Positions 1 through 64,000 of a stretch of 64,000 nucleotides of DNA are shown in pieces. This stretch comes from Bradyrhizobium sp. cir1 (GTDB taxonomy: Bacteria; Pseudomonadota; Alphaproteobacteria; Rhizobiales; Xanthobacteraceae). The notes beneath the pieces were generated by a model. The model was not told the origin of the DNA and did no database searches. It saw only the letters and a program-made list of their open reading frames with translations. The position numbers and the translations under genes are program-made. The DNA is taken from contig NZ_JACIHE010000002.1 of assembly GCF_014198245.1 (NCBI RefSeq), forward strand, positions 124,001 through 188,000, written 5' to 3'. How positions within the stretch are numbered: position 1 is the first letter of the stretch; each line of letters starts with the position of its first letter.

Positions 1-196
1 CGCAACGCTCCATATCTGGAATCGCTTCGGCAAGGAGATGCGAACGCTGATCGATGAAAAGAAGCCCGAAGCAGGGTCTCGGGAGATCGTGTGGGACCGC
101 AAGGACGACCGCGGACAGGCGGTTCGCCATGGCGTCTACATCTATCGCGTGACGGTCGACGGGAATGCGAAGAGTGGCGTCTTCGCGTTGCGCTAG
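1..196 (+). CDS. C-terminal end of a protein with a FlgD-like Ig domain (partial)
   Basis: The frame is open from base 2 and stops at 194-196, so only the last 64 residues are present. They contain the pattern VWDRKDDRGQAVRHGVYIYRV, which is typical of FlgD Ig-like domains (W-D-G/R-x-D-x-x-G-x-x-V-x-x-G-x-Y-x-Y) found at the C termini of flagellar hook-cap proteins and of many secreted or surface proteins. No flagellar gene follows, so a secreted multidomain protein with this terminal module is as likely as FlgD itself. The N terminus and function lie outside the window. Confidence 0.7.
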   Translation, partial: ATLHIWNRFGKEMRTLIDEKKPEAGSREIVWDRKDDRGQAVRHGVYIYRVTVDGNAKSGVFALR

Positions 197-270
197 CAGA
201 GAGGTCAGTCCGAAGACGGATTTAGTCTCGGACGATTTGCACAATGATGACCCCTTGGGAGGGATACGCG

Positions 271-1728
271 ATGCAAACGGGCTTTGTTGTTGCTGGAGCT
301 CTCCTTGCCACAATTCTCATAAGTGCTCACGCCGCATCGGCGCAGGGAGTGCCGGATGTAACGCCCAGGGTGCTGCCCGACCGAATCGGCGATGTGCCGG
401 ATGCTGACGGGAGCCCGTTTCCGCGCTTCGACAATTTCAGTTGGCGGGCGTTCATCGCCCTGAACTGGCCAGCGCTTGAGGGGCCTGCAAATCGCGGCAT
501 GCCGGATCGGACAAGGAAGCCGGGTGATAGCGGACCGCGCGTGTGGGAGACTTACAAGGCGCGATACGAGGTTTTCGCACCGGGCGCGCCAGAACCGAAG
601 GACTGGACCAGCTACGAGGGCGCGAATCCGTGCGGCGGGGCCGACAACAAGACGAAGACACTCAGCGCATTCAGTCATTTTGCCGACTACAATCAGGCGT
701 CATTCGTGCTGGGGAGGCTGGCTAATCCGCTGATCGACCAGAGCAAGATGTATACGCGTTATGAGGTCCGCTTCAGCCGCGAACAGTTTGAATCGATCGT
801 GGATCCCAACAACAAATGGTACATCAAGCAGAATTTGCCCACGGCTGCGAAGCCTGGAACGTTCAAGGATGGCTCGGTTGAGATCAAGGCCGCATGGCGC
901 GTGCTTAATCCTGGTGATGGCACCGTTCGGAGCCGCTTCTACATCAACAAGGCGATGGTTTTCGATCCGGTTGCGACGGATCAGCAGGGGAAGGTCGTCT
1001 GCAATGAACATGAAATTGCGCTGGTCGGATTTCATATCGTCATCAAGACGAAGTTGAGGCCACAGTGGATCTGGAGCTCTTTCGAGCACGTCGACAATGT
1101 GCCGCCCAGGACTGACGAACCCGATGCCAGGGCCGTGCCTGTCCCATACTCATTCAATTCCGGATTGCCGCCGCAGGTAGTGGCGCCGATGCCGGCGCCA
1201 GGGATGATTTCCGAGACCAACCGGCCCGACCCGAATTTGAAGATGCAGGTTATCCGCGCGCAACCGATTCAGCCGGAAACGATGCAGATGAATCGGGATT
1301 ACTGGAATCTCCCTGACATCAAGGGGACCGTTTGGGCCAACTACATGCTGGTCATGACGCAGTGGCCGAGAGTGCCGGGCACGCCCGGGATCGGCAACGC
1401 GGGAACGCCATTTCCGACCGGTGTTTCATCGACGCTCGCGAACACGACGATGGAGACCTATCAACAGAGAAGCGGCAGAAGTTGCATCGAGTGCCATCAA
1501 GAAGTTTCCAACTCGCTGGGCAGGGATTTCGTTGCCTTCATGGGCTTCGACGCTGCAGATCCTGTGCAGCAGGCGATCGCCGCGACAGCATTCCGGGCCA
1601 GCTCCATTCGCGCTGCGAATGCGACCAGGAATTCGCCGAGCCTGGACTCTGTAAGGAGCCCGTCGCGAACTGCACTGGATGATGACCCATCGGTGCAGGC
1701 TTTGGTCCGGATTCTTCAGGAGCCGTGA
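271..1728 (+). CDS. Secreted c-type cytochrome-like protein, single CxxCH
   Basis: This 485-residue protein begins with a Sec signal peptide (hydrophobic residues about 4-20, A-x-A cleavage near residue 24), so it acts in the periplasm. One haem-c motif, C405-I-E-C408-H409, lies near the C terminus; the rest is a large domain without recognisable repeats. The start at 271 is preferred over upstream ATGs at 244 and 247 because GGGAGG lies 5-8 bases before it and the signal peptide then begins directly. The gene after it also resembles a haem-domain scaffold, so the two may work together in a periplasmic redox or oxidation reaction. Substrate unknown. Confidence 0.75.
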   Translation: MQTGFVVAGALLATILISAHAASAQGVPDVTPRVLPDRIGDVPDADGSPFPRFDNFSWRAFIALNWPALEGPANRGMPDRTRKPGDSGPRVWETYKARYEVFAPGAPEPKDWTSYEGANPCGGADNKTKTLSAFSHFADYNQASFVLGRLANPLIDQSKMYTRYEVRFSREQFESIVDPNNKWYIKQNLPTAAKPGTFKDGSVEIKAAWRVLNPGDGTVRSRFYINKAMVFDPVATDQQGKVVCNEHEIALVGFHIVIKTKLRPQWIWSSFEHVDNVPPRTDEPDARAVPVPYSFNSGLPPQVVAPMPAPGMISETNRPDPNLKMQVIRAQPIQPETMQMNRDYWNLPDIKGTVWANYMLVMTQWPRVPGTPGIGNAGTPFPTGVSSTLANTTMETYQQRSGRSCIECHQEVSNSLGRDFVAFMGFDAADPVQQAIAATAFRASSIRAANATRNSPSLDSVRSPSRTALDDDPSVQALVRILQEP

Positions 1729-1766
1729 GATTGAACGCCGTAATGTGCTGAACAGGAGGGCGAAGA

Positions 1767-2132
1767 ATGGCCGGCAAGATTAATACATACCGGGAATTTC
1801 AGGACTTCATGGACGCTTGCTGCGTAAAGGTCCAGGCCGATCCGGACCTCTCGGGGCATGGGCGATGGTGGCGGCAGATGGATTACAATGAATTTGTCAC
1901 CACCGGCGAGGTCAAACATCGGCGCGTTGTGGTGGTTGGCGATCCCGACAATTCAATTGTGATCCAGGCGTTGCGAGGCGTCCCGCCGGACTTTGCCGAC
2001 GATCCTGGCGCATTGTTCGGCCGTATGCCGCAGAATGCTGGGGCATTTTTCGACGTGGCCGATATCGACGAAATCGCAGACTGGATCAAACGCGGATGCC
2101 CAAACGGGGGAGGTGGCGTACCGGTTTCCTGA
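1767..2132 (+). CDS. Hypothetical protein resembling a cytochrome-like domain without haem motif
   Basis: A 121-residue soluble protein without signal peptide. Its central part, DPDNSIVIQALRG followed by GRMPQNAGAFF and IDEIADWIKRG, follows the layout of small cytochrome-like domains (DPxxSxLxxxxxG ... RMPP ... I..WI..G), but there is no CxxCH, so covalent haem attachment is not expected. It starts 38 bp after the cytochrome gene and has a GGAGGGCGAAGA Shine-Dalgarno region, suggesting co-transcription. No function can be assigned from sequence alone. Confidence 0.65.
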   Translation: MAGKINTYREFQDFMDACCVKVQADPDLSGHGRWWRQMDYNEFVTTGEVKHRRVVVVGDPDNSIVIQALRGVPPDFADDPGALFGRMPQNAGAFFDVADIDEIADWIKRGCPNGGGGVPVS

Positions 2133-2260
2133 CATCGTGACATCTATCGGGAAGGGCTGCTCGGGGCGAGTTCGTTCGAAGGATAAAAAAATCCGGTAAG
2201 TGAACTAGCGCGGCCGGATGTCACGTGATTATTGGTAAACCTCTTTAGCTGGAGGTTGTC

Positions 2261-2446
2261 ATGCTCAAAATTGATGTGCTTCAGTACCTTGTTGAACACG
2301 GTCCAGGCCGGACGGAGGTTGAGCTGGCCAAGGCAATTCATGGTGACAAAGGATATCAGCAACAGGTCAACCAGGACCTGGCGTTGTTGCTGGGAAAAGT
2401 AACAGTCACCCGGCGGGGTGAACCATGGCGATACTATCCCGTCTGA
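2261..2446 (+). CDS. Small winged-helix-like protein
   Basis: A 61-residue protein with a good Shine-Dalgarno (GGAGG about 8 bases before ATG). The pattern of two helices followed by a turn and V-T-V-T-R-R-G-E-P-W-R-Y-Y-P resembles a minimal winged helix, in which the wing is the last two strands. Small DNA-binding proteins of this size are common in mobile regions. No partner gene is evident and the target is unknown. Confidence 0.55.
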   Translation: MLKIDVLQYLVEHGPGRTEVELAKAIHGDKGYQQQVNQDLALLLGKVTVTRRGEPWRYYPV

Positions 2447-2499
2447 CTTTTCCTCTTCGGAATGCTTCAAGGTCGAGGTAGCTGGTTCTGCCTGCGGTC

Positions 2500-2850
2500 T
2501 TAGTAGCTCGGGACGCGATGCGTCCTGCAATCGTACGGACCGTCCTTACCTGTACCCTTAATCCTCGTATTGTAAAAATGGCCCATGGACGGAGCGGCCA
2601 GCCATTCGTCAACAATCGGCTTCGGCATTTCGCAATAGTGGTAGTAGGTCGTTTTGAGCTGGACGACGACGTACTGATTTGAAGCGTCGTAGCAGAGCCT
2701 GCTGACGACACTGCTCCGGGTGATTTCCTGGCAAGTGAAGGGTTTGAGTTCGACCGGCCCGCGATACTTCACATCGACGGACTCTGCACCGGCCCATTTG
2801 GCACTCATCAAGAGGAGGATCAGAGACAGGTAGCGCATTGATTTGCTCAT
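2500..2850 (-). CDS. Secreted KTSC-domain protein
   Basis: A 116-residue protein with a signal peptide (hydrophobic residues about 6-21, cleavage after AGA). The mature part carries the KTSC pattern: V-x-Y-x-G near the N terminus, then YYHYCEMP, a W-L-x-A-x-S-x-G-x-F-Y-N-x-x-I stretch and a terminal arginine-rich tail. KTSC domains occur alone or near lysyl-tRNA synthetase and phage genes and have no firmly established role. Three cysteines in the exported form could make disulfides. The gene is monocistronic and convergent with the small winged-helix gene. Confidence 0.65.
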   Translation of the reverse strand: MSKSMRYLSLILLLMSAKWAGAESVDVKYRGPVELKPFTCQEITRSSVVSRLCYDASNQYVVVQLKTTYYHYCEMPKPIVDEWLAAPSMGHFYNTRIKGTGKDGPYDCRTHRVPSY

Positions 2851-3307
2851 TCATTCGAGTGGGCTGCGACTGTAAGCCTGTGACCGCGGGCAAGATGCAT
2901 TCGAACCAGTCGCGCAGGCTTGAGGAGGTTCGCTGTCGAACCCGGATCCCTCGAGACGCGTTTCTTGTTGAGCCCAGGTAATCCGGGTCGAAAAGAGTCC
3001 ACCCGCGGCCAGCGTCGATCCTCGCCCCGGGCAGGGCTCAGATCCAGCATGCTATGGAAATCCCCCTGCGGCCATTCCTGTGTATTTCGCTTCCGCGACC
3101 CGTCGGCGGATAAATTCGATGTGGTATCAAATGGTTATTGGGCGTCGATCCGGCTCTGGCGAAAAGAACGGCTAAGGTCCTCCAGGCTGTGCCGCTTGTC
3201 CTTACAGCTTTCAACCCTAATTAGCTGACTGTACCCGCGCGGTCGATGATGATTCTTCTCACGAGGATTGGCCGGCAAACATTTTCAAATGGTTTGGATC
3301 GCAGGTT
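2851..3307. other. Intergenic stretch, no supported gene
   Basis: About 450 bases upstream of the 260-residue gene. Short frames are present but their composition is not protein-like. No terminator hairpin, tRNA or repeat was recognised. Confidence 0.5.
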
Positions 3308-4090
3308 GTGATGTCATTGAGCTATCTCAGGCGAAACCTCGAGGACCGTCGTGAAGACGCCAGGCAGGCTTTCGGCAAGGAAGTGATGAGGGTCGAAGGT
3401 GAAGCGACCCTGGCGGGCGCTTTACATGGCTCACGTACGTTCATTCTCAACATGCAAGCGGGGAAAGGGGTTCTCGATCAGCAAGTCAGATCGGCAATTC
3501 AATTTGCATTTAACCTGTCCGGCGAACCTTCCGCGGAGGTCGTAGATCTTGTTGCGGGATTTGGGAAAGCTGTTCTGGACGACATTGCTGGAGCAATAAG
3601 GAAGAAAGCCGAACTTCACGACAGGGCCTTCGGGGGCGGTTACATGGCCATCGTGGATCGCCAGCAGCCCGATCTGGAGAGAAAGCTTGCAGGTCTGATC
3701 GATGGCTTCAGGCATGGCATGATGGGAGACGAGCGCTTGAAGAGAGAGCCGGTGGTAAGCATTACCAATAACCAGACTAACAGCCCCGGAGCGGTCCTGC
3801 AGGTCGGCTCCAACTTCAACATGTCGGCGTTCAACCAGCATCATCAGTCGCTCGTTCAGGAGATTGAGAGAACGCTGGCGTCACCTGAGTTCGGTGCCCT
3901 GACCGCAGAACAGCAGGATGAACTGCGTGACATCGCGGATGTCGTGAAAGCCGAGGCCGGGAAGGCCACCCCGGATGAAGGAAAGCTGAAGAGATGGGGC
4001 AGGAAACTGGTCGATTTCTCCGGCGACGTCGGGCTGAAGGTAGCCTCAGGGTCAATTGCCGGTTTGCTGGCCAAAATGTTCATCGGGTGA
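3308..4090 (+). CDS. Hypothetical helical protein, first of a two-gene unit
   Basis: A 260-residue protein of unknown function. The N-terminal two thirds are helical and charged; around residues 157-180 is the stretch ITNNQTNSPGAVLQVGSNFN, an Asn/Gly-rich turn-strand pattern like those in some mobile-element and defence-associated proteins. A terminal helical segment (residues about 180-260) ends in a weakly hydrophobic helix. The next gene begins 3 bp downstream, so the two are almost certainly translated together. The genes sit just upstream of the conjugation cluster, where accessory cargo is common. Confidence 0.7.
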   Translation: MMSLSYLRRNLEDRREDARQAFGKEVMRVEGEATLAGALHGSRTFILNMQAGKGVLDQQVRSAIQFAFNLSGEPSAEVVDLVAGFGKAVLDDIAGAIRKKAELHDRAFGGGYMAIVDRQQPDLERKLAGLIDGFRHGMMGDERLKREPVVSITNNQTNSPGAVLQVGSNFNMSAFNQHHQSLVQEIERTLASPEFGALTAEQQDELRDIADVVKAEAGKATPDEGKLKRWGRKLVDFSGDVGLKVASGSIAGLLAKMFIG

Positions 4091-4093
4091 ACC

Positions 4094-4759
4094 ATGGAAA
4101 GTCTGGACTACGAATTCATTCGCTGGTCAATCGATGCACGGAAATCGATCCAGGCCGCCATTCTGAATCTGACGCAATGCGCCGACGGTCCGATGCGGGG
4201 AGGGAAGAACGCTGAGAGGTTCACAGAACTGACAGGCGTTGCTTTTTCGCTGTGGCGCGCTGCTTTCCTCGCCAGCATGGGGACGACTCCACTGGTTGAT
4301 GACCGTATGCCCGACTCAACAGACAAGAAATCCCAGGCCAAAGTTGATCATGCAGCCGATCTTTTGCGCACGATCCTTGCGTCCAATACGGTTTCATTCG
4401 CCGACGACAGGCGGACTCAGTCGTGGATGGCGGAGTTCTATATCGACAACGCCTCAATGCGACTGATGCGTTACATCGAGAAGCACGGACCGGAGTTTAT
4501 CAAGGCTCCAGTGGAGCGGTTCATCAACTATGCGCGGGAGCATCAGGTCCCGACAGGGCTCGTAGCCAGCGCCCACGCATGGACCATCATCTTCGCCTGT
4601 TTCAACGAAGTGCTTGATGCCCTCGTTTCCGATATGAAGCGGAAAAATCTCGTCACGGTCAATGTGCTTGATAACTCGAACTACAAGTTCAGGCCTCGGC
4701 CGGCCACACTTGAAGATCTGTTCTTGGAAGCGCACGTCGAGACCGGCGAAAAACCCTGA
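4094..4759 (+). CDS. Hypothetical protein, second of a two-gene unit
   Basis: A 221-residue soluble, mostly helical protein I do not recognise. It has no signal peptide or membrane segment. The near-zero spacing to the preceding 260-residue gene argues for a functional pair. A conserved-looking core runs from residues about 95-185 (SWMAEFYIDNASMRLMRYIEKHG and following). The pair lies directly before the trb cluster, but neither protein resembles TraG, CopG or a relaxase component, so a role in transfer cannot be claimed. Confidence 0.7.
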   Translation: MESLDYEFIRWSIDARKSIQAAILNLTQCADGPMRGGKNAERFTELTGVAFSLWRAAFLASMGTTPLVDDRMPDSTDKKSQAKVDHAADLLRTILASNTVSFADDRRTQSWMAEFYIDNASMRLMRYIEKHGPEFIKAPVERFINYAREHQVPTGLVASAHAWTIIFACFNEVLDALVSDMKRKNLVTVNVLDNSNYKFRPRPATLEDLFLEAHVETGEKP

Positions 4760-5113
4760 CGTTTGCGAATACGCCCGGCGTTGTCCGCAATGCCGGATAT
4801 ACATCAGGGTTGATGTTGCGGGAGAGTCGACGTCAAGGTGAGACCTGAACGCATTCAGTTGCCGGCCGGATCAGGTGTGGGCAATCCGGCGGATACGATG
4901 CTTGAGGCTGCGGTTTCTGGCTTGATTGCGATTGCCCTTACGGAGTTGAGTCTCCGCCAGTTGGACGAACGCAGGTCGCCGGCTCGTCGACGTTTTCTCT
5001 TTCTACGCCAGAGTACGATCCTCCATTTGTTGCCATTGCTGCAAGAGCAATCCTGCCTTTCAAGTTCGCCTATCTGAGGGCCCTCCGGGACGCCCTCATA
5101 CGGTGGGGCGGCG
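4760..5113. other. Leader region upstream of the trb cluster
   Basis: About 350 bases with no protein-like frame. It should hold the promoter of the conjugation operon. A short perfect palindrome GAGGGCCCTC lies at 5076-5085, about 30 bases before trbB. The copG and traG genes often found here in rhizobial clusters are absent. Confidence 0.45.
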
Positions 5114-6076
5114 GTGGCGATCAATTCCTTTCAATCGGAAGCGAGTATACGTGGTGCGCGAATGCTGCGCAGCGCGCTTGGCTCGGCGATTTCGGGCTAC
5201 CTCGAAGATCAAACGATCATCGAGGTGATGCTCAATCCGGATGGGCGTCTGTGGATCGACAGGTTGTCGAATGGCTTGGTCGACACTGGTGAAACACTGT
5301 CCGCGGCAGATGGTGAGCGCATCGTCCGGCTTGTGGCGCATCACGTGGGCGCGGAGGTCCACGCCGGTTCTCCCCGCGTCTCCGCGGAGTTGCCGGGGAC
5401 CGGCGAGCGCTTCGAAGGCCTGTTACCCCCTGTCGTCACTGCGCCAGCCTTCGCTATCCGCAAGCCTGCTGTCGCCGTGTTCACGCTTGATGATTACGTC
5501 GCTGCAGGAATCATGGACTCGGCGCAAGCCCGGACATTGAGGGGCGCGGTCGCGGCTCGCAAGAACATCCTCGTTGCCGGCGGCACATCGAGCGGCAAGA
5601 CAACGTTGACCAACGCTCTTCTCGCCGAGGTCGCCAGGACTTCCGACCGCGTCGTCCTGATCGAGGACACCCGCGAACTTCAGTGCAAGGCGCCCAATCT
5701 CGTGGCGCTGAGGACCAAGGACGGCGTAGCCACTCTGTCTGACCTGGTTCGCTCTTCGCTTCGATTGCGTCCGGATCGAATCCCGATCGGCGAAGTGAGA
5801 GGTGCTGAAGCGCTCGACCTCCTCAAGGCCTGGGGCACAGGCCATCCCGGCGGCGTCGGTACCATTCATGCCGGCACCGCGCTGGGCGCGCTGCGGCGTC
5901 TTGAGCAACTCATCCAGGAAGCAGTCATCACGGTTCCGCGTGCGCTGATCGCTGAGACTATCAACGTCGTCGCTGTGCTCGCCGGCCGCGGACCCGACCG
6001 GCGGCTCACGGAACTCGCCATCGTCACGGGGCTCGGGAGCGCCGGTGACTATAGCTTTGTACCAGCAGGAGACTGA
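5114..6076 (+). CDS. trbB: Conjugal transfer ATPase TrbB (VirB11 family)
   Basis: A 320-residue hexameric traffic ATPase of the type IV secretion apparatus, located at the cytoplasmic face of the inner membrane, where it powers pilus assembly and substrate transfer. The Walker A box GGTSSGKT is at residues 156-163, the ED-containing strand [10 protein letters not shown] at 180-189, and the GEVRG secretion-ATPase motif follows, then [13 protein letters not shown]-terminal [10 protein letters not shown] (38-47) is typical of TrbB. The GTG start is preceded by a GGGG-rich stretch; an internal ATG at 5162 is an alternative. trbC starts one base after its stop. Confidence 0.95.
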
Positions 6077-6077
6077 T

Positions 6078-6401
6078 ATGCGTCCGCAACTTCGCTTTCG
6101 TCGAGCCGTTTCTCTGGCATTTTTCGGTGCTGTTTTTCTCATGTCGACGCCGGCACGAGCGGCTGGTTCGAACATGCCGTGGGAGCAGCCACTCAATCAG
6201 ATCTTGCAGTCCGTTGAAGGTCCGGTCGCGAAGATCATCGCCGTCATCATCATCGTGGTGACCGGGCTCACGCTCGCGTTCGGGGACTCGTCAGGCGGCT
6301 TCCGCAGGCTGATCCAGATCGTGTTCGGTCTGTCGATCGCGTTTGCCGCATCGAGCTTCTTCCTGTCGTTCTTCTCCTTCGGCGGCGGGGTGGTGATCTG
6401 A
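6078..6401 (+). CDS. trbC: Conjugal transfer protein TrbC (VirB2-like pilin)
   Basis: A 107-residue prepilin with a long signal peptide ending near an A-R-A-A site (residues about 28-31) and two hydrophobic segments (about 52-70 and 82-101), the plan of the cyclised TrbC/VirB2 pilus subunits. The start at 6078 is one base after the trbB stop; an upstream in-frame ATG inside trbB is rejected because the signal peptide begins at 6078. The stop overlaps the trbD start by one base (TGATG), indicating coupled translation. Confidence 0.93.
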   Translation: MRPQLRFRRAVSLAFFGAVFLMSTPARAAGSNMPWEQPLNQILQSVEGPVAKIIAVIIIVVTGLTLAFGDSSGGFRRLIQIVFGLSIAFAASSFFLSFFSFGGGVVI

Positions 6402-6664
6402 TGGATGATCAAGTCACAGGCTTTGTCGTGCCCGTCCACCGCGCGCTTACCGAGCCAATCCTGATGGGCGGCGCCCCGCGGTCGGTTGCGATCGTCAATG
6501 GCACGCTTGCGGCAGCCCTTGGGCTGGGATTGCGGCTCTGGATTGCGGGTCTTGTCCTCTGGTTCATCGGCCACATGGCTGCCGTCTGGGCCGCCAAACG
6601 CGATTCGGCCTTTGTCGATGTGGTGCGCCGGCATCTGCGCATTCCCGGTCATCTCAATCTCTGA
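6401..6664 (+). CDS. trbD: Conjugal transfer protein TrbD (VirB3-like)
   Basis: An 87-residue inner-membrane protein of the mating channel. The hydrophilic start VPVHRALTEPILMGGAPR is the TrbD/VirB3 hallmark, followed by two membrane segments (about 28-43 and 45-64) and a short basic cytoplasmic tail. VirB3-type proteins associate with the VirB4/TrbE ATPase, whose gene follows with about 10 bp spacing. Confidence 0.93.
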   Translation: MDDQVTGFVVPVHRALTEPILMGGAPRSVAIVNGTLAAALGLGLRLWIAGLVLWFIGHMAAVWAAKRDSAFVDVVRRHLRIPGHLNL

Positions 6665-6674
6665 GTTCTCGGTC

Positions 6675-9116
6675 ATGATGAACCTTGCCGAATATCGCCA
6701 TCCCAGCGCGCGTCTCGCCGACTTCCTGCCCTGGGCAGCCCTCGTCGATGAGGGAATCATCCTGAACAAGGACGGCTCGTTCCAGCGGACGGCGAGGTTT
6801 CGGGGGCCTGACCTCGACAGCGCGGTGCCGGCCGAACTTGTCGGCGCCGCCGGTCGCCTGAACAACGCCCTGCGCCGTCTGGGATCTGGTTGGGCCGTAT
6901 TTGTTGAGGCGCAGCGTCATTTTGCTGGGGCCTATCCTCCGAGTACATTTCCGGATGTCGCGTCCGCGCTGGTCGATGCCGAACGCAGGGCCCAGTTCGA
7001 AGAGGCCGGCGCTCACTACGAGTCCAGCTACTTCTTGACCTTCCTCTATCTGCCGCCGGAAGAGGGCGCTGCGAGGGCAGAGCGCCTGCTCTATGAGGGC
7101 CGGGATCGGACCGTTGGAGCAGACGCGCGCGAGGTACTACGTGGCTTTGTCGATCAGACCAATCGCGTGCTGCAGCTCATTGAAGGGTTCATGCCGGAGT
7201 GCGCCTGGCTTGATGATCAGGGCACGCTGACCTACCTGCACTCGACGATCTCGACCAGGCGTCATCGCGTTCGCGTGCCTGAAGTTCCCATGTACATCGA
7301 TGCGCTGTTGGCGGACCAGCCGCTGACCGGCGGGCTTGAGCCGATGCTGGGGGCAGCCAACCTGCGGGTTCTGACGATTGTCGGCTTTCCGGGCGCGACG
7401 ACCCCGGGAATTCTGGATGATCTGAATCGCCTGCCATTCTCTTATCGTTGGTCGACCCGGGCGATCATGCTCGACAAGATCGATGCCACCAGGCTGCTGA
7501 CCAAGATTCGTCGGCAGTGGTTTGCCAAGCGAAAATCCATCGGTGCTATCCTCAAAGAGGTCATGACGAACGAAGCGTCGACGCTGCTCGATACCGACGC
7601 CCACAACAAGGCGCTTGATGCCGACGCGGCCTTGCAGGAACTGGGGTCTGATCAGATCGGACAGGCCTTTGTCACGGCAACCATTACCGTCTGGGATCGC
7701 AATCCCAGTGCTGCCGATGAAAAGCTGAGGCTGGTCGAGAAGGTCATTCAGGGCCGCGATTTCACCTGCATGATCGAGACGGTGAACGCCGTCGAAGCCT
7801 GGCTCGGCAGTCTGCCGGGGCACGCCTACGCCAACGTGCGGCAGCCGCCGATCTCAACTCTCAACCTCGCCCATATGATTCCAATGTCGGCCGTTTGGGC
7901 CGGTGAGGCGAGGGACCTCCACTTCAAGGGGCCGCCGCTTCTGTTCGGCAAGACCGAGGGATCAACGCCGTTCCGATTCTCGCTCCACGTCGGTGACGTC
8001 GGCCATACCCTTGTGGTGGGACCGACGGGCGCTGGCAAGTCAGTGCTGCTCGCGCTGATGGCGCTACAGTTCAGACGTTATCCGAACTCTCAGGTCTTTG
8101 CGTTTGACTTCGGTGGTTCGATCCGGGCGGCCGCCCTTGCCATGGGCGGTGACTGGCATGATCTCGGTGGCGCATTGTCCGACGGAGGTGAACAACCCGT
8201 GGCCCTGCAGCCGCTGGCCTGGATCGATGATCCCTCCGAACGCGGATGGGCCACGGAATGGATCTGCGCAATCCTTGCGCGAGAAAGGGTCGAGATCACC
8301 CCTGAGGTCAAGGATCATCTGTGGTCGGCGCTGACATCTCTCGCTTCGGCGCCGAGGGAGGAACGGACCCTCACCGGCCTGTCCGTCCTGCTTCAATTGA
8401 ACTCCCTGAAGCGCGCCCTGCAACCATACTGCCTGGGCGGACCTTGCGGGCGCTTGCTCGATGCTGAATTCGAACGTCTCGGCGAGGCATCGGTCCAGGC
8501 TTTTGAGACCGAAGGCTTGATCGGAACCACTGCTGCGCCGGCCGTTCTGGCGTACCTCTTCCATCGTATCGGGGATCGTCTCGATGGCCGGCCCACACTC
8601 CTGATTGTCGATGAAGGTTGGCTTGCCCTTGACGATGAGGATTTTGCAGGGCAGCTCCGGGAATGGCTGAAGACGCTTCGGAAGAAGAACGCGTCCGTCA
8701 TCTTCGCCACACAGTCGCTCTCCGACATTGATGGCTCCGCGATCGCGCCGGCTATCATCGAAAGCTGTCCAACGCGATTGTTGCTGCCGAACGAACGGGC
8801 GATCGAACCGCAGATTACTGCCATCTACCACCGCTTCGGACTTAACGATCGCCAGATCGAGCTACTGAGCCGGGCAACGCCAAAGCGCGACTATTACTGC
8901 CAGTCCCGTCGTGGCAACCGGATGTTCGAACTAGGCCTTGGCGAGGTTGCGCTCGCCTTCGCCGCTGCCTCTGCCAAGACAGACCAAGCGGTCATCGGGC
9001 AGTTCCTCGCTGAGCATGGACCCGATGGCTTCGTGCCTGCGTGGCTCCAGCATCGTGGCATCGCCTGGGCGACAGATCTGATCCCTAATCTCGTCAATCT
9101 GGAGAAATCGCTATGA
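6675..9116 (+). CDS. trbE: Conjugal transfer ATPase TrbE (VirB4 family)
   Basis: An 813-residue cytoplasmic-face ATPase, the largest motor of the transfer apparatus. It opens with MMNLAEYRHPSARLADFLPW, typical of TrbE. The Walker A box GPTGAGKS is at residues 449-456, the Walker B strand LLIVDEGWLAL lies about 190 residues later, and the IFATQSLSDI segment that follows is also standard. Length matches the family (about 815). The frame is open upstream to 6486, but that part lies inside trbD in another frame, so the start is set at 6675. The stop overlaps the trbJ start (ATGA). Confidence 0.95.
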   Translation: MMNLAEYRHPSARLADFLPWAALVDEGIILNKDGSFQRTARFRGPDLDSAVPAELVGAAGRLNNALRRLGSGWAVFVEAQRHFAGAYPPSTFPDVASALVDAERRAQFEEAGAHYESSYFLTFLYLPPEEGAARAERLLYEGRDRTVGADAREVLRGFVDQTNRVLQLIEGFMPECAWLDDQGTLTYLHSTISTRRHRVRVPEVPMYIDALLADQPLTGGLEPMLGAANLRVLTIVGFPGATTPGILDDLNRLPFSYRWSTRAIMLDKIDATRLLTKIRRQWFAKRKSIGAILKEVMTNEASTLLDTDAHNKALDADAALQELGSDQIGQAFVTATITVWDRNPSAADEKLRLVEKVIQGRDFTCMIETVNAVEAWLGSLPGHAYANVRQPPISTLNLAHMIPMSAVWAGEARDLHFKGPPLLFGKTEGSTPFRFSLHVGDVGHTLVVGPTGAGKSVLLALMALQFRRYPNSQVFAFDFGGSIRAAALAMGGDWHDLGGALSDGGEQPVALQPLAWIDDPSERGWATEWICAILARERVEITPEVKDHLWSALTSLASAPREERTLTGLSVLLQLNSLKRALQPYCLGGPCGRLLDAEFERLGEASVQAFETEGLIGTTAAPAVLAYLFHRIGDRLDGRPTLLIVDEGWLALDDEDFAGQLREWLKTLRKKNASVIFATQSLSDIDGSAIAPAIIESCPTRLLLPNERAIEPQITAIYHRFGLNDRQIELLSRATPKRDYYCQSRRGNRMFELGLGEVALAFAAASAKTDQAVIGQFLAEHGPDGFVPAWLQHRGIAWATDLIPNLVNLEKSL

Positions 9117-9844
9117 GGCGTCTTGGCCAATTGGCGGCGGCCGGCACCGTCGCGCTGATGCTTGGCGTCGCGGTGCCCACGCACGCGCAGTGGATCGTAT
9201 TTGATCCCAACAACTACGTTCAGAATGTCCTGACGGCCGCGCGGGAGCTGCAGCAGATCAACAACCAGGTTACCTCGTTGCAGAACGAGGCGCAGATGTT
9301 GATCAACCAGGCCAGGAATCTGGCAAACCTGCCGTATTCGTCGCTGCAGCAACTGCAATTATCGATCCAGCGCACCCAGCAATTACTGGCCCAGGCCCAG
9401 CGCATTGCCTACGACATCCAGCAGATCGACCATGCCTTCTCGACAAGTTACGCGCCAGCGACCAGTAGCCAGTCGAACCAGTTGCTGATCTCCAACGCTC
9501 AATCGCGATGGCAGAATGCCTATGCCGCGACACAAGACGCGCTTCGTGTCCAGGCCGGCATCGTGGGCAACCTCGACACCAATCGCATCCAGACGTCAGC
9601 CCTCGTAACCTCGAGCCAGAGTGCCAGTGGTGCCTTGCAGGCAACTCAGGCCGGCAACCAGATCCTCGCGATTCAAGCGCAACAACTTGCCGATCTCACA
9701 GCGGCCGCGGCGGCGCAGGGCAGGGCGCAGAGCCTCGAAGCCGCTCAGCGCGCCTCGGCTCAGGATCAGGGGCGAGAGCAGCTCAGGCGTTTTCTGACAC
9801 CAGGACAGGGCTACCAATCCTCCAATGTGCAGATGTTCCACTGA
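9113..9844 (+). CDS. trbJ: Conjugal transfer protein TrbJ (VirB5-like)
   Basis: A 243-residue periplasmic or pilus-tip protein with a signal peptide (cleavage after THA, residue about 25). The mature part begins WIVFDPNNYVQNVLTAARELQQINNQ, characteristic of TrbJ, and continues as long Gln-rich helices consistent with coiled coil. The start overlaps the trbE stop by four bases and the stop overlaps the next start, so translation is coupled on both sides. Confidence 0.93.
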   Translation: MRRLGQLAAAGTVALMLGVAVPTHAQWIVFDPNNYVQNVLTAARELQQINNQVTSLQNEAQMLINQARNLANLPYSSLQQLQLSIQRTQQLLAQAQRIAYDIQQIDHAFSTSYAPATSSQSNQLLISNAQSRWQNAYAATQDALRVQAGIVGNLDTNRIQTSALVTSSQSASGALQATQAGNQILAIQAQQLADLTAAAAAQGRAQSLEAAQRASAQDQGREQLRRFLTPGQGYQSSNVQMFH

Positions 9845-10215
9845 TGACCGACATAAGGGCATTCAAGGCGCTGTCGCTGCTTACGACAATCGGCCTGGTG
9901 GCCGTCGCGACCTGCACGCTTCAGCTGCGTGGCCGAGACGAAGCCGGGGCGGCGCCGAAGGCTGATCAGAGGACTGATGCAGCCAACGCCGACCTCGTAC
10001 ACTGCCGCGGCGTCACTCCGGAGGAAACGGCAGACTATCGTCGCCACTGCCAGCAGATATGGGCCGAAAACCGGCGCCGCTTCCTTGGCACGAAAGGCGG
10101 CGTCGTCGCTCCCGGCCACGATGACCCAACCAGCTCGGTACCTGCCCAAAAGGATCAAAGCCGGATCCCGCAGGGGTATTCGAACCTGGCGACACCCGAG
10201 GCCAGCAAGCCATGA
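9844..10215 (+). CDS. trbK: Putative entry exclusion protein TrbK (alternative family)
   Basis: A 123-residue membrane-anchored protein. A hydrophobic N-terminal segment (about 9-25) ends at Cys24, possibly a lipidation site. The motif HCRGVTPEETADYRRHCQQIW, with two cysteines and a Trp, is the signature of the TrbK-alt family placed between trbJ and trbL in rhizobial clusters. Entry-exclusion proteins act in the recipient to block redundant mating. Its start overlaps the trbJ stop (TGATG) and its stop overlaps the trbL start. Confidence 0.85.
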   Translation: MTDIRAFKALSLLTTIGLVAVATCTLQLRGRDEAGAAPKADQRTDAANADLVHCRGVTPEETADYRRHCQQIWAENRRRFLGTKGGVVAPGHDDPTSSVPAQKDQSRIPQGYSNLATPEASKP

Positions 10216-11441
10216 CTGGTACGGGGATCATTGACCAGTTCCTTGAAACGTTCACGCGCTATATCGACAACGGTTTTGGGCTGCTCGGCAGCGATGTCGG
10301 ATATCTCGCGACGACCCTCGCTGCGATCGACATCACGCTTGCCGCGTTGTTCTGGAGTTGGGGGCCTGACGAGGACATTATCGCGCGGCTTGTCAAGAAG
10401 ACGCTCTTCGTGGGGGTCTTCGCCTACCTGATCGGTAACTGGAACAGCCTGGCGCGCATCGTCTTCGAGAGCTTTGCCGGTCTTGGACTGAAAGCATCGG
10501 GCGCAAGCCTGTCCGCATCCGATTTCCTGAGACCTGGAAAAATCGCTCAAGTCGGGCTCGACGCCGGCCGACCGCTGCTCGATTCGATCTCGAACCTGAT
10601 GGGCTACATCAGCTTCTTCGAAAACTTCGTCCAGATTGTTGTTCTCCTGTTCGCATGGGTCGTGGTGCTACTCGCCTTCTTCATTCTGGCGATTCAGCTC
10701 TTTGTCACCCTGATCGAATTCAAGCTTACGACGCTGGCCGGGTTCGTGCTCATTCCATTTGGCTTGTTTGGCAAGACCGCCTTCGCAGCAGAGCGGGTAT
10801 TAGGCAACGTCGTTTCCTCAGGGATCAAAGTCCTTGTTTTGGCCGTCATCGTCGGCATCGGCTCGACCCTGTTCTCGCAGTTCACCGCTGGCTTTGGTGG
10901 CAATCAGCCAACGATCGAAGACGCAATGACATTGGTGCTTGCCGCGCTCTCCTTGTTGGGCTTGGGTATCTTCGGTCCTGGTATCGCGAACGGCCTGGTG
11001 TCGGGCGGACCCCAACTCGGTGCCGGTGCCGCGATTGGAACAGGCCTTGCTGCCGGCGGAATTGTTGCCGCGGGCGCCGGTCTCGCGGCCGGCGGTGCTG
11101 GCCTCGCCGGCGGCGCGATTGCAGGCGCCGCGCGCAGTGGTGGAGCTGTCATCAGCGGAGCATCAGCCGCCTATCGAAGCGGCGGCCTTGCCGGTGTCGC
11201 GGAGGCCGGCGCTTCCGCTGCGATGAGCCCGTTGCGTCGTGCAGCGGCTGCGCTCGGCAGAGGTGGGGAAGCCGGCGCGCATGGTGCGAGCACTTCCGCC
11301 GAAGGGCAGCCCGATTGGGCGCGGCGCATGAAGCGTGCCGAGACTGTTCGGCACGGTGCGTCGGCAGTCAGCCACGCGGTCCGCTCAGGTGATCACGGCG
11401 GCGGCGGCTCTTCCGTCGATTTGTCTGAAGGAGAGCGCTGA
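10212..11441 (+). CDS. trbL: Conjugal transfer protein TrbL (VirB6-like)
   Basis: A 409-residue polytopic inner-membrane protein forming part of the translocation channel. It begins MTGTGIIDQFLETFTRYIDNGFGLL, characteristic of TrbL, with about six hydrophobic segments up to residue 270, then a low-complexity Gly/Ala-rich region (about 270-350) and a hydrophilic tail ending in Gly/Ser. The tail is cytoplasmic in models of this family. A gap of 99 bp to trbF is the only sizable break inside the cluster. Confidence 0.93.
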   Translation: MTGTGIIDQFLETFTRYIDNGFGLLGSDVGYLATTLAAIDITLAALFWSWGPDEDIIARLVKKTLFVGVFAYLIGNWNSLARIVFESFAGLGLKASGASLSASDFLRPGKIAQVGLDAGRPLLDSISNLMGYISFFENFVQIVVLLFAWVVVLLAFFILAIQLFVTLIEFKLTTLAGFVLIPFGLFGKTAFAAERVLGNVVSSGIKVLVLAVIVGIGSTLFSQFTAGFGGNQPTIEDAMTLVLAALSLLGLGIFGPGIANGLVSGGPQLGAGAAIGTGLAAGGIVAAGAGLAAGGAGLAGGAIAGAARSGGAVISGASAAYRSGGLAGVAEAGASAAMSPLRRAAAALGRGGEAGAHGASTSAEGQPDWARRMKRAETVRHGASAVSHAVRSGDHGGGGSSVDLSEGER

Positions 11442-11540
11442 CGCTTAGCTACTGCGCCTTCGCCAGCCGCTGCGCGGGCGACTGAAACGCGGACACCGAA
11501 CAACTCGAAAACGATCACTTGATCTCAGGGGCAACTATCG

Positions 11541-12224
11541 ATGTTCAAACGACCTTCCGTACACTACGGGCGCATGCCCGAGCCGATCACGCCTTACCAA
11601 AAGGCAGCGCAGGTTTGGGACGAACGCATTGGATCTGCCCGTGTGCAGGCCAAAAACTGGCGCTTGATGGCGTTCGGCTGCCTCATGCTGTCAGCAGGTC
11701 TCGCTGCTAGTCTTGTCTGGCAATCGAGCCAGGGCTCGATCACGCCCTGGGTGGTCGAAGTCGATCATCTTGGCCAGTCCCAAAGAGTTGCGCCGGCTAA
11801 CATCGACTATCAACCGACTGACGCGCAGATCGCCTGGCATCTGGCGCGCTTCATCGAAGATGTCAGAGGCCTGCCAACCGACGGCATCGTTCTGCGCCAG
11901 AACTGGCTCCGGGCCTATGATTTTACGACCGATCGGGGCGCCGCTGCGCTCAACGACTACGCGCGCAACAATGACCCCTTTGCCAGGCTGGGCAAGGCGC
12001 AGATCTCCGTCGACGTCTCGAGCGTCATTCGCGCGTCGTCGGAAAGCTTTCGCGTCGCGTGGACCCAGCGCATCTACGACAACGGCTCGTTGAGCTCGAC
12101 TGAGCGTTGGACTGCAATTCTCTCGATCGTGATCGAGACGCCGCGTGATGCCGAGCGCCTGCGCAAGAATCCCCTTGGCGTCTATGTTCGCGCCATCAAC
12201 TGGTCAAAGGAGTTGAGTCAGTGA
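11541..12224 (+). CDS. trbF: Conjugal transfer protein TrbF (VirB8-like)
   Basis: A 227-residue bitopic inner-membrane protein. A short cytoplasmic N terminus with NPYQKA-like EPITPYQKAAQVWDERIG is followed by one membrane helix (about 41-62) and a periplasmic VirB8-type domain containing WVVEVDHLGQ and the terminal ILSIVIETP..LRKNPLGVYVRAINWSKEL pattern. VirB8 proteins bridge inner-membrane and core complexes. Stop overlaps the trbG start. Confidence 0.94.
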   Translation: MFKRPSVHYGRMPEPITPYQKAAQVWDERIGSARVQAKNWRLMAFGCLMLSAGLAASLVWQSSQGSITPWVVEVDHLGQSQRVAPANIDYQPTDAQIAWHLARFIEDVRGLPTDGIVLRQNWLRAYDFTTDRGAAALNDYARNNDPFARLGKAQISVDVSSVIRASSESFRVAWTQRIYDNGSLSSTERWTAILSIVIETPRDAERLRKNPLGVYVRAINWSKELSQ

Positions 12225-13255
12225 CCAAGACGCCGCCTGACGTTCATTCGAGACGTTTCCTCCCGCACGGCAAGTTCAATTCGCCTCGGTCCAGGTTCGT
12301 GACCCCGAGGCGAGTCCTTCTGTCAGCGCTCTTGCTTGGCTCGTCGGCACTCGGTGGGTGCGCGACCTACATTCCGCCGGAGATCAGCTATGACGCGGAG
12401 GTCCCGCCGCTGCCGGCGGCTCCAGCGGCTCTGGACGACAGGTCGCGGCCGCTTCACGTACCACCGCTCTGGAGGCCGGCTCTCGGCGGCAAGTCGGGAG
12501 GGAAGGAAGACGCTGAACCCGTGAGCCGGGTTGAGACGGCAAATAGCGCGGCCCGCGTCGAACCGCGCAAGCGGGGGTATTTCAATGCGGCACAAATCTA
12601 TGCCTACAGTCCCGGAGCGCTCTATCAGATTTATGCTGCCCCGGGGCAGATTACGGATATCGCGCTCGAGGAGGGAGAACAGTTGACGGGATCGGGGCCT
12701 GTCGCGGCCGGAGATACCGTGCGCTGGGTCGTAGGAGATACCGAGAGCGGGAACGGCGACACGCGCCGCGTCCACATCCTGGTCAAGCCGACCCGCGCAT
12801 CAATCGAGACCAACCTGGTCGTGAATACCGATCGGCGCACCTACCTGATCGAGCTCCGCTCCCGCGAGCGGCCATATATGCCATCCGTTGCCTGGTACTA
12901 TCCGGAAGCGGCGCGCGAACGATCCCGTTCGATCGCCCTGAAGCCCGTTCTTCCGGACCCGGCGCAGCGCATCTCTCGCTATGCCATCGAAGGGGACAGT
13001 CCGCCCTGGCGACCGCTCGCCGCCTATGACGATGGCCGAAAGGTCTACGTCGAATTCCCGCAAGGCATCGTGCAAGGCGAGATGCCTCCGTTCTTTGTGA
13101 TTGGCCCTGACGGCAGGACCGAACTCGTCAACTACCGCGCCTACGGCAACGTGTTGATCGTTGATCGACTGTTTGCAGCCGCCGAACTCCGACTTGGCGG
13201 TGAGCACCAGCAGAAGGTCAGGATTGTCAGGACCGACGGGAGGCCATCGTCATGA
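12221..13255 (+). CDS. trbG: Conjugal transfer protein TrbG (VirB9-like)
   Basis: A 344-residue periplasmic and outer-membrane core subunit. A hydrophobic segment ends in the lipobox-like LGGC with Cys47, suggesting lipidation after removal of an unusually long leader; an internal start closer to residue 25 is possible. The domain from about residue 110 carries VirB9 features (INLAxG-like ITDIALEEGEQL, GDTVRWVVGDTESG, and the C-terminal VYVEFPQGI...PPFFVIGPDG). TrbG, TrbI and TrbH-type proteins make the outer channel. Confidence 0.93.
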   Translation: MTKTPPDVHSRRFLPHGKFNSPRSRFVTPRRVLLSALLLGSSALGGCATYIPPEISYDAEVPPLPAAPAALDDRSRPLHVPPLWRPALGGKSGGKEDAEPVSRVETANSAARVEPRKRGYFNAAQIYAYSPGALYQIYAAPGQITDIALEEGEQLTGSGPVAAGDTVRWVVGDTESGNGDTRRVHILVKPTRASIETNLVVNTDRRTYLIELRSRERPYMPSVAWYYPEAARERSRSIALKPVLPDPAQRISRYAIEGDSPPWRPLAAYDDGRKVYVEFPQGIVQGEMPPFFVIGPDGRTELVNYRAYGNVLIVDRLFAAAELRLGGEHQQKVRIVRTDGRPSS

Positions 13256-14463
13256 ACACTCGGAACGCCAACGATCCCGAGCAAGCAGCTCCGCCGGCGA
13301 CACAAAGGGAGCATCCCGAGAGCTTCCGCCTGAGAGCAGAGCATCCGCCTGTGACACGGTTGTCGCGACATACCCTGGCCGGCGGGAGCGCGGTTGCCCT
13401 GCTCGTCATCGGCGGTGCGGTGCTATGGTCGTTGCAAAACAATGGCTCTCGTAATCAGGCGACCGACGAGCTCTACAGCACTGACCACCACAATGTTGCC
13501 GATGGCATTACGACACTGCCGAAGGACTATGCTGGCGTCCCGCGCCAGCCAATCCCGCAACTTGGTCCACCACTGCCCGGGGACCTCGGTCGACCGATCC
13601 TTGCCGCTCAAGGCCAGTTGCCGACAAGCGGGGCTGATCCGGACCAGCAGCGCCGGGATCAGGAGACCGAAGCAGCCCGCATCAGTCATTTATTCGCTTC
13701 GACCAATGGGCGAGAAGTGCGCCCGTCAGTCGGTGGAGTTGTTGGCAGCGAGCGCGTCGTGCCGCCGAACGCAACGAGCGCTGGCGACGATGGACCCGCG
13801 CAAAACGGTCAGGACCGCAAGCTTGCCTTCGTGAACGCTTCTGTGGACCGTCGTACGGTCAGCCCTGACCATGTCAGCAAGCCCGCCTCACCTTACATCG
13901 TGCAGGCCGGGACAGTGATTCCGGGAGCCCTGATCACCGGGATACGATCGGACCTGCCAGGCCAGATCACGGCGCAGGTTACCGAGAACGTCTTTGACAC
14001 GCCGACCGGCCGCTTTCTGCTTGTGCCTCAGGGAGCGCGCCTGATCGGGATCTACGACAGCCAGGTCACTTTCGGCCAGTCCCGCGTCCTGCTCGTCTGG
14101 ACCCGGCTGATCATGCCGAACGGACGTTCTATCGTTCTCGAGCGGCAGCCTGGCGCCGACGCTGCCGGCTATGCCGGTCTCGAAGACCAGGTCGACAATC
14201 ACTGGGGTGAACTTTTCAAGGCTGCGGCACTATCGACGTTTCTGGCGGTCGGGACCGAACTGGGAGCCGGCTCCGATACCAACAGCAACGACAGCGCAAT
14301 TGTCCAGGCATTGCGGCATGGCGCTTCGGATTCACTGAACCAGACCGGACAGCAGGTGGTTCGGCGCAGTCTCAATATACAGCCGACGCTGACTGTGCGG
14401 CCCGGCTTCCCGGTTCGCGTTATCGTCAATCGAGATCTTGCACTTGCCCCGTATGGAACGTGA
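13252..14463 (+). CDS. trbI: Conjugal transfer protein TrbI (VirB10-like)
   Basis: A 403-residue protein spanning the envelope: cytoplasmic N terminus, a single membrane helix (about 43-62), a Pro-rich linker, and a VirB10 beta-barrel domain starting near residue 210 with YIVQAGTVIPGALITGIRSDLPG and GRFLLVPQGARLIGIYDS. The C terminus FPVRVIVNRDLALAPY is typical. It overlaps the trbG stop (ATGA) and is followed by the DUF2274 gene in GTGA overlap. Confidence 0.95.
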   Translation: MNTRNANDPEQAAPPATQREHPESFRLRAEHPPVTRLSRHTLAGGSAVALLVIGGAVLWSLQNNGSRNQATDELYSTDHHNVADGITTLPKDYAGVPRQPIPQLGPPLPGDLGRPILAAQGQLPTSGADPDQQRRDQETEAARISHLFASTNGREVRPSVGGVVGSERVVPPNATSAGDDGPAQNGQDRKLAFVNASVDRRTVSPDHVSKPASPYIVQAGTVIPGALITGIRSDLPGQITAQVTENVFDTPTGRFLLVPQGARLIGIYDSQVTFGQSRVLLVWTRLIMPNGRSIVLERQPGADAAGYAGLEDQVDNHWGELFKAAALSTFLAVGTELGAGSDTNSNDSAIVQALRHGASDSLNQTGQQVVRRSLNIQPTLTVRPGFPVRVIVNRDLALAPYGT

Positions 14464-14711
14464 ACATGCCGAAGCTCAGAATAGGAACGATTGCCGACGA
14501 CAAGCCAGTAAAGGTGACCGCCGAGCTCCCAGCTCAGGTTTACCGGGATCTTGCCACTTATGCGGAAGCGTTGGCTACAGAGGCCGGTCAACAGATTGAT
14601 CCAGCCAGGCTGATTGCTCCCATGCTGGTCCGCTTCATGGCCTCTGATCGAGGTTTCGCGCGAGTGCGACGAGCCGCCAATTCCTCAAGAACCGCTCAAG
14701 GTGAGGCATAG
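14460..14711 (+). CDS. DUF2274 protein, terminal gene of the trb cluster
   Basis: An 83-residue protein starting at GTG inside the trbI stop (GTGA) or at ATG 14466. The stretch KPVKVTAELPAQVYRDLATYAEAL looks like a ribbon-helix-helix style small protein, and this family (DUF2274) is regularly the last gene after trbI in rhizobial conjugation clusters. Its function is not established; a small regulatory or accessory role is possible. It ends 7 bp before the convergent chemoreceptor gene. Confidence 0.88.
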   Translation: MNMPKLRIGTIADDKPVKVTAELPAQVYRDLATYAEALATEAGQQIDPARLIAPMLVRFMASDRGFARVRRAANSSRTAQGEA

Positions 14712-14718
14712 CGCCCTG

Positions 14719-16755
14719 CTAGGCCGCCCGGATGTTCGCCATAAAACGATCGAGTTCCTCGCGTAACCGAGAGCTTTCGGAGGAAAGCGTTTTCGCTGAA
14801 CTCAGTACGGCCTCCGATGCACATCCGGTTTCGGTCGCGCCGCGATTGACCAGCATGACGTTCGAAACAGCTTCATGGGTACCGTGGGCAACCACTTGCA
14901 GACTCTTGGCAATTTCTTGTGTTGTCGAACTCTGCTGGTCCACAGCAATCGCGATCGTCGAGGCGATTGAGGAGATCTGACTGATCGTGCCGCCGATCTC
15001 CTTGATTGCAGCTACCGAATCCCGGGTCGCATCCTGCATGCCAGAAATGTGAGAGGAGATCTCATCCGTCGCCTTTGCGGTCTGGCTGGCCAGCGACTTA
15101 ACCTCTGACGCGACGACCGCAAAGCCGCGTCCGGCCTCGCCGGCGCGCGCGGCTTCGATTGTCGCGTTCAGAGCCAGCAAATTGGTCTGCTCAGCGATGG
15201 CGGTGATCAGCCTCACTACATCCCCGATCCGTTGCGCTGCCGATGAAAGCTTTCCAATACGGACATCGGTCTGCTGCGCCTGAAGCACTGCTTCTTCGGC
15301 GATCTGACTCGACGCACGCACCTGGCGACCTATCTCGTTGACCGACGCCGATAGCTCCTCTGTCGCGCAAGCGACCGATTGCATATTGCTCGACGCGTGT
15401 TCAGATGCCCCGGCCACATCGCCTGACAGGCGTTGGGTGCTCTCCGCCGTCCGCGTCAGCGTGCCAGCAGCACTTTCAAGTTGTAACGCCAAGTCGGAAA
15501 CGCTGGTCACGATTGCGCCCACAGCGGTCTCGAAGTTGTCGGCGAAACGAATGAGCTCTGCACGGCGCGTAGCGCGACCTGCTTCATTCTGTGCATCTCG
15601 CGCAGCCGCCTCACGTTCGCCTTTGGCAATTGCCTGCTTTTTGAACTCCTCCATGGCGCTGGCCATCTCGCCGAGTTCATCATTGCGCCCGAGACCCGGA
15701 AGAACAATATCGAAATTACCGCTGGAGAGCTCACGCATGGCCTTGCACATCGTGATCATCGGTCGGGAAAGTCCGCGGCCGAGCAACATGGCCAGCGCGC
15801 CACCCAGGAGAAAGCCCCCGGCTGCCAACAAAACGAGGAGATGCTCGGTAGCACCTACCGTGGTATCAGACTCGGCCTCAAGCCTCTTCTGATCAGCCAA
15901 AAGGTCGGACTTCATCGTGTCTGACCCTTGGCCGATCGCGCTGGCCGATTTTGCCATGTCGATAATAAGCTGGTCGATGGACCTCGAATTATCGACAAGC
16001 TTCGTGAGAGAGCTTCGGTATTCATCGAGTAGCGTTGAGATCTCCTTGATCTTCTGCCCGACCTGCGGATCTTGTGGTGAGATCGCCAGCAACGAGGTGC
16101 CGACGAAATTCAGGCGTGTGATGGCGTTGGCTGCGACCGCCTTGTCCGAATTGAAGACGAACGTGTTTACAAGCGCTGCCGCAGCCTGGAACTGCTCGAG
16201 TACCCTTTTGGCGCCGGCCGTGACATCCTGGGGACCGGAATCGGCGGTCTCGCTCGAAAGGTCGTCAAGCTTGTAACGCAGAGAAGTGGCGCTGCGAGTC
16301 AGCGGACCCTGGGCGGTCATCGAGCTTTCTGCTCTCACCCTCAATATGTCCGCGAAAATATTGCTGAAGGCGGCAAAATCGCGGGTCAGAGTCGTGATCT
16401 GATCAAGCCGCAGCGCACTGGTGGTGCCGTTCATCGAACTGTCGATCGCTTTCCTTAGATTGGCTTCAGCCGCCAGCGCAGCCTTTCCATCAATCTCTCT
16501 TCCAGTGACCACGAAGTATTGCGCAAGCAAGCGGTAGGAAATGAGTTCGCGGTCGATGTTGCGCGCCAGGTCAGCTTCCTGAACACTGTGTCGGTAGGCG
16601 CCAACTCCGAGGGAGACGCGTTCGAAGCTGTAGTAGGCAAATCCCATGCTGGTTGCCGAGATGGCCAACACAACAGAAAAGCCTAGCATGATCCTGGTGC
16701 GCAGTCGCAAGGTTGGAGCGACGACTAGTGAACTTGTGCGAGAGCGCATGCTCAT
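14719..16755 (-). CDS. Methyl-accepting chemotaxis protein
   Basis: A transmembrane chemoreceptor of about 678 residues that senses a ligand in the periplasm and controls CheA. Counted from the upstream ATG at 16773, one membrane helix lies at about 28-48, a helical periplasmic domain of about 255 residues follows (length fits helical-bimodular sensors), then the second helix (about 305-325), a HAMP linker and the signalling domain with the conserved tip [20 protein letters not shown]. No pentapeptide tether is seen at the C terminus. I choose ATG 16755 over 16773 because AAGGTGG lies 8 bases before it. Ligand unknown. Confidence 0.93.
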
Positions 16756-17037
16756 ATCGATCACCACCTTCATTCTGAAAACCGAGGACGAGAGTCCGAC
16801 GTCGAACCTCTTTCAGTTAGAAGGCGATTGAATAAGGGTACGTAAATTCGGCAGGGACTTCGGCCAATCGCGAACGATGAAGTTTGTACGAAACGTACAG
16901 ATACGCGCGAGTCCTTCGGCGATGGAAGCTCTTCATCATACATCTTCGGGACCGTCGGAGCGGCGGAACTGTCATGCCGATGATCGTAATCCGGTTCATT
17001 GCGGAATGCGTTTCTCAAGAGGCAGGAATATGGATCC

Positions 17038-17973
17038 TCACTCAGGCGCGGCAATAGGAAAGGGGTAGCGTTCGGATAATAGACTGAGAAAGCGCTTCAG
17101 TGCAGGATTGTCGTTGTCCTTGAGCCAATGCGCATAAAAGCCAATTCGGCTCGGCCCCGTTCCGTCTTGCAACTCGCGATAGTCGAGGCCCGAAAAGCAT
17201 GCTCCGATGTCGGACTCCATGACGAGGCCTATGCCAAGGCCCATGCTGATGAGGCTCTTCACGATGTCCCGGCTAACATCATGCCTTTCAATTTTCGGAC
17301 GATCGTCGCGCGCAATGAGCTTCGAAACGATGAGATCCTCTATTTGGCTCGCGGGGTCTTGTCGGCCCAAAATAACTGTTTCGCCGTGGAGATCGGTCCA
17401 GTTGACGATATCCCGGGCGGCCAGACGGTGATCCTTATCCAGCAGAATCAGGATGCGCTCGTTCCACACCTGAAGACTGCCCTGGCTGCAGGAGGCGGAA
17501 AATCCTGGCGCAATGGCGATGTCGATCGTTCCGCTGCGGAGCGCGCGCATGAGTCGAACGCGCGAGCGTTCGAATGTCGAAAGTTCAACCTGCGGTGTGC
17601 GTCTTTTGAACTCCGCGAGGGTGGCGCGGAGATCGCCAATCGACATCGAAGTGGAGAAGCCGACGGACAGACGTCCGGCCTCGCCGTAGCCATGAGCGCG
17701 ACTGGCTATGAGCAGGGAATCCAGTTGCTCGAGGATCAGGCGGGACATTCGCAGCGCGCTCCGACCGGCAACCGTCGGTACGACGCCGCCTGTCGAGCGA
17801 TCGAACAGGGTGACCCCGAGGAGATGTTCAAACTGGCTGATGGACCTGCTCAACACGGAATGCCGAACTTCGAGGAGCTCGGCTGCCTGACGAAAGCTCC
17901 CGCAATCGGCTGCCGCGATTGCCGAGCGCAGGTGGTGCAGTCCGATCCTGGCTGACCGAATCGTGCGAGCCAT
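17038..17973 (-). CDS. LysR-family transcriptional regulator
   Basis: A 311-residue regulator. The winged helix-turn-helix lies at residues about 12-70 (HHLRSAIAAADCGSFRQAAELLEVRHSVLSRSISQFE), followed by a periplasmic-binding-protein-like effector domain. The regulated gene is not obvious: it is followed by the chemoreceptor in the same direction and preceded by luxI in the same direction, so no divergent target is adjacent. It could act on the quorum-sensing or transfer genes nearby, which is inference only. Confidence 0.9.
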   Translation of the reverse strand: MARTIRSARIGLHHLRSAIAAADCGSFRQAAELLEVRHSVLSRSISQFEHLLGVTLFDRSTGGVVPTVAGRSALRMSRLILEQLDSLLIASRAHGYGEAGRLSVGFSTSMSIGDLRATLAEFKRRTPQVELSTFERSRVRLMRALRSGTIDIAIAPGFSASCSQGSLQVWNERILILLDKDHRLAARDIVNWTDLHGETVILGRQDPASQIEDLIVSKLIARDDRPKIERHDVSRDIVKSLISMGLGIGLVMESDIGACFSGLDYRELQDGTGPSRIGFYAHWLKDNDNPALKRFLSLLSERYPFPIAAPE

Positions 17974-18037
17974 ACTTGTCTAAGGTCCACTTGTCTGACC
18001 CACGGCCGTGGGCTGTGGCTTCCCGATATGGCCTGGC

Positions 18038-18667
18038 TCAGGCTGCGCCGAGAGCGGGTTCCCACAGTACCGGGGAACGGACTTTGCCTGCATCGCAGAC
18101 GCGAGCCAGGGCGTCCCTGGACACCTCGAGATAGCCAGCAATAGCGTCCGAGCGACCCAGACGGATCGGCTCTCCAGCGCGACGCAGCGGCCATCCTGCG
18201 CGACGCAATATGCGTTCCATGCGAGTGTCGGTGACGGTCACGATCTCCACGAGCCGTCGGGAAAGGCCGAACTCGATCATGCCAGCGAACAGTTCGTAAG
18301 TTGCACTTGTCAATCCTCGCATCATGCTGCGTGGCTCGTCACCTACGTGGACCGCGAAGCGACTGCTCTCCCAAAGCGAGTTATTTGTGGGTAATGGCTG
18401 TCCGCCAAGCAGGGTCGGAAAGGTATCACGTATCATTGTAGGTCCGTTGGATGGAAGAAGTCGCACGCAGCCTTGAACACGATCGCCGTTGGCGCGTTGA
18501 ATCAGGTAGACTGGATCGAGTGCGTCATACTCATCGACTTCCACACCGCTATTGAACTGAACATCCCACTGCAGACGCTCCTTGAAGACCCGGTAGCGCA
18601 GGCGGTGCATATCCAGGAGTTCGTTCGCAAAGGCCCCATAAAAGTCTCGCGTGATGGCCTGTATCAT
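18038..18667 (-). CDS. LuxI-family acyl-homoserine-lactone synthase
   Basis: A 209-residue synthase that makes an N-acyl-homoserine lactone from S-adenosylmethionine and an acyl donor. The invariant residues are in place: R24, F28, W34, D45, D48, then F83, E100 and R103 (ESSRF). The frame is open upstream, but the start at 18667 has GGAGGCGGAG just before it and begins the conserved MIQAITR. It lies downstream of and in the same direction as the luxR gene, 98 bp away, beside the trb cluster as in TraI/TraR-controlled conjugation. Acyl chain length cannot be read from the sequence. Confidence 0.92.
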   Translation of the reverse strand: MIQAITRDFYGAFANELLDMHRLRYRVFKERLQWDVQFNSGVEVDEYDALDPVYLIQRANGDRVQGCVRLLPSNGPTMIRDTFPTLLGGQPLPTNNSLWESSRFAVHVGDEPRSMMRGLTSATYELFAGMIEFGLSRRLVEIVTVTDTRMERILRRAGWPLRRAGEPIRLGRSDAIAGYLEVSRDALARVCDAGKVRSPVLWEPALGAA

Positions 18668-18726
18668 GACTCCGCCTCCGATGCCGATGGGACCCGGATC
18701 AAAGACGAAACTGGCCGTATGCACAG

Positions 18727-18744
18727 CCTCCTCAGGTCGGGAGG
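18727..18744. promoter_or_regulatory. Imperfect inverted repeat upstream of luxI (possible lux-type box)
   Basis: The 18-bp site CCTCCTCAGGTCGGGAGG has 5-bp perfect arms (CCTCC/GGAGG) and lies about 60 bp before the luxI start, in the 98-bp gap after luxR. Size and position fit a LuxR-type binding site, but the sequence is not a canonical one, so this is tentative. Confidence 0.3.
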
Positions 18745-18765
18745 TGTTGCCCGGCATGGAGCAGG

Positions 18766-19536
18766 CTATGCATTTCCGTTGGCCGCAGAAAGAAGCGCGA
18801 CGGCCTGAATAGTGGATCGGACGCCGAGCTTGATCCGCGCGTTCTCCAGGTGAAATGCAACGGTATGATGAGAGATACCTAGAATGCGACCAGCATCCCA
18901 GGCCGATTTTCCACGTGCGGCCCATTGCAGACATTCCAGTTCGCGTCGGGAAAGCGGCACGTGCTCAATACGATTCGGAACTCCCAGCTTCCGCTGTGCG
19001 TGGGCATGAAAATACATCGCTACGAGTTGCAGTGTCCGAAGGTTCTCGCGTATCGCAGTGTGGAAGTGAGAATGTCGTTCGTCAGTGGCGAAGGTAATGG
19101 CCGCGATAGCTCCTCTTCCATCGTGAACTGGGACCGTGAAGCCGCACCGGATTCCAAACGTGGCAGCCTCTTCGAACAATTGGTGGACTTGGGGCGAGTG
19201 TGCGATTGGCAGGTGGTCAACGCCCCACTCGAACGGCTCAGGTTGTTGAATGGCTCGAACGATGACCGGATCGACCCGATGATACCGCTGCTTCATGTAA
19301 TGCGATGTCCAATTCTCGGGGTAGTTGGAAATAAGCAGCGGCATCATCGGCGGCTTGGGCGACGTGGCAAGGTAAGCAAAGCAGGTGAGGTCGAGTGCAC
19401 TGGTGGTCTCGGCCATGCTGTGTCGAAGATCTTCCTGGCTATCGGCCTCGATCAGCTGATCAACGAAGGACTGGAATATCCGGCGCACTGTGCTTTCTCG
19501 CAAATTTGCTTCCCTGGAGAGTTGGATGTTGCCCAC
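18766..19536 (-). CDS. LuxR-family quorum-sensing transcriptional regulator
   Basis: A 256-residue regulator with an N-terminal autoinducer-binding domain (residues about 20-180; WTSHYMKQRYHRVDPV and the W/Y/D residues lining the lactone pocket) and a C-terminal LuxR helix-turn-helix (about 192-250; LSRRELECLQWAARGKSAWDAGRILGIS). Both domains are complete, unlike TraM-type or truncated antagonists. Located directly upstream of luxI and near trb, it probably activates luxI and transfer genes when the signal accumulates. Confidence 0.92.
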   Translation of the reverse strand: MGNIQLSREANLRESTVRRIFQSFVDQLIEADSQEDLRHSMAETTSALDLTCFAYLATSPKPPMMPLLISNYPENWTSHYMKQRYHRVDPVIVRAIQQPEPFEWGVDHLPIAHSPQVHQLFEEAATFGIRCGFTVPVHDGRGAIAAITFATDERHSHFHTAIRENLRTLQLVAMYFHAHAQRKLGVPNRIEHVPLSRRELECLQWAARGKSAWDAGRILGISHHTVAFHLENARIKLGVRSTIQAVALLSAANGNA

Positions 19537-19775
19537 GAAGCGAAGCAGGGGCGGACTTTATCCGTTCGGCCCCTAAAGCGCGGCGCGCTCGCAAGGCAGA
19601 TCAGGAGGACCTCGCCCGCGTCTGTTGAGTTTCGCTGCTCGGCGCAATCAATGGTAGCACGGTTGAAAGCATGTTAGCCATTACCGGCGCGCCAAGGGGT
19701 AACACGACGTAGTCGCTCACAGCCAGAAAGCGTGGTTTTCCGTATCCAGGCGTGACTTCCCCAGGATGAAAGTGA

Positions 19776-19798
19776 CCGCCGGCTCGTGAGGCCGGCGG
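19776..19798. repeat. GC-rich perfect hairpin
   Basis: CCGCCGGC and GCCGGCGG form an 8-bp perfect stem around a 7-base loop (TCGTGAG). No T-run follows on either strand, so it is not a classical terminator; it may be a REP-like palindromic element. Confidence 0.45.
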
Positions 19799-19960
19799 CC
19801 AAGTCAGGGAGGAAACGCCCCGGGGGGCTGCCGCAGGAGTTGCCCACGGCATCTGTCGCCGATCGCTCGACGGACATGCATCGGACTCGAGCACGGTCAC
19901 CGAACTCTTTGTCTTAGCGGTGGTAAGGTATCGCTATTCCCAACCCGACTTAAGAGCAGA

Positions 19961-20257
19961 TCATCGGCGCGGACGAATTTTGCTGCCGGATGTGTCGATA
20001 GCGAACCACTTTCGTACGGACAGTACCGAACGTGCGTCGCTCTCAGGTGTAGCCCTGAACTTCACTTGGATGTTGTTGAAAACCCGGCTTGCTTGAAGAG
20101 TTCTGGATCGGCCGACGCCAACCGCTCGCAGAACGAGCCAGCGTGTTTGAGCGGTATCCGCCGTTACGAGCACGCGATAAAGAGGTTGTCTTGCCCGACG
20201 GAGGAAATGCCCCGGCTCGATCCGGTCCGGTGTGATTGCGACAACAGGCGTGATCAC
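19961..20257 (-). CDS. Possible small hypothetical protein
   Basis: A 98-residue frame starting with GTG. The sequence is plausible as protein (RIEPGHFLRRARQPLYRVLVTADT, alternating strands and basic C terminus) and similar small beta-rich proteins exist in rhizobia, but the Shine-Dalgarno GGAGAGG lies about 13 bases upstream, rather far. No domain is recognised. Treat as tentative. Confidence 0.35.
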   Translation of the reverse strand: MITPVVAITPDRIEPGHFLRRARQPLYRVLVTADTAQTRWLVLRAVGVGRSRTLQASRVFNNIQVKFRATPESDARSVLSVRKWFAIDTSGSKIRPRR

Positions 20258-20411
20258 TCGAGGGTGATACCTCTCCGGTGCGGCACCAATCTCCTGGATG
20301 CACGGCAGGTCTGAAGTTCTTGCAGGTTGGCCAAGCCGGAGACTGTCACCTACGAGAGAGTTGCGGCAATGCGGGCGCGGTGCTCATGAGATGAGCCGAT
20401 ATTTCGTTTTA

Positions 20412-21215
20412 CTAGAGAGCGACACTCTCCGGGTCGATCTCGGGTTGCCGAGCGGCAGCTTTTCCATATGCATTTGAGATTGTGCTGTAACAGCCGCACG
20501 CTCGCTGTTCGAGGGATTGGCGCTCTCGTACCTCGAGAAGGCCGCGGGCCTTTCGGACCAATCCGAGGTCTTCGAACCGCATCAACGCTTCGGTTACGGA
20601 AGCGCGGCGCAGGCCGAGGATATAGGAGAGATGGTCGTGTGTTATCGCAAATGCCTCGCCGTCCAGAAAGTCGCAAGCAAGGCAAAGCCAGCATGCGAGG
20701 CGTTGCTCAAGCTGGTGGCAAACGCCACATAGGGCTGTTTGAGAACTGTGGATCATAAGAGACTGGAGATAACGCAACAGGTGTTCGCGAATCTTCGGCC
20801 GCTCGGCCATTGTCCGCAGCAGCTCGTCCCTGTGAATTCGGAGAGCGGTTCCTGGTACTAAAACGACCGACTTGTGGATGGAGAGCCGGCCCCCAAGAGC
20901 AATCGATGCGCCGGCGACACCTTGATGACCCACCATTGCGGTTTCGAGGGTCCTTCCTTTCGCAAGTGTCATGAGCGAAACCAGGCCCGACTCTATGAAA
21001 TTGATGTGCTCTATGGGTCTGTTTGCTTCATTTAATACCGCGCCCTTTTCCAGCAACACGGGCTGCAAGAACGTGCGGAGAGGATCGAGATCCGACAAGG
21101 ATAACGTCGTGAGGATTCTGTTCTTGATTGGTGGTCGCGCCAAAAGGTCGGAAAGCGAAATTGCATCGCTGTGAGACGGATCCTGAGACCAGTTGATCTT
21201 TGGTGCGTGTTCCAC
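20412..21215 (-). CDS. Crp/Fnr-family transcriptional regulator
   Basis: A 267-residue regulator with a cyclic-nucleotide-binding-like beta barrel (residues about 30-150) and a Crp-type winged helix (about 185-240; THDHLSYILGLRRASVTEALMRFEDLGL). There are no N-terminal Fnr cysteines, so oxygen sensing by an iron-sulfur cluster is unlikely; C163 and C166 (CGVC) sit after the barrel. The start codon appears to be GTG with no strong ribosome-binding site, so the N terminus is uncertain. No clear target neighbour. Confidence 0.88.
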   Translation of the reverse strand: MEHAPKINWSQDPSHSDAISLSDLLARPPIKNRILTTLSLSDLDPLRTFLQPVLLEKGAVLNEANRPIEHINFIESGLVSLMTLAKGRTLETAMVGHQGVAGASIALGGRLSIHKSVVLVPGTALRIHRDELLRTMAERPKIREHLLRYLQSLMIHSSQTALCGVCHQLEQRLACWLCLACDFLDGEAFAITHDHLSYILGLRRASVTEALMRFEDLGLVRKARGLLEVRERQSLEQRACGCYSTISNAYGKAAARQPEIDPESVAL

Positions 21216-21360
21216 AATCAGCCATTGCGATGAAATCGATCACTGGACTGTGAAGACTAGAGATCACGCAATGCAGGTCAAATTCCAATAATTTTCGGTC
21301 GTATTCGTGCTGGTTATAGGCTTCGCCTTGCTAGAACCGCACGCGGACGTCGCGCCCGCG

Positions 21361-22326
21361 TCAGCGGAGAGGGCTGGGGGCGGTTTTGCGTGCAAGAGGA
21401 GTCGGCTTCCTTTCGACCGCTCCTAACTCCGCAATCAGACGTGCGGCGGTTGCCTTCGTCTCCTCTACGAAGTTTGAAATGAGATCCAGGTTGCGGACAT
21501 CGCGGCCATAGCACAACAGAAAATCCATCGGCGTTTCTGGTTCAAATGGTCTGGCAACCAGGTGTTCCTCCATGCCTGCAAGAAAAAGAGGGTGCACAAG
21601 CGAAATGCCAAGCCCGGCGGAGACGAACCGGCACACCGTGGGATTCATGTCGGCTGTCAGTACGACATTGGTGTGCACGCGGTATTTCTCGAAGATGCCT
21701 GCAATCTTTTGCCCGGTATAGGAGTCTCTGTTGAATGAGATGAACGGGATGTCGTTCAGGTGCTCCGGGTGAATCACCGGAAATCGAGAGAGTGCGTGCC
21801 CGATTGGCATGATACAGAGCAATGGATGCTCAAGCAAAGAATCAGTAACCAGGTGAGGATTGTCAATTCGGGCGCTCACAAGGCCAACATCGAGCTTGCG
21901 CGTGAGCACGTATTCCGCGATCCACTGTGAAGTCAATGACTGAACCGAGCAATAGACCTTCGGGTTGCACTTCAGGAAGTTCATCGTTGTGCGTTGGATG
22001 AAGGCGCCCCCGAGACCGGGAATTGTCCCGATGACGAGCTTGCCCTGGTCTTCACGGCGTATGTGCGCGATCGCGCTTTCCACTTGCCGGACGCCTGAAA
22101 AGATCCGATCAATCTCTTCATAAAGGCGCAGGCTCTGGGCGGTTGGCGCCAAACGCCCCTTGTAACGATCAAAGAGCTTGAGGCCGGTGTCACTCTCGAG
22201 ATGCATCAGGAGCTTACTCGCTGCCGGTTGCGAGATGTTCAACACCTCTGCCGCTCGACTTACGGTTCCGTGTTCGATCAACGCCTTGAAGATCTCGATC
22301 TGACGAAGATTGATGGCGCGTGGCAT
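21361..22326 (-). CDS. LysR-family regulator divergent from the enolase-family gene
   Basis: A 321-residue LysR protein resembling opine/amino-acid catabolism regulators (NocR/OccR type). The helix-turn-helix is at residues about 6-60 (INLRQIEIFKALIEHGTVSRAAEVLNISQPAASKLLMHLE) and the effector domain follows. The start at 22326 fits the conserved LysR N terminus; the frame is open further upstream to 22374. It is transcribed divergently from the enolase-superfamily gene, so it probably controls that gene and itself through the shared intergenic region. Confidence 0.9.
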   Translation of the reverse strand: MPRAINLRQIEIFKALIEHGTVSRAAEVLNISQPAASKLLMHLESDTGLKLFDRYKGRLAPTAQSLRLYEEIDRIFSGVRQVESAIAHIRREDQGKLVIGTIPGLGGAFIQRTTMNFLKCNPKVYCSVQSLTSQWIAEYVLTRKLDVGLVSARIDNPHLVTDSLLEHPLLCIMPIGHALSRFPVIHPEHLNDIPFISFNRDSYTGQKIAGIFEKYRVHTNVVLTADMNPTVCRFVSAGLGISLVHPLFLAGMEEHLVARPFEPETPMDFLLCYGRDVRNLDLISNFVEETKATAARLIAELGAVERKPTPLARKTAPSPLR

Positions 22327-22450
22327 GCTATAACCTTGAGAATAGCCGATGCATCGTTCCGCATTTGATATCATACCATCCGCTTGCTCGTTCCCGTCAA
22401 CCTCATCGACTTGATCGAATTCAAAAATCAGCGGACCGGAGCGCTATTCG

Positions 22451-22470
22451 ATAACCTTTCTGAATAGGTT
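22451..22470. promoter_or_regulatory. Candidate LysR-binding site, copy 1
   Basis: The 20-bp sequence ATAACCTTTCTGAATAGGTT contains the inverted repeat AACCT-N8-AGGTT, and CTATTC at 22444-22449 pairs with GAATAG inside it. It lies between the divergent LysR and dehydratase genes and matches 17 of 20 positions of a site in the second LysR-divergent promoter at 25723-25742. Confidence 0.5.
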
Positions 22471-22540
22471 CAGTTGTCCTTGATATTGGACCCGACCCCG
22501 CGGTCTCCATACGGTGCGCGCGATCAAGTTGGAGAAACTG

Positions 22541-23710
22541 ATGCGGATTACGGGATTCAATATCTTCAAGGCAGGTATCGATGGGCGTACACCCGTCATC
22601 AGTGAGGCGCTCACCGACGAAGGAATTTCGGGACTTGGCGAAGCGGCCTTGGCGTATGGTTCGGGTGCAACTGCTGTTTGCGAGCTTATTGCCGAATTCG
22701 CCGCGCGGTTCGTCATCGGCAGGGATCCATTCCAGATCGAAGCAATCTGGAGCGATCTCTACGACCATACGTTTTGGGCCAAGGGCGGCGGACCCATTGT
22801 CTTCGCAGCTATTAGCGCTATCGAACAGACTCTCTGGGATATCAAGGCGCGTGCGCTGGGGGTACCGGTTTTCGAGTTGCTAGGCGGCAAATATCGCGAC
22901 GAAGTGCGTGTCTATGCGAACGGCTGGTCTTTTCGCGCCACCACTCCGGCGGAGATCGCCAAAGCGGCAGAAACGGCAGTTTCACGTGGATATGATGCTC
23001 TTAAACTTTATCCACTCAGCCAGGTCGATCCGCAACATCCAAACGGAATATTCAAGCACGTCTCTTTGCGTCACTATGATCGTGCCATGCGCGATCATGC
23101 CGTGGACATGGTCCGCTCGGTGCGCTCTGCAGTTGGACCTGCGGTCGATATCATGGTTGATATGAGCGCCGAACTCACGACTGACGCCATAATCCAGGTT
23201 GGCCGCGCCCTTGAAGAGTTCGATCTTATGTTTCTTGAGGAGCCGGTCGATCCGACGAATGTCCAGGCTCTGAAAATCGTTGCAAACAAGCTCGACACGA
23301 CCATCGCGGTCGGCGAGCGCCTTTATACGCGCTACGGCTTCCGCCCGGTCATGGAGGCGCAGGCAGCTGGTGTACTGCAGCCGGATATCGGTAACACCGG
23401 AGGCATTATGGAAACCAAGAAGATTGCGGCTATGGCCGAGGCCTATTCGATGCGGATCGCTCCACATATCTGCGCGGGCCCGGTGGCGTCTGCTGTCGCG
23501 TTGCAACTCGATGCGGCCATTCCGAACTTTCTGATCCAGGAACTGTATCCCTTCCGCGTTCCCGAGCATTTTGCGCTAGTCGACAATCCCGTCGAACCAC
23601 AGGTTCGGAACGGCAAGGTAACCATCCCGCAGACACACGGCTATGGCGTTTCTCTCGATCGCAAGCGCATCGAGCCATACCTTTATCGCCAGGTTCGGGA
23701 AAGGGCGTAA
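22541..23710 (+). CDS. Enolase-superfamily dehydratase (mandelate racemase/galactonate dehydratase type)
   Basis: A 389-residue Mg-dependent enzyme that abstracts the proton alpha to a carboxylate, probably dehydrating a sugar acid. The capping domain spans residues about 1-120, the barrel follows with metal ligands in DIMVDMSAELT, FLEEPVDP and VGERLYTRYG, a KLYP lysine on the second strand, and the HICAGPVAS general-base histidine. Start at 22541 is set by GGAG 6 bases upstream; the frame extends to 22514. A dehydrogenase gene follows 5 bp downstream. Exact substrate unknown. Confidence 0.88.
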   Translation: MRITGFNIFKAGIDGRTPVISEALTDEGISGLGEAALAYGSGATAVCELIAEFAARFVIGRDPFQIEAIWSDLYDHTFWAKGGGPIVFAAISAIEQTLWDIKARALGVPVFELLGGKYRDEVRVYANGWSFRATTPAEIAKAAETAVSRGYDALKLYPLSQVDPQHPNGIFKHVSLRHYDRAMRDHAVDMVRSVRSAVGPAVDIMVDMSAELTTDAIIQVGRALEEFDLMFLEEPVDPTNVQALKIVANKLDTTIAVGERLYTRYGFRPVMEAQAAGVLQPDIGNTGGIMETKKIAAMAEAYSMRIAPHICAGPVASAVALQLDAAIPNFLIQELYPFRVPEHFALVDNPVEPQVRNGKVTIPQTHGYGVSLDRKRIEPYLYRQVRERA

Positions 23711-23714
23711 ACCG

Positions 23715-24722
23715 ATGGTAACGACCGCTCCCAGGGCTTGGGCCTCGGCACCGCGGATTTATGTCGAGAACGTCCGCGGCCGCGATCCAGCGTACAACGT
23801 CAGCGCTGAGGCGATTCTGAGAAGCCTTCATTCGGTCTGCCGTCCGGCTGAGCTGACTTGTTGCTTTTCCGACGAGCGTAATCTGGAGGCCTTGCGCCGC
23901 GCCGACATTCTCGTTGCAGGCAGACTTGATACAGAAGTCATCCGGTCTGATGCCAGAGATCTGAAACTGATCCAGTGTACCAGTGCCGGCGTCGAGAATT
24001 ATGCGCCTTTCAATTGGCTCTTACCCACAACTGCGCTGACCAATGCCAGCGGTGTTCATGCTGCCAAGGTCGGCGAATTCGGCCTCATGGCGGCGTTGAT
24101 GTTGCACGAGCGGGTGCCGTTGATCGCTACCAACCAGCGGTTCCATTCCTGGAAGAGGCAGCTGCGTGGTGTGGCCGCCGGACGCCGCGCACTGATCTAT
24201 GGCGTGGGAGCGCTCGGCGGGGCAGTCGCCGAACGGCTGCATTCTGCCGGCTTCCATGTGAGCGGCATCCGTCGTAACGGCAGGCAGCATGCCGCTGTCG
24301 ACCACATGACAACGCCCGACTGCTTTCACAATGAACTGGCGCAAGCGGATATTTTGATCCTGGCTTGTCCGCTGACACCGGAAACGCGGGGAATCATGGG
24401 CGAACGCGCATTCGCTGCTATGCCGAAGGGCGCAAGTCTTCTCAATATCGCCCGGGCCGGTGTGATCGACCACGCGGCGCTTGTTTCGTCATTGGTCAGC
24501 GGACATCTGTCCGGTGCCATTCTGGACGTGTTCGAAAAAGAGCCGCTGCCGGCCAATGCCCCCTTGTGGGACGTACCCAATCTCATGGTGTTTCCTCACG
24601 TTTCAGCGGACGCACCCGACGGATACGTCGATCGTTGCCTTGCAATCCTGGCCGACAACCTCGAACGAGCAAGCTCGGGGCGTCCGTTACGAAATACGAT
24701 TGATCCGCAGTTGGGCTATTAA
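23715..24722 (+). CDS. D-isomer-specific 2-hydroxyacid dehydrogenase
   Basis: A 335-residue NAD(P)-dependent dehydrogenase that interconverts 2-keto and D-2-hydroxy acids. The nucleotide-binding segment IYGVGALGGAVAERL lies mid-protein; the catalytic trio is visible as Arg in NIARAGVID, Glu in FEKEPLP and His in FPHVSAD. It starts 5 bp after the dehydratase stop, so the two probably act on the same compound. An upstream in-frame ATG inside the dehydratase gene is rejected. Confidence 0.9.
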   Translation: MVTTAPRAWASAPRIYVENVRGRDPAYNVSAEAILRSLHSVCRPAELTCCFSDERNLEALRRADILVAGRLDTEVIRSDARDLKLIQCTSAGVENYAPFNWLLPTTALTNASGVHAAKVGEFGLMAALMLHERVPLIATNQRFHSWKRQLRGVAAGRRALIYGVGALGGAVAERLHSAGFHVSGIRRNGRQHAAVDHMTTPDCFHNELAQADILILACPLTPETRGIMGERAFAAMPKGASLLNIARAGVIDHAALVSSLVSGHLSGAILDVFEKEPLPANAPLWDVPNLMVFPHVSADAPDGYVDRCLAILADNLERASSGRPLRNTIDPQLGY

Positions 24723-24725
24723 GCG

Positions 24726-25718
24726 TTAAGCGAGCGGATTGCGGATCCAGGGCCCGGGCTCCGTCAGTTGCCCAAAGGCGCGCTCGCCCTCACCGTTGAT
24801 GAAGACGTCGAAGCGCTGCATGAGTGTGTGCAGGAATGGGACTGCCATCTTGTGCGAGACCGAGCGAAACGCCTCGACCGCGCCGGTGATCGGACGGTCC
24901 GGTGCATAGATCATCATCGTCTTGAATGTGATCTTCGGGAGGAAAGGGCGGACCACCAGGCTATCTGCGGCGACGGTATCGAGACAGTAGGGATTGATCA
25001 GACCGACCCCCATGCCTTGCTGAACCATCTGGCAAATCGACAGGGCAAAATGAGTCTCGGCAACGACGTTGCGTGCGATGTGCAGGTCATCGAAAAGCTT
25101 GTCTATCCGACGCCGGGCACGATCGGCATGCGACAACGAAATGAACGGCTGATCGGCCAGATCCGCCGGCTTGATAACTGCCTTTCGCGCAAGATCATGC
25201 CCGCGCGGCAGGGCGCAAACCGCGGGTGGTAGGGTAAACTGCTCGGCGAACACTCCGGAAATATCGATCTCGTCAGCGCCAAAACCAACGTCGATCTGTC
25301 CCGCGGCGACCAGATCGCGCACCGTATCGGAGTTTGCGACCTCGAGATTGATCGTTGTCCGCGGGTACGTTTCATGGAAGCTCCCCACGACATGCGGCAC
25401 GAATGAGAAGCCCAACGCCGGTAACGCGCCCAGCTTCAAGGTGTCAGATCGATAGTTGCGAATGTCGTCTGCAATTGCTCCGAGACGGCTGAATGATTGG
25501 AACGCGCGACTGACCTCCGCGTGAAAGAGCAAGCCCTCCCGGGTCGGAATCAGGCGGCCGTTGCGCCGTTCAAACAGCTTCAATTTGGTGGCATGTTCCA
25601 ACTGCTTGATCAGGCGACTGATTGCCGGCTGCGAAACCGCGAGCATTTCGGCCGCGCGGGTCGTAGCTCCCATAACCACGACGGCATGGAAGGCCTCGAG
25701 CTGTCTATGATTGATCAT
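24726..25718 (-). CDS. LysR-family regulator divergent from the ABC transporter
   Basis: A 330-residue LysR protein with helix-turn-helix at residues about 3-60 (NHRQLEAFHAVVVMGATTRAAEMLAVSQPAISRLIKQLE). The whole protein resembles the LysR at 21361-22326, suggesting related effectors. It faces the binding-protein gene across 225 bp and ends 4 bp from the convergent dehydrogenase gene. Likely controls the transporter and the downstream hydantoinase genes. Confidence 0.9.
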   Translation of the reverse strand: MINHRQLEAFHAVVVMGATTRAAEMLAVSQPAISRLIKQLEHATKLKLFERRNGRLIPTREGLLFHAEVSRAFQSFSRLGAIADDIRNYRSDTLKLGALPALGFSFVPHVVGSFHETYPRTTINLEVANSDTVRDLVAAGQIDVGFGADEIDISGVFAEQFTLPPAVCALPRGHDLARKAVIKPADLADQPFISLSHADRARRRIDKLFDDLHIARNVVAETHFALSICQMVQQGMGVGLINPYCLDTVAADSLVVRPFLPKITFKTMMIYAPDRPITGAVEAFRSVSHKMAVPFLHTLMQRFDVFINGEGERAFGQLTEPGPWIRNPLA

Positions 25719-25722
25719 AGGT

Positions 25723-25742
25723 ATAACATATCTGAATAGGCT
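25723..25742. promoter_or_regulatory. Candidate LysR-binding site, copy 2
   Basis: ATAACATATCTGAATAGGCT lies just before the LysR start and shares TCTGAATAGG exactly, and 17 of 20 positions overall, with the site at 22451-22470. CTATTT at 25755-25760 could form a second, imperfect arm to GAATAG. Confidence 0.5.
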
Positions 25743-25943
25743 ACGATCAATACGCTATTTGTGCCGTTCGCGAAACCAACTCTAATAACCTCATATTGGG
25801 AGCGGAAACAGAGGTCTATTCTATGACCCGCGATCCGAAATTCCCAATAGCAATTAGAGCACAACGACCGACGTCGCCAGGTTTTCCCGAGGTGATCGGC
25901 GAGGGGGGGGGCGCATGCACGCCATTCCGAGGAAGATTGAGTC

Positions 25944-27494
25944 ATGACACAGATTGCTTTCGTGCCATCCGTAAGCCGACGCCGCTTTGTGGGGGCAGCG
26001 AGCGCCATGACGATCTTGTCGATCGCTGGAGCGCCTATGGAAGTGGCTCGCGCTGCGGCCAAGGGCACGCTCCGTTTCGGCCTGTCGTCTTTCCCTCCCA
26101 GTTTGAACCCCTTCGAATATTCCGGGACGGCGGCGCTGACCGTCAAGCTGGTGCTCTATCACTCCCTCCTGTCGTATGGTGCTGACGGCCTGGTGCGCCC
26201 CGAACTTGCATCTGACTACAAGCAGGTCGACTCGACCACCTATGAATTCAACCTGCGGGAAGATGCGGTCTTTCACGACGGGTCGCCTGTCGAAGCGGAG
26301 GATGTGAAGTTCTCCTACGAAAGCATAGGCGCTCAAAAATCCACCGCTTATCTACGCCAGGACTTTCAAATCATCGACAAGATCGATGTGACCGGCCCGA
26401 AGACTCTACGGCTTACATTGAAACAGCCCAATGCCGTCTTCTCCCAGGTCCTCGCAAGCGGATATGCGCCCATTGTGTCGCGTAAATCCGCCGCTTCCAA
26501 TTTCATTGGTGCAGGACCCTATACGCTCCAGGGCATCGACCGTGGAAGCGCCATTACGGTCAAGGCGTTTCCGGCTTACTATCGCAAGGACCTGCCGAAG
26601 CTCGAGGTCATCCGTTTCGTCGCGATGCCAGACGAAAGTTTGCGGATGGCCGCGCTCGAGTCGGGCGACATCGACATCATCGAATATGTCTCCACCCAGA
26701 ATATGGGCCGTCTCGAGCAAGGAGCGTCGACGCATGCTGCCTCAGTCGATGGCCCTTTCATGTACTTGTTGTTCAACACAAAGGAGGGGCCGTTTACCGA
26801 TGTGCGGCTCCGCCGTGCCGTGAGCTACGCCATCGATCGAGCCGCCGTCAGTTCGTTTGGCTTCTCGGGCATGGGTAAGCCGATCGATGGATTGCCAGTA
26901 CCGACCGACCCGGCCTACGATCCATCCCTCGTCAAGGAGCGCCTTGCCTATGATCCAGTAAAGGCTCGAGCGCTGCTGAAGGACGCTGGCGTTTCCAACC
27001 TGACCATCCAGCTTTTGTCGACGTCGCAATATGCCCAGCACAACGACACTGCCATCGTCGTGCAGCAAAATCTCGCCGCGGTCGGCATCAATGCCAATAT
27101 GCGCCTGCCGGACTGGGCCTCCCGTGTTTCGCTCGGTAATGAAGGCAAGTATCATCTGGCTGTCCAGGGCACTTCTGGTGCCTACAACGATCCAGACGCC
27201 GTTACCGGGTACATTGGCGGGGGGCAGCCGGCTTCCTACACGCGACCCTTCGGTTACGAGAATGCCGAGCTCGACAGATTTCTGGACGAAGGGCGCCGGG
27301 AAATGGATACCGCCAGGCGAGCCGCCATCTACGCGAAAGTCGAAAGGTTGGCGATTGCCGACGTTCCGATCATTCCGCTCATCTGGCGCCCGCAAGTCTG
27401 GGGCGTCCGCAATGCGGTCAAGGGATTCGCTCCGTTGCCGGGCTTTCTCTCATTCCAAAGCGCATTGAAGCTCGAAGAGACCGAGCTGAAGTGA
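25944..27494 (+). CDS. ABC transporter substrate-binding protein (peptide/nickel/opine family 5)
   Basis: A 516-residue periplasmic binding protein of the DppA/OppA type. A Tat signal with SRRRFVG at residues 11-17 and a hydrophobic stretch to about residue 38 directs folded export. Family-5 features include SFPPSLNPFEYSG near the mature N terminus, FNLREDAVFHDGSPVEAEDVKFSYE and LRRAVSYAIDR. First gene of a transporter operon followed by hydantoinase genes, so the ligand may be a cyclic amide, lactam or modified amino acid rather than a plain peptide. Confidence 0.92.
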   Translation: MTQIAFVPSVSRRRFVGAASAMTILSIAGAPMEVARAAAKGTLRFGLSSFPPSLNPFEYSGTAALTVKLVLYHSLLSYGADGLVRPELASDYKQVDSTTYEFNLREDAVFHDGSPVEAEDVKFSYESIGAQKSTAYLRQDFQIIDKIDVTGPKTLRLTLKQPNAVFSQVLASGYAPIVSRKSAASNFIGAGPYTLQGIDRGSAITVKAFPAYYRKDLPKLEVIRFVAMPDESLRMAALESGDIDIIEYVSTQNMGRLEQGASTHAASVDGPFMYLLFNTKEGPFTDVRLRRAVSYAIDRAAVSSFGFSGMGKPIDGLPVPTDPAYDPSLVKERLAYDPVKARALLKDAGVSNLTIQLLSTSQYAQHNDTAIVVQQNLAAVGINANMRLPDWASRVSLGNEGKYHLAVQGTSGAYNDPDAVTGYIGGGQPASYTRPFGYENAELDRFLDEGRREMDTARRAAIYAKVERLAIADVPIIPLIWRPQVWGVRNAVKGFAPLPGFLSFQSALKLEETELK

Positions 27495-27566
27495 CTCTTG
27501 CTGGAAAAAGGGGCAGCCTTTGGTTTGCCGTCCCTGAGGCCTGCTCTTCCGAACACCGGAGCTTCC

Positions 27567-28517
27567 ATGAACTACTTCGTCCGCCGGGCAGGAACTGCTC
27601 TGGCAACGCTGTTCGCCGTCGCTACATTGATCTTTCTGACGCTTCATTTGGTACCGGGCGATCCGGCCGAGGTCCTGATGACCAGCGGCGGAATGGCACC
27701 CAGCCGGGAAGCCATCGACGCGTTACGCATCAGCCTCGGCCTCGACCGGCCCCTCTGGGACCAATATTTGGCGTATCTGGCGAGGATCACCAGCGGCGAT
27801 CTCGGAACTTCCTTTCAGGATCATGCTTCGATCAGCGCAGAGATCATTCGGCGACTGCCTCGCACGGTTGAACTGATCGTCTCGGCCGCGGTGGCTTCGG
27901 TTCTCATCGGCATGCCAGCGGGAATCTTGGCCGCCCTGCGTCGCGGAAGCTTTTGGGACGGGCTGCTCTCTTCGCTCGCAAGCCTCGGGCTCTCGTTACC
28001 TATCTTCGTTACCGGAACGCTGATGATCCTTGTCTTTTCACAGACGTTGCGGCTCGTCCCTGCCGGCGGCTACGCCGACTTTACCGAAGATCCTTTGAAG
28101 CACGTCGTCTATCTCGCAATGCCGGCGATCAGCATCTCAGTCGGGCTCATCCCGGTCGTCTTCCGTATGACACGAACCTCAATCCTCGAATTCCTGGAGC
28201 GCGAGTGGGTGCGTACCGCGCGCGCTAAAGGCCTCACCGAGCGAAGTGTCTTGTTGCGTCATGTCGTTCGCAACTCGCTCTCACCGGTGATCACGGTGCT
28301 CGGCCTCCACATTGGCACGCTGCTTGGCGGCACAGTCCTCGTCGAATACGTCTTTAACTGGCCTGGTCTCAGCGGAATGCTGGTTCAGGCTGTAGAACAG
28401 CGGGACTATCCTGCGGTCCAGGGCATTGTCCTGGTCATCTGCATTCTCTTCGTGTTGATCAATATGGGCGTAGACCTGCTCTATGGACTGCTCGATCCAC
28501 GAGTCCGTGCTCGGTGA
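27567..28517 (+). CDS. ABC transporter permease (DppB type)
   Basis: A 316-residue inner-membrane permease with six predicted helices. It begins MNYFVRRAGTALATLFAVATLIFLTLHLVPGDP, the standard DppB start, and carries the EAA-type loop EFLEREWVRTARAKGLTERSVLLRHVVRNSL. The start is chosen at this signature; the frame is open to 27498. The stop overlaps the following gene by four bases. Confidence 0.93.
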   Translation: MNYFVRRAGTALATLFAVATLIFLTLHLVPGDPAEVLMTSGGMAPSREAIDALRISLGLDRPLWDQYLAYLARITSGDLGTSFQDHASISAEIIRRLPRTVELIVSAAVASVLIGMPAGILAALRRGSFWDGLLSSLASLGLSLPIFVTGTLMILVFSQTLRLVPAGGYADFTEDPLKHVVYLAMPAISISVGLIPVVFRMTRTSILEFLEREWVRTARAKGLTERSVLLRHVVRNSLSPVITVLGLHIGTLLGGTVLVEYVFNWPGLSGMLVQAVEQRDYPAVQGIVLVICILFVLINMGVDLLYGLLDPRVRAR

Positions 28518-30415
28518 TTGTGCGAATGTCAAAATACTCCACCCAGATACTGGCTATCGGCTTTCTGGCGGTCGTTATCGCCGTCGCGATCCTCGCGCCG
28601 CTATTGCCGATCGCTGATCCAGTTGCCATGGACGTACTGAATCGTCATGCCGGATTTAGTGCCAGGCATTGGCTTGGCGGAGATGAATTTGGCCGTGACA
28701 CATTGAGCCGGATCATTTTCGGCGCCCGTGCCTCGCTCTCGGTGTCGATGATAGCGGCTCTTCTTGGCGGCACCGTTGGCGTGATCCTTGGTCTGATCGG
28801 AGGCTATTTTCGCGGGTGGCTCGAGATCCTCGCGATGCGGCCTCTCGATATCATCCTCTCGTTTCCGCCGATGTTGCTGGCGCTGCTAACCGTCGCTCTG
28901 ATCGGGCCGGGTACAGAAACACTGACCGTGCTGCTGGCAATTCTGTTTGTCCCGGCCTACGCGCGGGTCACCTACGGAGAAGTCCTGTCCGTCCGGACGC
29001 TTGAATATGTGGAAGCAGCACGGGCACTGGGACATCGTTCGGGCCGAATCCTGTTTCGTACCATCCTGCCCAACGTTATCGGACCGATCCTGGTGCAATT
29101 CTCACTCGTGGTCGCATCCTGCATCCTGCTGGAATCCGGCCTCAGCTTTCTCGGTCTCGGTGTTGTTCCGCCCGACAGTTCGTGGGGCGTGATGATTCGC
29201 GGTGCGCGCCCGTATATGTATCAAGCGCCCATGCAGCTCGTATGGCCGTGTGTTGCTCTCATTCTCACCATCTACTCGATCAATCGCGTCTGCGACTTGC
29301 TGCGCGACCGCCTGGATCCGAAAGCATCGGTCCCGACGTTTCAGTCGCCGAGCCGTTTTCGCAGCCTGCGAAATCGTCCCTTGCGGATAGATCCACCGAG
29401 CATTGCTGAGGGAAAGCGGCTCGAAGTGAAGGATCTTGTCGTCGAAATCTCGACCCCAGGCGGCGTGATCCGTGCGCTTGACGGAGTTTCCCTGTCGGTA
29501 GAGCCCGGCCAAACGGTAGCGTTGGTCGGCGAGTCCGGGTCCGGAAAATCGATGACGGGGCTGGCGATCATGCAGCTCTTGCCAAGCCGGATCGGCCGCA
29601 TTGCCGACGGGCGCGTCCTCTACTCGCCGGGTGATCGCGACAAGGCCCATACGATCGACCTTTCACAGGTGCCGGCGGAGAAGTTTCGCTCCTATCGTGG
29701 CCGCGAGATCGGTATGGTCTTCCAGGAACCGATGGCCTGCCTCAACCCGGTCTACACGATCGGTTTTCAACTCGAGGAAGCGTTGCTGGTGCAGCGCGAG
29801 ATGACCCGGGATTGCGCCCGGCGGCAAGCCGAGGAGGAACTGCGCAGAGTGGGCATTCCGGATCCAGCGCGGCGACTGGACGAATATCCCCACCAGCTTT
29901 CCGGAGGCATGCGCCAGCGCGTTGCCATTGCGATCGCGCTGTGCGGACGCCCAAAGCTCCTGATCGCCGATGAGCCAACGACCGCGCTCGATGTGACCGT
30001 GCAGGCGCAGATTCTCACTCTGCTCGATGTGATCCGCAAGGAACAGGCGATCGGGATGATCTTCATCACGCACAATCTCGGCGTTGTCGCCGAAGTCGCG
30101 GACAGGGTTGTGGTGATGTATTGCGGTCAACCTGTTGAACAAGGCACCGTGGATGAGATCTTCTACAATCCTCGCCATCCCTATACGCGAGGCCTCCTGG
30201 CGAGCGTGCCGAGAGATGATGAATCGGACGACGACAGTGCGACACAACTGATATCAATCCCGGGCGCGGTACCGAGCCCGACGGCATTGCCGCCCGGTTG
30301 TCGGTTTGCGCCCCGCTGCGTTCACGCTGTCGACGATTGTAATCGTGGCGTCCCGCTGATTGAGGCGGTCAACGACGGTCATGAGGTCCGATGCATTCGC
30401 TGGAGGGACATCTGA
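28514..30415 (+). CDS. ABC transporter permease-ATPase fusion (DppC-DppD)
   Basis: A 633-residue fusion of a second permease (residues about 1-275; six helices, HWLGGDEFGRDTLSRIIFGARASL, EAA loop VEAARALGHRSGRILFRTILPN) with a DppD-type ATPase (about 300-630). Walker A GESGSGKS is at 339-346, the LSGGMRQR signature and Walker B LLIADEPTTALD follow, and the C-terminal CRFAPRC oligopeptide-ABC domain is present. Such fusions are known in rhizobial opine/peptide systems. It overlaps both neighbours. Confidence 0.93.
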   Translation: MIVRMSKYSTQILAIGFLAVVIAVAILAPLLPIADPVAMDVLNRHAGFSARHWLGGDEFGRDTLSRIIFGARASLSVSMIAALLGGTVGVILGLIGGYFRGWLEILAMRPLDIILSFPPMLLALLTVALIGPGTETLTVLLAILFVPAYARVTYGEVLSVRTLEYVEAARALGHRSGRILFRTILPNVIGPILVQFSLVVASCILLESGLSFLGLGVVPPDSSWGVMIRGARPYMYQAPMQLVWPCVALILTIYSINRVCDLLRDRLDPKASVPTFQSPSRFRSLRNRPLRIDPPSIAEGKRLEVKDLVVEISTPGGVIRALDGVSLSVEPGQTVALVGESGSGKSMTGLAIMQLLPSRIGRIADGRVLYSPGDRDKAHTIDLSQVPAEKFRSYRGREIGMVFQEPMACLNPVYTIGFQLEEALLVQREMTRDCARRQAEEELRRVGIPDPARRLDEYPHQLSGGMRQRVAIAIALCGRPKLLIADEPTTALDVTVQAQILTLLDVIRKEQAIGMIFITHNLGVVAEVADRVVVMYCGQPVEQGTVDEIFYNPRHPYTRGLLASVPRDDESDDDSATQLISIPGAVPSPTALPPGCRFAPRCVHAVDDCNRGVPLIEAVNDGHEVRCIRWRDI

Positions 30416-31449
30416 TGTCCGGGAACCCCATTCTGTCCGTCAGGAACCTCACCAAGTATTACGGTGGCTCACGCAGCTTTTTCGACAAGACGATTCCGCC
30501 CGTGCGTGCGGTCGCTGGCGTCAACTTCGATATCGCGCCCGGCGAGGTGTTGGGCCTCGTCGGCGAATCAGGCTCGGGGAAGAGCACCGTCGGTCGCACC
30601 GTGTTGCGGCTCCACGAACCCAGCTCGGGTCGTATCGTGTTCGACGGTGCCGAGATTACGCGGATCAGCGCATCGCGTATGCGCGCCTTGCGCCGCGAGA
30701 TGCAGATCATCTTTCAAGACCCGTTCGGTAGTCTCAATCCCCGATCGCGCGTGGAGCAGATTATCGGCGAGGCGGTCGATCTCACGGGTCCTCGATCCCG
30801 GGAGGAGCGACGCCAGCGCGTGGTCAAGATGCTTGAACAGGTTAGCCTGACACAGGAGCACCTGCGCCGGTTTCCCCACGAATTCTCGGGCGGGCAGCGA
30901 CAGCGCCTGTCAATCGCCCGAGCCCTGGCCGCCCAGCCGCGCTTTATCGTCGCCGATGAGCCGGTGGCTGCGCTCGACGTTTCGATCCAGGCGCAGATCA
31001 TGAACCTGATCGCTCATCTTCAGCGCGAGACCAATGTCGCCATGCTCTTCATTTCGCATGATCTCGGCCTCGTCAAATTTATCGCGGACCGCGTCATGGT
31101 CATGTATCTCGGCCGCATTGTCGAAATGGCGTCGGTAGAGTCTCTCTACCGTCGGCCGCGCCATCCCTATACCCGTGCGTTGCTTGCTTCCGCGCCGGTC
31201 GTCGATCCACGTACGGCGCGGGCGCGGCCCCGGGTTCTGTTGCAAGGCGAGCCTCCCAGCCCCGCCGATCCGCCAAGTGGCTGCGCCTTTCGCACGCGTT
31301 GCCCTTTTGTCCTGGAGGCCTGCGCGTCGAGGGTTCCAACGCTACGTGAAGTGAGCAGCGGCCACTCGCATGCATGCATCCGCGATGACATCGCGGCTGC
31401 TGCGGCAGTGGCTGCCACCGCATCCCCCGTCCAACCTGAAGGAATATAG
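30415..31449 (+). CDS. ABC transporter ATP-binding protein (DppF type)
   Basis: A 344-residue ATPase, the second nucleotide-binding subunit of the importer. Walker A GESGSGKS at residues 50-57, Q-loop [12 protein letters not shown], signature FSGGQRQR, Walker [13 protein letters not shown], and the C-terminal CAFRTRCPF oligopeptide-ABC domain. The start overlaps the preceding stop (TGATG) with GGAGGG upstream. The Ala-rich tail is probably disordered. hyuA follows at 5 bp. Confidence 0.93.
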
Positions 31450-31454
31450 ATCCC

Positions 31455-33512
31455 ATGTACCGAATTGGAGTTGATGTCGGTGGCACCTTCACCGATTTCA
31501 CATTGCTGAATGACACGACGGGAGAGGTGCTCTTCTACAAGGTATCCTCCACACCCACAGATCCCTCGGAAGCGATTCAGACCGGTGCTCGCGAGATGTT
31601 GGAAGAGTATCGGATCAGTCCCTCCGATGTCAGCTTCATCGGACACGGCACGACCGTTGCGACCAATCTGGTCATCGAACGCAAGGGAGCCAAGACGGCG
31701 CTGATCACGACAAAGGGCTTTCGCGACGTACTCGAAATCGGTCGTCAGACCCGGCCCCATCTCTATGATTACCAGGTGCACAATCCGCCGCCGCTCGTGC
31801 AACGCGTGCTACGCTTCGAAGTCAGCGAGCGTCTTGACAGTACCGGAAACGAGTTGAGGCCGGTCGACATGGCGGAGGTCGATGCCATCATCGAGAAGCT
31901 GATAGTTGCAGATGTCAAGGCGGTCGCGATCTGCTTCCTGCACAGCTACGTCAACGCAGAGCACGAGTCCGTGGTCCGCGATCGCTTGCGCGAACGTCTT
32001 CCCGACGTCTACGTCACGACCTCGTCCGATCTTCTACCGGAGTTCCGCGAGTTCGAACGCTTGTCGACCACAGTGCTGAACTCTTACTCGGGACCTCGAA
32101 TGCAGACTTATCTGGATCGACTGGCCAGGAATGTCTCCTCGCTCGGCTCGCCGGTCATTCCTTATACTATTCATTCCAACGGCGGGCTGATGTCGATTCC
32201 GACAGTTCGTCAGTTCCCCGTCCGGACTTGCCTCTCCGGTCCTGCTGCCGGTGTTGTCGGTGCAGCTGTCGTCGCCAGGGAGGCTGGTTTCGAGAACATC
32301 GTCACTTTCGATGTTGGTGGCACCAGCACCGACGTTTCCGTCATCGTCGATGGAGAACCTCAATTTACGTCGAACCGCAATGTCGCCGACTATCCGGTCA
32401 AGACACCGATGGTCGATATCCACGTGATCGGGGCTGGAGGTGGTTCGATCGCATGGATCGACGACGCCGGTGCATTGAAGGTTGGCCCTCAGAGTGCCGG
32501 CGCCGTCCCCGGGCCGGTTGCCTACGGTCGCGGCGGTGAAATGCCAACCGTTACCGACGCCAATGTCGTTCTGCATCGGCTGAGTCCCGCAACCCTGTTG
32601 AACGGTAAATTGAAGGTCAAGGAGGACGAGGCCCGTCACGTGCTTGATGAACGCGTCGCAACGCCTCTGGAACTGCCCCTCGAAGATGCGGCAATCGGAA
32701 TTCTGCGGATTGCCAACGCCAATATGGGGCGCGCCATCCGCTCCGTCTCGACGGAACGGGGACACGATCTATCCAGGTTCGCGCTGATGGCGTTCGGCGG
32801 CGCCGGCCCTCTTCACGCCTGCGACGTTGCCGCCGAATGCGGCATCCCGACAGTAATCATTCCCCGCGAGCCGGGAACCATGTGCGCGCGCGGTATCCTC
32901 TTGTCCGACATCAGTCTCGATTTCGTGCGTACGCTGATCAAGAGCGCGAGCCTGTCGGCCTGGGCGATCGTCAAGAAAAACTTCGCCGACATGCGTGGAC
33001 AGGGCGCCGCCTGGCTCGAAGGGGAGAAGGTGGGGGTCGGTCTGCGGCGCTACGTCCAGTTTGTCGAGGCGCGCTATGAGGGGCAGAACTTCGAGGTTGC
33101 TGTGGCCGTGCCTGCCGATGCCGACATGAGTTTCGATGAGTTCCTGATCGAATTTGCAAAAGGACATCACGCTGAATACGGATACGATATTCCCGGCCGA
33201 ACGGTCGAAATCGTAAATTGTCGTATCAAGGCGGTTGGTCTCGTGCCGAAGCCCCGCAACGACTTCCATTCGGATAATCGCGGCTCGCTGGCGGATGCGC
33301 GCATAGGTAGTCGCGCCGTGCTGTTTTCGAGCAACTCGGGACGCATCGAAGCGCCGGTATATGAACGAAGCCGCGTACCTCTCGGAACGGAGTTCTCCGG
33401 ACCGGCCATCATAGAGGAAATGAGCTCGACGACGCTCATTCCCCCGGATGCGAGATTCCACGTCGATAGCGCCGGAAACATCATCATCGTCAGCATGAAG
33501 GCAGTGGGATGA
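31455..33512 (+). CDS. hyuA: Hydantoinase/oxoprolinase subunit A
   Basis: A 685-residue ATP-dependent subunit of the hydantoinase/5-oxoprolinase/acetone carboxylase family, which couples ATP hydrolysis to opening or carboxylating a cyclic or keto substrate. The actin-like N-terminal phosphate loop GVDVGGTFTDF (residues about 5-15) and a second nucleotide motif FDVGGTSTDVSVI mid-protein are intact, as is MAFGGAGPLHACDVA. The gene overlaps hyuB by four bases. The family's precise substrate (N-methylhydantoin, 5-oxoproline or other) is not decidable here. Confidence 0.92.
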   Translation: MYRIGVDVGGTFTDFTLLNDTTGEVLFYKVSSTPTDPSEAIQTGAREMLEEYRISPSDVSFIGHGTTVATNLVIERKGAKTALITTKGFRDVLEIGRQTRPHLYDYQVHNPPPLVQRVLRFEVSERLDSTGNELRPVDMAEVDAIIEKLIVADVKAVAICFLHSYVNAEHESVVRDRLRERLPDVYVTTSSDLLPEFREFERLSTTVLNSYSGPRMQTYLDRLARNVSSLGSPVIPYTIHSNGGLMSIPTVRQFPVRTCLSGPAAGVVGAAVVAREAGFENIVTFDVGGTSTDVSVIVDGEPQFTSNRNVADYPVKTPMVDIHVIGAGGGSIAWIDDAGALKVGPQSAGAVPGPVAYGRGGEMPTVTDANVVLHRLSPATLLNGKLKVKEDEARHVLDERVATPLELPLEDAAIGILRIANANMGRAIRSVSTERGHDLSRFALMAFGGAGPLHACDVAAECGIPTVIIPREPGTMCARGILLSDISLDFVRTLIKSASLSAWAIVKKNFADMRGQGAAWLEGEKVGVGLRRYVQFVEARYEGQNFEVAVAVPADADMSFDEFLIEFAKGHHAEYGYDIPGRTVEIVNCRIKAVGLVPKPRNDFHSDNRGSLADARIGSRAVLFSSNSGRIEAPVYERSRVPLGTEFSGPAIIEEMSSTTLIPPDARFHVDSAGNIIIVSMKAVG

Positions 33513-35224
33513 GCAACGTGAAAATCGCCCAAACAGGCATCTCTCGCGACCAGGCCATGGCAGATCCGATCTCCATGGAGGTCTTCTCGAACCGCCTTTT
33601 GACAATCACCGAAGAAATGGGAAATACGCTCATTCGATCGTCGTTCTCGACCAACATCAAAGAGCGGAAGGATTGCTCGGTTGGATTGTTCGACAAGCGC
33701 GGCCGCCTTGTGGCTCAAGCCTCCCACATCCCTCTGCATCTCGGATCTTTGAGGGGGAGCGTTCAGGCCGTTCTCAAACGTTTCCCGGTGGAGACGATTC
33801 GCCCTGGCACAGCATTCATCAGCAATGATCCTTATCTTGCCGGCGGCACCCATATGCCCGACATCTCGGTTGTTACGCCGATGTTCGCGGACGGGCAGCT
33901 GCGTTTCTTCACGGCCAACATCGCGCACCATTCAGACGTGGGTGGTAGCGTGCCGGGCTCTGTTTCCGCTAATGCGCGCACCGTTTTTGAAGAGGGCATA
34001 CGCCTGCCGCCGATCTTGATCGTCGAGAATGGCAAAGTCCGCGAGGACCTTCTCGATCTCATTGCGCAGAACACGCGCGAGCCTGAGGAGCGGGTGCTCG
34101 ACATTCGGGTGCAGATGGCGACGAATGATCAGGGTAACGCTGCCCTTGATGGTCTCATCCGACAGATGGGCATTGAAGCGGTAGAGCAGGCCGTTGGCGA
34201 CATCCTCTCCTACACGGCGCGACGGCTCCAGATGCGGATCGATGCCTTGGGCAATGCGCGCGGCGCCTTCACCTGCCATCTCGACGACGACGGTTCGGGT
34301 GGGGATCCGGTGCCTGTAACCACGACCGTATGGGTCGAAAACGGCAATCTGGTCGTCGACTTCGCGGGCACTGGTCCTCAAGCCAGGGGTGCCCTTAATG
34401 TGTCGGCAAGTGCTCTTGATGCAACGGTCTTTTACGCAGTCAAGGCTTTGCTCGACCCGCAGCTCATGCCGAACGAGGGTATGATGCAGTCGATCGATAT
34501 TCGGGCAGAGAAGGGGCTGATCGTGAACGCGCGCTTCCCTGCGGCAACCGGCGCGCGTTCGATCACCTGCCAGAAGATCGCTCGCGCGATCTTTGGGGCT
34601 TTCCGCCAGATACTGCCGGCGGATCGTCTGATGGCATCCGGAAATGACGACCTTCCCACCGTCGTATTCTCTGCAGCGCATGCGAAACGCGAAGGAACCT
34701 ACGTCTATCTTGAGACGCTCGGCGGTGGCGGGCCTGCGACGGGCCGCACGGATGGGATGAATGCGGTGCACGTTCACGTGACCAATACTTCCAACCTGCC
34801 GATCGAAGCGCTGGAGAACGAGTATCCACTGCGGGTCGATGAATATTCTCTGGTTGAACGATCAGGAGGGGCCGGCAGATATCGCGGTGGCCTTGGACTC
34901 GTGCGCCAGGTCACCTCGCTGCAGGATGGCACGATCTTCTCCGCTCGCTCCGATGGTCACAAGCATCCGGCTACAGGTGTCGCGGGTGGCGGCGACGGGA
35001 AGCCGGCGCGGCTCTATCTGAATTACGGACAGGATGGACAGAAGTCACTGCCCTCCAAGGTGACGCACCTCACGCTGAACACAGGTGAAAACATTCGTAT
35101 CGAAACGGGCGGAGGGGGAGGCCTCGGCAATCCGGCGGAGCGGCCAGAGGCGGCCGTACGGCTGGATCTCGAGAACGGCTACATCGGAACCGGGGACCTT
35201 CCACTCTACGGCCGTACCGGTTGA
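33509..35224 (+). CDS. hyuB: Hydantoinase/oxoprolinase subunit B
   Basis: A 571-residue catalytic partner of HyuA. Conserved stretches include DPISMEVFSNRLLTITEEMGNTL, SNDPYLAGGTHMPDI, HHSDVGG (metal-type His/Asp cluster) and the C-terminal GGGGLGNPAER. Length agrees with the family. Overlap with hyuA indicates a stoichiometric heteromer. A 5-oxoprolinase reading would give glutamate, matching the glutamate-type dehydrogenase gene that follows; this link is inference. Confidence 0.92.
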   Translation: MSNVKIAQTGISRDQAMADPISMEVFSNRLLTITEEMGNTLIRSSFSTNIKERKDCSVGLFDKRGRLVAQASHIPLHLGSLRGSVQAVLKRFPVETIRPGTAFISNDPYLAGGTHMPDISVVTPMFADGQLRFFTANIAHHSDVGGSVPGSVSANARTVFEEGIRLPPILIVENGKVREDLLDLIAQNTREPEERVLDIRVQMATNDQGNAALDGLIRQMGIEAVEQAVGDILSYTARRLQMRIDALGNARGAFTCHLDDDGSGGDPVPVTTTVWVENGNLVVDFAGTGPQARGALNVSASALDATVFYAVKALLDPQLMPNEGMMQSIDIRAEKGLIVNARFPAATGARSITCQKIARAIFGAFRQILPADRLMASGNDDLPTVVFSAAHAKREGTYVYLETLGGGGPATGRTDGMNAVHVHVTNTSNLPIEALENEYPLRVDEYSLVERSGGAGRYRGGLGLVRQVTSLQDGTIFSARSDGHKHPATGVAGGGDGKPARLYLNYGQDGQKSLPSKVTHLTLNTGENIRIETGGGGGLGNPAERPEAAVRLDLENGYIGTGDLPLYGRTG

Positions 35225-35396
35225 TCTCAGCGTTGGAGCGACTTGCCCCTGCGTACCGCAAGCTTGCGTCGGACGACGGAGAGATCTGAGTCTCCGGATC
35301 ACAAGATCCCGGAGTCGCTCGAACCGGCAAGCAGACCCAGGCGTATCGGCCGCAGGGTCGTGCAACAATACCAAGCAGATTGAGATTGGAGTTCCT

Positions 35397-36656
35397 ATGA
35401 CGATCTATACTGGGCCGGTATTCGAAATGGCTCGGCGTCAGTTCGATCAAATCGCCAACCATATCGAGATGCCTGACGATGAAAGAGAACGCGTATTTTA
35501 TCCTAAACGCGCTGTAACCGTGTCATGCCCCATCCATCGGGATGACGGCTCAGTGACTGTCTTCCAGGGATATCGCGTTCAGCACCACTTGACCTTGGGT
35601 CCAACCAAAGGAGGGACTCGATTTGCCAAAACTGTCGACATTGGAGAGGTCGCGGCCCTCGCGGTGTGGATGAGCTGGAAATGTGCACTGGCCGGACTCC
35701 CCTATGGTGGCGCCAAAGGAGGGATAACCGTTGATCCCCGAGCTCTTTCGAGCCGCGAACTCGAAGCGCTGTCACGACGGTATATACAGGAGATGATACC
35801 CTTTGTCGGCCCACATACCGATGTCATGGCGCCCGATATGGGTACCGATGAACAAGTCATGGCGTGGTTCATGGATACCTACTCGATGTATCAGGGGCGC
35901 ACAGTCACCGAGATCGTAACGGGTAAGCCTGTGTCCGCCGGTGGGACCGAAGGTCGTAGAGAGGCGACCGGGCGCGGGGTCGCGCATCTCGTCGGCCGCG
36001 CGCTTGATCGTATCGGCTTGAGCCCACAGCGATCGACAGTCATCGTACAAGGGTTCGGAAATGTCGGCAGCGTGACCGCGTGCGCTCTCGCCGAACGAGG
36101 AGTAAAAGTGATCGGGGTAAGCGATCATACGGCTTCTTACTACAGTCCGGGAGGATTGGATCTTTCGGAACTACAAAGGCACGTAGCTTGCAAAGGCTCA
36201 TTGCATGGATTCTCTAGCGAGTTGTCGATCGAGCCCGAAGATCTTATGGCGCAACGTTGCGATATCCTCGTGCCGGCGGCGGTAGAACGCGTCATCACAC
36301 ACGAAAATGTAAGCAGATTGCGGTGCAGGATCCTGGCCGAAGGCGCAAATGGCCCGACGACGCCCGAGGCAGACGAAATTCTCGATCAGCGACGCGACGA
36401 GATCTTCGTCTTGCCAGACATTCTCTGCAACGCAGGCGGAGTAATCGTCAGCTATTTCGAGTGGGTCCAGGGACTCCAGCAATTATTCTGGGCCGAAAAT
36501 GAAGTGCTGTCGCGTCTTCACGGCCTTCTCGATCGAACATTTGATCAGGTCATGGCCCGCTCGGATCGTGACCGCGTTTCACATCGAACGGCCGCACTCG
36601 CCATCGGTGTCGAGAGAGTGCGCGATGCAAAACGAACACGAGGACTGTTTCCGTAA
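35397..36656 (+). CDS. Glu/Leu/Phe/Val-type amino-acid dehydrogenase
   Basis: A 419-residue NAD(P)-dependent oxidative deaminase. The catalytic lysine lies in PYGGAKGG (K107), with an earlier lysine in GPTKGGTRF (K71). The Rossmann segment VIVQGFGNVGSVTA is present and length fits hexameric glutamate dehydrogenases. Start ATG 35397 has TTGGAG upstream; the longer frame to 35085 lies inside hyuB. It would send glutamate from the operon into the TCA cycle as 2-oxoglutarate if its specificity is glutamate, which is not proven. Confidence 0.9.
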   Translation: MTIYTGPVFEMARRQFDQIANHIEMPDDERERVFYPKRAVTVSCPIHRDDGSVTVFQGYRVQHHLTLGPTKGGTRFAKTVDIGEVAALAVWMSWKCALAGLPYGGAKGGITVDPRALSSRELEALSRRYIQEMIPFVGPHTDVMAPDMGTDEQVMAWFMDTYSMYQGRTVTEIVTGKPVSAGGTEGRREATGRGVAHLVGRALDRIGLSPQRSTVIVQGFGNVGSVTACALAERGVKVIGVSDHTASYYSPGGLDLSELQRHVACKGSLHGFSSELSIEPEDLMAQRCDILVPAAVERVITHENVSRLRCRILAEGANGPTTPEADEILDQRRDEIFVLPDILCNAGGVIVSYFEWVQGLQQLFWAENEVLSRLHGLLDRTFDQVMARSDRDRVSHRTAALAIGVERVRDAKRTRGLFP

Positions 36657-36687
36657 CCGGCGAGACGCAGCAATTCAGTGAGGACAT

Positions 36688-37005
36688 GTGATCGCGATAT
36701 GTCTTGCGTCAAAAGATGGTGGGGATGTCTGTTCGTCGGCGTCGGTGGTCAAATTGAAATCACGAGCCCATAATCCATCGATCAGTCGCCGCCTGAAACG
36801 ACGTGCTATCGATGCCCTCATCAGGGGGCGATACGCGAACCTCGGAGGAAAATCGGTTTCAGCAAGGGCGAAGAACCTGGTGAAGATAGCCGCAGCCTAC
36901 TCTTTCGACGAGTTGCTCGCTGAACATGGTGTGGGCCGCATCACGGCCATCGAGATTCGGGCATGGCTGGAAGGGAACGGAGCATCGCTCCGATCGTCCA
37001 GTTGA
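36688..37005 (+). CDS. Small hypothetical protein with helix-hairpin-helix-like C terminus
   Basis: A 105-residue basic protein beginning at GTG with GAGG 5 bases upstream. Residues about 70-100 (AAAYSFDELLAEHGVGRITAIEIRAWLEGNGASL) have the spacing of a helix-hairpin-helix like that of the RNA polymerase alpha C-terminal domain. It may bind DNA. It begins 31 bp after the dehydrogenase and could share its transcript. Confidence 0.5.
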   Translation: MIAICLASKDGGDVCSSASVVKLKSRAHNPSISRRLKRRAIDALIRGRYANLGGKSVSARAKNLVKIAAAYSFDELLAEHGVGRITAIEIRAWLEGNGASLRSSS

Positions 37006-37547
37006 GGACCGGGGTCCAGGCTCTCTTCCCGTATCGAAGCGTCGCATCGGGATGGCGGCCGAGACAATCTTCAACAACGCACGGCGACCAGGTTCACGTT
37101 CTTGGTCTTCGGAAGACTATCCTTCGCCGCCACCATGGCGATCGCCCGTGATACCAGGTCGAGAGCGTGATGCGACCGGCCAGCGCAATGCTGAAGCCGG
37201 GATGAAGGTGATAGAACAGCCCTCGATCGAAGCGCTCCCCGGGAAAACGAACTCCGAGGCGGGCGATCGAGTAAGCATCACTCCGGCAGCCAAACCCGGT
37301 ACGTGACGCAAGCAGCCGACTAGCCTCGCGTGACCACTCGGCGAGCGAGGACCTCTTCTTCGTCCGCCACGTACAAACGTTCATCTTCTAATCGGGTCGC
37401 GTTCCATCATACAAAGATACGACGGGGAAGCGCATTCTCTTGCATCGTGACTGGCCCGCATTTGGCTGCTTGATGCTTGAGATAGTGCTGACCTGCCGGA
37501 CGGATGAAGTACCGCAGCGCTTTGAACGGGTGAGGCTAGGAAGACGC
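37006..37547. other. Intergenic stretch, no supported gene
   Basis: About 540 bases upstream of the carboxylesterase. Frames on both strands are Arg/Pro/Ser-rich shadows without start signals. No repeat or RNA gene recognised. Confidence 0.45.
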
Positions 37548-39350
37548 ATGATCCGACTCTCAAGACAGTGGGCGACCTTGTGCCTGACGGCTGTTGATGC
37601 ACTGCAGGCAACGAGTCCGCGCCCCAGGTACGCTCGCCGCCCAAATTCAAACAGATCGATCGTGCGCAAAGCCGCGAGGAAAGCTGGTCTTGGCGTCGGG
37701 TTTGCCATCGCGTTGGGAACGCTGGGCGTTTCATCGTCCGCATTGGCCGCCGGGCAGGATCAAACCCCCGAAGAGAAGCTCAGTTCTGTTGTTGAAACAA
37801 AGGAAGGACCGGTCCAGGGGTTCATCTCGAACGGCGTTACCAAGTTCCTTGGCATTCCCTACGCCGAGCCCCCGATGGGTGAGTTGCGCTGGCTGCCGCC
37901 AAAGGATCACGCGCGATGGACCAATGTTCTGCCGGCGACGAAATTTGCGCCGATCTGTGCATTGAAGACGACCCTTGGCGTGTTCTCAGGACCTCCGAAC
38001 AATAATGAAGACTGTCTGTACCTGAACGTCTTCGCTCCGGAAGTCAGGCCGTCGCAGCCGCTCCCCGTCATTGTGTTCATCCACGGGGGCGGAAACTATG
38101 ACGGGGAAACGCCCGGCTATGATGGCAGCAAGATGGTGACCAAGGGCAAAGCTATCGTCGTCACGATGGCGTACCGGCTGAACCTGATGGGTTTCCTGTC
38201 GCATCCTGCTCTAAACAACGAGGGACACCCGTTTGCGAACTATGGGTTGCTTGATCAGATCGCGGCCTTCAAATGGGTGCAACGCAATGTCTCTCTGTTC
38301 GGTGGCGACAAAGACAACGTCACGCTTGCGGGTCAATCCGCGGGCGCCATCGATGTCCAGTTCCATATGGTTTCGCCCTTCGCCAAGGATCTATTCCATC
38401 GGGCGATATGTCAGAGCTCCTGCATGGCGTTTCCTCCGTTGACGACCGCAGCAGCAGCGGAGGCTAAAGGCATCGCCTTTGCCGAGGCCGCCGGGTGCGG
38501 ATCGGGCAGGGGACCGGAAGTCGCGCAGTGCCTGCGTCATCTTCCTGCCGAGAAGGTCATGGAGTTCGCAGGGACGCCGAACTCCATTAGCCAGTATGTC
38601 TCGCCCTACATCGTGGATGGACAGATTGTTCCGGATACGCCGCTCAAGCTGTTCAAGAATGGTCAGTTCCAACGCGTTCCCGTGATGAATGGCGGCACGC
38701 GGGACGAGTGGAATTTCACTTTGGCGCTTCCTGTGTACGCCAGCAGCACGGACAATGCGAAGCGGACTGCGCCGACTGCGGAGCAATACCACAAGTACAT
38801 CAACTCAACTTTTGCGCCGCCAGCATACACGGAAGGAACGGCGGCCAAGGTCCTGGACCTCTATCCCTTGAGCGCCTTCAAGAGCCCTTACGCCGCCTGG
38901 AATCGTGTGGCTTCAGACGCGCTGCGTCTTTGCAACCTGCGTTCGAAAAACAAGATAATGGCGCAGTACGTGCCCGTCTACGCTTATGAGTTCGCCGATG
39001 CGACAGCTCCGTCGTATTTCCCGGATATGCCGGGAATGGAGGATCTTGGCGCCTATCACACCATGGATATTCAGTACATATTCCCTTCCTGGCATGGTAG
39101 TCCGCTCGGCATCGTAAAAGCGTTGAATGAGAAGCAAGCCAAGCTGTCTGATCAAATGGTTGTCTCCTGGGGCAACTTTGCGAAAACCGGCAATCCGAAC
39201 GGCACAGGTAACAGCCCGTGGCCAGTATCGAACGCTAATGCGTCGGGTTGGCTGATTCAGGATCTGCCCGGTGTGTCCAGCATGACAGATGCCGAGTACT
39301 CGAAGCTTCACAACTGCGACTTCTGGGATTCAGTTGGCCCGGCTCCGTAA
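37548..39350 (+). CDS. Secreted type-B carboxylesterase/lipase
   Basis: A 600-residue alpha/beta hydrolase of the carboxylesterase type-B (cholinesterase-like) family. The nucleophile Ser264 lies in the GQSAG elbow; the oxyanion-hole HGGGN and the EDCLYLNVF strand are present, and a YHTMDIQYIF segment precedes the expected His. Cysteines suitable for disulfides fit an exported enzyme. The putative signal (GLGVGFAIALGTLGVSSSALAA) starts about 45 residues after ATG 37548, an unusually long n-region; AGGAAG precedes that ATG, but a later non-ATG start is possible. Substrate ester unknown. Confidence 0.88.
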   Translation: MIRLSRQWATLCLTAVDALQATSPRPRYARRPNSNRSIVRKAARKAGLGVGFAIALGTLGVSSSALAAGQDQTPEEKLSSVVETKEGPVQGFISNGVTKFLGIPYAEPPMGELRWLPPKDHARWTNVLPATKFAPICALKTTLGVFSGPPNNNEDCLYLNVFAPEVRPSQPLPVIVFIHGGGNYDGETPGYDGSKMVTKGKAIVVTMAYRLNLMGFLSHPALNNEGHPFANYGLLDQIAAFKWVQRNVSLFGGDKDNVTLAGQSAGAIDVQFHMVSPFAKDLFHRAICQSSCMAFPPLTTAAAAEAKGIAFAEAAGCGSGRGPEVAQCLRHLPAEKVMEFAGTPNSISQYVSPYIVDGQIVPDTPLKLFKNGQFQRVPVMNGGTRDEWNFTLALPVYASSTDNAKRTAPTAEQYHKYINSTFAPPAYTEGTAAKVLDLYPLSAFKSPYAAWNRVASDALRLCNLRSKNKIMAQYVPVYAYEFADATAPSYFPDMPGMEDLGAYHTMDIQYIFPSWHGSPLGIVKALNEKQAKLSDQMVVSWGNFAKTGNPNGTGNSPWPVSNANASGWLIQDLPGVSSMTDAEYSKLHNCDFWDSVGPAP

Positions 39351-39520
39351 GGCTTGAGCGGATAAACTGCGCAAAAGCGTGGAGATCAGACAATTGATGT
39401 CTCGGCCAGGCCAACACTCCGGATGTCATATCCCTCAATGCAGCAGATGCATGCGAAGCGATAGACCTCTGCAATTGATGGCCCCCAGAGTTGGATCTGG
39501 CCGATGAGTCAGGAAAGCTG

Positions 39521-40447
39521 ATGTTACGTCGACGCGACTTCATTAAAGTATCGGTTGGAGCAATCGCCGCTGCCGGAGCACCAGAGAGAGTCAGTGCTTC
39601 CACCTGGAAGACCATCGACGCACAAGTTCACTGCTATGAGCGTAATCATGCAGAGCGACCTTGGGCCAGCACCCTGGTCGGGCCGGAGGAGATGACCGGC
39701 GATCAGATGGTTGTGGCAATGGATGCGGTCGGGGTCGATGGCGCGGTTCTGGTGTCGCCGTTCGCGATGTATCGATACGATCCCGGCTATGTTCTCGAAG
39801 TCGAGGCAAGACATCCAGATCGGTTCTGCCTGGTCAAGCCAGTGGACACGAACGATCCTGCAGTCGCAGAAAACATCGCCGGCTGGAAGGCAAAAAAAGG
39901 CACTGTCGGCGTCAGGGTTATCATGGGGGACAATGTCTCGGCTGATCCGGCCGACCCGGGGATGAACCGGGTTCTGGCGGCGGCGGTGAAGCATTCACTG
40001 GCGGTCAACCTGCAGTGCTGGGGACGGTTGGAGCAGGTGGGACAATTGGCATCCCGGAATCCAGACACGCAGATCGTTATCGACCATCTGGGGCTGACCC
40101 AGCCCATGGCGCCGCCAGCACTTCTTCAGCCGTGGGCTGAATTACCGAAAGTGCTGGCGCTGGCAGCCCATCCCAATGTGGCCATCAAGATCACGGGCGC
40201 CTGCACATTGGCGCAGGATCCGTTTCCGTACAGTGACATTTGGGACTCGCTCGACCGCATCTTCACCGCTTTCAGTTTCGATCGCTGCCTGTGGGGTACG
40301 GATTGGACGCGAGCGGTTAAATTTCTGACCTATAAAGAGGGTGTCGACGCATTCCGTCTGACAGACCGGGTGTCTGACGGCGACCGCGCCAGGCTGATGG
40401 GGGGCACGGCGAGTCGCCTCTACAATTGGTCGCCGTCGAAGTCGTAA
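39521..40447 (+). CDS. Tat-exported amidohydrolase-family hydrolase
   Basis: A 308-residue TIM-barrel hydrolase of the amidohydrolase-2 (PDC/lactonase-like) type. The N terminus MLRRRDFIK plus a hydrophobic Ala-rich stretch is a Tat signal. The first-strand motif IDAQVHCYERNHAERPW, the IVIDHLGLTQP strand and the late GTDWTRAV Asp are the expected metal and acid-base positions. ATG 39521 has AGGAAAG upstream. Located after the esterase in the same direction, perhaps acting on its lactone or acid products; that is inference. Confidence 0.87.
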   Translation: MLRRRDFIKVSVGAIAAAGAPERVSASTWKTIDAQVHCYERNHAERPWASTLVGPEEMTGDQMVVAMDAVGVDGAVLVSPFAMYRYDPGYVLEVEARHPDRFCLVKPVDTNDPAVAENIAGWKAKKGTVGVRVIMGDNVSADPADPGMNRVLAAAVKHSLAVNLQCWGRLEQVGQLASRNPDTQIVIDHLGLTQPMAPPALLQPWAELPKVLALAAHPNVAIKITGACTLAQDPFPYSDIWDSLDRIFTAFSFDRCLWGTDWTRAVKFLTYKEGVDAFRLTDRVSDGDRARLMGGTASRLYNWSPSKS

Positions 40448-41480
40448 ACATTCCCTCCCGACTAATTTGCCGATTCCCTGTCTCTATAACTTCCGGGTTT
40501 GCCGACACGATTTCGAAGGCGGTTCGCGAGCAGCGGATCGAAGTCACGCTTGCATATGTAAGAGATCCCGAGACAGCGACGACAAAGTATTCGAACGACG
40601 TGAACTGGCACTCCTTTAACGAATGCATCTGCGTGCAGGTCGAGCGGTTTCACGCACCTGCCGCTGTCGACGTATCACTCCTCGATCGAGGACAATCGTT
40701 GGACGGGGGGCGGGCAATTGCCAGCAAGCCGGCTCTGATCCAATCGCGGATTTTCCGGACAGGAAAAGCGGGCCAGCCGGTTGAGGCGCGACGACGTGAT
40801 CCTGACGGGCCTGGCGAGCCGTGTCTTCAACACCGATGTAGATCGACCCGCTGGATATCCTGGCGATCAAGAGCGTGCGCCTCGGCCGCGCGTATCGTGC
40901 GGGTTGGCTGCTCACGAATCTCTCCTTGCTGACGCTGTGCGGCGGGTGAAATCCAGTCCTCCCTGGTTTCGTTCGGCCACGCGCTACAGGCCGATTGCGG
41001 ATCACGGAGGGTCCAGATGGATAGCGGCCGGTCCCGTGTGCCGAATCGAACGGCAAGCGAATGCTCTTTTCGTCGTTGAGTTTGCGCGCGCATCGCCAAA
41101 CGATGTCTCGTCGCCAGGGAGCTCATGGGGCGACGGCGAGCGCGTATTTGCAGCACGAGCTCCCCGCGAGACGCGCGGTTGCGGGGATCGGTGCACAAAC
41201 GCATCGATCGATATTCGTACAAAACGCACCAATCTGCGTTCGCTACAACACACTCGTCTGGCAAGGGGGAGATCGGTACGTGGCGTACGGTCTTTGGCCG
41301 AGCAAAGCTGCGCAAATTTGAGAAAGTGGTTTTGCGAAGAGGGGAGCCTGGTTCGTCACGCTAGCTGCGGCATCGAGGTCTTAGCGACCTGGCCAAGCAA
41401 TCATGCGTGTTCTTGGGGTGAGGGATCCATCTCGCATCGCGAACCTGCGAGCGAGTGTCGCTCTAGAATTGGAGAGTCAG
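40448..41480. other. About 1 kb without a convincing gene, upstream of the porin
   Basis: Several open frames of 60-300 codons exist on both strands, but all are rich in Arg, Ser and Pro and none carries a recognisable domain or ribosome-binding site. It may be decayed coding DNA plus the porin promoter and long leader. Confidence 0.4.
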
Positions 41481-43019
41481 ATGAGAAAGTTCAGAGGATT
41501 AATCCTCGGATCGGTGGCGGGTTTGGCCACCGTCGGTGCAGCGCAGGCGGCCGATCTGCCAGTGAAGGCCAAGGCGGTCGAATATGTGAAAGTCTGCTCT
41601 CTGTACGGGGCTGGCTTCTACTATATTCCCGGTACGGATACCTGCATCAAGCTTGGCGGCTATCTCCGTGTTGATCTGGCGGTCAACACGAATACGGATA
41701 CGCTCGGTAACACCAATGGTGCAGCTGGCGCAAGAAACCGTCTCTCGAACGCCTACACCTGGCGCTCACGTGAAGACCTGAACATCGACACCCGCACCGC
41801 GACGGAATACGGCGTGGTGCGAACCTTCTTCGATGGCACGTTCTCGTGGACGTCGGGTACGTATACCAGCACCGGCGCGGGCGTGACCAATTACGACGTC
41901 ATTTCGGGTACGACGTCTGCTGCTCCAGGCAACGGAACGGCCGGCGGAGCGGGCGGTGGTTCGCTCGGCGTCTACTACGCCTTCATTCAGTTCGCCGGTC
42001 TGACGATGGGCAAGGCGGTATCGCAGTTCAGCGCTCCATGGACGGCCTATCCCGGCAATAACTTCGACGGTCTCGTTGGTGGCGGCGGCGACGTTACAGG
42101 CGTCAACCAGTTCAGCTACACGGCCGATTTTGGTCAGGGAATCACGGCGTCGATCTCGGCCCAGGATCCGACCCAATACTATCAGGCCGGCATCAACAAC
42201 CTCGCGGTACCCGGCACATTCGGATACGGCACGAGCGATTATGCAGGGACATATGCCCCGGATTTCATTGGCATGGTCCGGGTCGATCAGGCTTGGGGTT
42301 TGGTTCAGGCGTCGGTCGCGGCGCACGAGAATCACGCCGCCTACTACTCTCCTGGCGTGGAGACGTCGGGTCATCCGAGCGACAAGTGGGGTTGGGCAGC
42401 TCAGCTGGCACTGTCGATCAAAAACGTCCCGACGGGAGCCGGCGATACGATCAACGTCTCCGGCGTCTATACCAACGGTGCGACCCGGTACAACATCCAC
42501 GAAAATGCGACCCCGGCAGGCGCAGCTACAATCTACGGCGGCACGGGATTGGCTGGTGCTTATCAGAGCCTGGGCCTCGGATTCGCGCCAGACGCAGTGT
42601 TCGCAACCGGAGGGGGACTACAGCTGATCGAGACGTGGGGCATGCGCGGTGCGTACACCCACAACTGGGATCCTCAATGGAATAGCGCGCTCTACGGCGC
42701 TTATGCCGCCGTCCATTATAATGATACGGCCAAGGGGTTGATGTGTGGCGCGGGGGGTACGGTAGCGACCGCGCTCGGCGCGGGTCTTACCACCTGCAAC
42801 CCGGACTATAATATTGCCCAGTTGGGGGTAATCACGCGCTGGACGCCGGTCAAGAATCTGACGTTTGCCGCAGATCTCACCTACATGCACATCGACCAGA
42901 AGTACGCGGGCACCACAGGTGCCGGTGCAAGTGCGACCGTTGCCAAGCCGGCGGCCGTATATGAGCTCAAGGATCAAAACGCGCTTCAGCTCCAGCTTCG
43001 CGTTCAACGCAACTGGTAA
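41481..43019 (+). CDS. Porin (Porin_2 family)
   Basis: A 512-residue outer-membrane general porin of the rhizobial Porin_2 family. A signal peptide (cleavage after AQA, about residue 22) is followed by the family start ADLPVKAKAVEYVKVCSLYGAGFYYIPGTDTCIKLGGYLRVDL, with the conserved pair of cysteines about 16 residues apart, and the C terminus LQLQLRVQRNW ends in an aromatic as barrel proteins do. GGAG lies 6 bases before ATG. A hairpin terminator follows. Confidence 0.95.
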   Translation: MRKFRGLILGSVAGLATVGAAQAADLPVKAKAVEYVKVCSLYGAGFYYIPGTDTCIKLGGYLRVDLAVNTNTDTLGNTNGAAGARNRLSNAYTWRSREDLNIDTRTATEYGVVRTFFDGTFSWTSGTYTSTGAGVTNYDVISGTTSAAPGNGTAGGAGGGSLGVYYAFIQFAGLTMGKAVSQFSAPWTAYPGNNFDGLVGGGGDVTGVNQFSYTADFGQGITASISAQDPTQYYQAGINNLAVPGTFGYGTSDYAGTYAPDFIGMVRVDQAWGLVQASVAAHENHAAYYSPGVETSGHPSDKWGWAAQLALSIKNVPTGAGDTINVSGVYTNGATRYNIHENATPAGAATIYGGTGLAGAYQSLGLGFAPDAVFATGGGLQLIETWGMRGAYTHNWDPQWNSALYGAYAAVHYNDTAKGLMCGAGGTVATALGAGLTTCNPDYNIAQLGVITRWTPVKNLTFAADLTYMHIDQKYAGTTGAGASATVAKPAAVYELKDQNALQLQLRVQRNW

Positions 43020-43078
43020 CAGCTATCGAGGAGCAACGGAAGGAGACGATACCAAGTAGTAGATGTTAACCTCCAAGG

Positions 43079-43109
43079 AAGGCCCCCGGTATGCCCATCG
43101 GGGGCCTTT
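43079..43109 (+). terminator. Rho-independent terminator of the porin gene
   Basis: AAGGCCCCCG and CGGGGGCCTT form a 10-bp perfect stem with a 10-base loop, followed by a short T-run. It starts 60 bases after the porin stop codon. The fold also works on the opposite strand, where an A/T tail is weaker. Confidence 0.85.
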
Positions 43110-43449
43110 CACTCTAAAGTGCCCAATCGCTCGACTGGGTCGTCTTGAGAGAGCTTTTGCTGTGCAGCCAGTCCTTCGTTCTGAAGGATTGCGAGTACAT
43201 TTCGAGGCAGGTCCTTGAGCTCGCATGCGCATGCAGAGTGCCGGCCAGGCTAGAGATCATCGAGGGTCTGTACGATCTGTACAGAGGATTTTCTTCCAAT
43301 ACCCAATCGTTCCGGCACTATGAGGCAGCCTCTCGTTTGACTAAGGAGTCCTCTATCGTTCGATCGCGAAGATGATGACAACACTTCGCAGAATCGATCA
43401 ACGCATAGACGCCTGTTCGGCGAAGTGGCCAATCGAAAGCACGTAAGCG
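43110..43449. other. Intergenic stretch between porin terminator and marR-type gene
   Basis: About 340 bases; short frames only. It should contain the promoter of the MarR-type regulator. No repeat was recognised. Confidence 0.45.
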
Positions 43450-44010
43450 ATGACGACATCAGCTGAGCGCAAGGCGCGGTCCAAGGAATTACGTCTGGTT
43501 GAGAGTGGCGCGGGACGCCTCTCAGCCGAAGCTCAGGATGCCGCCAGACGTTTCGTCTGGGAGATTGCCTCGATCAAGGCGCATATGGACGAACTTCGCG
43601 ATTTCCGCGCGATGCTACTTGGTGTTACTGGCCCGCAATGGACGATTCTGATGGCGCTGGCGAACACCGGGACAGGGCGCGGCCTTCCACTCAAGGCGAT
43701 AGCGAAGGTGATGCACGTCGATCCATCCTTCATTACGACGCAATCCAAGATTCTGGAGAAGAAAGGACTTCTGGTCCGAAATCCTTCCACGAGCGACGCC
43801 AGAGTTGTCGAGATGTCGCTTGCTGACAAGACTTACAGGCACATTCTGCGCCTTGAGGACGAGGAGCGCGCTCTTCGCGAATTCATCTTTCATGGGCTCG
43901 ATAACGACGAATTGACCAGGTTTGTGTGCCAGCTCACAGCATTGAGTGAGCGTCTTCGTCTAGCCCGCTTGAAGGTCGCTTTCGACAGCGAAGTCTGTCC
44001 CCGGAGATAA
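43450..44010 (+). CDS. MarR-family transcriptional regulator
   Basis: A 186-residue winged-helix regulator. The recognition region lies at residues about 75-125 (LPLKAIAKVMHVDPSFITTQSKILEKKGLLVRNPSTSDARVVEMSLADK), with dimerisation helices at both ends. MarR proteins usually respond to aromatic or xenobiotic ligands. It is separated from the porin by a terminator and has no divergent neighbour, so its target is not clear. Confidence 0.9.
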   Translation: MTTSAERKARSKELRLVESGAGRLSAEAQDAARRFVWEIASIKAHMDELRDFRAMLLGVTGPQWTILMALANTGTGRGLPLKAIAKVMHVDPSFITTQSKILEKKGLLVRNPSTSDARVVEMSLADKTYRHILRLEDEERALREFIFHGLDNDELTRFVCQLTALSERLRLARLKVAFDSEVCPRR

Positions 44011-44259
44011 GGGCCATGCGCAGCGCAATTCAATTCCTCGATTTCGCCGCGGAAGGCTTGGTGTCTGCTTGTGCCAGAGACGTCAGAACTCCACCCCACT
44101 TTCCGCCTTCACGATCGATAGGCCTGGCCTGCGTGGGCCGGCCGAATTCGGGACGTGAAGAATTGTGGCCGGAACGGCTCGTAGATGGGCGGATTATCGG
44201 TTGATTTTGTCGCTCGAATTAGAGTTGAGCACGTCGTGAGGTTCGCGCCGGCGCCGGCT

Positions 44260-45624
44260 CTATACCTCGGCGTCGCCGGTCTCGTCCCGGATCTCGTTGT
44301 CGATCCCGGTCTCTTGCAAAAGTCCGGCCCGGGTAGCCCATTCCAGTGAACTTATCGATGTCGCGAGTTCTTTCTCTTCGTCGATAGACCAGAATTGAAG
44401 CCGGATGGGGGACAGGTGGTCGTAATAGCCACCAGACGCCGAGCGGTCGGGGTCACTCAATTGCTCGACAAAGCCGAGCTTTGCCGATCTCGCTGACAGG
44501 TCAAGGAATGCAGGGCCGGTGAGAGCATCGATCTGCTTGATCCGTCTTCGAATCCATACCGAGATGGTCTGCACACGGCTGGCATCATCCCCTGAGAAGT
44601 CGTCCAGATGGGCGAGGACCGCCGAGAGCCTTGACCGTTCAAGGAGCTGTGCATGGACAGCCTCGACAAAGTTGACGCGCCGCTTTTCGCGCGCAACAAA
44701 GGTTTCTTCACGCTTGCGGCGGACTTCCGCGTCGCGGTACTGGCGCTCCCGCTCTTCGGCGTCGCGCTTGCGCTCCCTGATGAGCGCCGCATGCTCGGCC
44801 AGACCTGCGATGACTGCCGGCAGTATCGCTTCCACAGATTGCGTTTTGTGGTCTGAATATGTGCAGCGCAGCCCGGACCAGGCATTCGCGTGAATGACGA
44901 TCGACAGGCGTCCGGACGGAGAATAGTCGTATTTCGGCAACGGCGGGCTAGAAAGGCCCCGGCGAAAGTTATCGTCCCGTCGCTTCAATTCGGCCACTGT
45001 GGGCTCATGCGGCATCTTTCGCGGCCGCTCTTCCACTCCAAAGGCGATGGACACGTTGTCGGCTTCAAGTTCGAGGCCGGTGTCGCTAATCCTGGGACGG
45101 TATCCCTCGGTTTCTGCCAGGGCAAAAAACCGGCCCAGAAGCCGGAAAGCCCGATCGATCGAGTTCGGCGCGATCTTCAGAGGGACGATGCCACGCCCCT
45201 TTGTGCTCGAGAACCCCTCCACGTCAGGACGGGCTTTGGAGATTGCACGGCGTGTTGTACGCAGGATCGAAGGTTCTTCCACGTCAGTTGCTGTTGCGGC
45301 GGCAGTTTCCGGTACGGTCATCAATCGCTCCAGAGCTTCTGCCCCTGCCTTGATGACCTGCTCCGGCAGCCGGCGCGATGTGCCGCCCGAGATTCGAATT
45401 TGGTCGAGTCTCGTGTCTGGCAACTTGGGCAGGGAGGAGTTGCGAACCGGCTTTTGATGTTCGCGTTTCGCCCAGTATCCCCGTTCGGGTGTAGGGATCT
45501 TGTGGCGCTTGCAAGTCTTCTTAAGAGCTGTGCTGGTCACGCCGTAGTCGGCCGCGACCTTCGTCATCGGTCTTGACCAGACTTGTTCAAAGAGCTCCTT
45601 GCGGGAAATGGTACGCACGCACAC
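44260..45624 (-). CDS. Hypothetical protein with N-terminal helix-turn-helix-like segment
   Basis: A 454-residue protein of a family I know only as hypothetical. The N terminus RKELFEQVWSRPMTKVAADYGVTSTALKKTCKRHKIPTPERGYWAK resembles a helix-turn-helix of the type that recognises DNA, followed by an unclassified middle domain and a long charged coiled coil (residues about 280-340, ERKRDAEERERQYRDAEVRRKREE). GTG start. Such proteins occur in genomic islands. No partner gene is adjacent. Confidence 0.75.
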   Translation of the reverse strand: MCVRTISRKELFEQVWSRPMTKVAADYGVTSTALKKTCKRHKIPTPERGYWAKREHQKPVRNSSLPKLPDTRLDQIRISGGTSRRLPEQVIKAGAEALERLMTVPETAAATATDVEEPSILRTTRRAISKARPDVEGFSSTKGRGIVPLKIAPNSIDRAFRLLGRFFALAETEGYRPRISDTGLELEADNVSIAFGVEERPRKMPHEPTVAELKRRDDNFRRGLSSPPLPKYDYSPSGRLSIVIHANAWSGLRCTYSDHKTQSVEAILPAVIAGLAEHAALIRERKRDAEERERQYRDAEVRRKREETFVAREKRRVNFVEAVHAQLLERSRLSAVLAHLDDFSGDDASRVQTISVWIRRRIKQIDALTGPAFLDLSARSAKLGFVEQLSDPDRSASGGYYDHLSPIRLQFWSIDEEKELATSISSLEWATRAGLLQETGIDNEIRDETGDAEV

Positions 45625-46167
45625 CTCGGAACGCTCGGGGAATTCCTTGATGGCTTAGCACATAGTTTTCTGGAAGGGGCGAGCCGGGTTTTCAGCGCGG
45701 TTGTCGTCCACATGGCAGACATTTGCCGTATCCTTCCCGACTCTGTCGCCCGGGGTCGCAAGATCCGCAGGAATTCACAAGAGGCGAGAGCTGGTTGCAG
45801 GGCCGCGATAGGTGCGGAAACGCGTCTCAAATTGCCCGACGGAAGGATCGCGGCGTCGATGGTCGACGGAGGCCCGACCCGTACACCCAGTTGGTTCAGG
45901 CCATTCGCCATCCACTCCGATGATCGCGGTTTCCGCCGAACTCGGAGCTGCTGTCATCGCAGTATGATCAGGCGATGCAAGGTGCCTCCATACCTGCGAT
46001 GGCGGCCGTAGCAACATGGCTGTGGAGGACATGCGCGTCCACGGCTCACTCGGCGCACGCTTCTGGCGTGTTTACGCCGACCAGTGGGAAGGAGCATCCG
46101 TTCCGCTGTGAAGCAGGCAGTGAGAGGCCTCGTCGAGGCCGCGTAAGCGCGGAGAAAGCAGACGTGT
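45625..46167. other. Intergenic stretch, no supported gene
   Basis: About 540 bases between the hypothetical gene and the membrane-protein gene. Frames look non-coding; no repeat, tRNA or clear terminator was seen. Confidence 0.45.
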
Positions 46168-46707
46168 TCAGTCCCCAACCATCAAAGTGGATGCGACGCC
46201 GAGCGCAAGGGTTTCGAAGAGTGCAACGCTGACGAACACCAGCTTCGCAGCCGTGGCAAAGCGCATGATGGAAAAGAGGCCGCTGCTGACCGTGGTCGAG
46301 CTTCGCAGCAGAACGAAGATCAAGACGTCTTCAAGAGTGTCTGCGACGACGTACAGTACGGCGGGTGCCAAAACGAGATACCATTGCCAGAGTTTGAGTG
46401 CGTCGGGCCAGGCGAGCGCTTCGGCACACCAGAGGGCGCCGGTTGCAAGGAAACCGCCGAGCAGCGCTAGATAAACCAGATCGAGCGGGATAACGAAAAG
46501 GCGGTAGGGGCGCGCGTATTGGGCTGTTGAACTATCGCGTAACCAAAGAGAAAGACTCTGGGCTGTGAGTGCAGAGTTGTTTAGCGAAGGAATGACACTG
46601 CCGTGCTCGAGGAAACGCGAACTAACGTCCTGCCCGAGCCGACCAGCAACTCCTGCTACCAGATAGCTCCAAACGATCACGCCCGCCGCGCAGGTAATTG
46701 CAATCAT
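46168..46707 (-). CDS. Small integral membrane protein, third gene of the DUF2235 operon
   Basis: A 179-residue protein with four predicted membrane helices (about 3-22, 68-92, 105-125, 145-170) and no known domain. It follows the pentapeptide-repeat gene after 31 bp on the same strand, so the three genes DUF2235, pentapeptide-repeat and this one look like an operon. It could anchor or shield against the lipase-like protein, as immunity proteins do, but this is inference. Confidence 0.7.
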   Translation of the reverse strand: MIAITCAAGVIVWSYLVAGVAGRLGQDVSSRFLEHGSVIPSLNNSALTAQSLSLWLRDSSTAQYARPYRLFVIPLDLVYLALLGGFLATGALWCAEALAWPDALKLWQWYLVLAPAVLYVVADTLEDVLIFVLLRSSTTVSSGLFSIMRFATAAKLVFVSVALFETLALGVASTLMVGD

Positions 46708-46738
46708 TCAGTTCCTCCTCATCGTGAACCTCTTACCA

Positions 46739-48064
46739 CTACCAATGCGGCCGCAGCGCCGTCGCAATGGCGGTAGCCCTGTCCATTCCCGCACAGAGTT
46801 TTGCCGGTGATCCACACCGCTTGACCCACTTTCGGTCCTTGGCAAGCAAACGGTCGAGGCCAAAAGGCTGCGCGTTCCAGTCGGGCGTTTCCTGTTGCTT
46901 TAGGTCATTCGCTCCTCCGCCTGCGCACATCCCGTCAACCATCTCACGCGTGAGGCCACGGGCCCCCGTGAAGTTCGCGCGGCTGACGTCGACCGCGCAT
47001 AGATTCGCGCCGGCCAAATTTGCATAGGCGAGGTCGGCGCCGGCGAGAGATGCGCCCTCAAAGTTCACCGCCCGCAGATCGGCATAGCGAAGGTCACTGA
47101 TGAAGCACCGGTAGGTCTGCCATTCCGGGAGCCGTTTGCTCTGACCGGTGCGTGGCCGCTCCGCGTCGTCGGGCCCAGTGTAGCTGAAACCGATATGCGA
47201 GCCGCTGTATTCCTCGCCTTCGAAATACCCAGTCCAGCCGGGAGAGGCTTCGATCTCCCAATCCGCAAAAGTGGAACCTCTCAGGTCTGCTCCGAAAAGT
47301 TTTGCCCCGTTGAGGCTCACACGGTGCAGCTTGGACTGAGACATGTTCGCGCAGGATAGATCGAGACCGCCCATATCGAGGTCGTCCAGCCACCTGTGCT
47401 CAAGATTGATCTGAAGATACCGGTTTGCACCCGCCAGGCCACATGCGGGTCCGAGACGCTTGCGGCGAAGGCCGGCAAAGACGGAGCTACCCAATTGACG
47501 AACCGCGGCCTGCGCGCCAGCGGGGGGCTCCTCTCGGTCCGCTTCCGCTGGTGTAGATTGCGCTCCGGGCGAGCTCGTAGAATTGACTGTACACTCGCGC
47601 GATACGCGAAGTGAGCTCGTTCGTGTCTGAGCGCGCGCAACACTTGAGAATTGCGCGTTTGCTTGCTCGAGCAGGTCCGCGGGAGCCTGTATAGCCAGCA
47701 GTCTCAGCTGGATCGCCGCCCGTTCAGCGAGCGGCTTGTCGGAGGCTGCGATCAAATCTTTCGATGCTTCGGCGAAACTTTGGTCTTGTTCGTGGCGGAC
47801 GCGCAGTTCATGGTCGGAGCTCCATTGTTGGCTCGTCAGCGTGAGCTGGATAACCGTGGCAAAGAATGTCCCTGCCAGCCCAAGGCCTGTCAGCACCTGA
47901 TAGTTAGTCTGGCGCAGGCGGTCCTGCAGTTCGAGTCGTTTGAGATCGTCACCTTCCAGGTAAGGCGGAACCTGCGCGCGCGGTGCAGCCCACCAGAACC
48001 AGAAAAACACGATCAATCCAAATATGCCGATGAAAAGAAGAGGAACGATCCAGACCGTGAGCAT
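46739..48064 (-). CDS. Membrane-anchored pentapeptide-repeat protein
   Basis: A 441-residue protein. The N terminus has two membrane helices (about 4-28 and 55-77). After a coiled segment, two blocks of A(D/N)LxX pentapeptide repeats are visible, LSCANMSQSKLHRVSLNGAKLFGADLRGS and DLRYADLRAVNFEGASLAGADL followed by further repeats, which would fold as a right-handed quadrilateral helix. The C terminus includes CxG motifs. Spaced 12 bp after the DUF2235 gene. Pentapeptide proteins serve as scaffolds or DNA mimics; which applies here is unknown. Confidence 0.82.
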   Translation of the reverse strand: MLTVWIVPLLFIGIFGLIVFFWFWWAAPRAQVPPYLEGDDLKRLELQDRLRQTNYQVLTGLGLAGTFFATVIQLTLTSQQWSSDHELRVRHEQDQSFAEASKDLIAASDKPLAERAAIQLRLLAIQAPADLLEQANAQFSSVARAQTRTSSLRVSRECTVNSTSSPGAQSTPAEADREEPPAGAQAAVRQLGSSVFAGLRRKRLGPACGLAGANRYLQINLEHRWLDDLDMGGLDLSCANMSQSKLHRVSLNGAKLFGADLRGSTFADWEIEASPGWTGYFEGEEYSGSHIGFSYTGPDDAERPRTGQSKRLPEWQTYRCFISDLRYADLRAVNFEGASLAGADLAYANLAGANLCAVDVSRANFTGARGLTREMVDGMCAGGGANDLKQQETPDWNAQPFGLDRLLAKDRKWVKRCGSPAKLCAGMDRATAIATALRPHW

Positions 48065-48076
48065 GGCTCAACCTCG

Positions 48077-49408
48077 TCAGCCTAGAAATGTACGATGTAG
48101 TGCGTCGTCCAGCAAAGTACTGGCGCGGGCATTATTCAGTTGGCGTCCATCCCAATTTACAATGGCCAACGTCTGCTGACGTTGCCGCAGCTTGTAGATC
48201 GCTGCGAGCAGGTTGCGTGGCGCGTAAATCGAAGGTGCGCCTTCCAGAGTAATGCTTTGGCCTAAACGGAGAATCGCGCTGATATGGACGGCTTCGCCGA
48301 TCGGTGTCGCATGACGGTCGAAGCACACATTGCGTTCGAGCGGCCAGGGTCCAACAGGGACGGGCTTATTCCAGATCGACCGGAGCACATAGGGGAATAG
48401 ACGGTAGACGCCGCGTCTGGGCTCGTGTTGCGGAGCGTCCGCATAGGATCGCGCAGTTCTTCTTTTGACCGTCGCCACAGACTCACAGGGCGCCACGGGA
48501 AAATCGCCACTAGCGATATCCTGAACCTTACGAATCATCCAGTCGAGGGTCGTATCATCCAGATATTGCAGGTCGCTGCGCCGCGACTGCTCAGCGATAT
48601 AGCCGCCCCCGACATCCGCGTGCGCGCCTGGAAACCATACCTGCTCAACCCGCGGGTCGTTGTTTATGAATTTCTGCTGGCGCCACAGCGTGGCCTCAAA
48701 TTGCTCGCGGTGCTCATCAATCGCCACGGCGTGAAGGCTGTGTTCACAGATACGCGCAAGGCCGACGTCATGGAAACCATAAAGATCGCGATTTTCCTTC
48801 CAGAAACTGCTGAGAGGAAGTCCAAGCGCGCCGACCGTGTCGAAAACGCCAAGGCATTTGATCGTGACCTTCTCGGGCTCAATCGAGACCGCGCGCAGCT
48901 CGCTTCCAATCTGCGTGGTGCGGTCGTTGCGGTCTGTCCGATAATAGCTCCAGATTTTCGAGAGGGTCTTCTCGTCGCAATCCTCGCGACGCAGAAGCCC
49001 GACGGTGTTCAGGCATCCAACCAGTGAGCGGGCAGTATAAGAGCCACGCGAGAAACCGAAGATGTAGATTTCGTCGTCTGGATCATAGTGCTGGACCAAG
49101 AATGTATAAGCCCGACGAATATTCCGGTCGAGCCCGGCGCCGAATGCACCGCCGCGCAGATTATCAAGGAAACCGCTGGTGCCGACTCCGCGCTCGTAAA
49201 ATACGACGTTGTTCGTGGCGCTTTTTCCAGCACCGCTCATCTGGAAGGTCTGCCGCGAAGCTCCGGTCGGGGGGGCCATGGCGCCACGAGCGGAGCCTGC
49301 TAGGAAAGCCGCAATGCGTTCGCGGAGGCGAACGATATTGGTGTCAGCAGGCCCGTCGTCGGCATCGTTCCAGGTGCCGTCCAGAAGTAGAATGATGCGT
49401 TTCGGCAC
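48077..49408 (-). CDS. DUF2235 alpha/beta-hydrolase (T6SS lipase-effector-like)
   Basis: A 443-residue protein with the DUF2235 pattern: MPKRIILLLDGTWND at the N terminus, YERGVGTSGFLDNLRGGAFGAGL, and the nucleophile elbow GFSRG with Ser120 (residues 118-122), followed by SYTARSLVG; a late FPGAHADVGGGY supplies the acid/His region. Related proteins act as phospholipases, including Tle1-type effectors of type VI secretion, but no VgrG, Hcp or PAAR gene is nearby. First gene of the three-gene operon; promoter probably in 49409-49770. Confidence 0.85.
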   Translation of the reverse strand: MPKRIILLLDGTWNDADDGPADTNIVRLRERIAAFLAGSARGAMAPPTGASRQTFQMSGAGKSATNNVVFYERGVGTSGFLDNLRGGAFGAGLDRNIRRAYTFLVQHYDPDDEIYIFGFSRGSYTARSLVGCLNTVGLLRREDCDEKTLSKIWSYYRTDRNDRTTQIGSELRAVSIEPEKVTIKCLGVFDTVGALGLPLSSFWKENRDLYGFHDVGLARICEHSLHAVAIDEHREQFEATLWRQQKFINNDPRVEQVWFPGAHADVGGGYIAEQSRRSDLQYLDDTTLDWMIRKVQDIASGDFPVAPCESVATVKRRTARSYADAPQHEPRRGVYRLFPYVLRSIWNKPVPVGPWPLERNVCFDRHATPIGEAVHISAILRLGQSITLEGAPSIYAPRNLLAAIYKLRQRQQTLAIVNWDGRQLNNARASTLLDDALHRTFLG

Positions 49409-49770
49409 CGGTTTTCCAGCCTGGCTTGCGGAGAGTGCTAATGATTGCGTGAAAATTATCGCTCAGACGAACCCAACGGCCCATCTTAAAATCCTATGGC
49501 TTCGGCCACAATTGTCGGCCGCGCATGGCGCAATCGCAAGATGTATTGCGCATAAGGCCGATCGTTCTTCACAGGTAAACGGATGTAACCGCTTTTGCCA
49601 CACGAGCCGGCGCAACCATGGCCACACGACTTCAAGATCGGGTGCAACTTTGGCTTGCAGTCTCAAGCCGACACGTGCACCATAGGCGATCGATCACCCA
49701 AATCGAGCTCCGCTGCCTGACGTCGCCATGGAGCCGCGCGTTGAGGTGACGACCATCTTGAGAGAGATCG
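49409..49770. other. Divergent promoter region between DUF2235 operon and gasdermin-like gene
   Basis: About 360 bases without a protein-like frame. Both outward-facing transcripts must start here. No repeat was recognised. Confidence 0.45.
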
Positions 49771-50616
49771 ATGCTTTGCACCAGAAAAACCACGGACCCG
49801 CTCTTGGAGCTTCTGCTTGGATTCGGGGTCAATCCCTTCGTCGTCGCGCGGGAGCAATCGCCCGTAGGGACGATATATCTGCTCAAACAGCTGAAGCGAG
49901 GCCGCTACGATCAGGAGGAATGGCGGTCGACGGCCGCATTCTCTCCCGAGTTGCCGAGGATCGGAAGAACGACGACGGGAACGTCTCATGGCCAGACGCA
50001 GACGCTGACTAAGACGAACTCGAGCGGTCTCGATCTTTCGACCGGGATGCAGGTGCTCGCGCGTTTGATTCCCGGATTGAGTGATGCTGTCAAGGTCGAA
50101 GCGAAGGCAGCGCTCGAGGCGGCAGGCGCGGCAAGCTGCTCGGTGCGACTGGTCGAACCCAGTATTGAGCGGATACGGCTGGACGATCTCCACCCTGCCT
50201 TGGCCAAAGTCGAATACGCCGCGGCGTTCGTAGCGAGAATGAACGATGGATACATCCCGTATTTTTGCACCGGAGGATGGTCGGCGAAGGCGCTCGAGGT
50301 GACCGCGATGAACAAGGACAAGCGGTCGGTGAATGTCGCCGCGGCGCTGGACAAAATACTGAATGCGGCCGGTAGGGCGAACCTGTCCCTCGTCGATGGA
50401 GCGAACGACCGCAAAGTTTTCAAGTCCAAGATCCCTCTCTTCTTCGGGGGGGAACTCAAGAGGGTCGAAAAGCAAGAATTCGGACTCCGCCTCTCGGGCT
50501 ATCGCCCCGAAACCCAGCTTGCCGGAGCCGTCGGAGATACTCCGACGGACATCGGCGACATCTGGGACGAAGATGCCGACGTGATTCTGGACGCTAAGCC
50601 GGCTGGAGATCGGTAG
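49771..50616 (+). CDS. Gasdermin-like pore-forming protein (candidate)
   Basis: A 281-residue protein read as a bacterial gasdermin, which oligomerises in the inner membrane after protease removal of a short C-terminal tail and kills the cell. Support: Cys3 near the N terminus (bacterial gasdermins carry a lipidated cysteine there); opening [21 protein letters not shown], the usual DPxLxxLxxxGxNxxxxxR layout; a matching late block ([26 protein letters not shown], then [14 protein letters not shown]) like K-LTVEA...-PLVFGF-AVRL of known members; and a tail of about 45 residues after it. GAGAGA precedes ATG. Sequence identity is low, so a structural prediction is needed. It is convergent with the CHAT operon and overlaps its last gene by 23 bp. 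Confidence 0.65.
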
Positions 50617-52231
50617 CCGGCTGGTCGTCCTTCACGGATATCTCATCGAGGGAGACGACGTGAGTTCGAAGTCGACGTTGATCCAGCAAGATGCCGACCC
50701 GTAGAGTATCTAGCTCGGACCTCTTGATCTTCACGCGAAACGCGCACTGTGCGAGGGGCGACAATGCGTCCTTCGCTCGCTCTGCCTTCTGTTCGTATGT
50801 CTTGATCACTCTGCCGCTGGAATCCGATAGCTCTAGCTCGAGCAGATGAGGTTCGACCTTCCGTCTTTCCGTGCTCAACCTCAAACGAGAGTCGCCGATT
50901 TCCAGAGGGACGTGGTCGAAAATCTTCACGTTGCCGTCGACGTCGATCTGCTCGGCTGTCCTGTCCAAGTGGGAAATCTCGACCTCGGATATCAAGGAGC
51001 TGCCGCGCTCCTTGAGGTATCGCTGCAGCTCCTGAAGGACCGCATTCTTGGTTTCGCTGGTGGGCTTTTCGGGAGGCCTCTCGTCGAAGTGCTCCGGGTC
51101 GCGAAGGGCCGCGATGGCGTAGGCCGCAGTCCAGCGCACCTCGGCGGCAGGATCGAACAGGCTCTCGAACAATGTCGGCATGACCGCTCCGATACGTTTT
51201 GTTAACGATCTCGGAACGGACTTCGCTTTCATCGAAATGCGGGCGTGCTTAAGCAAGGCCGCCACGGCATTTTTTCTAGCTGCCGAATTCGAGCTGAGTT
51301 GTCGGAAAGCTTTCATGAATTCCCGCTCTGCTTCGTCTTCCCAGCCCGGCAAGAGCGCTTCGTCCCGCTGAAGTGAGGCCGTCTGTCGCGCCTCTTCCTC
51401 CTGGCGTGCCCCCGACTTCGCCGTCGAATTGTTCGGAGCATCGCCTGTTGGCGTAAAAATCGGGTTATTTGAAGTCGCATCGAGTCTAGGCCGATTTATC
51501 GGAATAACCTCGGCTTTCGCCAGAGGGTTCCCTGAGGACCGCCCGCCGCCGGTCCGCACCCGGTCGTCCGCGGCCTGCAAGCCGTGCTCCTTCGGGCCGC
51601 GTTCGAGAACCTCTCCCTTGCAGATCCAAACCTTGACGCCGCAGGTCCCAAACGTCGTGAAGGCTGTGGCGACGCCGTAGTCGATATCGGCACGCAGGGT
51701 TTGCAGCGGAACGCGTCCCTGTCGATACCACTCCCTTCTGGCGATCTCAGCGCCGCCGAGCCGGCCGGAACAGTTGATCCGGATGCCGACGGCACCCAGA
51801 CGCATCGCGGAATCGATCGCCCTTTTCATCGCTCGGCGGAATGCGACGCGCCGCTCCAGCTGCTGGGCGATCGACTCTGCCACCAGCGTGGCGTCAAGTT
51901 CAGGCTTGCGGATCTCCACGATGTTGATGATGACTTCGGTATTCGTGATGCGAGCGATCCGCGTTCGCAATGCATCGATCTCGGCGCCTTTCTTGCCGAC
52001 GACGACGCCCGGACGTGCGGAGTGAATCGAAACCTTACATCGTCCTCGCGTGCGTTCGATTATGACGCGCCCGACGGCGGCCTGCTTGAGGTCGTTGCCA
52101 AGCATTCGCCGGATGGCCAGGTCTTCGTGAAGTTGCTTCGCGTAATCGCTCCTGATCCCGGGAAACCAAACGGAATCCCACGTGCGGGTAATGCCGAGGC
52201 GCAGAGCAATTGGATTGGCTTTCTGACCCAT
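50594..52231 (-). CDS. Ribosomal protein S3 paralogue fused to HEAT-like and beta-rich domains
   Basis: A 545-residue fusion. Residues 1-210 are a complete S3: [20 protein letters not shown], the KH domain with loop G79-K80-K81-G82, [26 protein letters not shown] and the C-terminal [23 protein letters not shown]. It looks like an alphaproteobacterial S3 (usual length about 235). A disordered linker (about 211-290) follows, then a HEAT-like helical part (about 295-380) and a beta-rich domain (about 410-535). The ATG overlaps the CHAT stop (TGATG), so synthesis is coupled; a longer frame to 52288 is rejected. None of the usual S10-operon neighbours is present, so this is not the housekeeping copy. 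Confidence 0.9.
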
Positions 52232-53475
52232 CAAGCTACCTTCGCGACGGAATTGTCTCCTTGCGCGAAGGTCGTCGACGCGACCCAAGGAAAGGAAGAG
52301 GTAAACAATATCAAAGCGTGAGCGGCGGGGTTTCCTACCGCAAGCAATTGCGTTTGCGCACTATCGAATGCGCTCAAAAGAGTTTCGCCGGATAGGAGAG
52401 CTTTGTAGACGCTCTTCGAAAAGTTCATGAGAAGAAAAATGGGAGCTTCCGACATCGGCGCTATCGCCGCGACCATCTTATTGGCGATCAAGTTTTCGGC
52501 AAAGCTGACGGTGGAGTCTGCGACCTTCGATCGGCCCGAAAGGCAGACGTTCAGAATTCCGATGGAGAAGTTACCGCTGAATTCCAAGCGCAGCAGATCT
52601 TGATATTTCGCCACGAAGTCGTTTCTGACCCCGAGGCTGATCTTCCAGGGCTTCTCCGGATCCGAAGGAAGGCCATGACAGTCCAGATGGACCGTGTCGC
52701 CACCCTGCACGACGAAGTCGAGAAGCTGGTCGATCATGTCGGCATATTCGTCCGGCGAGTTCAGGAGCGGTTCGATCGCGTTCAGGTCGACGTCATCTAT
52801 CCCGTCGTACCAACGATCGTTTACGGGAAGGTTGTCGCTTAGAAATCGATTGTCCCAGATATGCCGTACGATGGGCCGTTCCGAACTAGTCAGTGCAGTT
52901 TCCAACGAAGCAGGCCGGTCGGCCCTGAGGTTGAGCCCGCCCCCGACGACGCGGGAATCGCAGTCGGCGATGAATATCAGGCGCGAACCAAGAAAGCCCC
53001 GGATGTCTATCGTCGCTGCCGGGTCATTCGGCAGCTCATCCACGAACATCAGAGGCCACCAGATCCTGCAGGCCTGACCGCTGAGAATCACCACGCCGCG
53101 CTGATTGGTCGGCTGCCCCATGCGTAAAGTGGCGCCTTCCAGCAATCGGTCGAGAAAGTTCTTCCGGAGGTCTTTGGGCACGAGTGCGTCGAACAGTTTT
53201 CTCCCGCACTCGGCCAACAGACGAATATGAGTTTGACTATCGCTCCCGGTAGCGTCGAAATCGGGTCCGAACGCCGAGTGGCCAGCGATTCGAGATATCT
53301 CGGCGGTCAGCGACTGTATGACGTCTTCACTAGCCGGAGCTTCGTAGTAAGGTTTCCGGTCCGAGTTGATGTTGACTTCAGTCCTCCACTTTCCGCTCAA
53401 TTCCTGGAAGTAGATCGTCGGCCTGATCGGCCCGCTAGGAGTCAGCTCTTCCTTGAAAACTCTCTTCAGCCCCAT
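52231..53475 (-). CDS. CHAT-domain caspase-like protease
   Basis: A 414-residue protein whose C-terminal half is a CHAT (caspase HetF-associated) protease. The catalytic dyad is visible as His267 in HLDCHG and Cys311 in ILNVCLSG; the preceding hydrophobic strands and the late [24 protein letters not shown] helix fit the fold. The N-terminal half (residues 1-150) is unassigned and may bind the trigger or partner. CHAT and other caspase-like proteases are found next to bacterial gasdermins and cut their tail. The start overlaps the upstream gene by 41 bp and the stop overlaps the S3-fusion start. Confidence 0.85.
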
Positions 53476-54766
53476 CGCCCGGCACTTCCAATCTCAGACG
53501 GAGGCTCCGGTGGTCCCGCCCGAAAAATATCGCTTCGACGGCACCACCGCTATCGCATTCCATTTCGATCTCGAACCGAACCGATTGCCCCAAAGCAATT
53601 TCGGTCTCGGCAACTTTGGTTCGGCAGCCATCGCCCCGTAGGCTGACGAGGAACCTATCCTGTGTCATTCCGAGCGCTCCTGCAAGCCCAAGTTGTACCG
53701 AAAAGGCGCTATCCAGGCCCAATTCGAGGGTCAACGATCCATCGGACTGCCGTATCCAGGCGAAAAACGGCTCGGCCCGCGTGCCGTCGATGTAGCGCGC
53801 GACGTCTCTCACCAGGCTGTCTGCCATGGTCCATTCGTGCGCGGAGCGGCGCCTCGAAGGCCTTAGCGTACGCGTGAGGGGGGACGTCGTGAAAGGCGAG
53901 GGGACGGCACAGCGGGCAGCCAAGACGCTCACGCATCTATAGGAGATGCGGCCCTTTGTTAGAGTGGGTTCTAGCGAAAAGATGGGTAGGGGCGCACCGC
54001 TCGACCGGTCCCAATTGCCGAACAACCGTTCGGTCTGAAGTGCGTGGAAACGCATGCCTGCATCCATGAAGCATCGCCCGGCCGTCGAATGTGCTTCCCT
54101 GACGTGGTCTCGCGTAACAGGTTTCGCGCCGCTTCGCACACGATCGAACGCGCGCGCGGCGTCGGCGACCTCTCGGGCAAGCAGGGCTCTCAGCGCGCGA
54201 GAGGCGGACGATCCGAGTACTTCCAAGGTGCTCTTTGCGCAATTGTATCGGGTCCGCGGCATCGCGTCGTAATCGCCATAGCGGAGTAGGGACAACGCTC
54301 GCTCAAGTTCGCTCGTCAAGCCGGCGGGTCGGCTCCGCGATAGCCGATCCGGACCGACTATGATGGCAATCAACCGCTGTAGCGGTTCATGGCGAGAAGA
54401 TGCGGAGGTCGGAGCGCCTAGATCCGCCTCTTTCTCCTCGAAAAGAGAGCGATCTGATACCAGCACTCTTCTATCGCTGTTTCCCTGACCGATCACGATC
54501 GTATCGCAGGGGTCTATCGCTGGCGCTCCATCGTCGGCCCGTACGAAGAAGTGAGGATAGCGCTCGAGGTCGCTTGCAAAACGCCAGAGCGGTTCGTCCG
54601 GGCACGTCAACAACCAAAGACTACCGGCTGTGCGCTTTTCAGAATCGTCGAACGGGAGAGCCAATTGCATGAGCATCAGACGCCATGGAGGTCGCGACTC
54701 GAACGCAACATGCCCGACAGCTCGGCAAGTGTCTAAATTCAGGAGCGTCGGTCGAAGACTGATCAC
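53435..54766 (-). CDS. Unknown protein, first gene of the CHAT operon
   Basis: A 443-residue protein of unknown function from a GTG start; it could be a sensor or adaptor of the system. The N-terminal part is alpha/beta-like (SLWLLTCPDEPLWRFASDLERYPHF), a helical middle follows, and the C-terminal part is beta-rich (SLTLELGLDSAFSVQLGLAG and onward), loosely like the tail of the S3 fusion. Upstream of the GTG the same frame stays protein-like for about 50 codons (RREVLSACSRYLVISLRPTLL) with no ATG, GTG or TTG, so the real N terminus is unclear; see the short frame at 54811-54918. Confidence 0.65.
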   Translation of the reverse strand: MISLRPTLLNLDTCRAVGHVAFESRPPWRLMLMQLALPFDDSEKRTAGSLWLLTCPDEPLWRFASDLERYPHFFVRADDGAPAIDPCDTIVIGQGNSDRRVLVSDRSLFEEKEADLGAPTSASSRHEPLQRLIAIIVGPDRLSRSRPAGLTSELERALSLLRYGDYDAMPRTRYNCAKSTLEVLGSSASRALRALLAREVADAARAFDRVRSGAKPVTRDHVREAHSTAGRCFMDAGMRFHALQTERLFGNWDRSSGAPLPIFSLEPTLTKGRISYRCVSVLAARCAVPSPFTTSPLTRTLRPSRRRSAHEWTMADSLVRDVARYIDGTRAEPFFAWIRQSDGSLTLELGLDSAFSVQLGLAGALGMTQDRFLVSLRGDGCRTKVAETEIALGQSVRFEIEMECDSGGAVEAIFFGRDHRSLRLRLEVPGDGAEESFQGRADS

Positions 54767-54810
54767 CAGGTAACGCGAGCAGGCCGATAGGACCTCTCGG
54801 CGGATAGGGG

Positions 54811-54918
54811 TTACCTCGAAACCACCGATTCGTCTTCGGAGGGAAACCGCTCTCGGACAGTTTTTCGCAGCTTTATCTTCGCTGTCCGATCTGCTTGGAG
54901 ATAGTCCAAGGAGTCCAC
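54811..54918 (-). other. Short frame that may be the displaced 5' end of the unknown CHAT-operon gene
   Basis: A 35-codon frame from GTG (MDSLDYLQADRTAKIKLRKT and on) has protein-like composition and stops at 54811-54813, where the -1 frame continues protein-like into the 443-residue gene. Either a frameshift has split the gene, or the ribosome shifts here, or this is a leader peptide. Confidence 0.3.
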
Positions 54919-55984
54919 GTCGGCGAGCTACGTCATGCGGCTAACTGCGAACGGCCGCAATCGACGCTGCGACTCTGCGAAGAAGCAATTCCGCCCCCTC
55001 ATCTTCGGTGCGAGCGAGCCGACAACATTTCAAGGACTCGAGTGTCATCGCGCCCGGGCGAGAGCTTTCCGTTTTTGTTCCCATTCGATTTCTCCTGGCC
55101 CGGCGCGACATCGCAAATGGCGTGCCCCGAAACCAGGCGGAGGATCAGAAGATGGCTAAGATGACGGCAAAGAGGACCGGGACTGCGAAGAGAGGAAAGA
55201 GTGCGGCCGGGGCCCGATTTAAACATATCGGTCGATGGCCCGGTAGTCGCGGTTGATCGTCAGAGCGGCACGTGTTCACCCAAGAGCGTCATGCCCGGTC
55301 AATCGGAATGATTGATCCGACGATCGAATCTGTCTTGAAAATGCTCCTTGGTCGGCGCGTTGCGGTTCGTTCACGGCATTTCTGGTGCGAAACTGGAGCG
55401 GTCGCGCGATGGCGTTGGCTGTGCTGGCCGCCCAAAAGTCGCTCGACAACTTTTGCTTGTTGGAGGGGATGGAAATCCTTGAGAGCCTCGCCTATCGAAA
55501 GGCTGCGTGATCGCGCGCCGTCCGACCCGGGTCTCGCCGCGCAGCTGCTCAAAGAGAATAGCCCGCCAACTGTGCCGCTCTGGCGCGTACAACGAAGCCC
55601 TATCTCGGCAACTAAGCCGGAACGATCGGCGAGAGCCTGAACGGTGACCCCGCCCGCGGGACGACGCCCGCGACGCCGTCATGACGTCGGGCAATGACCG
55701 CCGGGCCGGTGCGTACTTCGACGCCCGGCCTGCCGTATGCGAGGGTCGTAGCGTAGCTGACCGCCTCGGACCGGATGACTTTAGCCGTTTGCCCCTCGCT
55801 TTGCGAAGCAATACCACCGGTCTTTCGGCGGCTAGATGGCCACCAGTTCGGCTAGCTTGGCCGCGACGTCGGCCATCGGCAGTTCTGCGGCATTCCGACG
55901 AGACTAAATTCAATTGCCAATTCAATGCAGGTTTATCGGTGCCTTTGTCGGAATGGGTCTTGATTTTCTAATGAGATCATACGC
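54919..55984. other. Decayed or non-coding region between defence locus and tRNA fragment
   Basis: About 1.07 kb without a clear gene. On the minus strand short protein-like runs appear in changing frames (for example LPMADVAAKLAELVAI near 55860 and SYATTLAYGRPGVEVRTGPAVI near 55700), as in a broken gene. Its position beside the att-like sequence would suit a degraded recombinase or transposase, but no signature residues are visible. Confidence 0.35.
55152..55256 (+). CDS. Possible 34-residue basic peptide
   Basis: ATG 55152 has GGAGG 8 bases upstream. The product MAKMTAKRTGTAKRGKSAAG is Lys/Arg-rich and ends GRWPGSRG. Good ribosome-binding site but no homology is recognised. Confidence 0.25.
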   Translation: MAKMTAKRTGTAKRGKSAAGARFKHIGRWPGSRG

Positions 55985-56029
55985 CTCTTAATCAGCGGGT
56001 CCCAGGTTCGAGCCCTGGTGCGCCCACCA
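55985..56029 (+). other. 3' fragment of a tRNA-Lys(CTT) gene, att-like site
   Basis: Forty-five bases match the 3' part of an alphaproteobacterial tRNA-Lys with anticodon CTT: anticodon loop CTCTTAA, the stem side TCAG, variable loop, the T-arm CAGGTTCGAGCCCTG and the acceptor end GCGCCCACCA. The bases before CTCTTAA do not complete the anticodon stem, D-arm or 5' acceptor, so this is a fragment, not a gene. Tyrosine-recombinase elements duplicate exactly such 3' segments. In this orientation the element should lie to the left, with the intact tRNA and integrase at its other end. Confidence 0.8.
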
Positions 56030-56322
56030 CTACAAAAACCTTCATCTCCAATAACTTCGCGAGGTGGCCGGCCGAGAACAAGGCGCTCCCGCGCGACGTA
56101 TTCTAGGTTCCGAATTGCACGCTGTTTCGTTGCATGGCTTTTCCTTTGTTTCCGCATCTACATCCCCTTCGATACAGCGTGCCGATCCGATGATACAGGC
56201 CGATCCGCCCTCGTCGTAGAATAGGGTATTAAAGCGAGCGAAACGGACAATCTGGACAGTCGCGCCGCAAGGATGACCTCCTCGTAAACCAACAGCTTCA
56301 GTTAATCGTCCGGCAGTGGCGG

Positions 56323-57102
56323 TCAACTCCGATGCGACAATTGCGTCACTGCGCGACCGGCAGCGGGAATACCCGCCGATAGTCCGCCGTCGACGGCGAT
56401 GGTTTGGCCGGTGATCATCGATGCCTTCTCGGAGACCAGAAACGCGACCGCGTCGGCAACGTTCGCAGGACTTGAAATTCGCGGCAGCGGGCAAAGCGCT
56501 TGCAATTCGTCGAATACGCCTGGGTTGGCTTCGAGGCGAGCGTTCCAGGCGCGGGTTCGGACAGTCCCTGGCGCGACAGCGTTCACTCGGACGCCATGGG
56601 GTCCAAGTTCGACGGCCAGGGATTTCGTCAGATGGATCAAGGCCGCCTTTCCGGCGCTGTAGCCCGGAAAGCCGAAAACGCCGAGCCCATTGACAGTCGC
56701 GATGCTGACGATGCTCCCTTGCTGCGCAATCAGCTGATCGCGAAACGCCTGAATGCAAAGAAATGCAGAGTCGAGATTGGCGGCGATGTCCTCACGCCAG
56801 ATGGCATAGTCCATCGTGAAGATCGAAGTTCCCTTCGCTCGACCAACCGTGTTTACGAGAGCCGTAATATTCCCGAGCTTCATTGCTTCGGTTGCTGCAG
56901 CAGAAACCGAAGCAGGATCGGTAGCATCTACTCTGAACGAAACGGCCTGACCACCTTCCATGCGGATGCCCGAGCAGACCGCTTCCGCCCGCTCTTCATT
57001 TAGATCGACGCAGACAATGCCAAACCCGTCGCGCGCAAGAGTCTGACAAATAGCGCTGCCGATATCTCCGGCGCCCCCGGTGACGAAAGCCCAATTGGTC
57101 AT
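56323..57102 (-). CDS. Short-chain dehydrogenase/reductase
   Basis: A 259-residue NAD(P)-dependent oxidoreductase. Cofactor motif TGGAGDIGS at the N terminus, the NTVG strand, catalytic Ser in SIVSIATVNG and Tyr/Lys in YSAGK, and a GQTIAVDGGLSAG C terminus as in the classical FabG-like group. The start at 57102 begins the conserved MTNWAFVTGG; the frame is open to 57222. It follows the amidase by about 10 bp and ends the operon. Confidence 0.92.
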   Translation of the reverse strand: MTNWAFVTGGAGDIGSAICQTLARDGFGIVCVDLNEERAEAVCSGIRMEGGQAVSFRVDATDPASVSAAATEAMKLGNITALVNTVGRAKGTSIFTMDYAIWREDIAANLDSAFLCIQAFRDQLIAQQGSIVSIATVNGLGVFGFPGYSAGKAALIHLTKSLAVELGPHGVRVNAVAPGTVRTRAWNARLEANPGVFDELQALCPLPRISSPANVADAVAFLVSEKASMITGQTIAVDGGLSAGIPAAGRAVTQLSHRS

Positions 57103-57112
57103 GCCTAGTCCT

Positions 57113-58543
57113 TTACGATGTTGCGTGGAGGTGAGGTGGGCGATGTTGTGCCCAGGGGCGCGCCGTCTCGAACCGAGATGCCAGCTGCAAGACGCCGAGA
57201 TCGTCGAAGCGCCGTCCGACAACCTGCAGCCCGACCGGAAGCCCGTCTCGTGTGAATCCGCAAGGGATTGAGGCAGCCGGATTGCCCGACAAGTTGAATG
57301 GGTATGAGAACTCCGCCCAGCTCAACCAGTCCCAGGGGTGTTGCGGCCAATGAGCTGGCTGTAGGCGATCCGCTGGAAATGCGGCCACGGACACGGAAGG
57401 TGTGACGAGGAAGTCCCAATCCTCGAAGAAGCGGTGGATGTCGACCGCATAGGCGTACTTCTTCGGCCGCATGCTTTGGTACTCAGCAAGCGTGTAGTTC
57501 ATTCCGGCGCGGATACAAGTTACGAACCCCCGATCCATCTTCGCCTCCCACTCGGGCAGGAGCGATGCATGGCGGGCGGCAAAATGTGCTGGCCAGAAGA
57601 AGCGAGCGAGCTCTGGACCATGCGGACCCCAGGCCGGCGTGATTTCCTCGACCGTGAGACCCAGTTCGGCTTCGAAGACCTTGACTGCCGAGGAAACTAG
57701 TTCAGCGACCTCCGGGTCGACACGCGCATGGCCAAGATCAGGACTGAAAGCGATGCGCAGGGGGCGAGGAGGGGTGTCATGCAGTCGGCTGGGATAATCT
57801 GCCGGCAGGGACTCCAAGCTGGTCTGATCCCATGGATGAGGTCCGGCCATCACCTTCAGCATCAGACTCGCGTCAGCGACGCTGCGTGTTATTGGCCCCA
57901 GGTGGAGGGTGTTGTCGCCGGTGGAAGGGGGATAGATCGGAACGCGACCATATGTCGGCTTCAGCCCGAATACGCCGCAGAAGTGCGCAGGCATGCGGAT
58001 CGAGCCGGCGCCGTCTCCGCCTTGGTGAAGCGGCCCATACCCCGCGGCTGCTCCGACGCCCGCGCCCGACGAAGAGGCGCCGGCATTGTAGCCATGCTTC
58101 CACGGGTTATGCGTCGTCCCGGTCAAGGGCCCTTCGCTGACCCCTTTCCAACCAAACTCCGGCGTTGTGGTCTTGCCCAGGATGATCGCGCCCGCGTCCC
58201 GCAGCCGCGTGATCATCGGCGTGGTGAAATCCGGCGTCTTGCCCTTGCTGGTGAAACTGCCGAACTCCGTCGGTAGTCCTGCGATTGCTTCGTGGTCCTT
58301 GATCGTGACCGGGACGCCATGCAGGGGGCCGAATGCTTCCCCATTCATGAGGGCCCGTTCGGCTTTTCGCGCTTGGTCCAGCGCCATCTCCGGGGTCAAC
58401 CGGGCGAAGGCATTTAGACGCGGCTCCAGACGTTCAATCCGTTCGAGAATGGCTTGCACGAGCTCTACTGGGGACAGGGCTCGCGATTGGTACAAACGCG
58501 TTAGCTCAGCAGCGGACGCGAAACAAAGGTCTTCGGCGTTCAT
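57113..58543 (-). CDS. Amidase (amidase-signature family)
   Basis: A 476-residue hydrolase of carboxamides. The Ser-cis-Ser-Lys triad is visible: Lys82 in PVTIKDHEAIAG, the serines of YNAGASSSGAG (157-159), and Ser181 in GDGAGSIRMPA. Length is normal. The glycine-rich stretch reads GASSSGAGVGAAAG rather than the common GGSSGGS, a small deviation. It lies between the binding-protein gene and the SDR gene in one operon. Confidence 0.93.
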   Translation of the reverse strand: MNAEDLCFASAAELTRLYQSRALSPVELVQAILERIERLEPRLNAFARLTPEMALDQARKAERALMNGEAFGPLHGVPVTIKDHEAIAGLPTEFGSFTSKGKTPDFTTPMITRLRDAGAIILGKTTTPEFGWKGVSEGPLTGTTHNPWKHGYNAGASSSGAGVGAAAGYGPLHQGGDGAGSIRMPAHFCGVFGLKPTYGRVPIYPPSTGDNTLHLGPITRSVADASLMLKVMAGPHPWDQTSLESLPADYPSRLHDTPPRPLRIAFSPDLGHARVDPEVAELVSSAVKVFEAELGLTVEEITPAWGPHGPELARFFWPAHFAARHASLLPEWEAKMDRGFVTCIRAGMNYTLAEYQSMRPKKYAYAVDIHRFFEDWDFLVTPSVSVAAFPADRLQPAHWPQHPWDWLSWAEFSYPFNLSGNPAASIPCGFTRDGLPVGLQVVGRRFDDLGVLQLASRFETARPWAQHRPPHLHATS

Positions 58544-58549
58544 ACGACA

Positions 58550-60139
58550 TCAGCCCTTCTTTAAATTCCAGAAGACGGGCATGCCGTCGACCATACCCGT
58601 CAGATTTGAGCGATAGGCCGTCGGTTGGTAGTAGAACCCGAGCGGAATGTACGGCACATCCTCGAAAGCCTGTCTTTGCATCGAGTCGATGATCTTCTTT
58701 TGCTCGGCCGTATCGGCTGTGCTCATGAAGGCATCACGGTAGCCTTCCAGAGCCGCGCTGGTCGGCCAGCCGGCTCCCGAGAAGCCGTTGGCGCCGATGC
58801 CTCTCAGGAAGGTGTGACTGATCGGGTTAAGCCCCAAGATACCTGACGTATAGTTGCACCAGACACTCCAGCCACCGCGGTCGACTGGCTGCTGCGAATT
58901 GAGCCGGGGCAGTACCGTTCCCCAATCCATCGCCTGGTAGTCAAGATTGACGCCGCTACGTCGGAACATATCCGCGGCGATTTCGCTCATCGCATTCAGA
59001 GAAGGGATGTCGGTGGGGACCAGAAATACGACCTTCTCGCCATTGTATCCGGCCGCATGAAGCTCCTTTTTGACCTTCTCGACGCTGCGCGGCTGCTTGA
59101 AGACATCCAGGCCCACATCGCTGGCTGAAGGGGAGTTCGGCAAGAAGAAGCCGACGTCGTCCTTCCAGAGGCTATGGTCCTCGCCCATCACCGCGGTCAT
59201 GTAATCGGCCTGGTTCACGGCGGCGAGAAAGGCACGGCGAATGGCCGGATTGTTGAACGGCGGCTGCAGGTGGTTGAACTGCAAGAGTGCAAGATAACCA
59301 GCCTTGTCCTTGACGTCGACAGTCACGCCGCGCAATGACTTGAGCTGAGGTAGAAGATCGGCAGTAGGCTGCTCCCACCAATCCATCTCGCCGACCCGAA
59401 GAGCTGCCGCGGCAGTCGAGGCATCGGGCAACGTGTGCCACTCGACGCGATCGAGGTGAACGATCTTCCCTCCCGCGGTGAAGCCTGGGACCTCTTGCCG
59501 GGGGATATAACCCGCGAACTTCTCATAAACGGCGCGCGTGCCGGCCATACGCTCGTCGGCCAGGAATCGGAAGGGACCACTTCCGATCATTTCAGTTATC
59601 TGCTTAGAGGGGTCTGTCTGGGCGAGACGCTCCGGCATAATGAAGCAACACCTTGACGGCTTGCCGAGCGCAAAGGGCAACGAGGGAAACGGTTGCTTCA
59701 GCCGAAAACGGATGGCCTTGTCAGTGGGCGCAGACAGTTCATCTGTGATAGCGGCGAGCTGCTTGCCCAAGACGTCGAGGCGCCACCAGCGCTCGATGCT
59801 CGCCACTGCATCTTTTGCGCGAACCGGAGTGCCGTCGTGAAAACTCAGCCCTTCGCGCAAGGTGATGGTCCAGCGTCGGCCGTCATCTTCCACGAGGTGG
59901 CCGGCGGCCATCTGTGGCTGGATCGTGAACGATGCGTCCATTCCGTACAGGGTGTCAAAGACCATCAGGCCGTGGTTGCGGCTCACCAGGGCTGGGCTTT
60001 GGACCGGGTCCAGGAGGGCCAAGTCCGCCTGAGGGACGAATTTCACGACCTGTCGGCTCTGTGCTCGACTCACTGCGGGACTGAACAACGGCAGTATCGA
60101 TGCGCCTGCGCCTTTGAGGAGGGTTCTGCGAGTGACCAT
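58550..60139 (-). CDS. ABC transporter substrate-binding protein (family 5), without adjacent permease
   Basis: A 529-residue Tat-exported binding protein (TRRTLLK at residues 3-9, then a hydrophobic stretch). Family-5 signs: ALLDPVQSPALVSRNHGLMVFDTLYGMD, ITLREGLSFHDGTPVRAKDAVASIERW, and IRRAFLAAVNQADYM. No permease or ATPase gene lies in the window, so the transporter parts must be elsewhere or it borrows another system. A TTTTGATAT half-site precedes its start. Confidence 0.92.
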   Translation of the reverse strand: MVTRRTLLKGAGASILPLFSPAVSRAQSRQVVKFVPQADLALLDPVQSPALVSRNHGLMVFDTLYGMDASFTIQPQMAAGHLVEDDGRRWTITLREGLSFHDGTPVRAKDAVASIERWWRLDVLGKQLAAITDELSAPTDKAIRFRLKQPFPSLPFALGKPSRCCFIMPERLAQTDPSKQITEMIGSGPFRFLADERMAGTRAVYEKFAGYIPRQEVPGFTAGGKIVHLDRVEWHTLPDASTAAAALRVGEMDWWEQPTADLLPQLKSLRGVTVDVKDKAGYLALLQFNHLQPPFNNPAIRRAFLAAVNQADYMTAVMGEDHSLWKDDVGFFLPNSPSASDVGLDVFKQPRSVEKVKKELHAAGYNGEKVVFLVPTDIPSLNAMSEIAADMFRRSGVNLDYQAMDWGTVLPRLNSQQPVDRGGWSVWCNYTSGILGLNPISHTFLRGIGANGFSGAGWPTSAALEGYRDAFMSTADTAEQKKIIDSMQRQAFEDVPYIPLGFYYQPTAYRSNLTGMVDGMPVFWNLKKG

Positions 60140-60164
60140 GTCGTGCGCTCCGTAAATTCCTCAG

Positions 60165-60173
60165 TTTTGATAT
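60165..60173. promoter_or_regulatory. Half-site of the GntR operator upstream of the binding-protein gene
   Basis: TTTTGATAT, 26 bases before the binding-protein start, matches one arm of the palindrome at 62490-62509. A single 9-mer match can occur by chance. Confidence 0.3.
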
Positions 60174-60210
60174 TGCAAGGCAACTCACGCGGCGCCCCGA
60201 TCGCCGTGCT

Positions 60211-61512
60211 TCAAAAATAGGTCCTCAGGGACCGTGTGATCCGATAATCATCGTCGACCACGTGTACGATCCTCCACTTGTCGAATGTCAAACAAGGGTG
60301 CGAGATACCAAGCGCCACCATGTCTCCCACGCTGAGCTGCGAATCCGCGGGCAGCGTCATGTGGCAGTGCTGATCATTCAGTCCTGTGACCTTGTGCCCT
60401 GGAGGGATCGGCAGAGGTCTCGCCATCCCGCTGTTCGGTCGAAACCAGTTCAGTGCAACGGGCGGCTCATCATGGGAGATGTCGCGTTTACCCAATCCAA
60501 GGATTGCCTTCTCAGGCTCGGGACGCGACTGGACGTAGCTCCAGACTTCGAGTGCCGGGCGGAGCCCCTCGTCGTTCCCGACGATGGCTGGGCTACGCTC
60601 GCGAAGCCGCTCGAATGCGCGCGTGTACATGATGGCGTCGTGCGTGATGTAGCAACCAGATCGCAGGACCACGTGATGTGGCCGACCGAGACGAGCTTGC
60701 TTGAGTTTGGTCGCCACGAGGTCGAAATAGGACGATCCGCCTGCGCTCAAGATCGGCTCGCCCGCTGAGAACAGATGCTCCGCTGCGCACCGTTCCGCCA
60801 GATCGACCATGCAGTCGAGAAACGCTTCGACTTTGGCAGTCGCCTCGGCTGGATGAGGCGAATTGAGCAGACCCTCGAAACCTTCGATTCCCACCAAGCT
60901 AAGTCCGGCCGTTGCCGCAACGAGGCGAGCGAGATCGAAAGCTTGGGCGACGGAGCGGCACCCCGTGCGTCCGCCCGGATAACCCAGCTCGACGAGCACA
61001 TTCACCGCTCGCGGCAATCGCATCATCGATGCTTGTCGCGCGATGGATTTGGCATTCTCGGCGTCGTCGACAAGGCAATAGAACTCGAAATCCGGGTCGT
61101 CGCGGATTTCCGAGAGAGCGAATTCGATCGCAGAGCGCCCGACAAGCTGGTTTGCCAGGAATATCCTGCCATGGCCGAATGCTCTGGCGACTCTTATTTG
61201 ATGCGTCGTGGATAGAGTGATCGCCCACGCACCGTCCGCGATCTGGAGATCGAACAGATCGGGCGCCATCGTCGTTTTGCCGTGGGGAGCGAACCGGACA
61301 CTTTGGGCACTCAAGAACCGCTTCATCCAGTTGCTGTTGTGCCGCAGCGCCGATTCCTTGATGACGGCCACAGGTAGGGGGAGGTCTTCTCTCAGAATCT
61401 CCCAGCCTTGCTCGGGTACATCGTCGAGCAAGACGTTCGCGGAGGTTGGCGGAACGCCCTTTTCCCAGGGCGCCAGACCAGCCTGAGCGATCCCCGATTT
61501 TGACTTGTTCAT
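60211..61512 (-). CDS. D-amino-acid deaminase (D-serine dehydratase/alanine-racemase-fold, DSD1-like)
   Basis: A 433-residue PLP enzyme of fold type III. The cofactor lysine is K79 in APHGKTTMAP. Further features: PGGRTGCRS, GGSSYFD, and the zinc-type LNDQHCHMTLP...GISHPCLTFDKW near the C terminus, as in eukaryotic-type D-serine dehydratases and D-threonine aldolases. It overlaps the lactonase gene by four bases. Probable role: deamination or cleavage of a D-amino acid released by the amidase; inference. Confidence 0.88.
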   Translation of the reverse strand: MNKSKSGIAQAGLAPWEKGVPPTSANVLLDDVPEQGWEILREDLPLPVAVIKESALRHNSNWMKRFLSAQSVRFAPHGKTTMAPDLFDLQIADGAWAITLSTTHQIRVARAFGHGRIFLANQLVGRSAIEFALSEIRDDPDFEFYCLVDDAENAKSIARQASMMRLPRAVNVLVELGYPGGRTGCRSVAQAFDLARLVAATAGLSLVGIEGFEGLLNSPHPAEATAKVEAFLDCMVDLAERCAAEHLFSAGEPILSAGGSSYFDLVATKLKQARLGRPHHVVLRSGCYITHDAIMYTRAFERLRERSPAIVGNDEGLRPALEVWSYVQSRPEPEKAILGLGKRDISHDEPPVALNWFRPNSGMARPLPIPPGHKVTGLNDQHCHMTLPADSQLSVGDMVALGISHPCLTFDKWRIVHVVDDDYRITRSLRTYF

Positions 61513-62444
61513 TGCTCGGCCTCTCGTACAAAGCGCGGCTCCGACTCGCAGGAGCCGGCGTCGTCCCGCAGAATTCCGAAGACGCCCTCGGAAACGCCCG
61601 TGGTATCTGTGCGAAAGGAGATGACCGTCCCGGTCTCTGCTCTCCCAGAACGATCCGTCGCGAGCGAGGTGACGAAGACGGTTTTTCCGTCAAGTCCGCC
61701 GAAGCAAGGCATCGTGGGTGCGGACACCGGCAAGGTTATGCTGTCGACGAGCGCGCCGTCGGGCGCGAACCTGTTGATGCAACCCGCTGTCACGCCGGCG
61801 CTCCAGTACAGGCCATTCACATCAACGGCTGCACCGTCCGGAAGTCCGTCTTTCTCGGTGAGAACTGCGAACGATCTAGCCCTTCCGAGGTGACCAGAAC
61901 GTGCGTCGAAATCGAACGCGCGGATCTCGCCCGAGTGACTGCTCGCGCGACTATCGGCGTGATACATGGTTCGGGCATCGGGGCTCCAAGCCAGCCCATT
62001 CGATACCTTGAGACCATCAATGACACGTTCGCAGGAGCCGGTCGGGGTAATTCGATAGAGGGCTCCGGAAGCCGCGCGTGGGATGGCGTCGTGCATGCTG
62101 CCAACCCAAAAGCAACCATCGGGGCCGATCCTGCCGTCGTTCAGGCGGTTCGTCGTACGGTCGGGCTCAGGGTGAACGAGAAGATCGAGCGTCTCCCGCG
62201 CAGGATCGAACAGGTGGATCCCACTTCTCAGGGCGGCGACAAGACGACCATCCTGAGCCAAAGCAAGACTGCCGACCGCAGATGGCATCGCATACGCGGC
62301 CGATTTTCTGGTCTTCGGGTCGACCCAATGGATCGCCGGCGACACGATATCGACGAACCAGAGTACGTTTCGGGTGGTGTCCCACACCGGGCTTTCGCCG
62401 ATCGCAAGACCAAAATCGATGAGTGTCACGAAGCTGATAGTCAC
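61509..62444 (-). CDS. SMP-30/gluconolactonase-family lactonase
   Basis: A 311-residue six-bladed beta-propeller hydrolase. Metal-site segments are visible: GESPVWD with Glu near the N terminus, RLNDGRIGPDGCFWVGSM with the Asn, SNGLAWSPDARTMYHADS with Asn and Asp, and DGLPDGAAVDVNGLYW. Members open sugar lactones or hydrolyse similar esters. First gene of the minus-strand operon, reading away from the GntR gene. Confidence 0.92.
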   Translation of the reverse strand: MTISFVTLIDFGLAIGESPVWDTTRNVLWFVDIVSPAIHWVDPKTRKSAAYAMPSAVGSLALAQDGRLVAALRSGIHLFDPARETLDLLVHPEPDRTTNRLNDGRIGPDGCFWVGSMHDAIPRAASGALYRITPTGSCERVIDGLKVSNGLAWSPDARTMYHADSRASSHSGEIRAFDFDARSGHLGRARSFAVLTEKDGLPDGAAVDVNGLYWSAGVTAGCINRFAPDGALVDSITLPVSAPTMPCFGGLDGKTVFVTSLATDRSGRAETGTVISFRTDTTGVSEGVFGILRDDAGSCESEPRFVREAEQ

Positions 62445-62489
62445 CGAAAAAGCCCTGCTCCCTGGATCTCGCCGAAGCTCACAATACCA

Positions 62490-62509
62490 ATTTTTGATAT
62501 ATCAAAAAT
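62490..62509. promoter_or_regulatory. Perfect 20-bp palindrome, likely GntR/FCD operator
   Basis: ATTTTTGATATATCAAAAAT is a perfect palindrome in the 202-bp region between the divergent lactonase operon and the GntR gene, the expected place and AT-rich form for a FadR/FCD-type operator. It lies 46 bases before the lactonase start and would block both promoters. Confidence 0.75.
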
Positions 62510-62552
62510 GGCTATTTGTCCAATTTGGGACGAAATCTACTTTTTTACAGGG

Positions 62553-62562
62553 TTTTTGATAT
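62553..62562. promoter_or_regulatory. Second half-site of the same operator
   Basis: TTTTTGATAT repeats one arm of the palindrome, 44 bases further on, closer to the GntR start. It may serve cooperative or autoregulatory binding. Confidence 0.45.
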
Positions 62563-62646
62563 GCCGTATGCCTCTAAATTGGGCGCGGGCTTGCCTTTTG
62601 TGGAGCCATAGCCGCAGATGCAGGCCCTGAGGAAATGGGATCGAGA

Positions 62647-63372
62647 ATGAGCGCGGATGTGATCGAGCCGGCGGCTCGGGAGGAAGTCCCACGCGACAGC
62701 CTGTCGGAGCGCGTCTACGCGCAACTGCGTCTCGAATTGATGATGGGCATGTACGAGCCCGGCGCGCGTCTGAACATTCGCCGGATCGCCGCCAACTACG
62801 ACATCTCACCGACGCCTGTCCGAGAAGCGGTGATGCAACTCGTGCGTGAGGGCGCGTTGGAGCTAAAGCTCGGGCATCAAGCTCGAGTCCCGATCTTGAG
62901 CGTGCGTGAATATATCGAAATTCGCGAAACGAGGGCGCCTCTGGAGCGCTTGGCGAGCGAGTTAGCTGCTGTGCACATTACCAAGGATGAAATCGCATCA
63001 CTGCGCGATTTGCACCGCCGCTTCGTCGAGGCCGAACGTGAAGGGAGGTGGAAAGACGCACTGGCAGTCAATCAGGAGTTTCACTTCCTCATCTATCGAA
63101 GCAGTCAGAACGCAACGCTCGTCAGGGTGATCGAGAATCTATGGCTTCTGATTGGACCGTTCATCAACCATCAGTACCCCCTGGTTCAGCGCGCTCACAT
63201 CGAGCTTCATCCTCACCTTCTCGTCATCGATGCCCTTGAGCGGAAATCCCCCAGCGAAGCCGGCGAACTGATCGTGCGGGATCTTCGGGAGGGATCCTAT
63301 CTCATTCTCTCTCATCTCGGAGACGAGAAGGGCAAGAAACGACGAGGCCGGAAATCAGGAGCCGGCAACTGA
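62647..63372 (+). CDS. GntR-family regulator (FadR/FCD subfamily)
   Basis: A 241-residue regulator with an N-terminal winged helix (about 20-80; LSERVYAQLRLELMMGMYEPGARLNIRRIAANYDISPTPVREAVMQL) and a helical FCD ligand domain with the metal-type residues D..H (NQEFHFLIYRSS, ELHPHLLVIDAL). Divergent from the lactonase-deaminase-amidase operon across a perfect palindrome, so it probably represses that operon and itself. ATG 62647 is favoured over 62635, which has its ribosome-binding bases too close. Confidence 0.92.
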   Translation: MSADVIEPAAREEVPRDSLSERVYAQLRLELMMGMYEPGARLNIRRIAANYDISPTPVREAVMQLVREGALELKLGHQARVPILSVREYIEIRETRAPLERLASELAAVHITKDEIASLRDLHRRFVEAEREGRWKDALAVNQEFHFLIYRSSQNATLVRVIENLWLLIGPFINHQYPLVQRAHIELHPHLLVIDALERKSPSEAGELIVRDLREGSYLILSHLGDEKGKKRRGRKSGAGN

Positions 63373-63661
63373 TGTCACATCGGAGTTGCAGGCCCAGCTC
63401 GGGGAACGTCATTGGCCCAGGCGTCCGCCTTGTCGGGGGTGGCCGCAACCGCGCGATTGACAGCTTGCTTACACCGAGCACAAGCCTGTCTGCTCGCGGG
63501 TTACGGGACTCGAAAAACTAGCGCACGCACTACGCCGCCTGGGCGGAGTGGAGCGCGGATCATCGGTGAGCGGCTAGGATGTACCCGGGGGGCGCCAGAT
63601 TTGCCAAGAGAACATCTCTTGCTAAGGTGACGGAATTGTCGGGGACGAGGCGACTCAGCGA

Positions 63662-64000
63662 ATGGTTAAAGGGGTAGACAAGGTCGGGCTCGAGAGCTCG
63701 ATTCGCGCTGTCGAACGAGAGACTCTCAACGATCGCGTGTACCGCGAACTCCGGACTATGATCATGTCTGGAGGCTTCGCGCCTGGCTCGGAAATGAAGC
63801 TCCGAGATCTGGCCCAAAGCCTACATGTTAGCCCGATGCCGGTTCGAGACGCCATTGGGCGCCTGGTCGTCGAACGTGCACTGAAAATGCTCCCCAACCA
63901 TCGCGTCATCGTACCTGAAACGACGATCGATGAGTTCTTGGAAATTCGCAGAGTTCGGATTCTTCTGGAGGGCGAGGCCGCCGCCCTGGCATGTCAGCAC
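63662..64000 (+). CDS. GntR-family regulator (FCD), truncated by window end
   Basis: The first 113 codons of a second GntR/FCD regulator. The winged helix is complete (TLNDRVYRELRTMIMSGGFAPGSEMKLRDLAQSLHVSPMPVRDAIGRLVVERAL) and the FCD domain begins with VPETTIDEFLEIRRVRILLEGEAAALA. It resembles the neighbour at 62647 in layout but differs clearly in sequence. Its targets are beyond the right edge. Confidence 0.88.
   Translation, partial: MVKGVDKVGLESSIRAVERETLNDRVYRELRTMIMSGGFAPGSEMKLRDLAQSLHVSPMPVRDAIGRLVVERALKMLPNHRVIVPETTIDEFLEIRRVRILLEGEAAALACQH

Follow-up and report, generated by a model that had tools for sequence, protein, structure and literature searches.

A tRNA-Lys(CTT)-derived attachment core in Bradyrhizobium as a probable tandem junction of two mobile elements, away from its tRNA gene

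Partial copies of tRNA genes often raise the question of which mobile element they bound, and the fragment studied here poses it sharply. It lies in a 64-kb stretch of DNA (the window, C2:124001-188000) of Bradyrhizobium sp. cir1, whose genome (G000) comprises 75 contigs and 8.65 Mb; C2 and C4 are two of these contigs. The original prediction read it as the 3' part of tRNA-Lys(CTT), starting at the anticodon loop and lacking the 5' half. This holds: the letters at window positions 55985-56029 (+), CTCTTAATCAGCGGGTCCCAGGTTCGAGCCCTGGTGCGCCCACCA, are identical in 45/45 bases to nt 32-76 of an intact tRNA-Lys(CTT) located by ARAGORN at G000:C4:214941-215016, and the identity extends to 46 bases if the next base is counted. 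The fragment starts in the anticodon loop, 2 bases 5' of the anticodon. Within the 64-kb window ARAGORN detects no tRNA and the sole Rfam match at gathering score is an sRNA, so the fragment is a 3' part only. (The sRNA match, to the suhB/mmgR-type family RF00519 with 42.5 bits, is at window 19761-19835 on the minus strand.) With up to 3 mismatches the genome holds two copies, the fragment and the intact gene, whether the last 37 nt or the full 45 nt are searched, and an exact 45-base match in 8.65 Mb excludes chance. A partial repeat of a tRNA 3' end thus coexists with an intact copy, as in tRNA-targeted integrative elements, and 55985-56029 is a genuine attachment core, a docking site for mobile DNA. 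The reading preferred here, at a probability of about 65%, is that this core is a tandem junction in an array displaced from tRNA-Lys, with a conjugative element ending at it from the left and a second mobile segment starting on its right. The features are collected in Table 1.

Table 1. Features around the attachment core (window positions unless a contig is named)
Feature	Position	Strand	Remark
intLys-family integrase ORF, 433 aa	C2:100420-101718	-	adjoins ECH 3' end
DUF3363/relaxase and T4CP (T4SS-DNA_transf) genes	C2:114.7-118.5 kb		
trb-type mating-pair genes: T2SSE/TrbB, TrbE, TrbL, VirB8/TrbF, CagX/TrbG, TrbI	5114..14463	+	colinear with tRNA-Lys elements of G105, G129
Left flank, probable P arm (class L1) of intLys-family attachment site	55891..55984	+	kept in other arrays; decamers at -94, -39
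Putative arm-type site 1, CATTCCGACG	55891..55900	+	-94 from core
Putative arm-type site 2, CATTCCGACA on minus strand	55946..55955	-	-39 from core
45-bp att core, nt 32-76 of tRNA-Lys(CTT)	55985..56029	+	45/45 identity with intact gene
Right flank, end module R1, second element class	56030..56254	+	most conserved ~56138-56254
Accessory cassette: SDR, amidase, solute-binding protein, D-serine dehydratase-like, GntR regulator	56290..63356	.	right of R1

The intact tRNA gene and the fragment do not enclose a single island. Left of the tRNA-Lys, C4 is syntenic with 9/9 relatives compared. On its right, G062 and G008 regain colinearity ∼143 and 132 kb after their own tRNA-Lys, and the matching backbone in this genome is C4:303685-311178, 88.7 kb right of the tRNA. 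With backbone on both sides on C4, the tRNA hot spot closes on its own contig. The stretch C2:88-99 kb is also backbone, matched at least partly in 23/23 relatives. The distance from C4:303685 to C2:88017 is 192,405 bp as predicted from G008 and 192,328 bp from the rest of C4 plus the start of C2, and this agreement within 77 bp suggests that C4 and C2 adjoin. In this contig order the tRNA core is 373.0 kb from the window core, to its left and on the same strand. Between the two loci are ∼205 kb (C4:303.7-408.0 plus C2:1-100.4) that are backbone at the tested stretches, which are both ends, and that keep the spacing of G008. It had been proposed that everything to the left of the fragment is island cargo; the transfer genes there likely do belong to an element, but the backbone-spaced DNA and the closure of the hot spot on C4 speak against one island reaching from the tRNA to the fragment. 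The suggested check for an intact tRNA-Lys(CTT) with a tyrosine recombinase to the left of the window finds the gene, by the contig order above, but leaves the recombinase unconfirmed. A stretch that resembles, by eye, a decayed integrase C-terminus is present on C4 just right of the intact tRNA-Lys (L007 ∼1740-2000, minus strand), with no support from PF00589 or from tblastn with the G056 integrase (1e-3). The stretch after the C4 tRNA is common to G143 at 87%.

The insert that holds the window begins at a protein gene, with no intact tRNA at its proximal end. Its left edge is at C2:100361-100363, 79.6 kb left of the core (C2:179985-180029), where four relatives (G105, G143, G008, and G129) cease to be colinear with C2; this point is the stop end of an enoyl-CoA hydratase (ECH) gene. 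After ECH these relatives carry on with shared backbone, and the 67-69 kb that follow ECH in them have no match in C2:1-228 kb (at least 400 bp, >75% identity). A duplicate ECH end was considered as the right boundary; up to C2:228 kb there is neither a second ECH 3' end (up to 7 mismatches) nor a second core, which counts against the junction reading.

Between ECH and the core, the block carries an integrase, a relaxase, a T4CP, and mating-pair genes, which is the gene content of an ICE, and these genes probably form one unit. The stretch C2:106286-143180, including the tra region, is colinear in blocks of 65-86% identity with G105:2425716-2451704, which is inside an element bounded by an intact tRNA-Lys (2403236) and a distal core (2585664). 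G129 has matches to parts of C2:102465-138659 within 578191-763045, again between tRNA-Lys and another core; the trb block is colinear there, and not every block keeps its order. In G125, a remnant of the same integrase family, termed intLys (85% over 111 aa), adjoins the intact tRNA-Lys, and another core with an L1 arm is found 182 kb on. However, DNA similar to C2:105-113 kb is present in 20/23 relatives, frequently more than once, and some copies lie outside tRNA-Lys arrays (for example G062:1862742, 90%). The colinearity with G105 is therefore weaker proof than it appears, and this DNA looks like a transfer module common to elements with different sites.

The cargo on this side was also expected to include defence genes; PADLOC at E 0.1 matched 0/9 ORFs tested between 44260 and 55925. 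A 564-aa ORF at window 50594-52288 (-) is an rpsC paralogue inside mobile DNA. Its residues 20-229 are ribosomal protein S3 (TIGR01009, 284.6 bits), with ∼75-77% matches in many genomes of the genus; the ORF has ∼330 further residues and a weak HEAT match below cut-off. At window 46739-49408 (-), a Tle1-like catalytic domain (48077-49408) adjoins a pentapeptide-repeat protein (46739-48064). DUF2235-annotated genes, presumably of the same superfamily as the Tle1-like domain, are found <200 bp from the core on plasmids p131_1 and p195_2.

The flanks of the core help identify the elements that meet there. Core and flanks were searched in 146 genomes of the genus, scoring 5 candidates in each; the intact tRNA also counts among the matches. 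Flank classes are termed L1-L4 to the left of the core and R1 or R2 to its right, and three-digit L numbers (such as L061) denote loci. Two modules emerged among the matches listed for the 146 genomes: R1, whose identity in these matches is mostly 70-79%, and L1. R1-like right flanks were seen in 36/62 examined. Cores are arranged in arrays, mostly oriented on a single strand, in 12 relatives chosen for several copies, with 5 cores over 208 kb in G123, 3 in G108, and 4 in G056. R1 is found directly 3' of an intact tRNA-Lys in 6/30 loci (L061, L066, L067, L074, L079, and L081), which identifies it as an element end. Its left neighbors vary: among 32 R1 sites these are intact tRNA (7), P arm (5), L2 (3), L3 (3), L4 (2), and other (12). 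Intervals opened by R1 close with L3 in G114, G108, and G056 and with L1 in G123. R1 thus most likely belongs to another element class, making the window site a junction; its core has a P arm on the left and R1 on the right, the arms of two element classes, as tandem accretion would leave them. The combination of P arm, core, and R1 also occurs on plasmid pCB82_1 and in G144, G118, and G072, so that it may be a fixed unit. Such a fixed L1-core-R1 attP is weakened by the varied left neighbors of R1 and is retained below as a rival. Plasmids carry the core as well, in 21 matched records, 13 of which are from Bradyrhizobium; 11 of these 13 and 2 of the 8 others were inspected.

Several further observations concern these modules. 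The most conserved part of R1 (56138-56254) contains a repeated TACAG..CGATCC pattern. R1 was considered as a gene and rejected, as the minus-strand start codon is not conserved by eye. PF00589 integrases were also sought near the site in the 12 relatives: among the matches listed, one adjoins a core (G056) and none is in the R1 intervals of G114, G108, G056, and G123. A CIME-like element, with att ends and no integrase, would look like this on the R1 side, although Pfam-invisible integrases exist. One R1-to-L3 interval of 28.7 kb lies between tRNA-Lys and a distal core (L197 plus L198, G114:6354400-6384400), and ends on the right with four ORFs whose sizes alone suggest, as a guess, Wadjet JetABCD. 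Sphingomonad plasmids of 36-40 kb (L035 and L036) carry an 88.9% copy of the core, which in L036 is 153 bp from a short Arm-DNA-bind_3 protein.

A spaced pair of decamers assigns the left flank. The decamer (consensus CATTC[CG]GACA, up to 1 mismatch) was first seen by eye in some L1, L109, and L309-L314 flanks; the arms next to integrases at tRNA-Lys were counted later and are the sole fresh test. In that test, the right flanks of intLys genes at a tRNA-Lys core contain the decamer in 17/17 cases, all at +33 to +36, with a second copy at +56 to +59 in 14/17, at +51 in one, and absent in L301 and L332. Across 86 distinct core sites, decamers are found in left flanks of class L1 (9/9), in few unclassed ones (4/25), and in none of L2 (0/7), L3 (0/7), L4 (0/5), or intact-tRNA (0/33) flanks. 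Among right flanks the counts are 0/20 for R1, 0/8 for R2, and 21/58 for others; shuffling predicts 0.009 per 150 bp. Ten of the 13 decamer-bearing left flanks, including that of the window, have the decamer at -94/-95 (plus strand) and -39 (minus strand). The exceptions are pCB82_1 (-74 and -39), one G064 site (-94 only), and one G123 site (a lone match at -34). These positions indicate that the left flank in the window is the P arm of an intLys-type attachment site, whereas R1, without a decamer, would not form a matched pair with it for intLys. No site bears both intLys arms (0/87), as expected for integrated ends. Together with the trb colinearity to tRNA-Lys elements and the L1 arm in G125, the P arm suggests that the fragment is most likely the right end of a conjugative element of the intLys family. 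Thus, of the proposal that the fragment is the distal repeat left by site-specific integration, the att core and the likely distal element end survive, given the integrase-type arm, the trb colinearity, and the tandem cores, but its pairing with the tRNA as the bounds of one island does not. Two observations count against the junction reading. The ECH-side flank of this genome's integrase contains no decamer, as is the case within 130 bp on the ECH side in 25/27 ECH-located intLys loci. In addition, the P arm and core of L293 (3648) and L089 (1501) are 0.6-0.9 kb away from the intLys gene at its N-terminal end, the reverse of the usual layout.

The 433-aa ORF next to ECH has no match in Pfam or NCBIfam. 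A phmmer search against the PDB returned nothing, a profile search returned one unrelated chain (E 0.18), and fold search alone identified the protein as an integrase. A relative 96% identical to the ORF was modelled from a 30-row alignment (mean pLDDT 71.2, pTM 0.44). The best PDB match of the model is lambda Int (Foldseek E 3.5e-6), with Tn1549 Int, XerA, XerD, and Cre beside or below it in the fold tables. VIA-align aligns 282 residues of the model with lambda integrase (Z 12.1, rmsd 15.7). For single domains the values are Z 11.8 and rmsd 1.8 (core-binding) and Z 5.8 (N-terminal arm-binding), the latter middling to low by VIA-align's own yardstick. R253, K281, R367, H390, and Y399, which we take to be the catalytic set R, K, R, H, Y of the fold, are invariant in 30/30 members. 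The model therefore predicts a lambda-type tyrosine recombinase fold, including an arm-binding domain, for intLys. The likeness to lambda integrase (PDB 1z1b, 1z1g, and 1kjk) is one of fold, N-terminal domain included, while full-length matches share 14% identity and PF00589 matches 0/30 aligned intLys members at E 0.1. Lambda attP has short sites in both arms around the core, as here. PF00589 has 12 matches in this genome at E ≤1, none on C2 or C4.

A genome scan for intLys gave 57 loci, which differ in what is found beyond the C-terminus: a tRNA-Lys gene or core in 17, an ECH 3' end in 27 (scored by tblastn), and other targets in 13. The 17 comprise 11 intact tRNA-Lys(CTT) genes (by pattern, with ARAGORN run on L283 only) and 6 bare cores (0-3 mismatches). 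Among the 13 others are tRNA-Gly(TCC) at L309, L310, L313, and L314 and tRNA-Arg(TCT) at L330. Plasmids pBb1S5a and p26S5b have a core 57 bp from an annotated 'hypothetical protein', which in pBb1S5a is an intLys member (locus L318).

Integrases at ECH sit at the edge of variable DNA, as among 22 ECH loci the ECH side is conserved (at least 1 kb shared in 223/231 pairs) and the other side is not (86/231). Gene integrity was scored in 34 near-full-length loci of the 57, in which the intLys gene is open in 21/22 at ECH and 7/10 at tRNA-Lys; decay is understated by these numbers, since they exclude partial matches (5 loci at ECH and 7 at tRNA-Lys). Across 184 pairs of ECH copies the median dN/dS is 0.094, which suggests purifying selection on many ECH-located intLys proteins. 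On a tree of 32 members the ECH label requires 3 changes versus 9.4 in shuffles, so that ECH-located copies appear clustered, and more than one origin is possible. In L317, the ECH stop is followed by what looks by eye like a gapped and degenerate version of the tRNA core. A speculative extension, for which the odds are long, is that intLys uses two unrelated targets, the 3' ends of tRNA-Lys(CTT) and of the ECH gene. Decamer-less ECH copies may then act in trans, and tRNA-type cores parked at ECH would become landing sites for integrase-less elements, a second hub copied from the tRNA.

The DNA right of the core is not chromosome: its first segment, R1, is an end module from a different element class. 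A search scoring 2 candidates per genome found the 7-kb cassette that follows at 90-91% in 3/265 genomes, where its context differs. It was considered as backbone and rejected, as both sides differ in G233, G206, and G244. Additional patches with matches in G233 and other genomes extend to C2:216 kb. GC content is mostly 0.57-0.60 from ∼C2:120 to 204 kb, a range that spans the core and includes a single 6-kb step at 0.62, and is 0.61-0.66 afterwards. Given R1, the cassette, and these patches, and with the post-ECH backbone absent as far as C2:228 kb, the fragment does not mark the end of accessory DNA, contrary to the original prediction.

A mechanism for the preferred junction can be outlined. 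The intLys integrase, of lambda type with an N-terminal arm-binding domain, would bind the decamers (CATTCCGACA) in both arms, on the left at -94 and -39 and on the right at ∼+35 and ∼+58. Strand exchange would then take place within the 45-bp core, itself a copy of the tRNA-Lys(CTT) 3' end, and each insertion would leave one core at its far end. Repeated insertions at one core would build tandem arrays, in which any left arm may abut any right module. The resulting block would read, in order, ECH 3' end (C2:100361), 433-aa integrase, relaxase and T4CP, trb genes, cargo, P arm with core, and an R1-type segment. C2:100361-180029 probably is or was one element, and it may have entered at ECH by site-specific recombination. 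The displaced array may have arisen by entry at ECH as a secondary target, by recombination between elements, or by both.

Other origins of the core are less probable to differing degrees. It may be a scar, that is, a complete attP-like site (P arm, core, and R1) brought in by a circular element or plasmid that reached this locus by another route or changed its integration site. A single core with conserved flanks on both sides, a combination also present on pCB82_1, would fit such a history, as would the related transfer modules at several genomic places, and part of PMC9239051 describes a detached att 'scar' on a Bradyrhizobium Sym plasmid. The 86-kb interval in G123 that starts with R1 and ends with L1 would give a circle carrying this very site. 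However, R1 stands behind many left neighbors across its 32 sites, its intervals close with L3 in three genomes, and its lack of decamers leaves it unmatched with the P arm for intLys, so that a scar is rather unlikely.

An island anchored at the intact tRNA-Lys(CTT) on C4, with the fragment as its distal repeat, gains from the tRNA being ∼373 kb to the left in direct-repeat orientation and from the integrase-like stretch seen by eye beside it. It is nevertheless very improbable: synteny already contradicts it, with upstream and downstream backbone both on C4 and ∼205 kb bounded by backbone between the two loci, given the spacing that joins C4 to C2. Exact conservation of all 45 bp, CCA included, might instead reflect a selected small RNA or pseudo-tRNA. 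This is scarcely credible for a core that adjoins 17/57 integrase genes and occurs in arrays and on plasmids, and Rfam has no match at 55700-56300 up to E 1 save a lncRNA at E 0.47.

The tandem junction has relatives among known systems. Parts of PMC11476347 describe a hot spot at the same tRNA gene, tRNA-Lys(CUU), in Sinorhizobium meliloti, with sequential insertion, att sites of 46 or 49 bp identical to the tRNA 3' end, and a double insertion whose two inserts are separated by a 46-bp copy. That array occupies the tRNA locus itself and is made up of islands and phage-related sequences, whereas here the core is ∼373 kb off, in a block starting at a protein gene. Bradyrhizobium symICEs, in the portions of PMC9239051 and PMC9174649 consulted, are modular elements of the same genus that switch sites and can leave a single att behind (site switching and att scars, PMC9239051). 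In contrast to tRNA-Lys, the targets named in those portions are tRNA-Val, ybgC, and tRNA-Ile, -Pro, -Glu, and -His; 'lys' has 0 occurrences in the main text of PMC9239051, and 'lysine' and 'tRNA-Lys' have 0 in the text of PMC9174649 at hand. Plasmid pPDL2 of Sphingobium fuliginis likewise carries an attP that matches a tRNA 3' end and is at the 3' end of int, according to part of PMC3516476; its target is tRNA-Ser, and it recombined with a cloned attB in a test. A literature search, with subscription papers mostly outside it, found no published tRNA-Lys or ECH element in Bradyrhizobium.

The site is a genuine att junction and as such ordinary in principle; its displacement, the arm code, and the two-target integrase family are what deserve attention. 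Island finders that pair a tRNA fragment with the intact gene would here wrongly call an island of ∼373 kb, ∼205 kb of which is apparent backbone. The spacing code (-94, -39, core, ∼+35, ∼+58) makes the ends of element families separable by sequence alone, and it exposes an integrase family missed by Pfam (30 members) and NCBIfam (1 member) and labeled 'hypothetical protein' in two plasmid records. Whether conjugative elements in Bradyrhizobium move between a tRNA gene and a protein gene thereby becomes directly testable.
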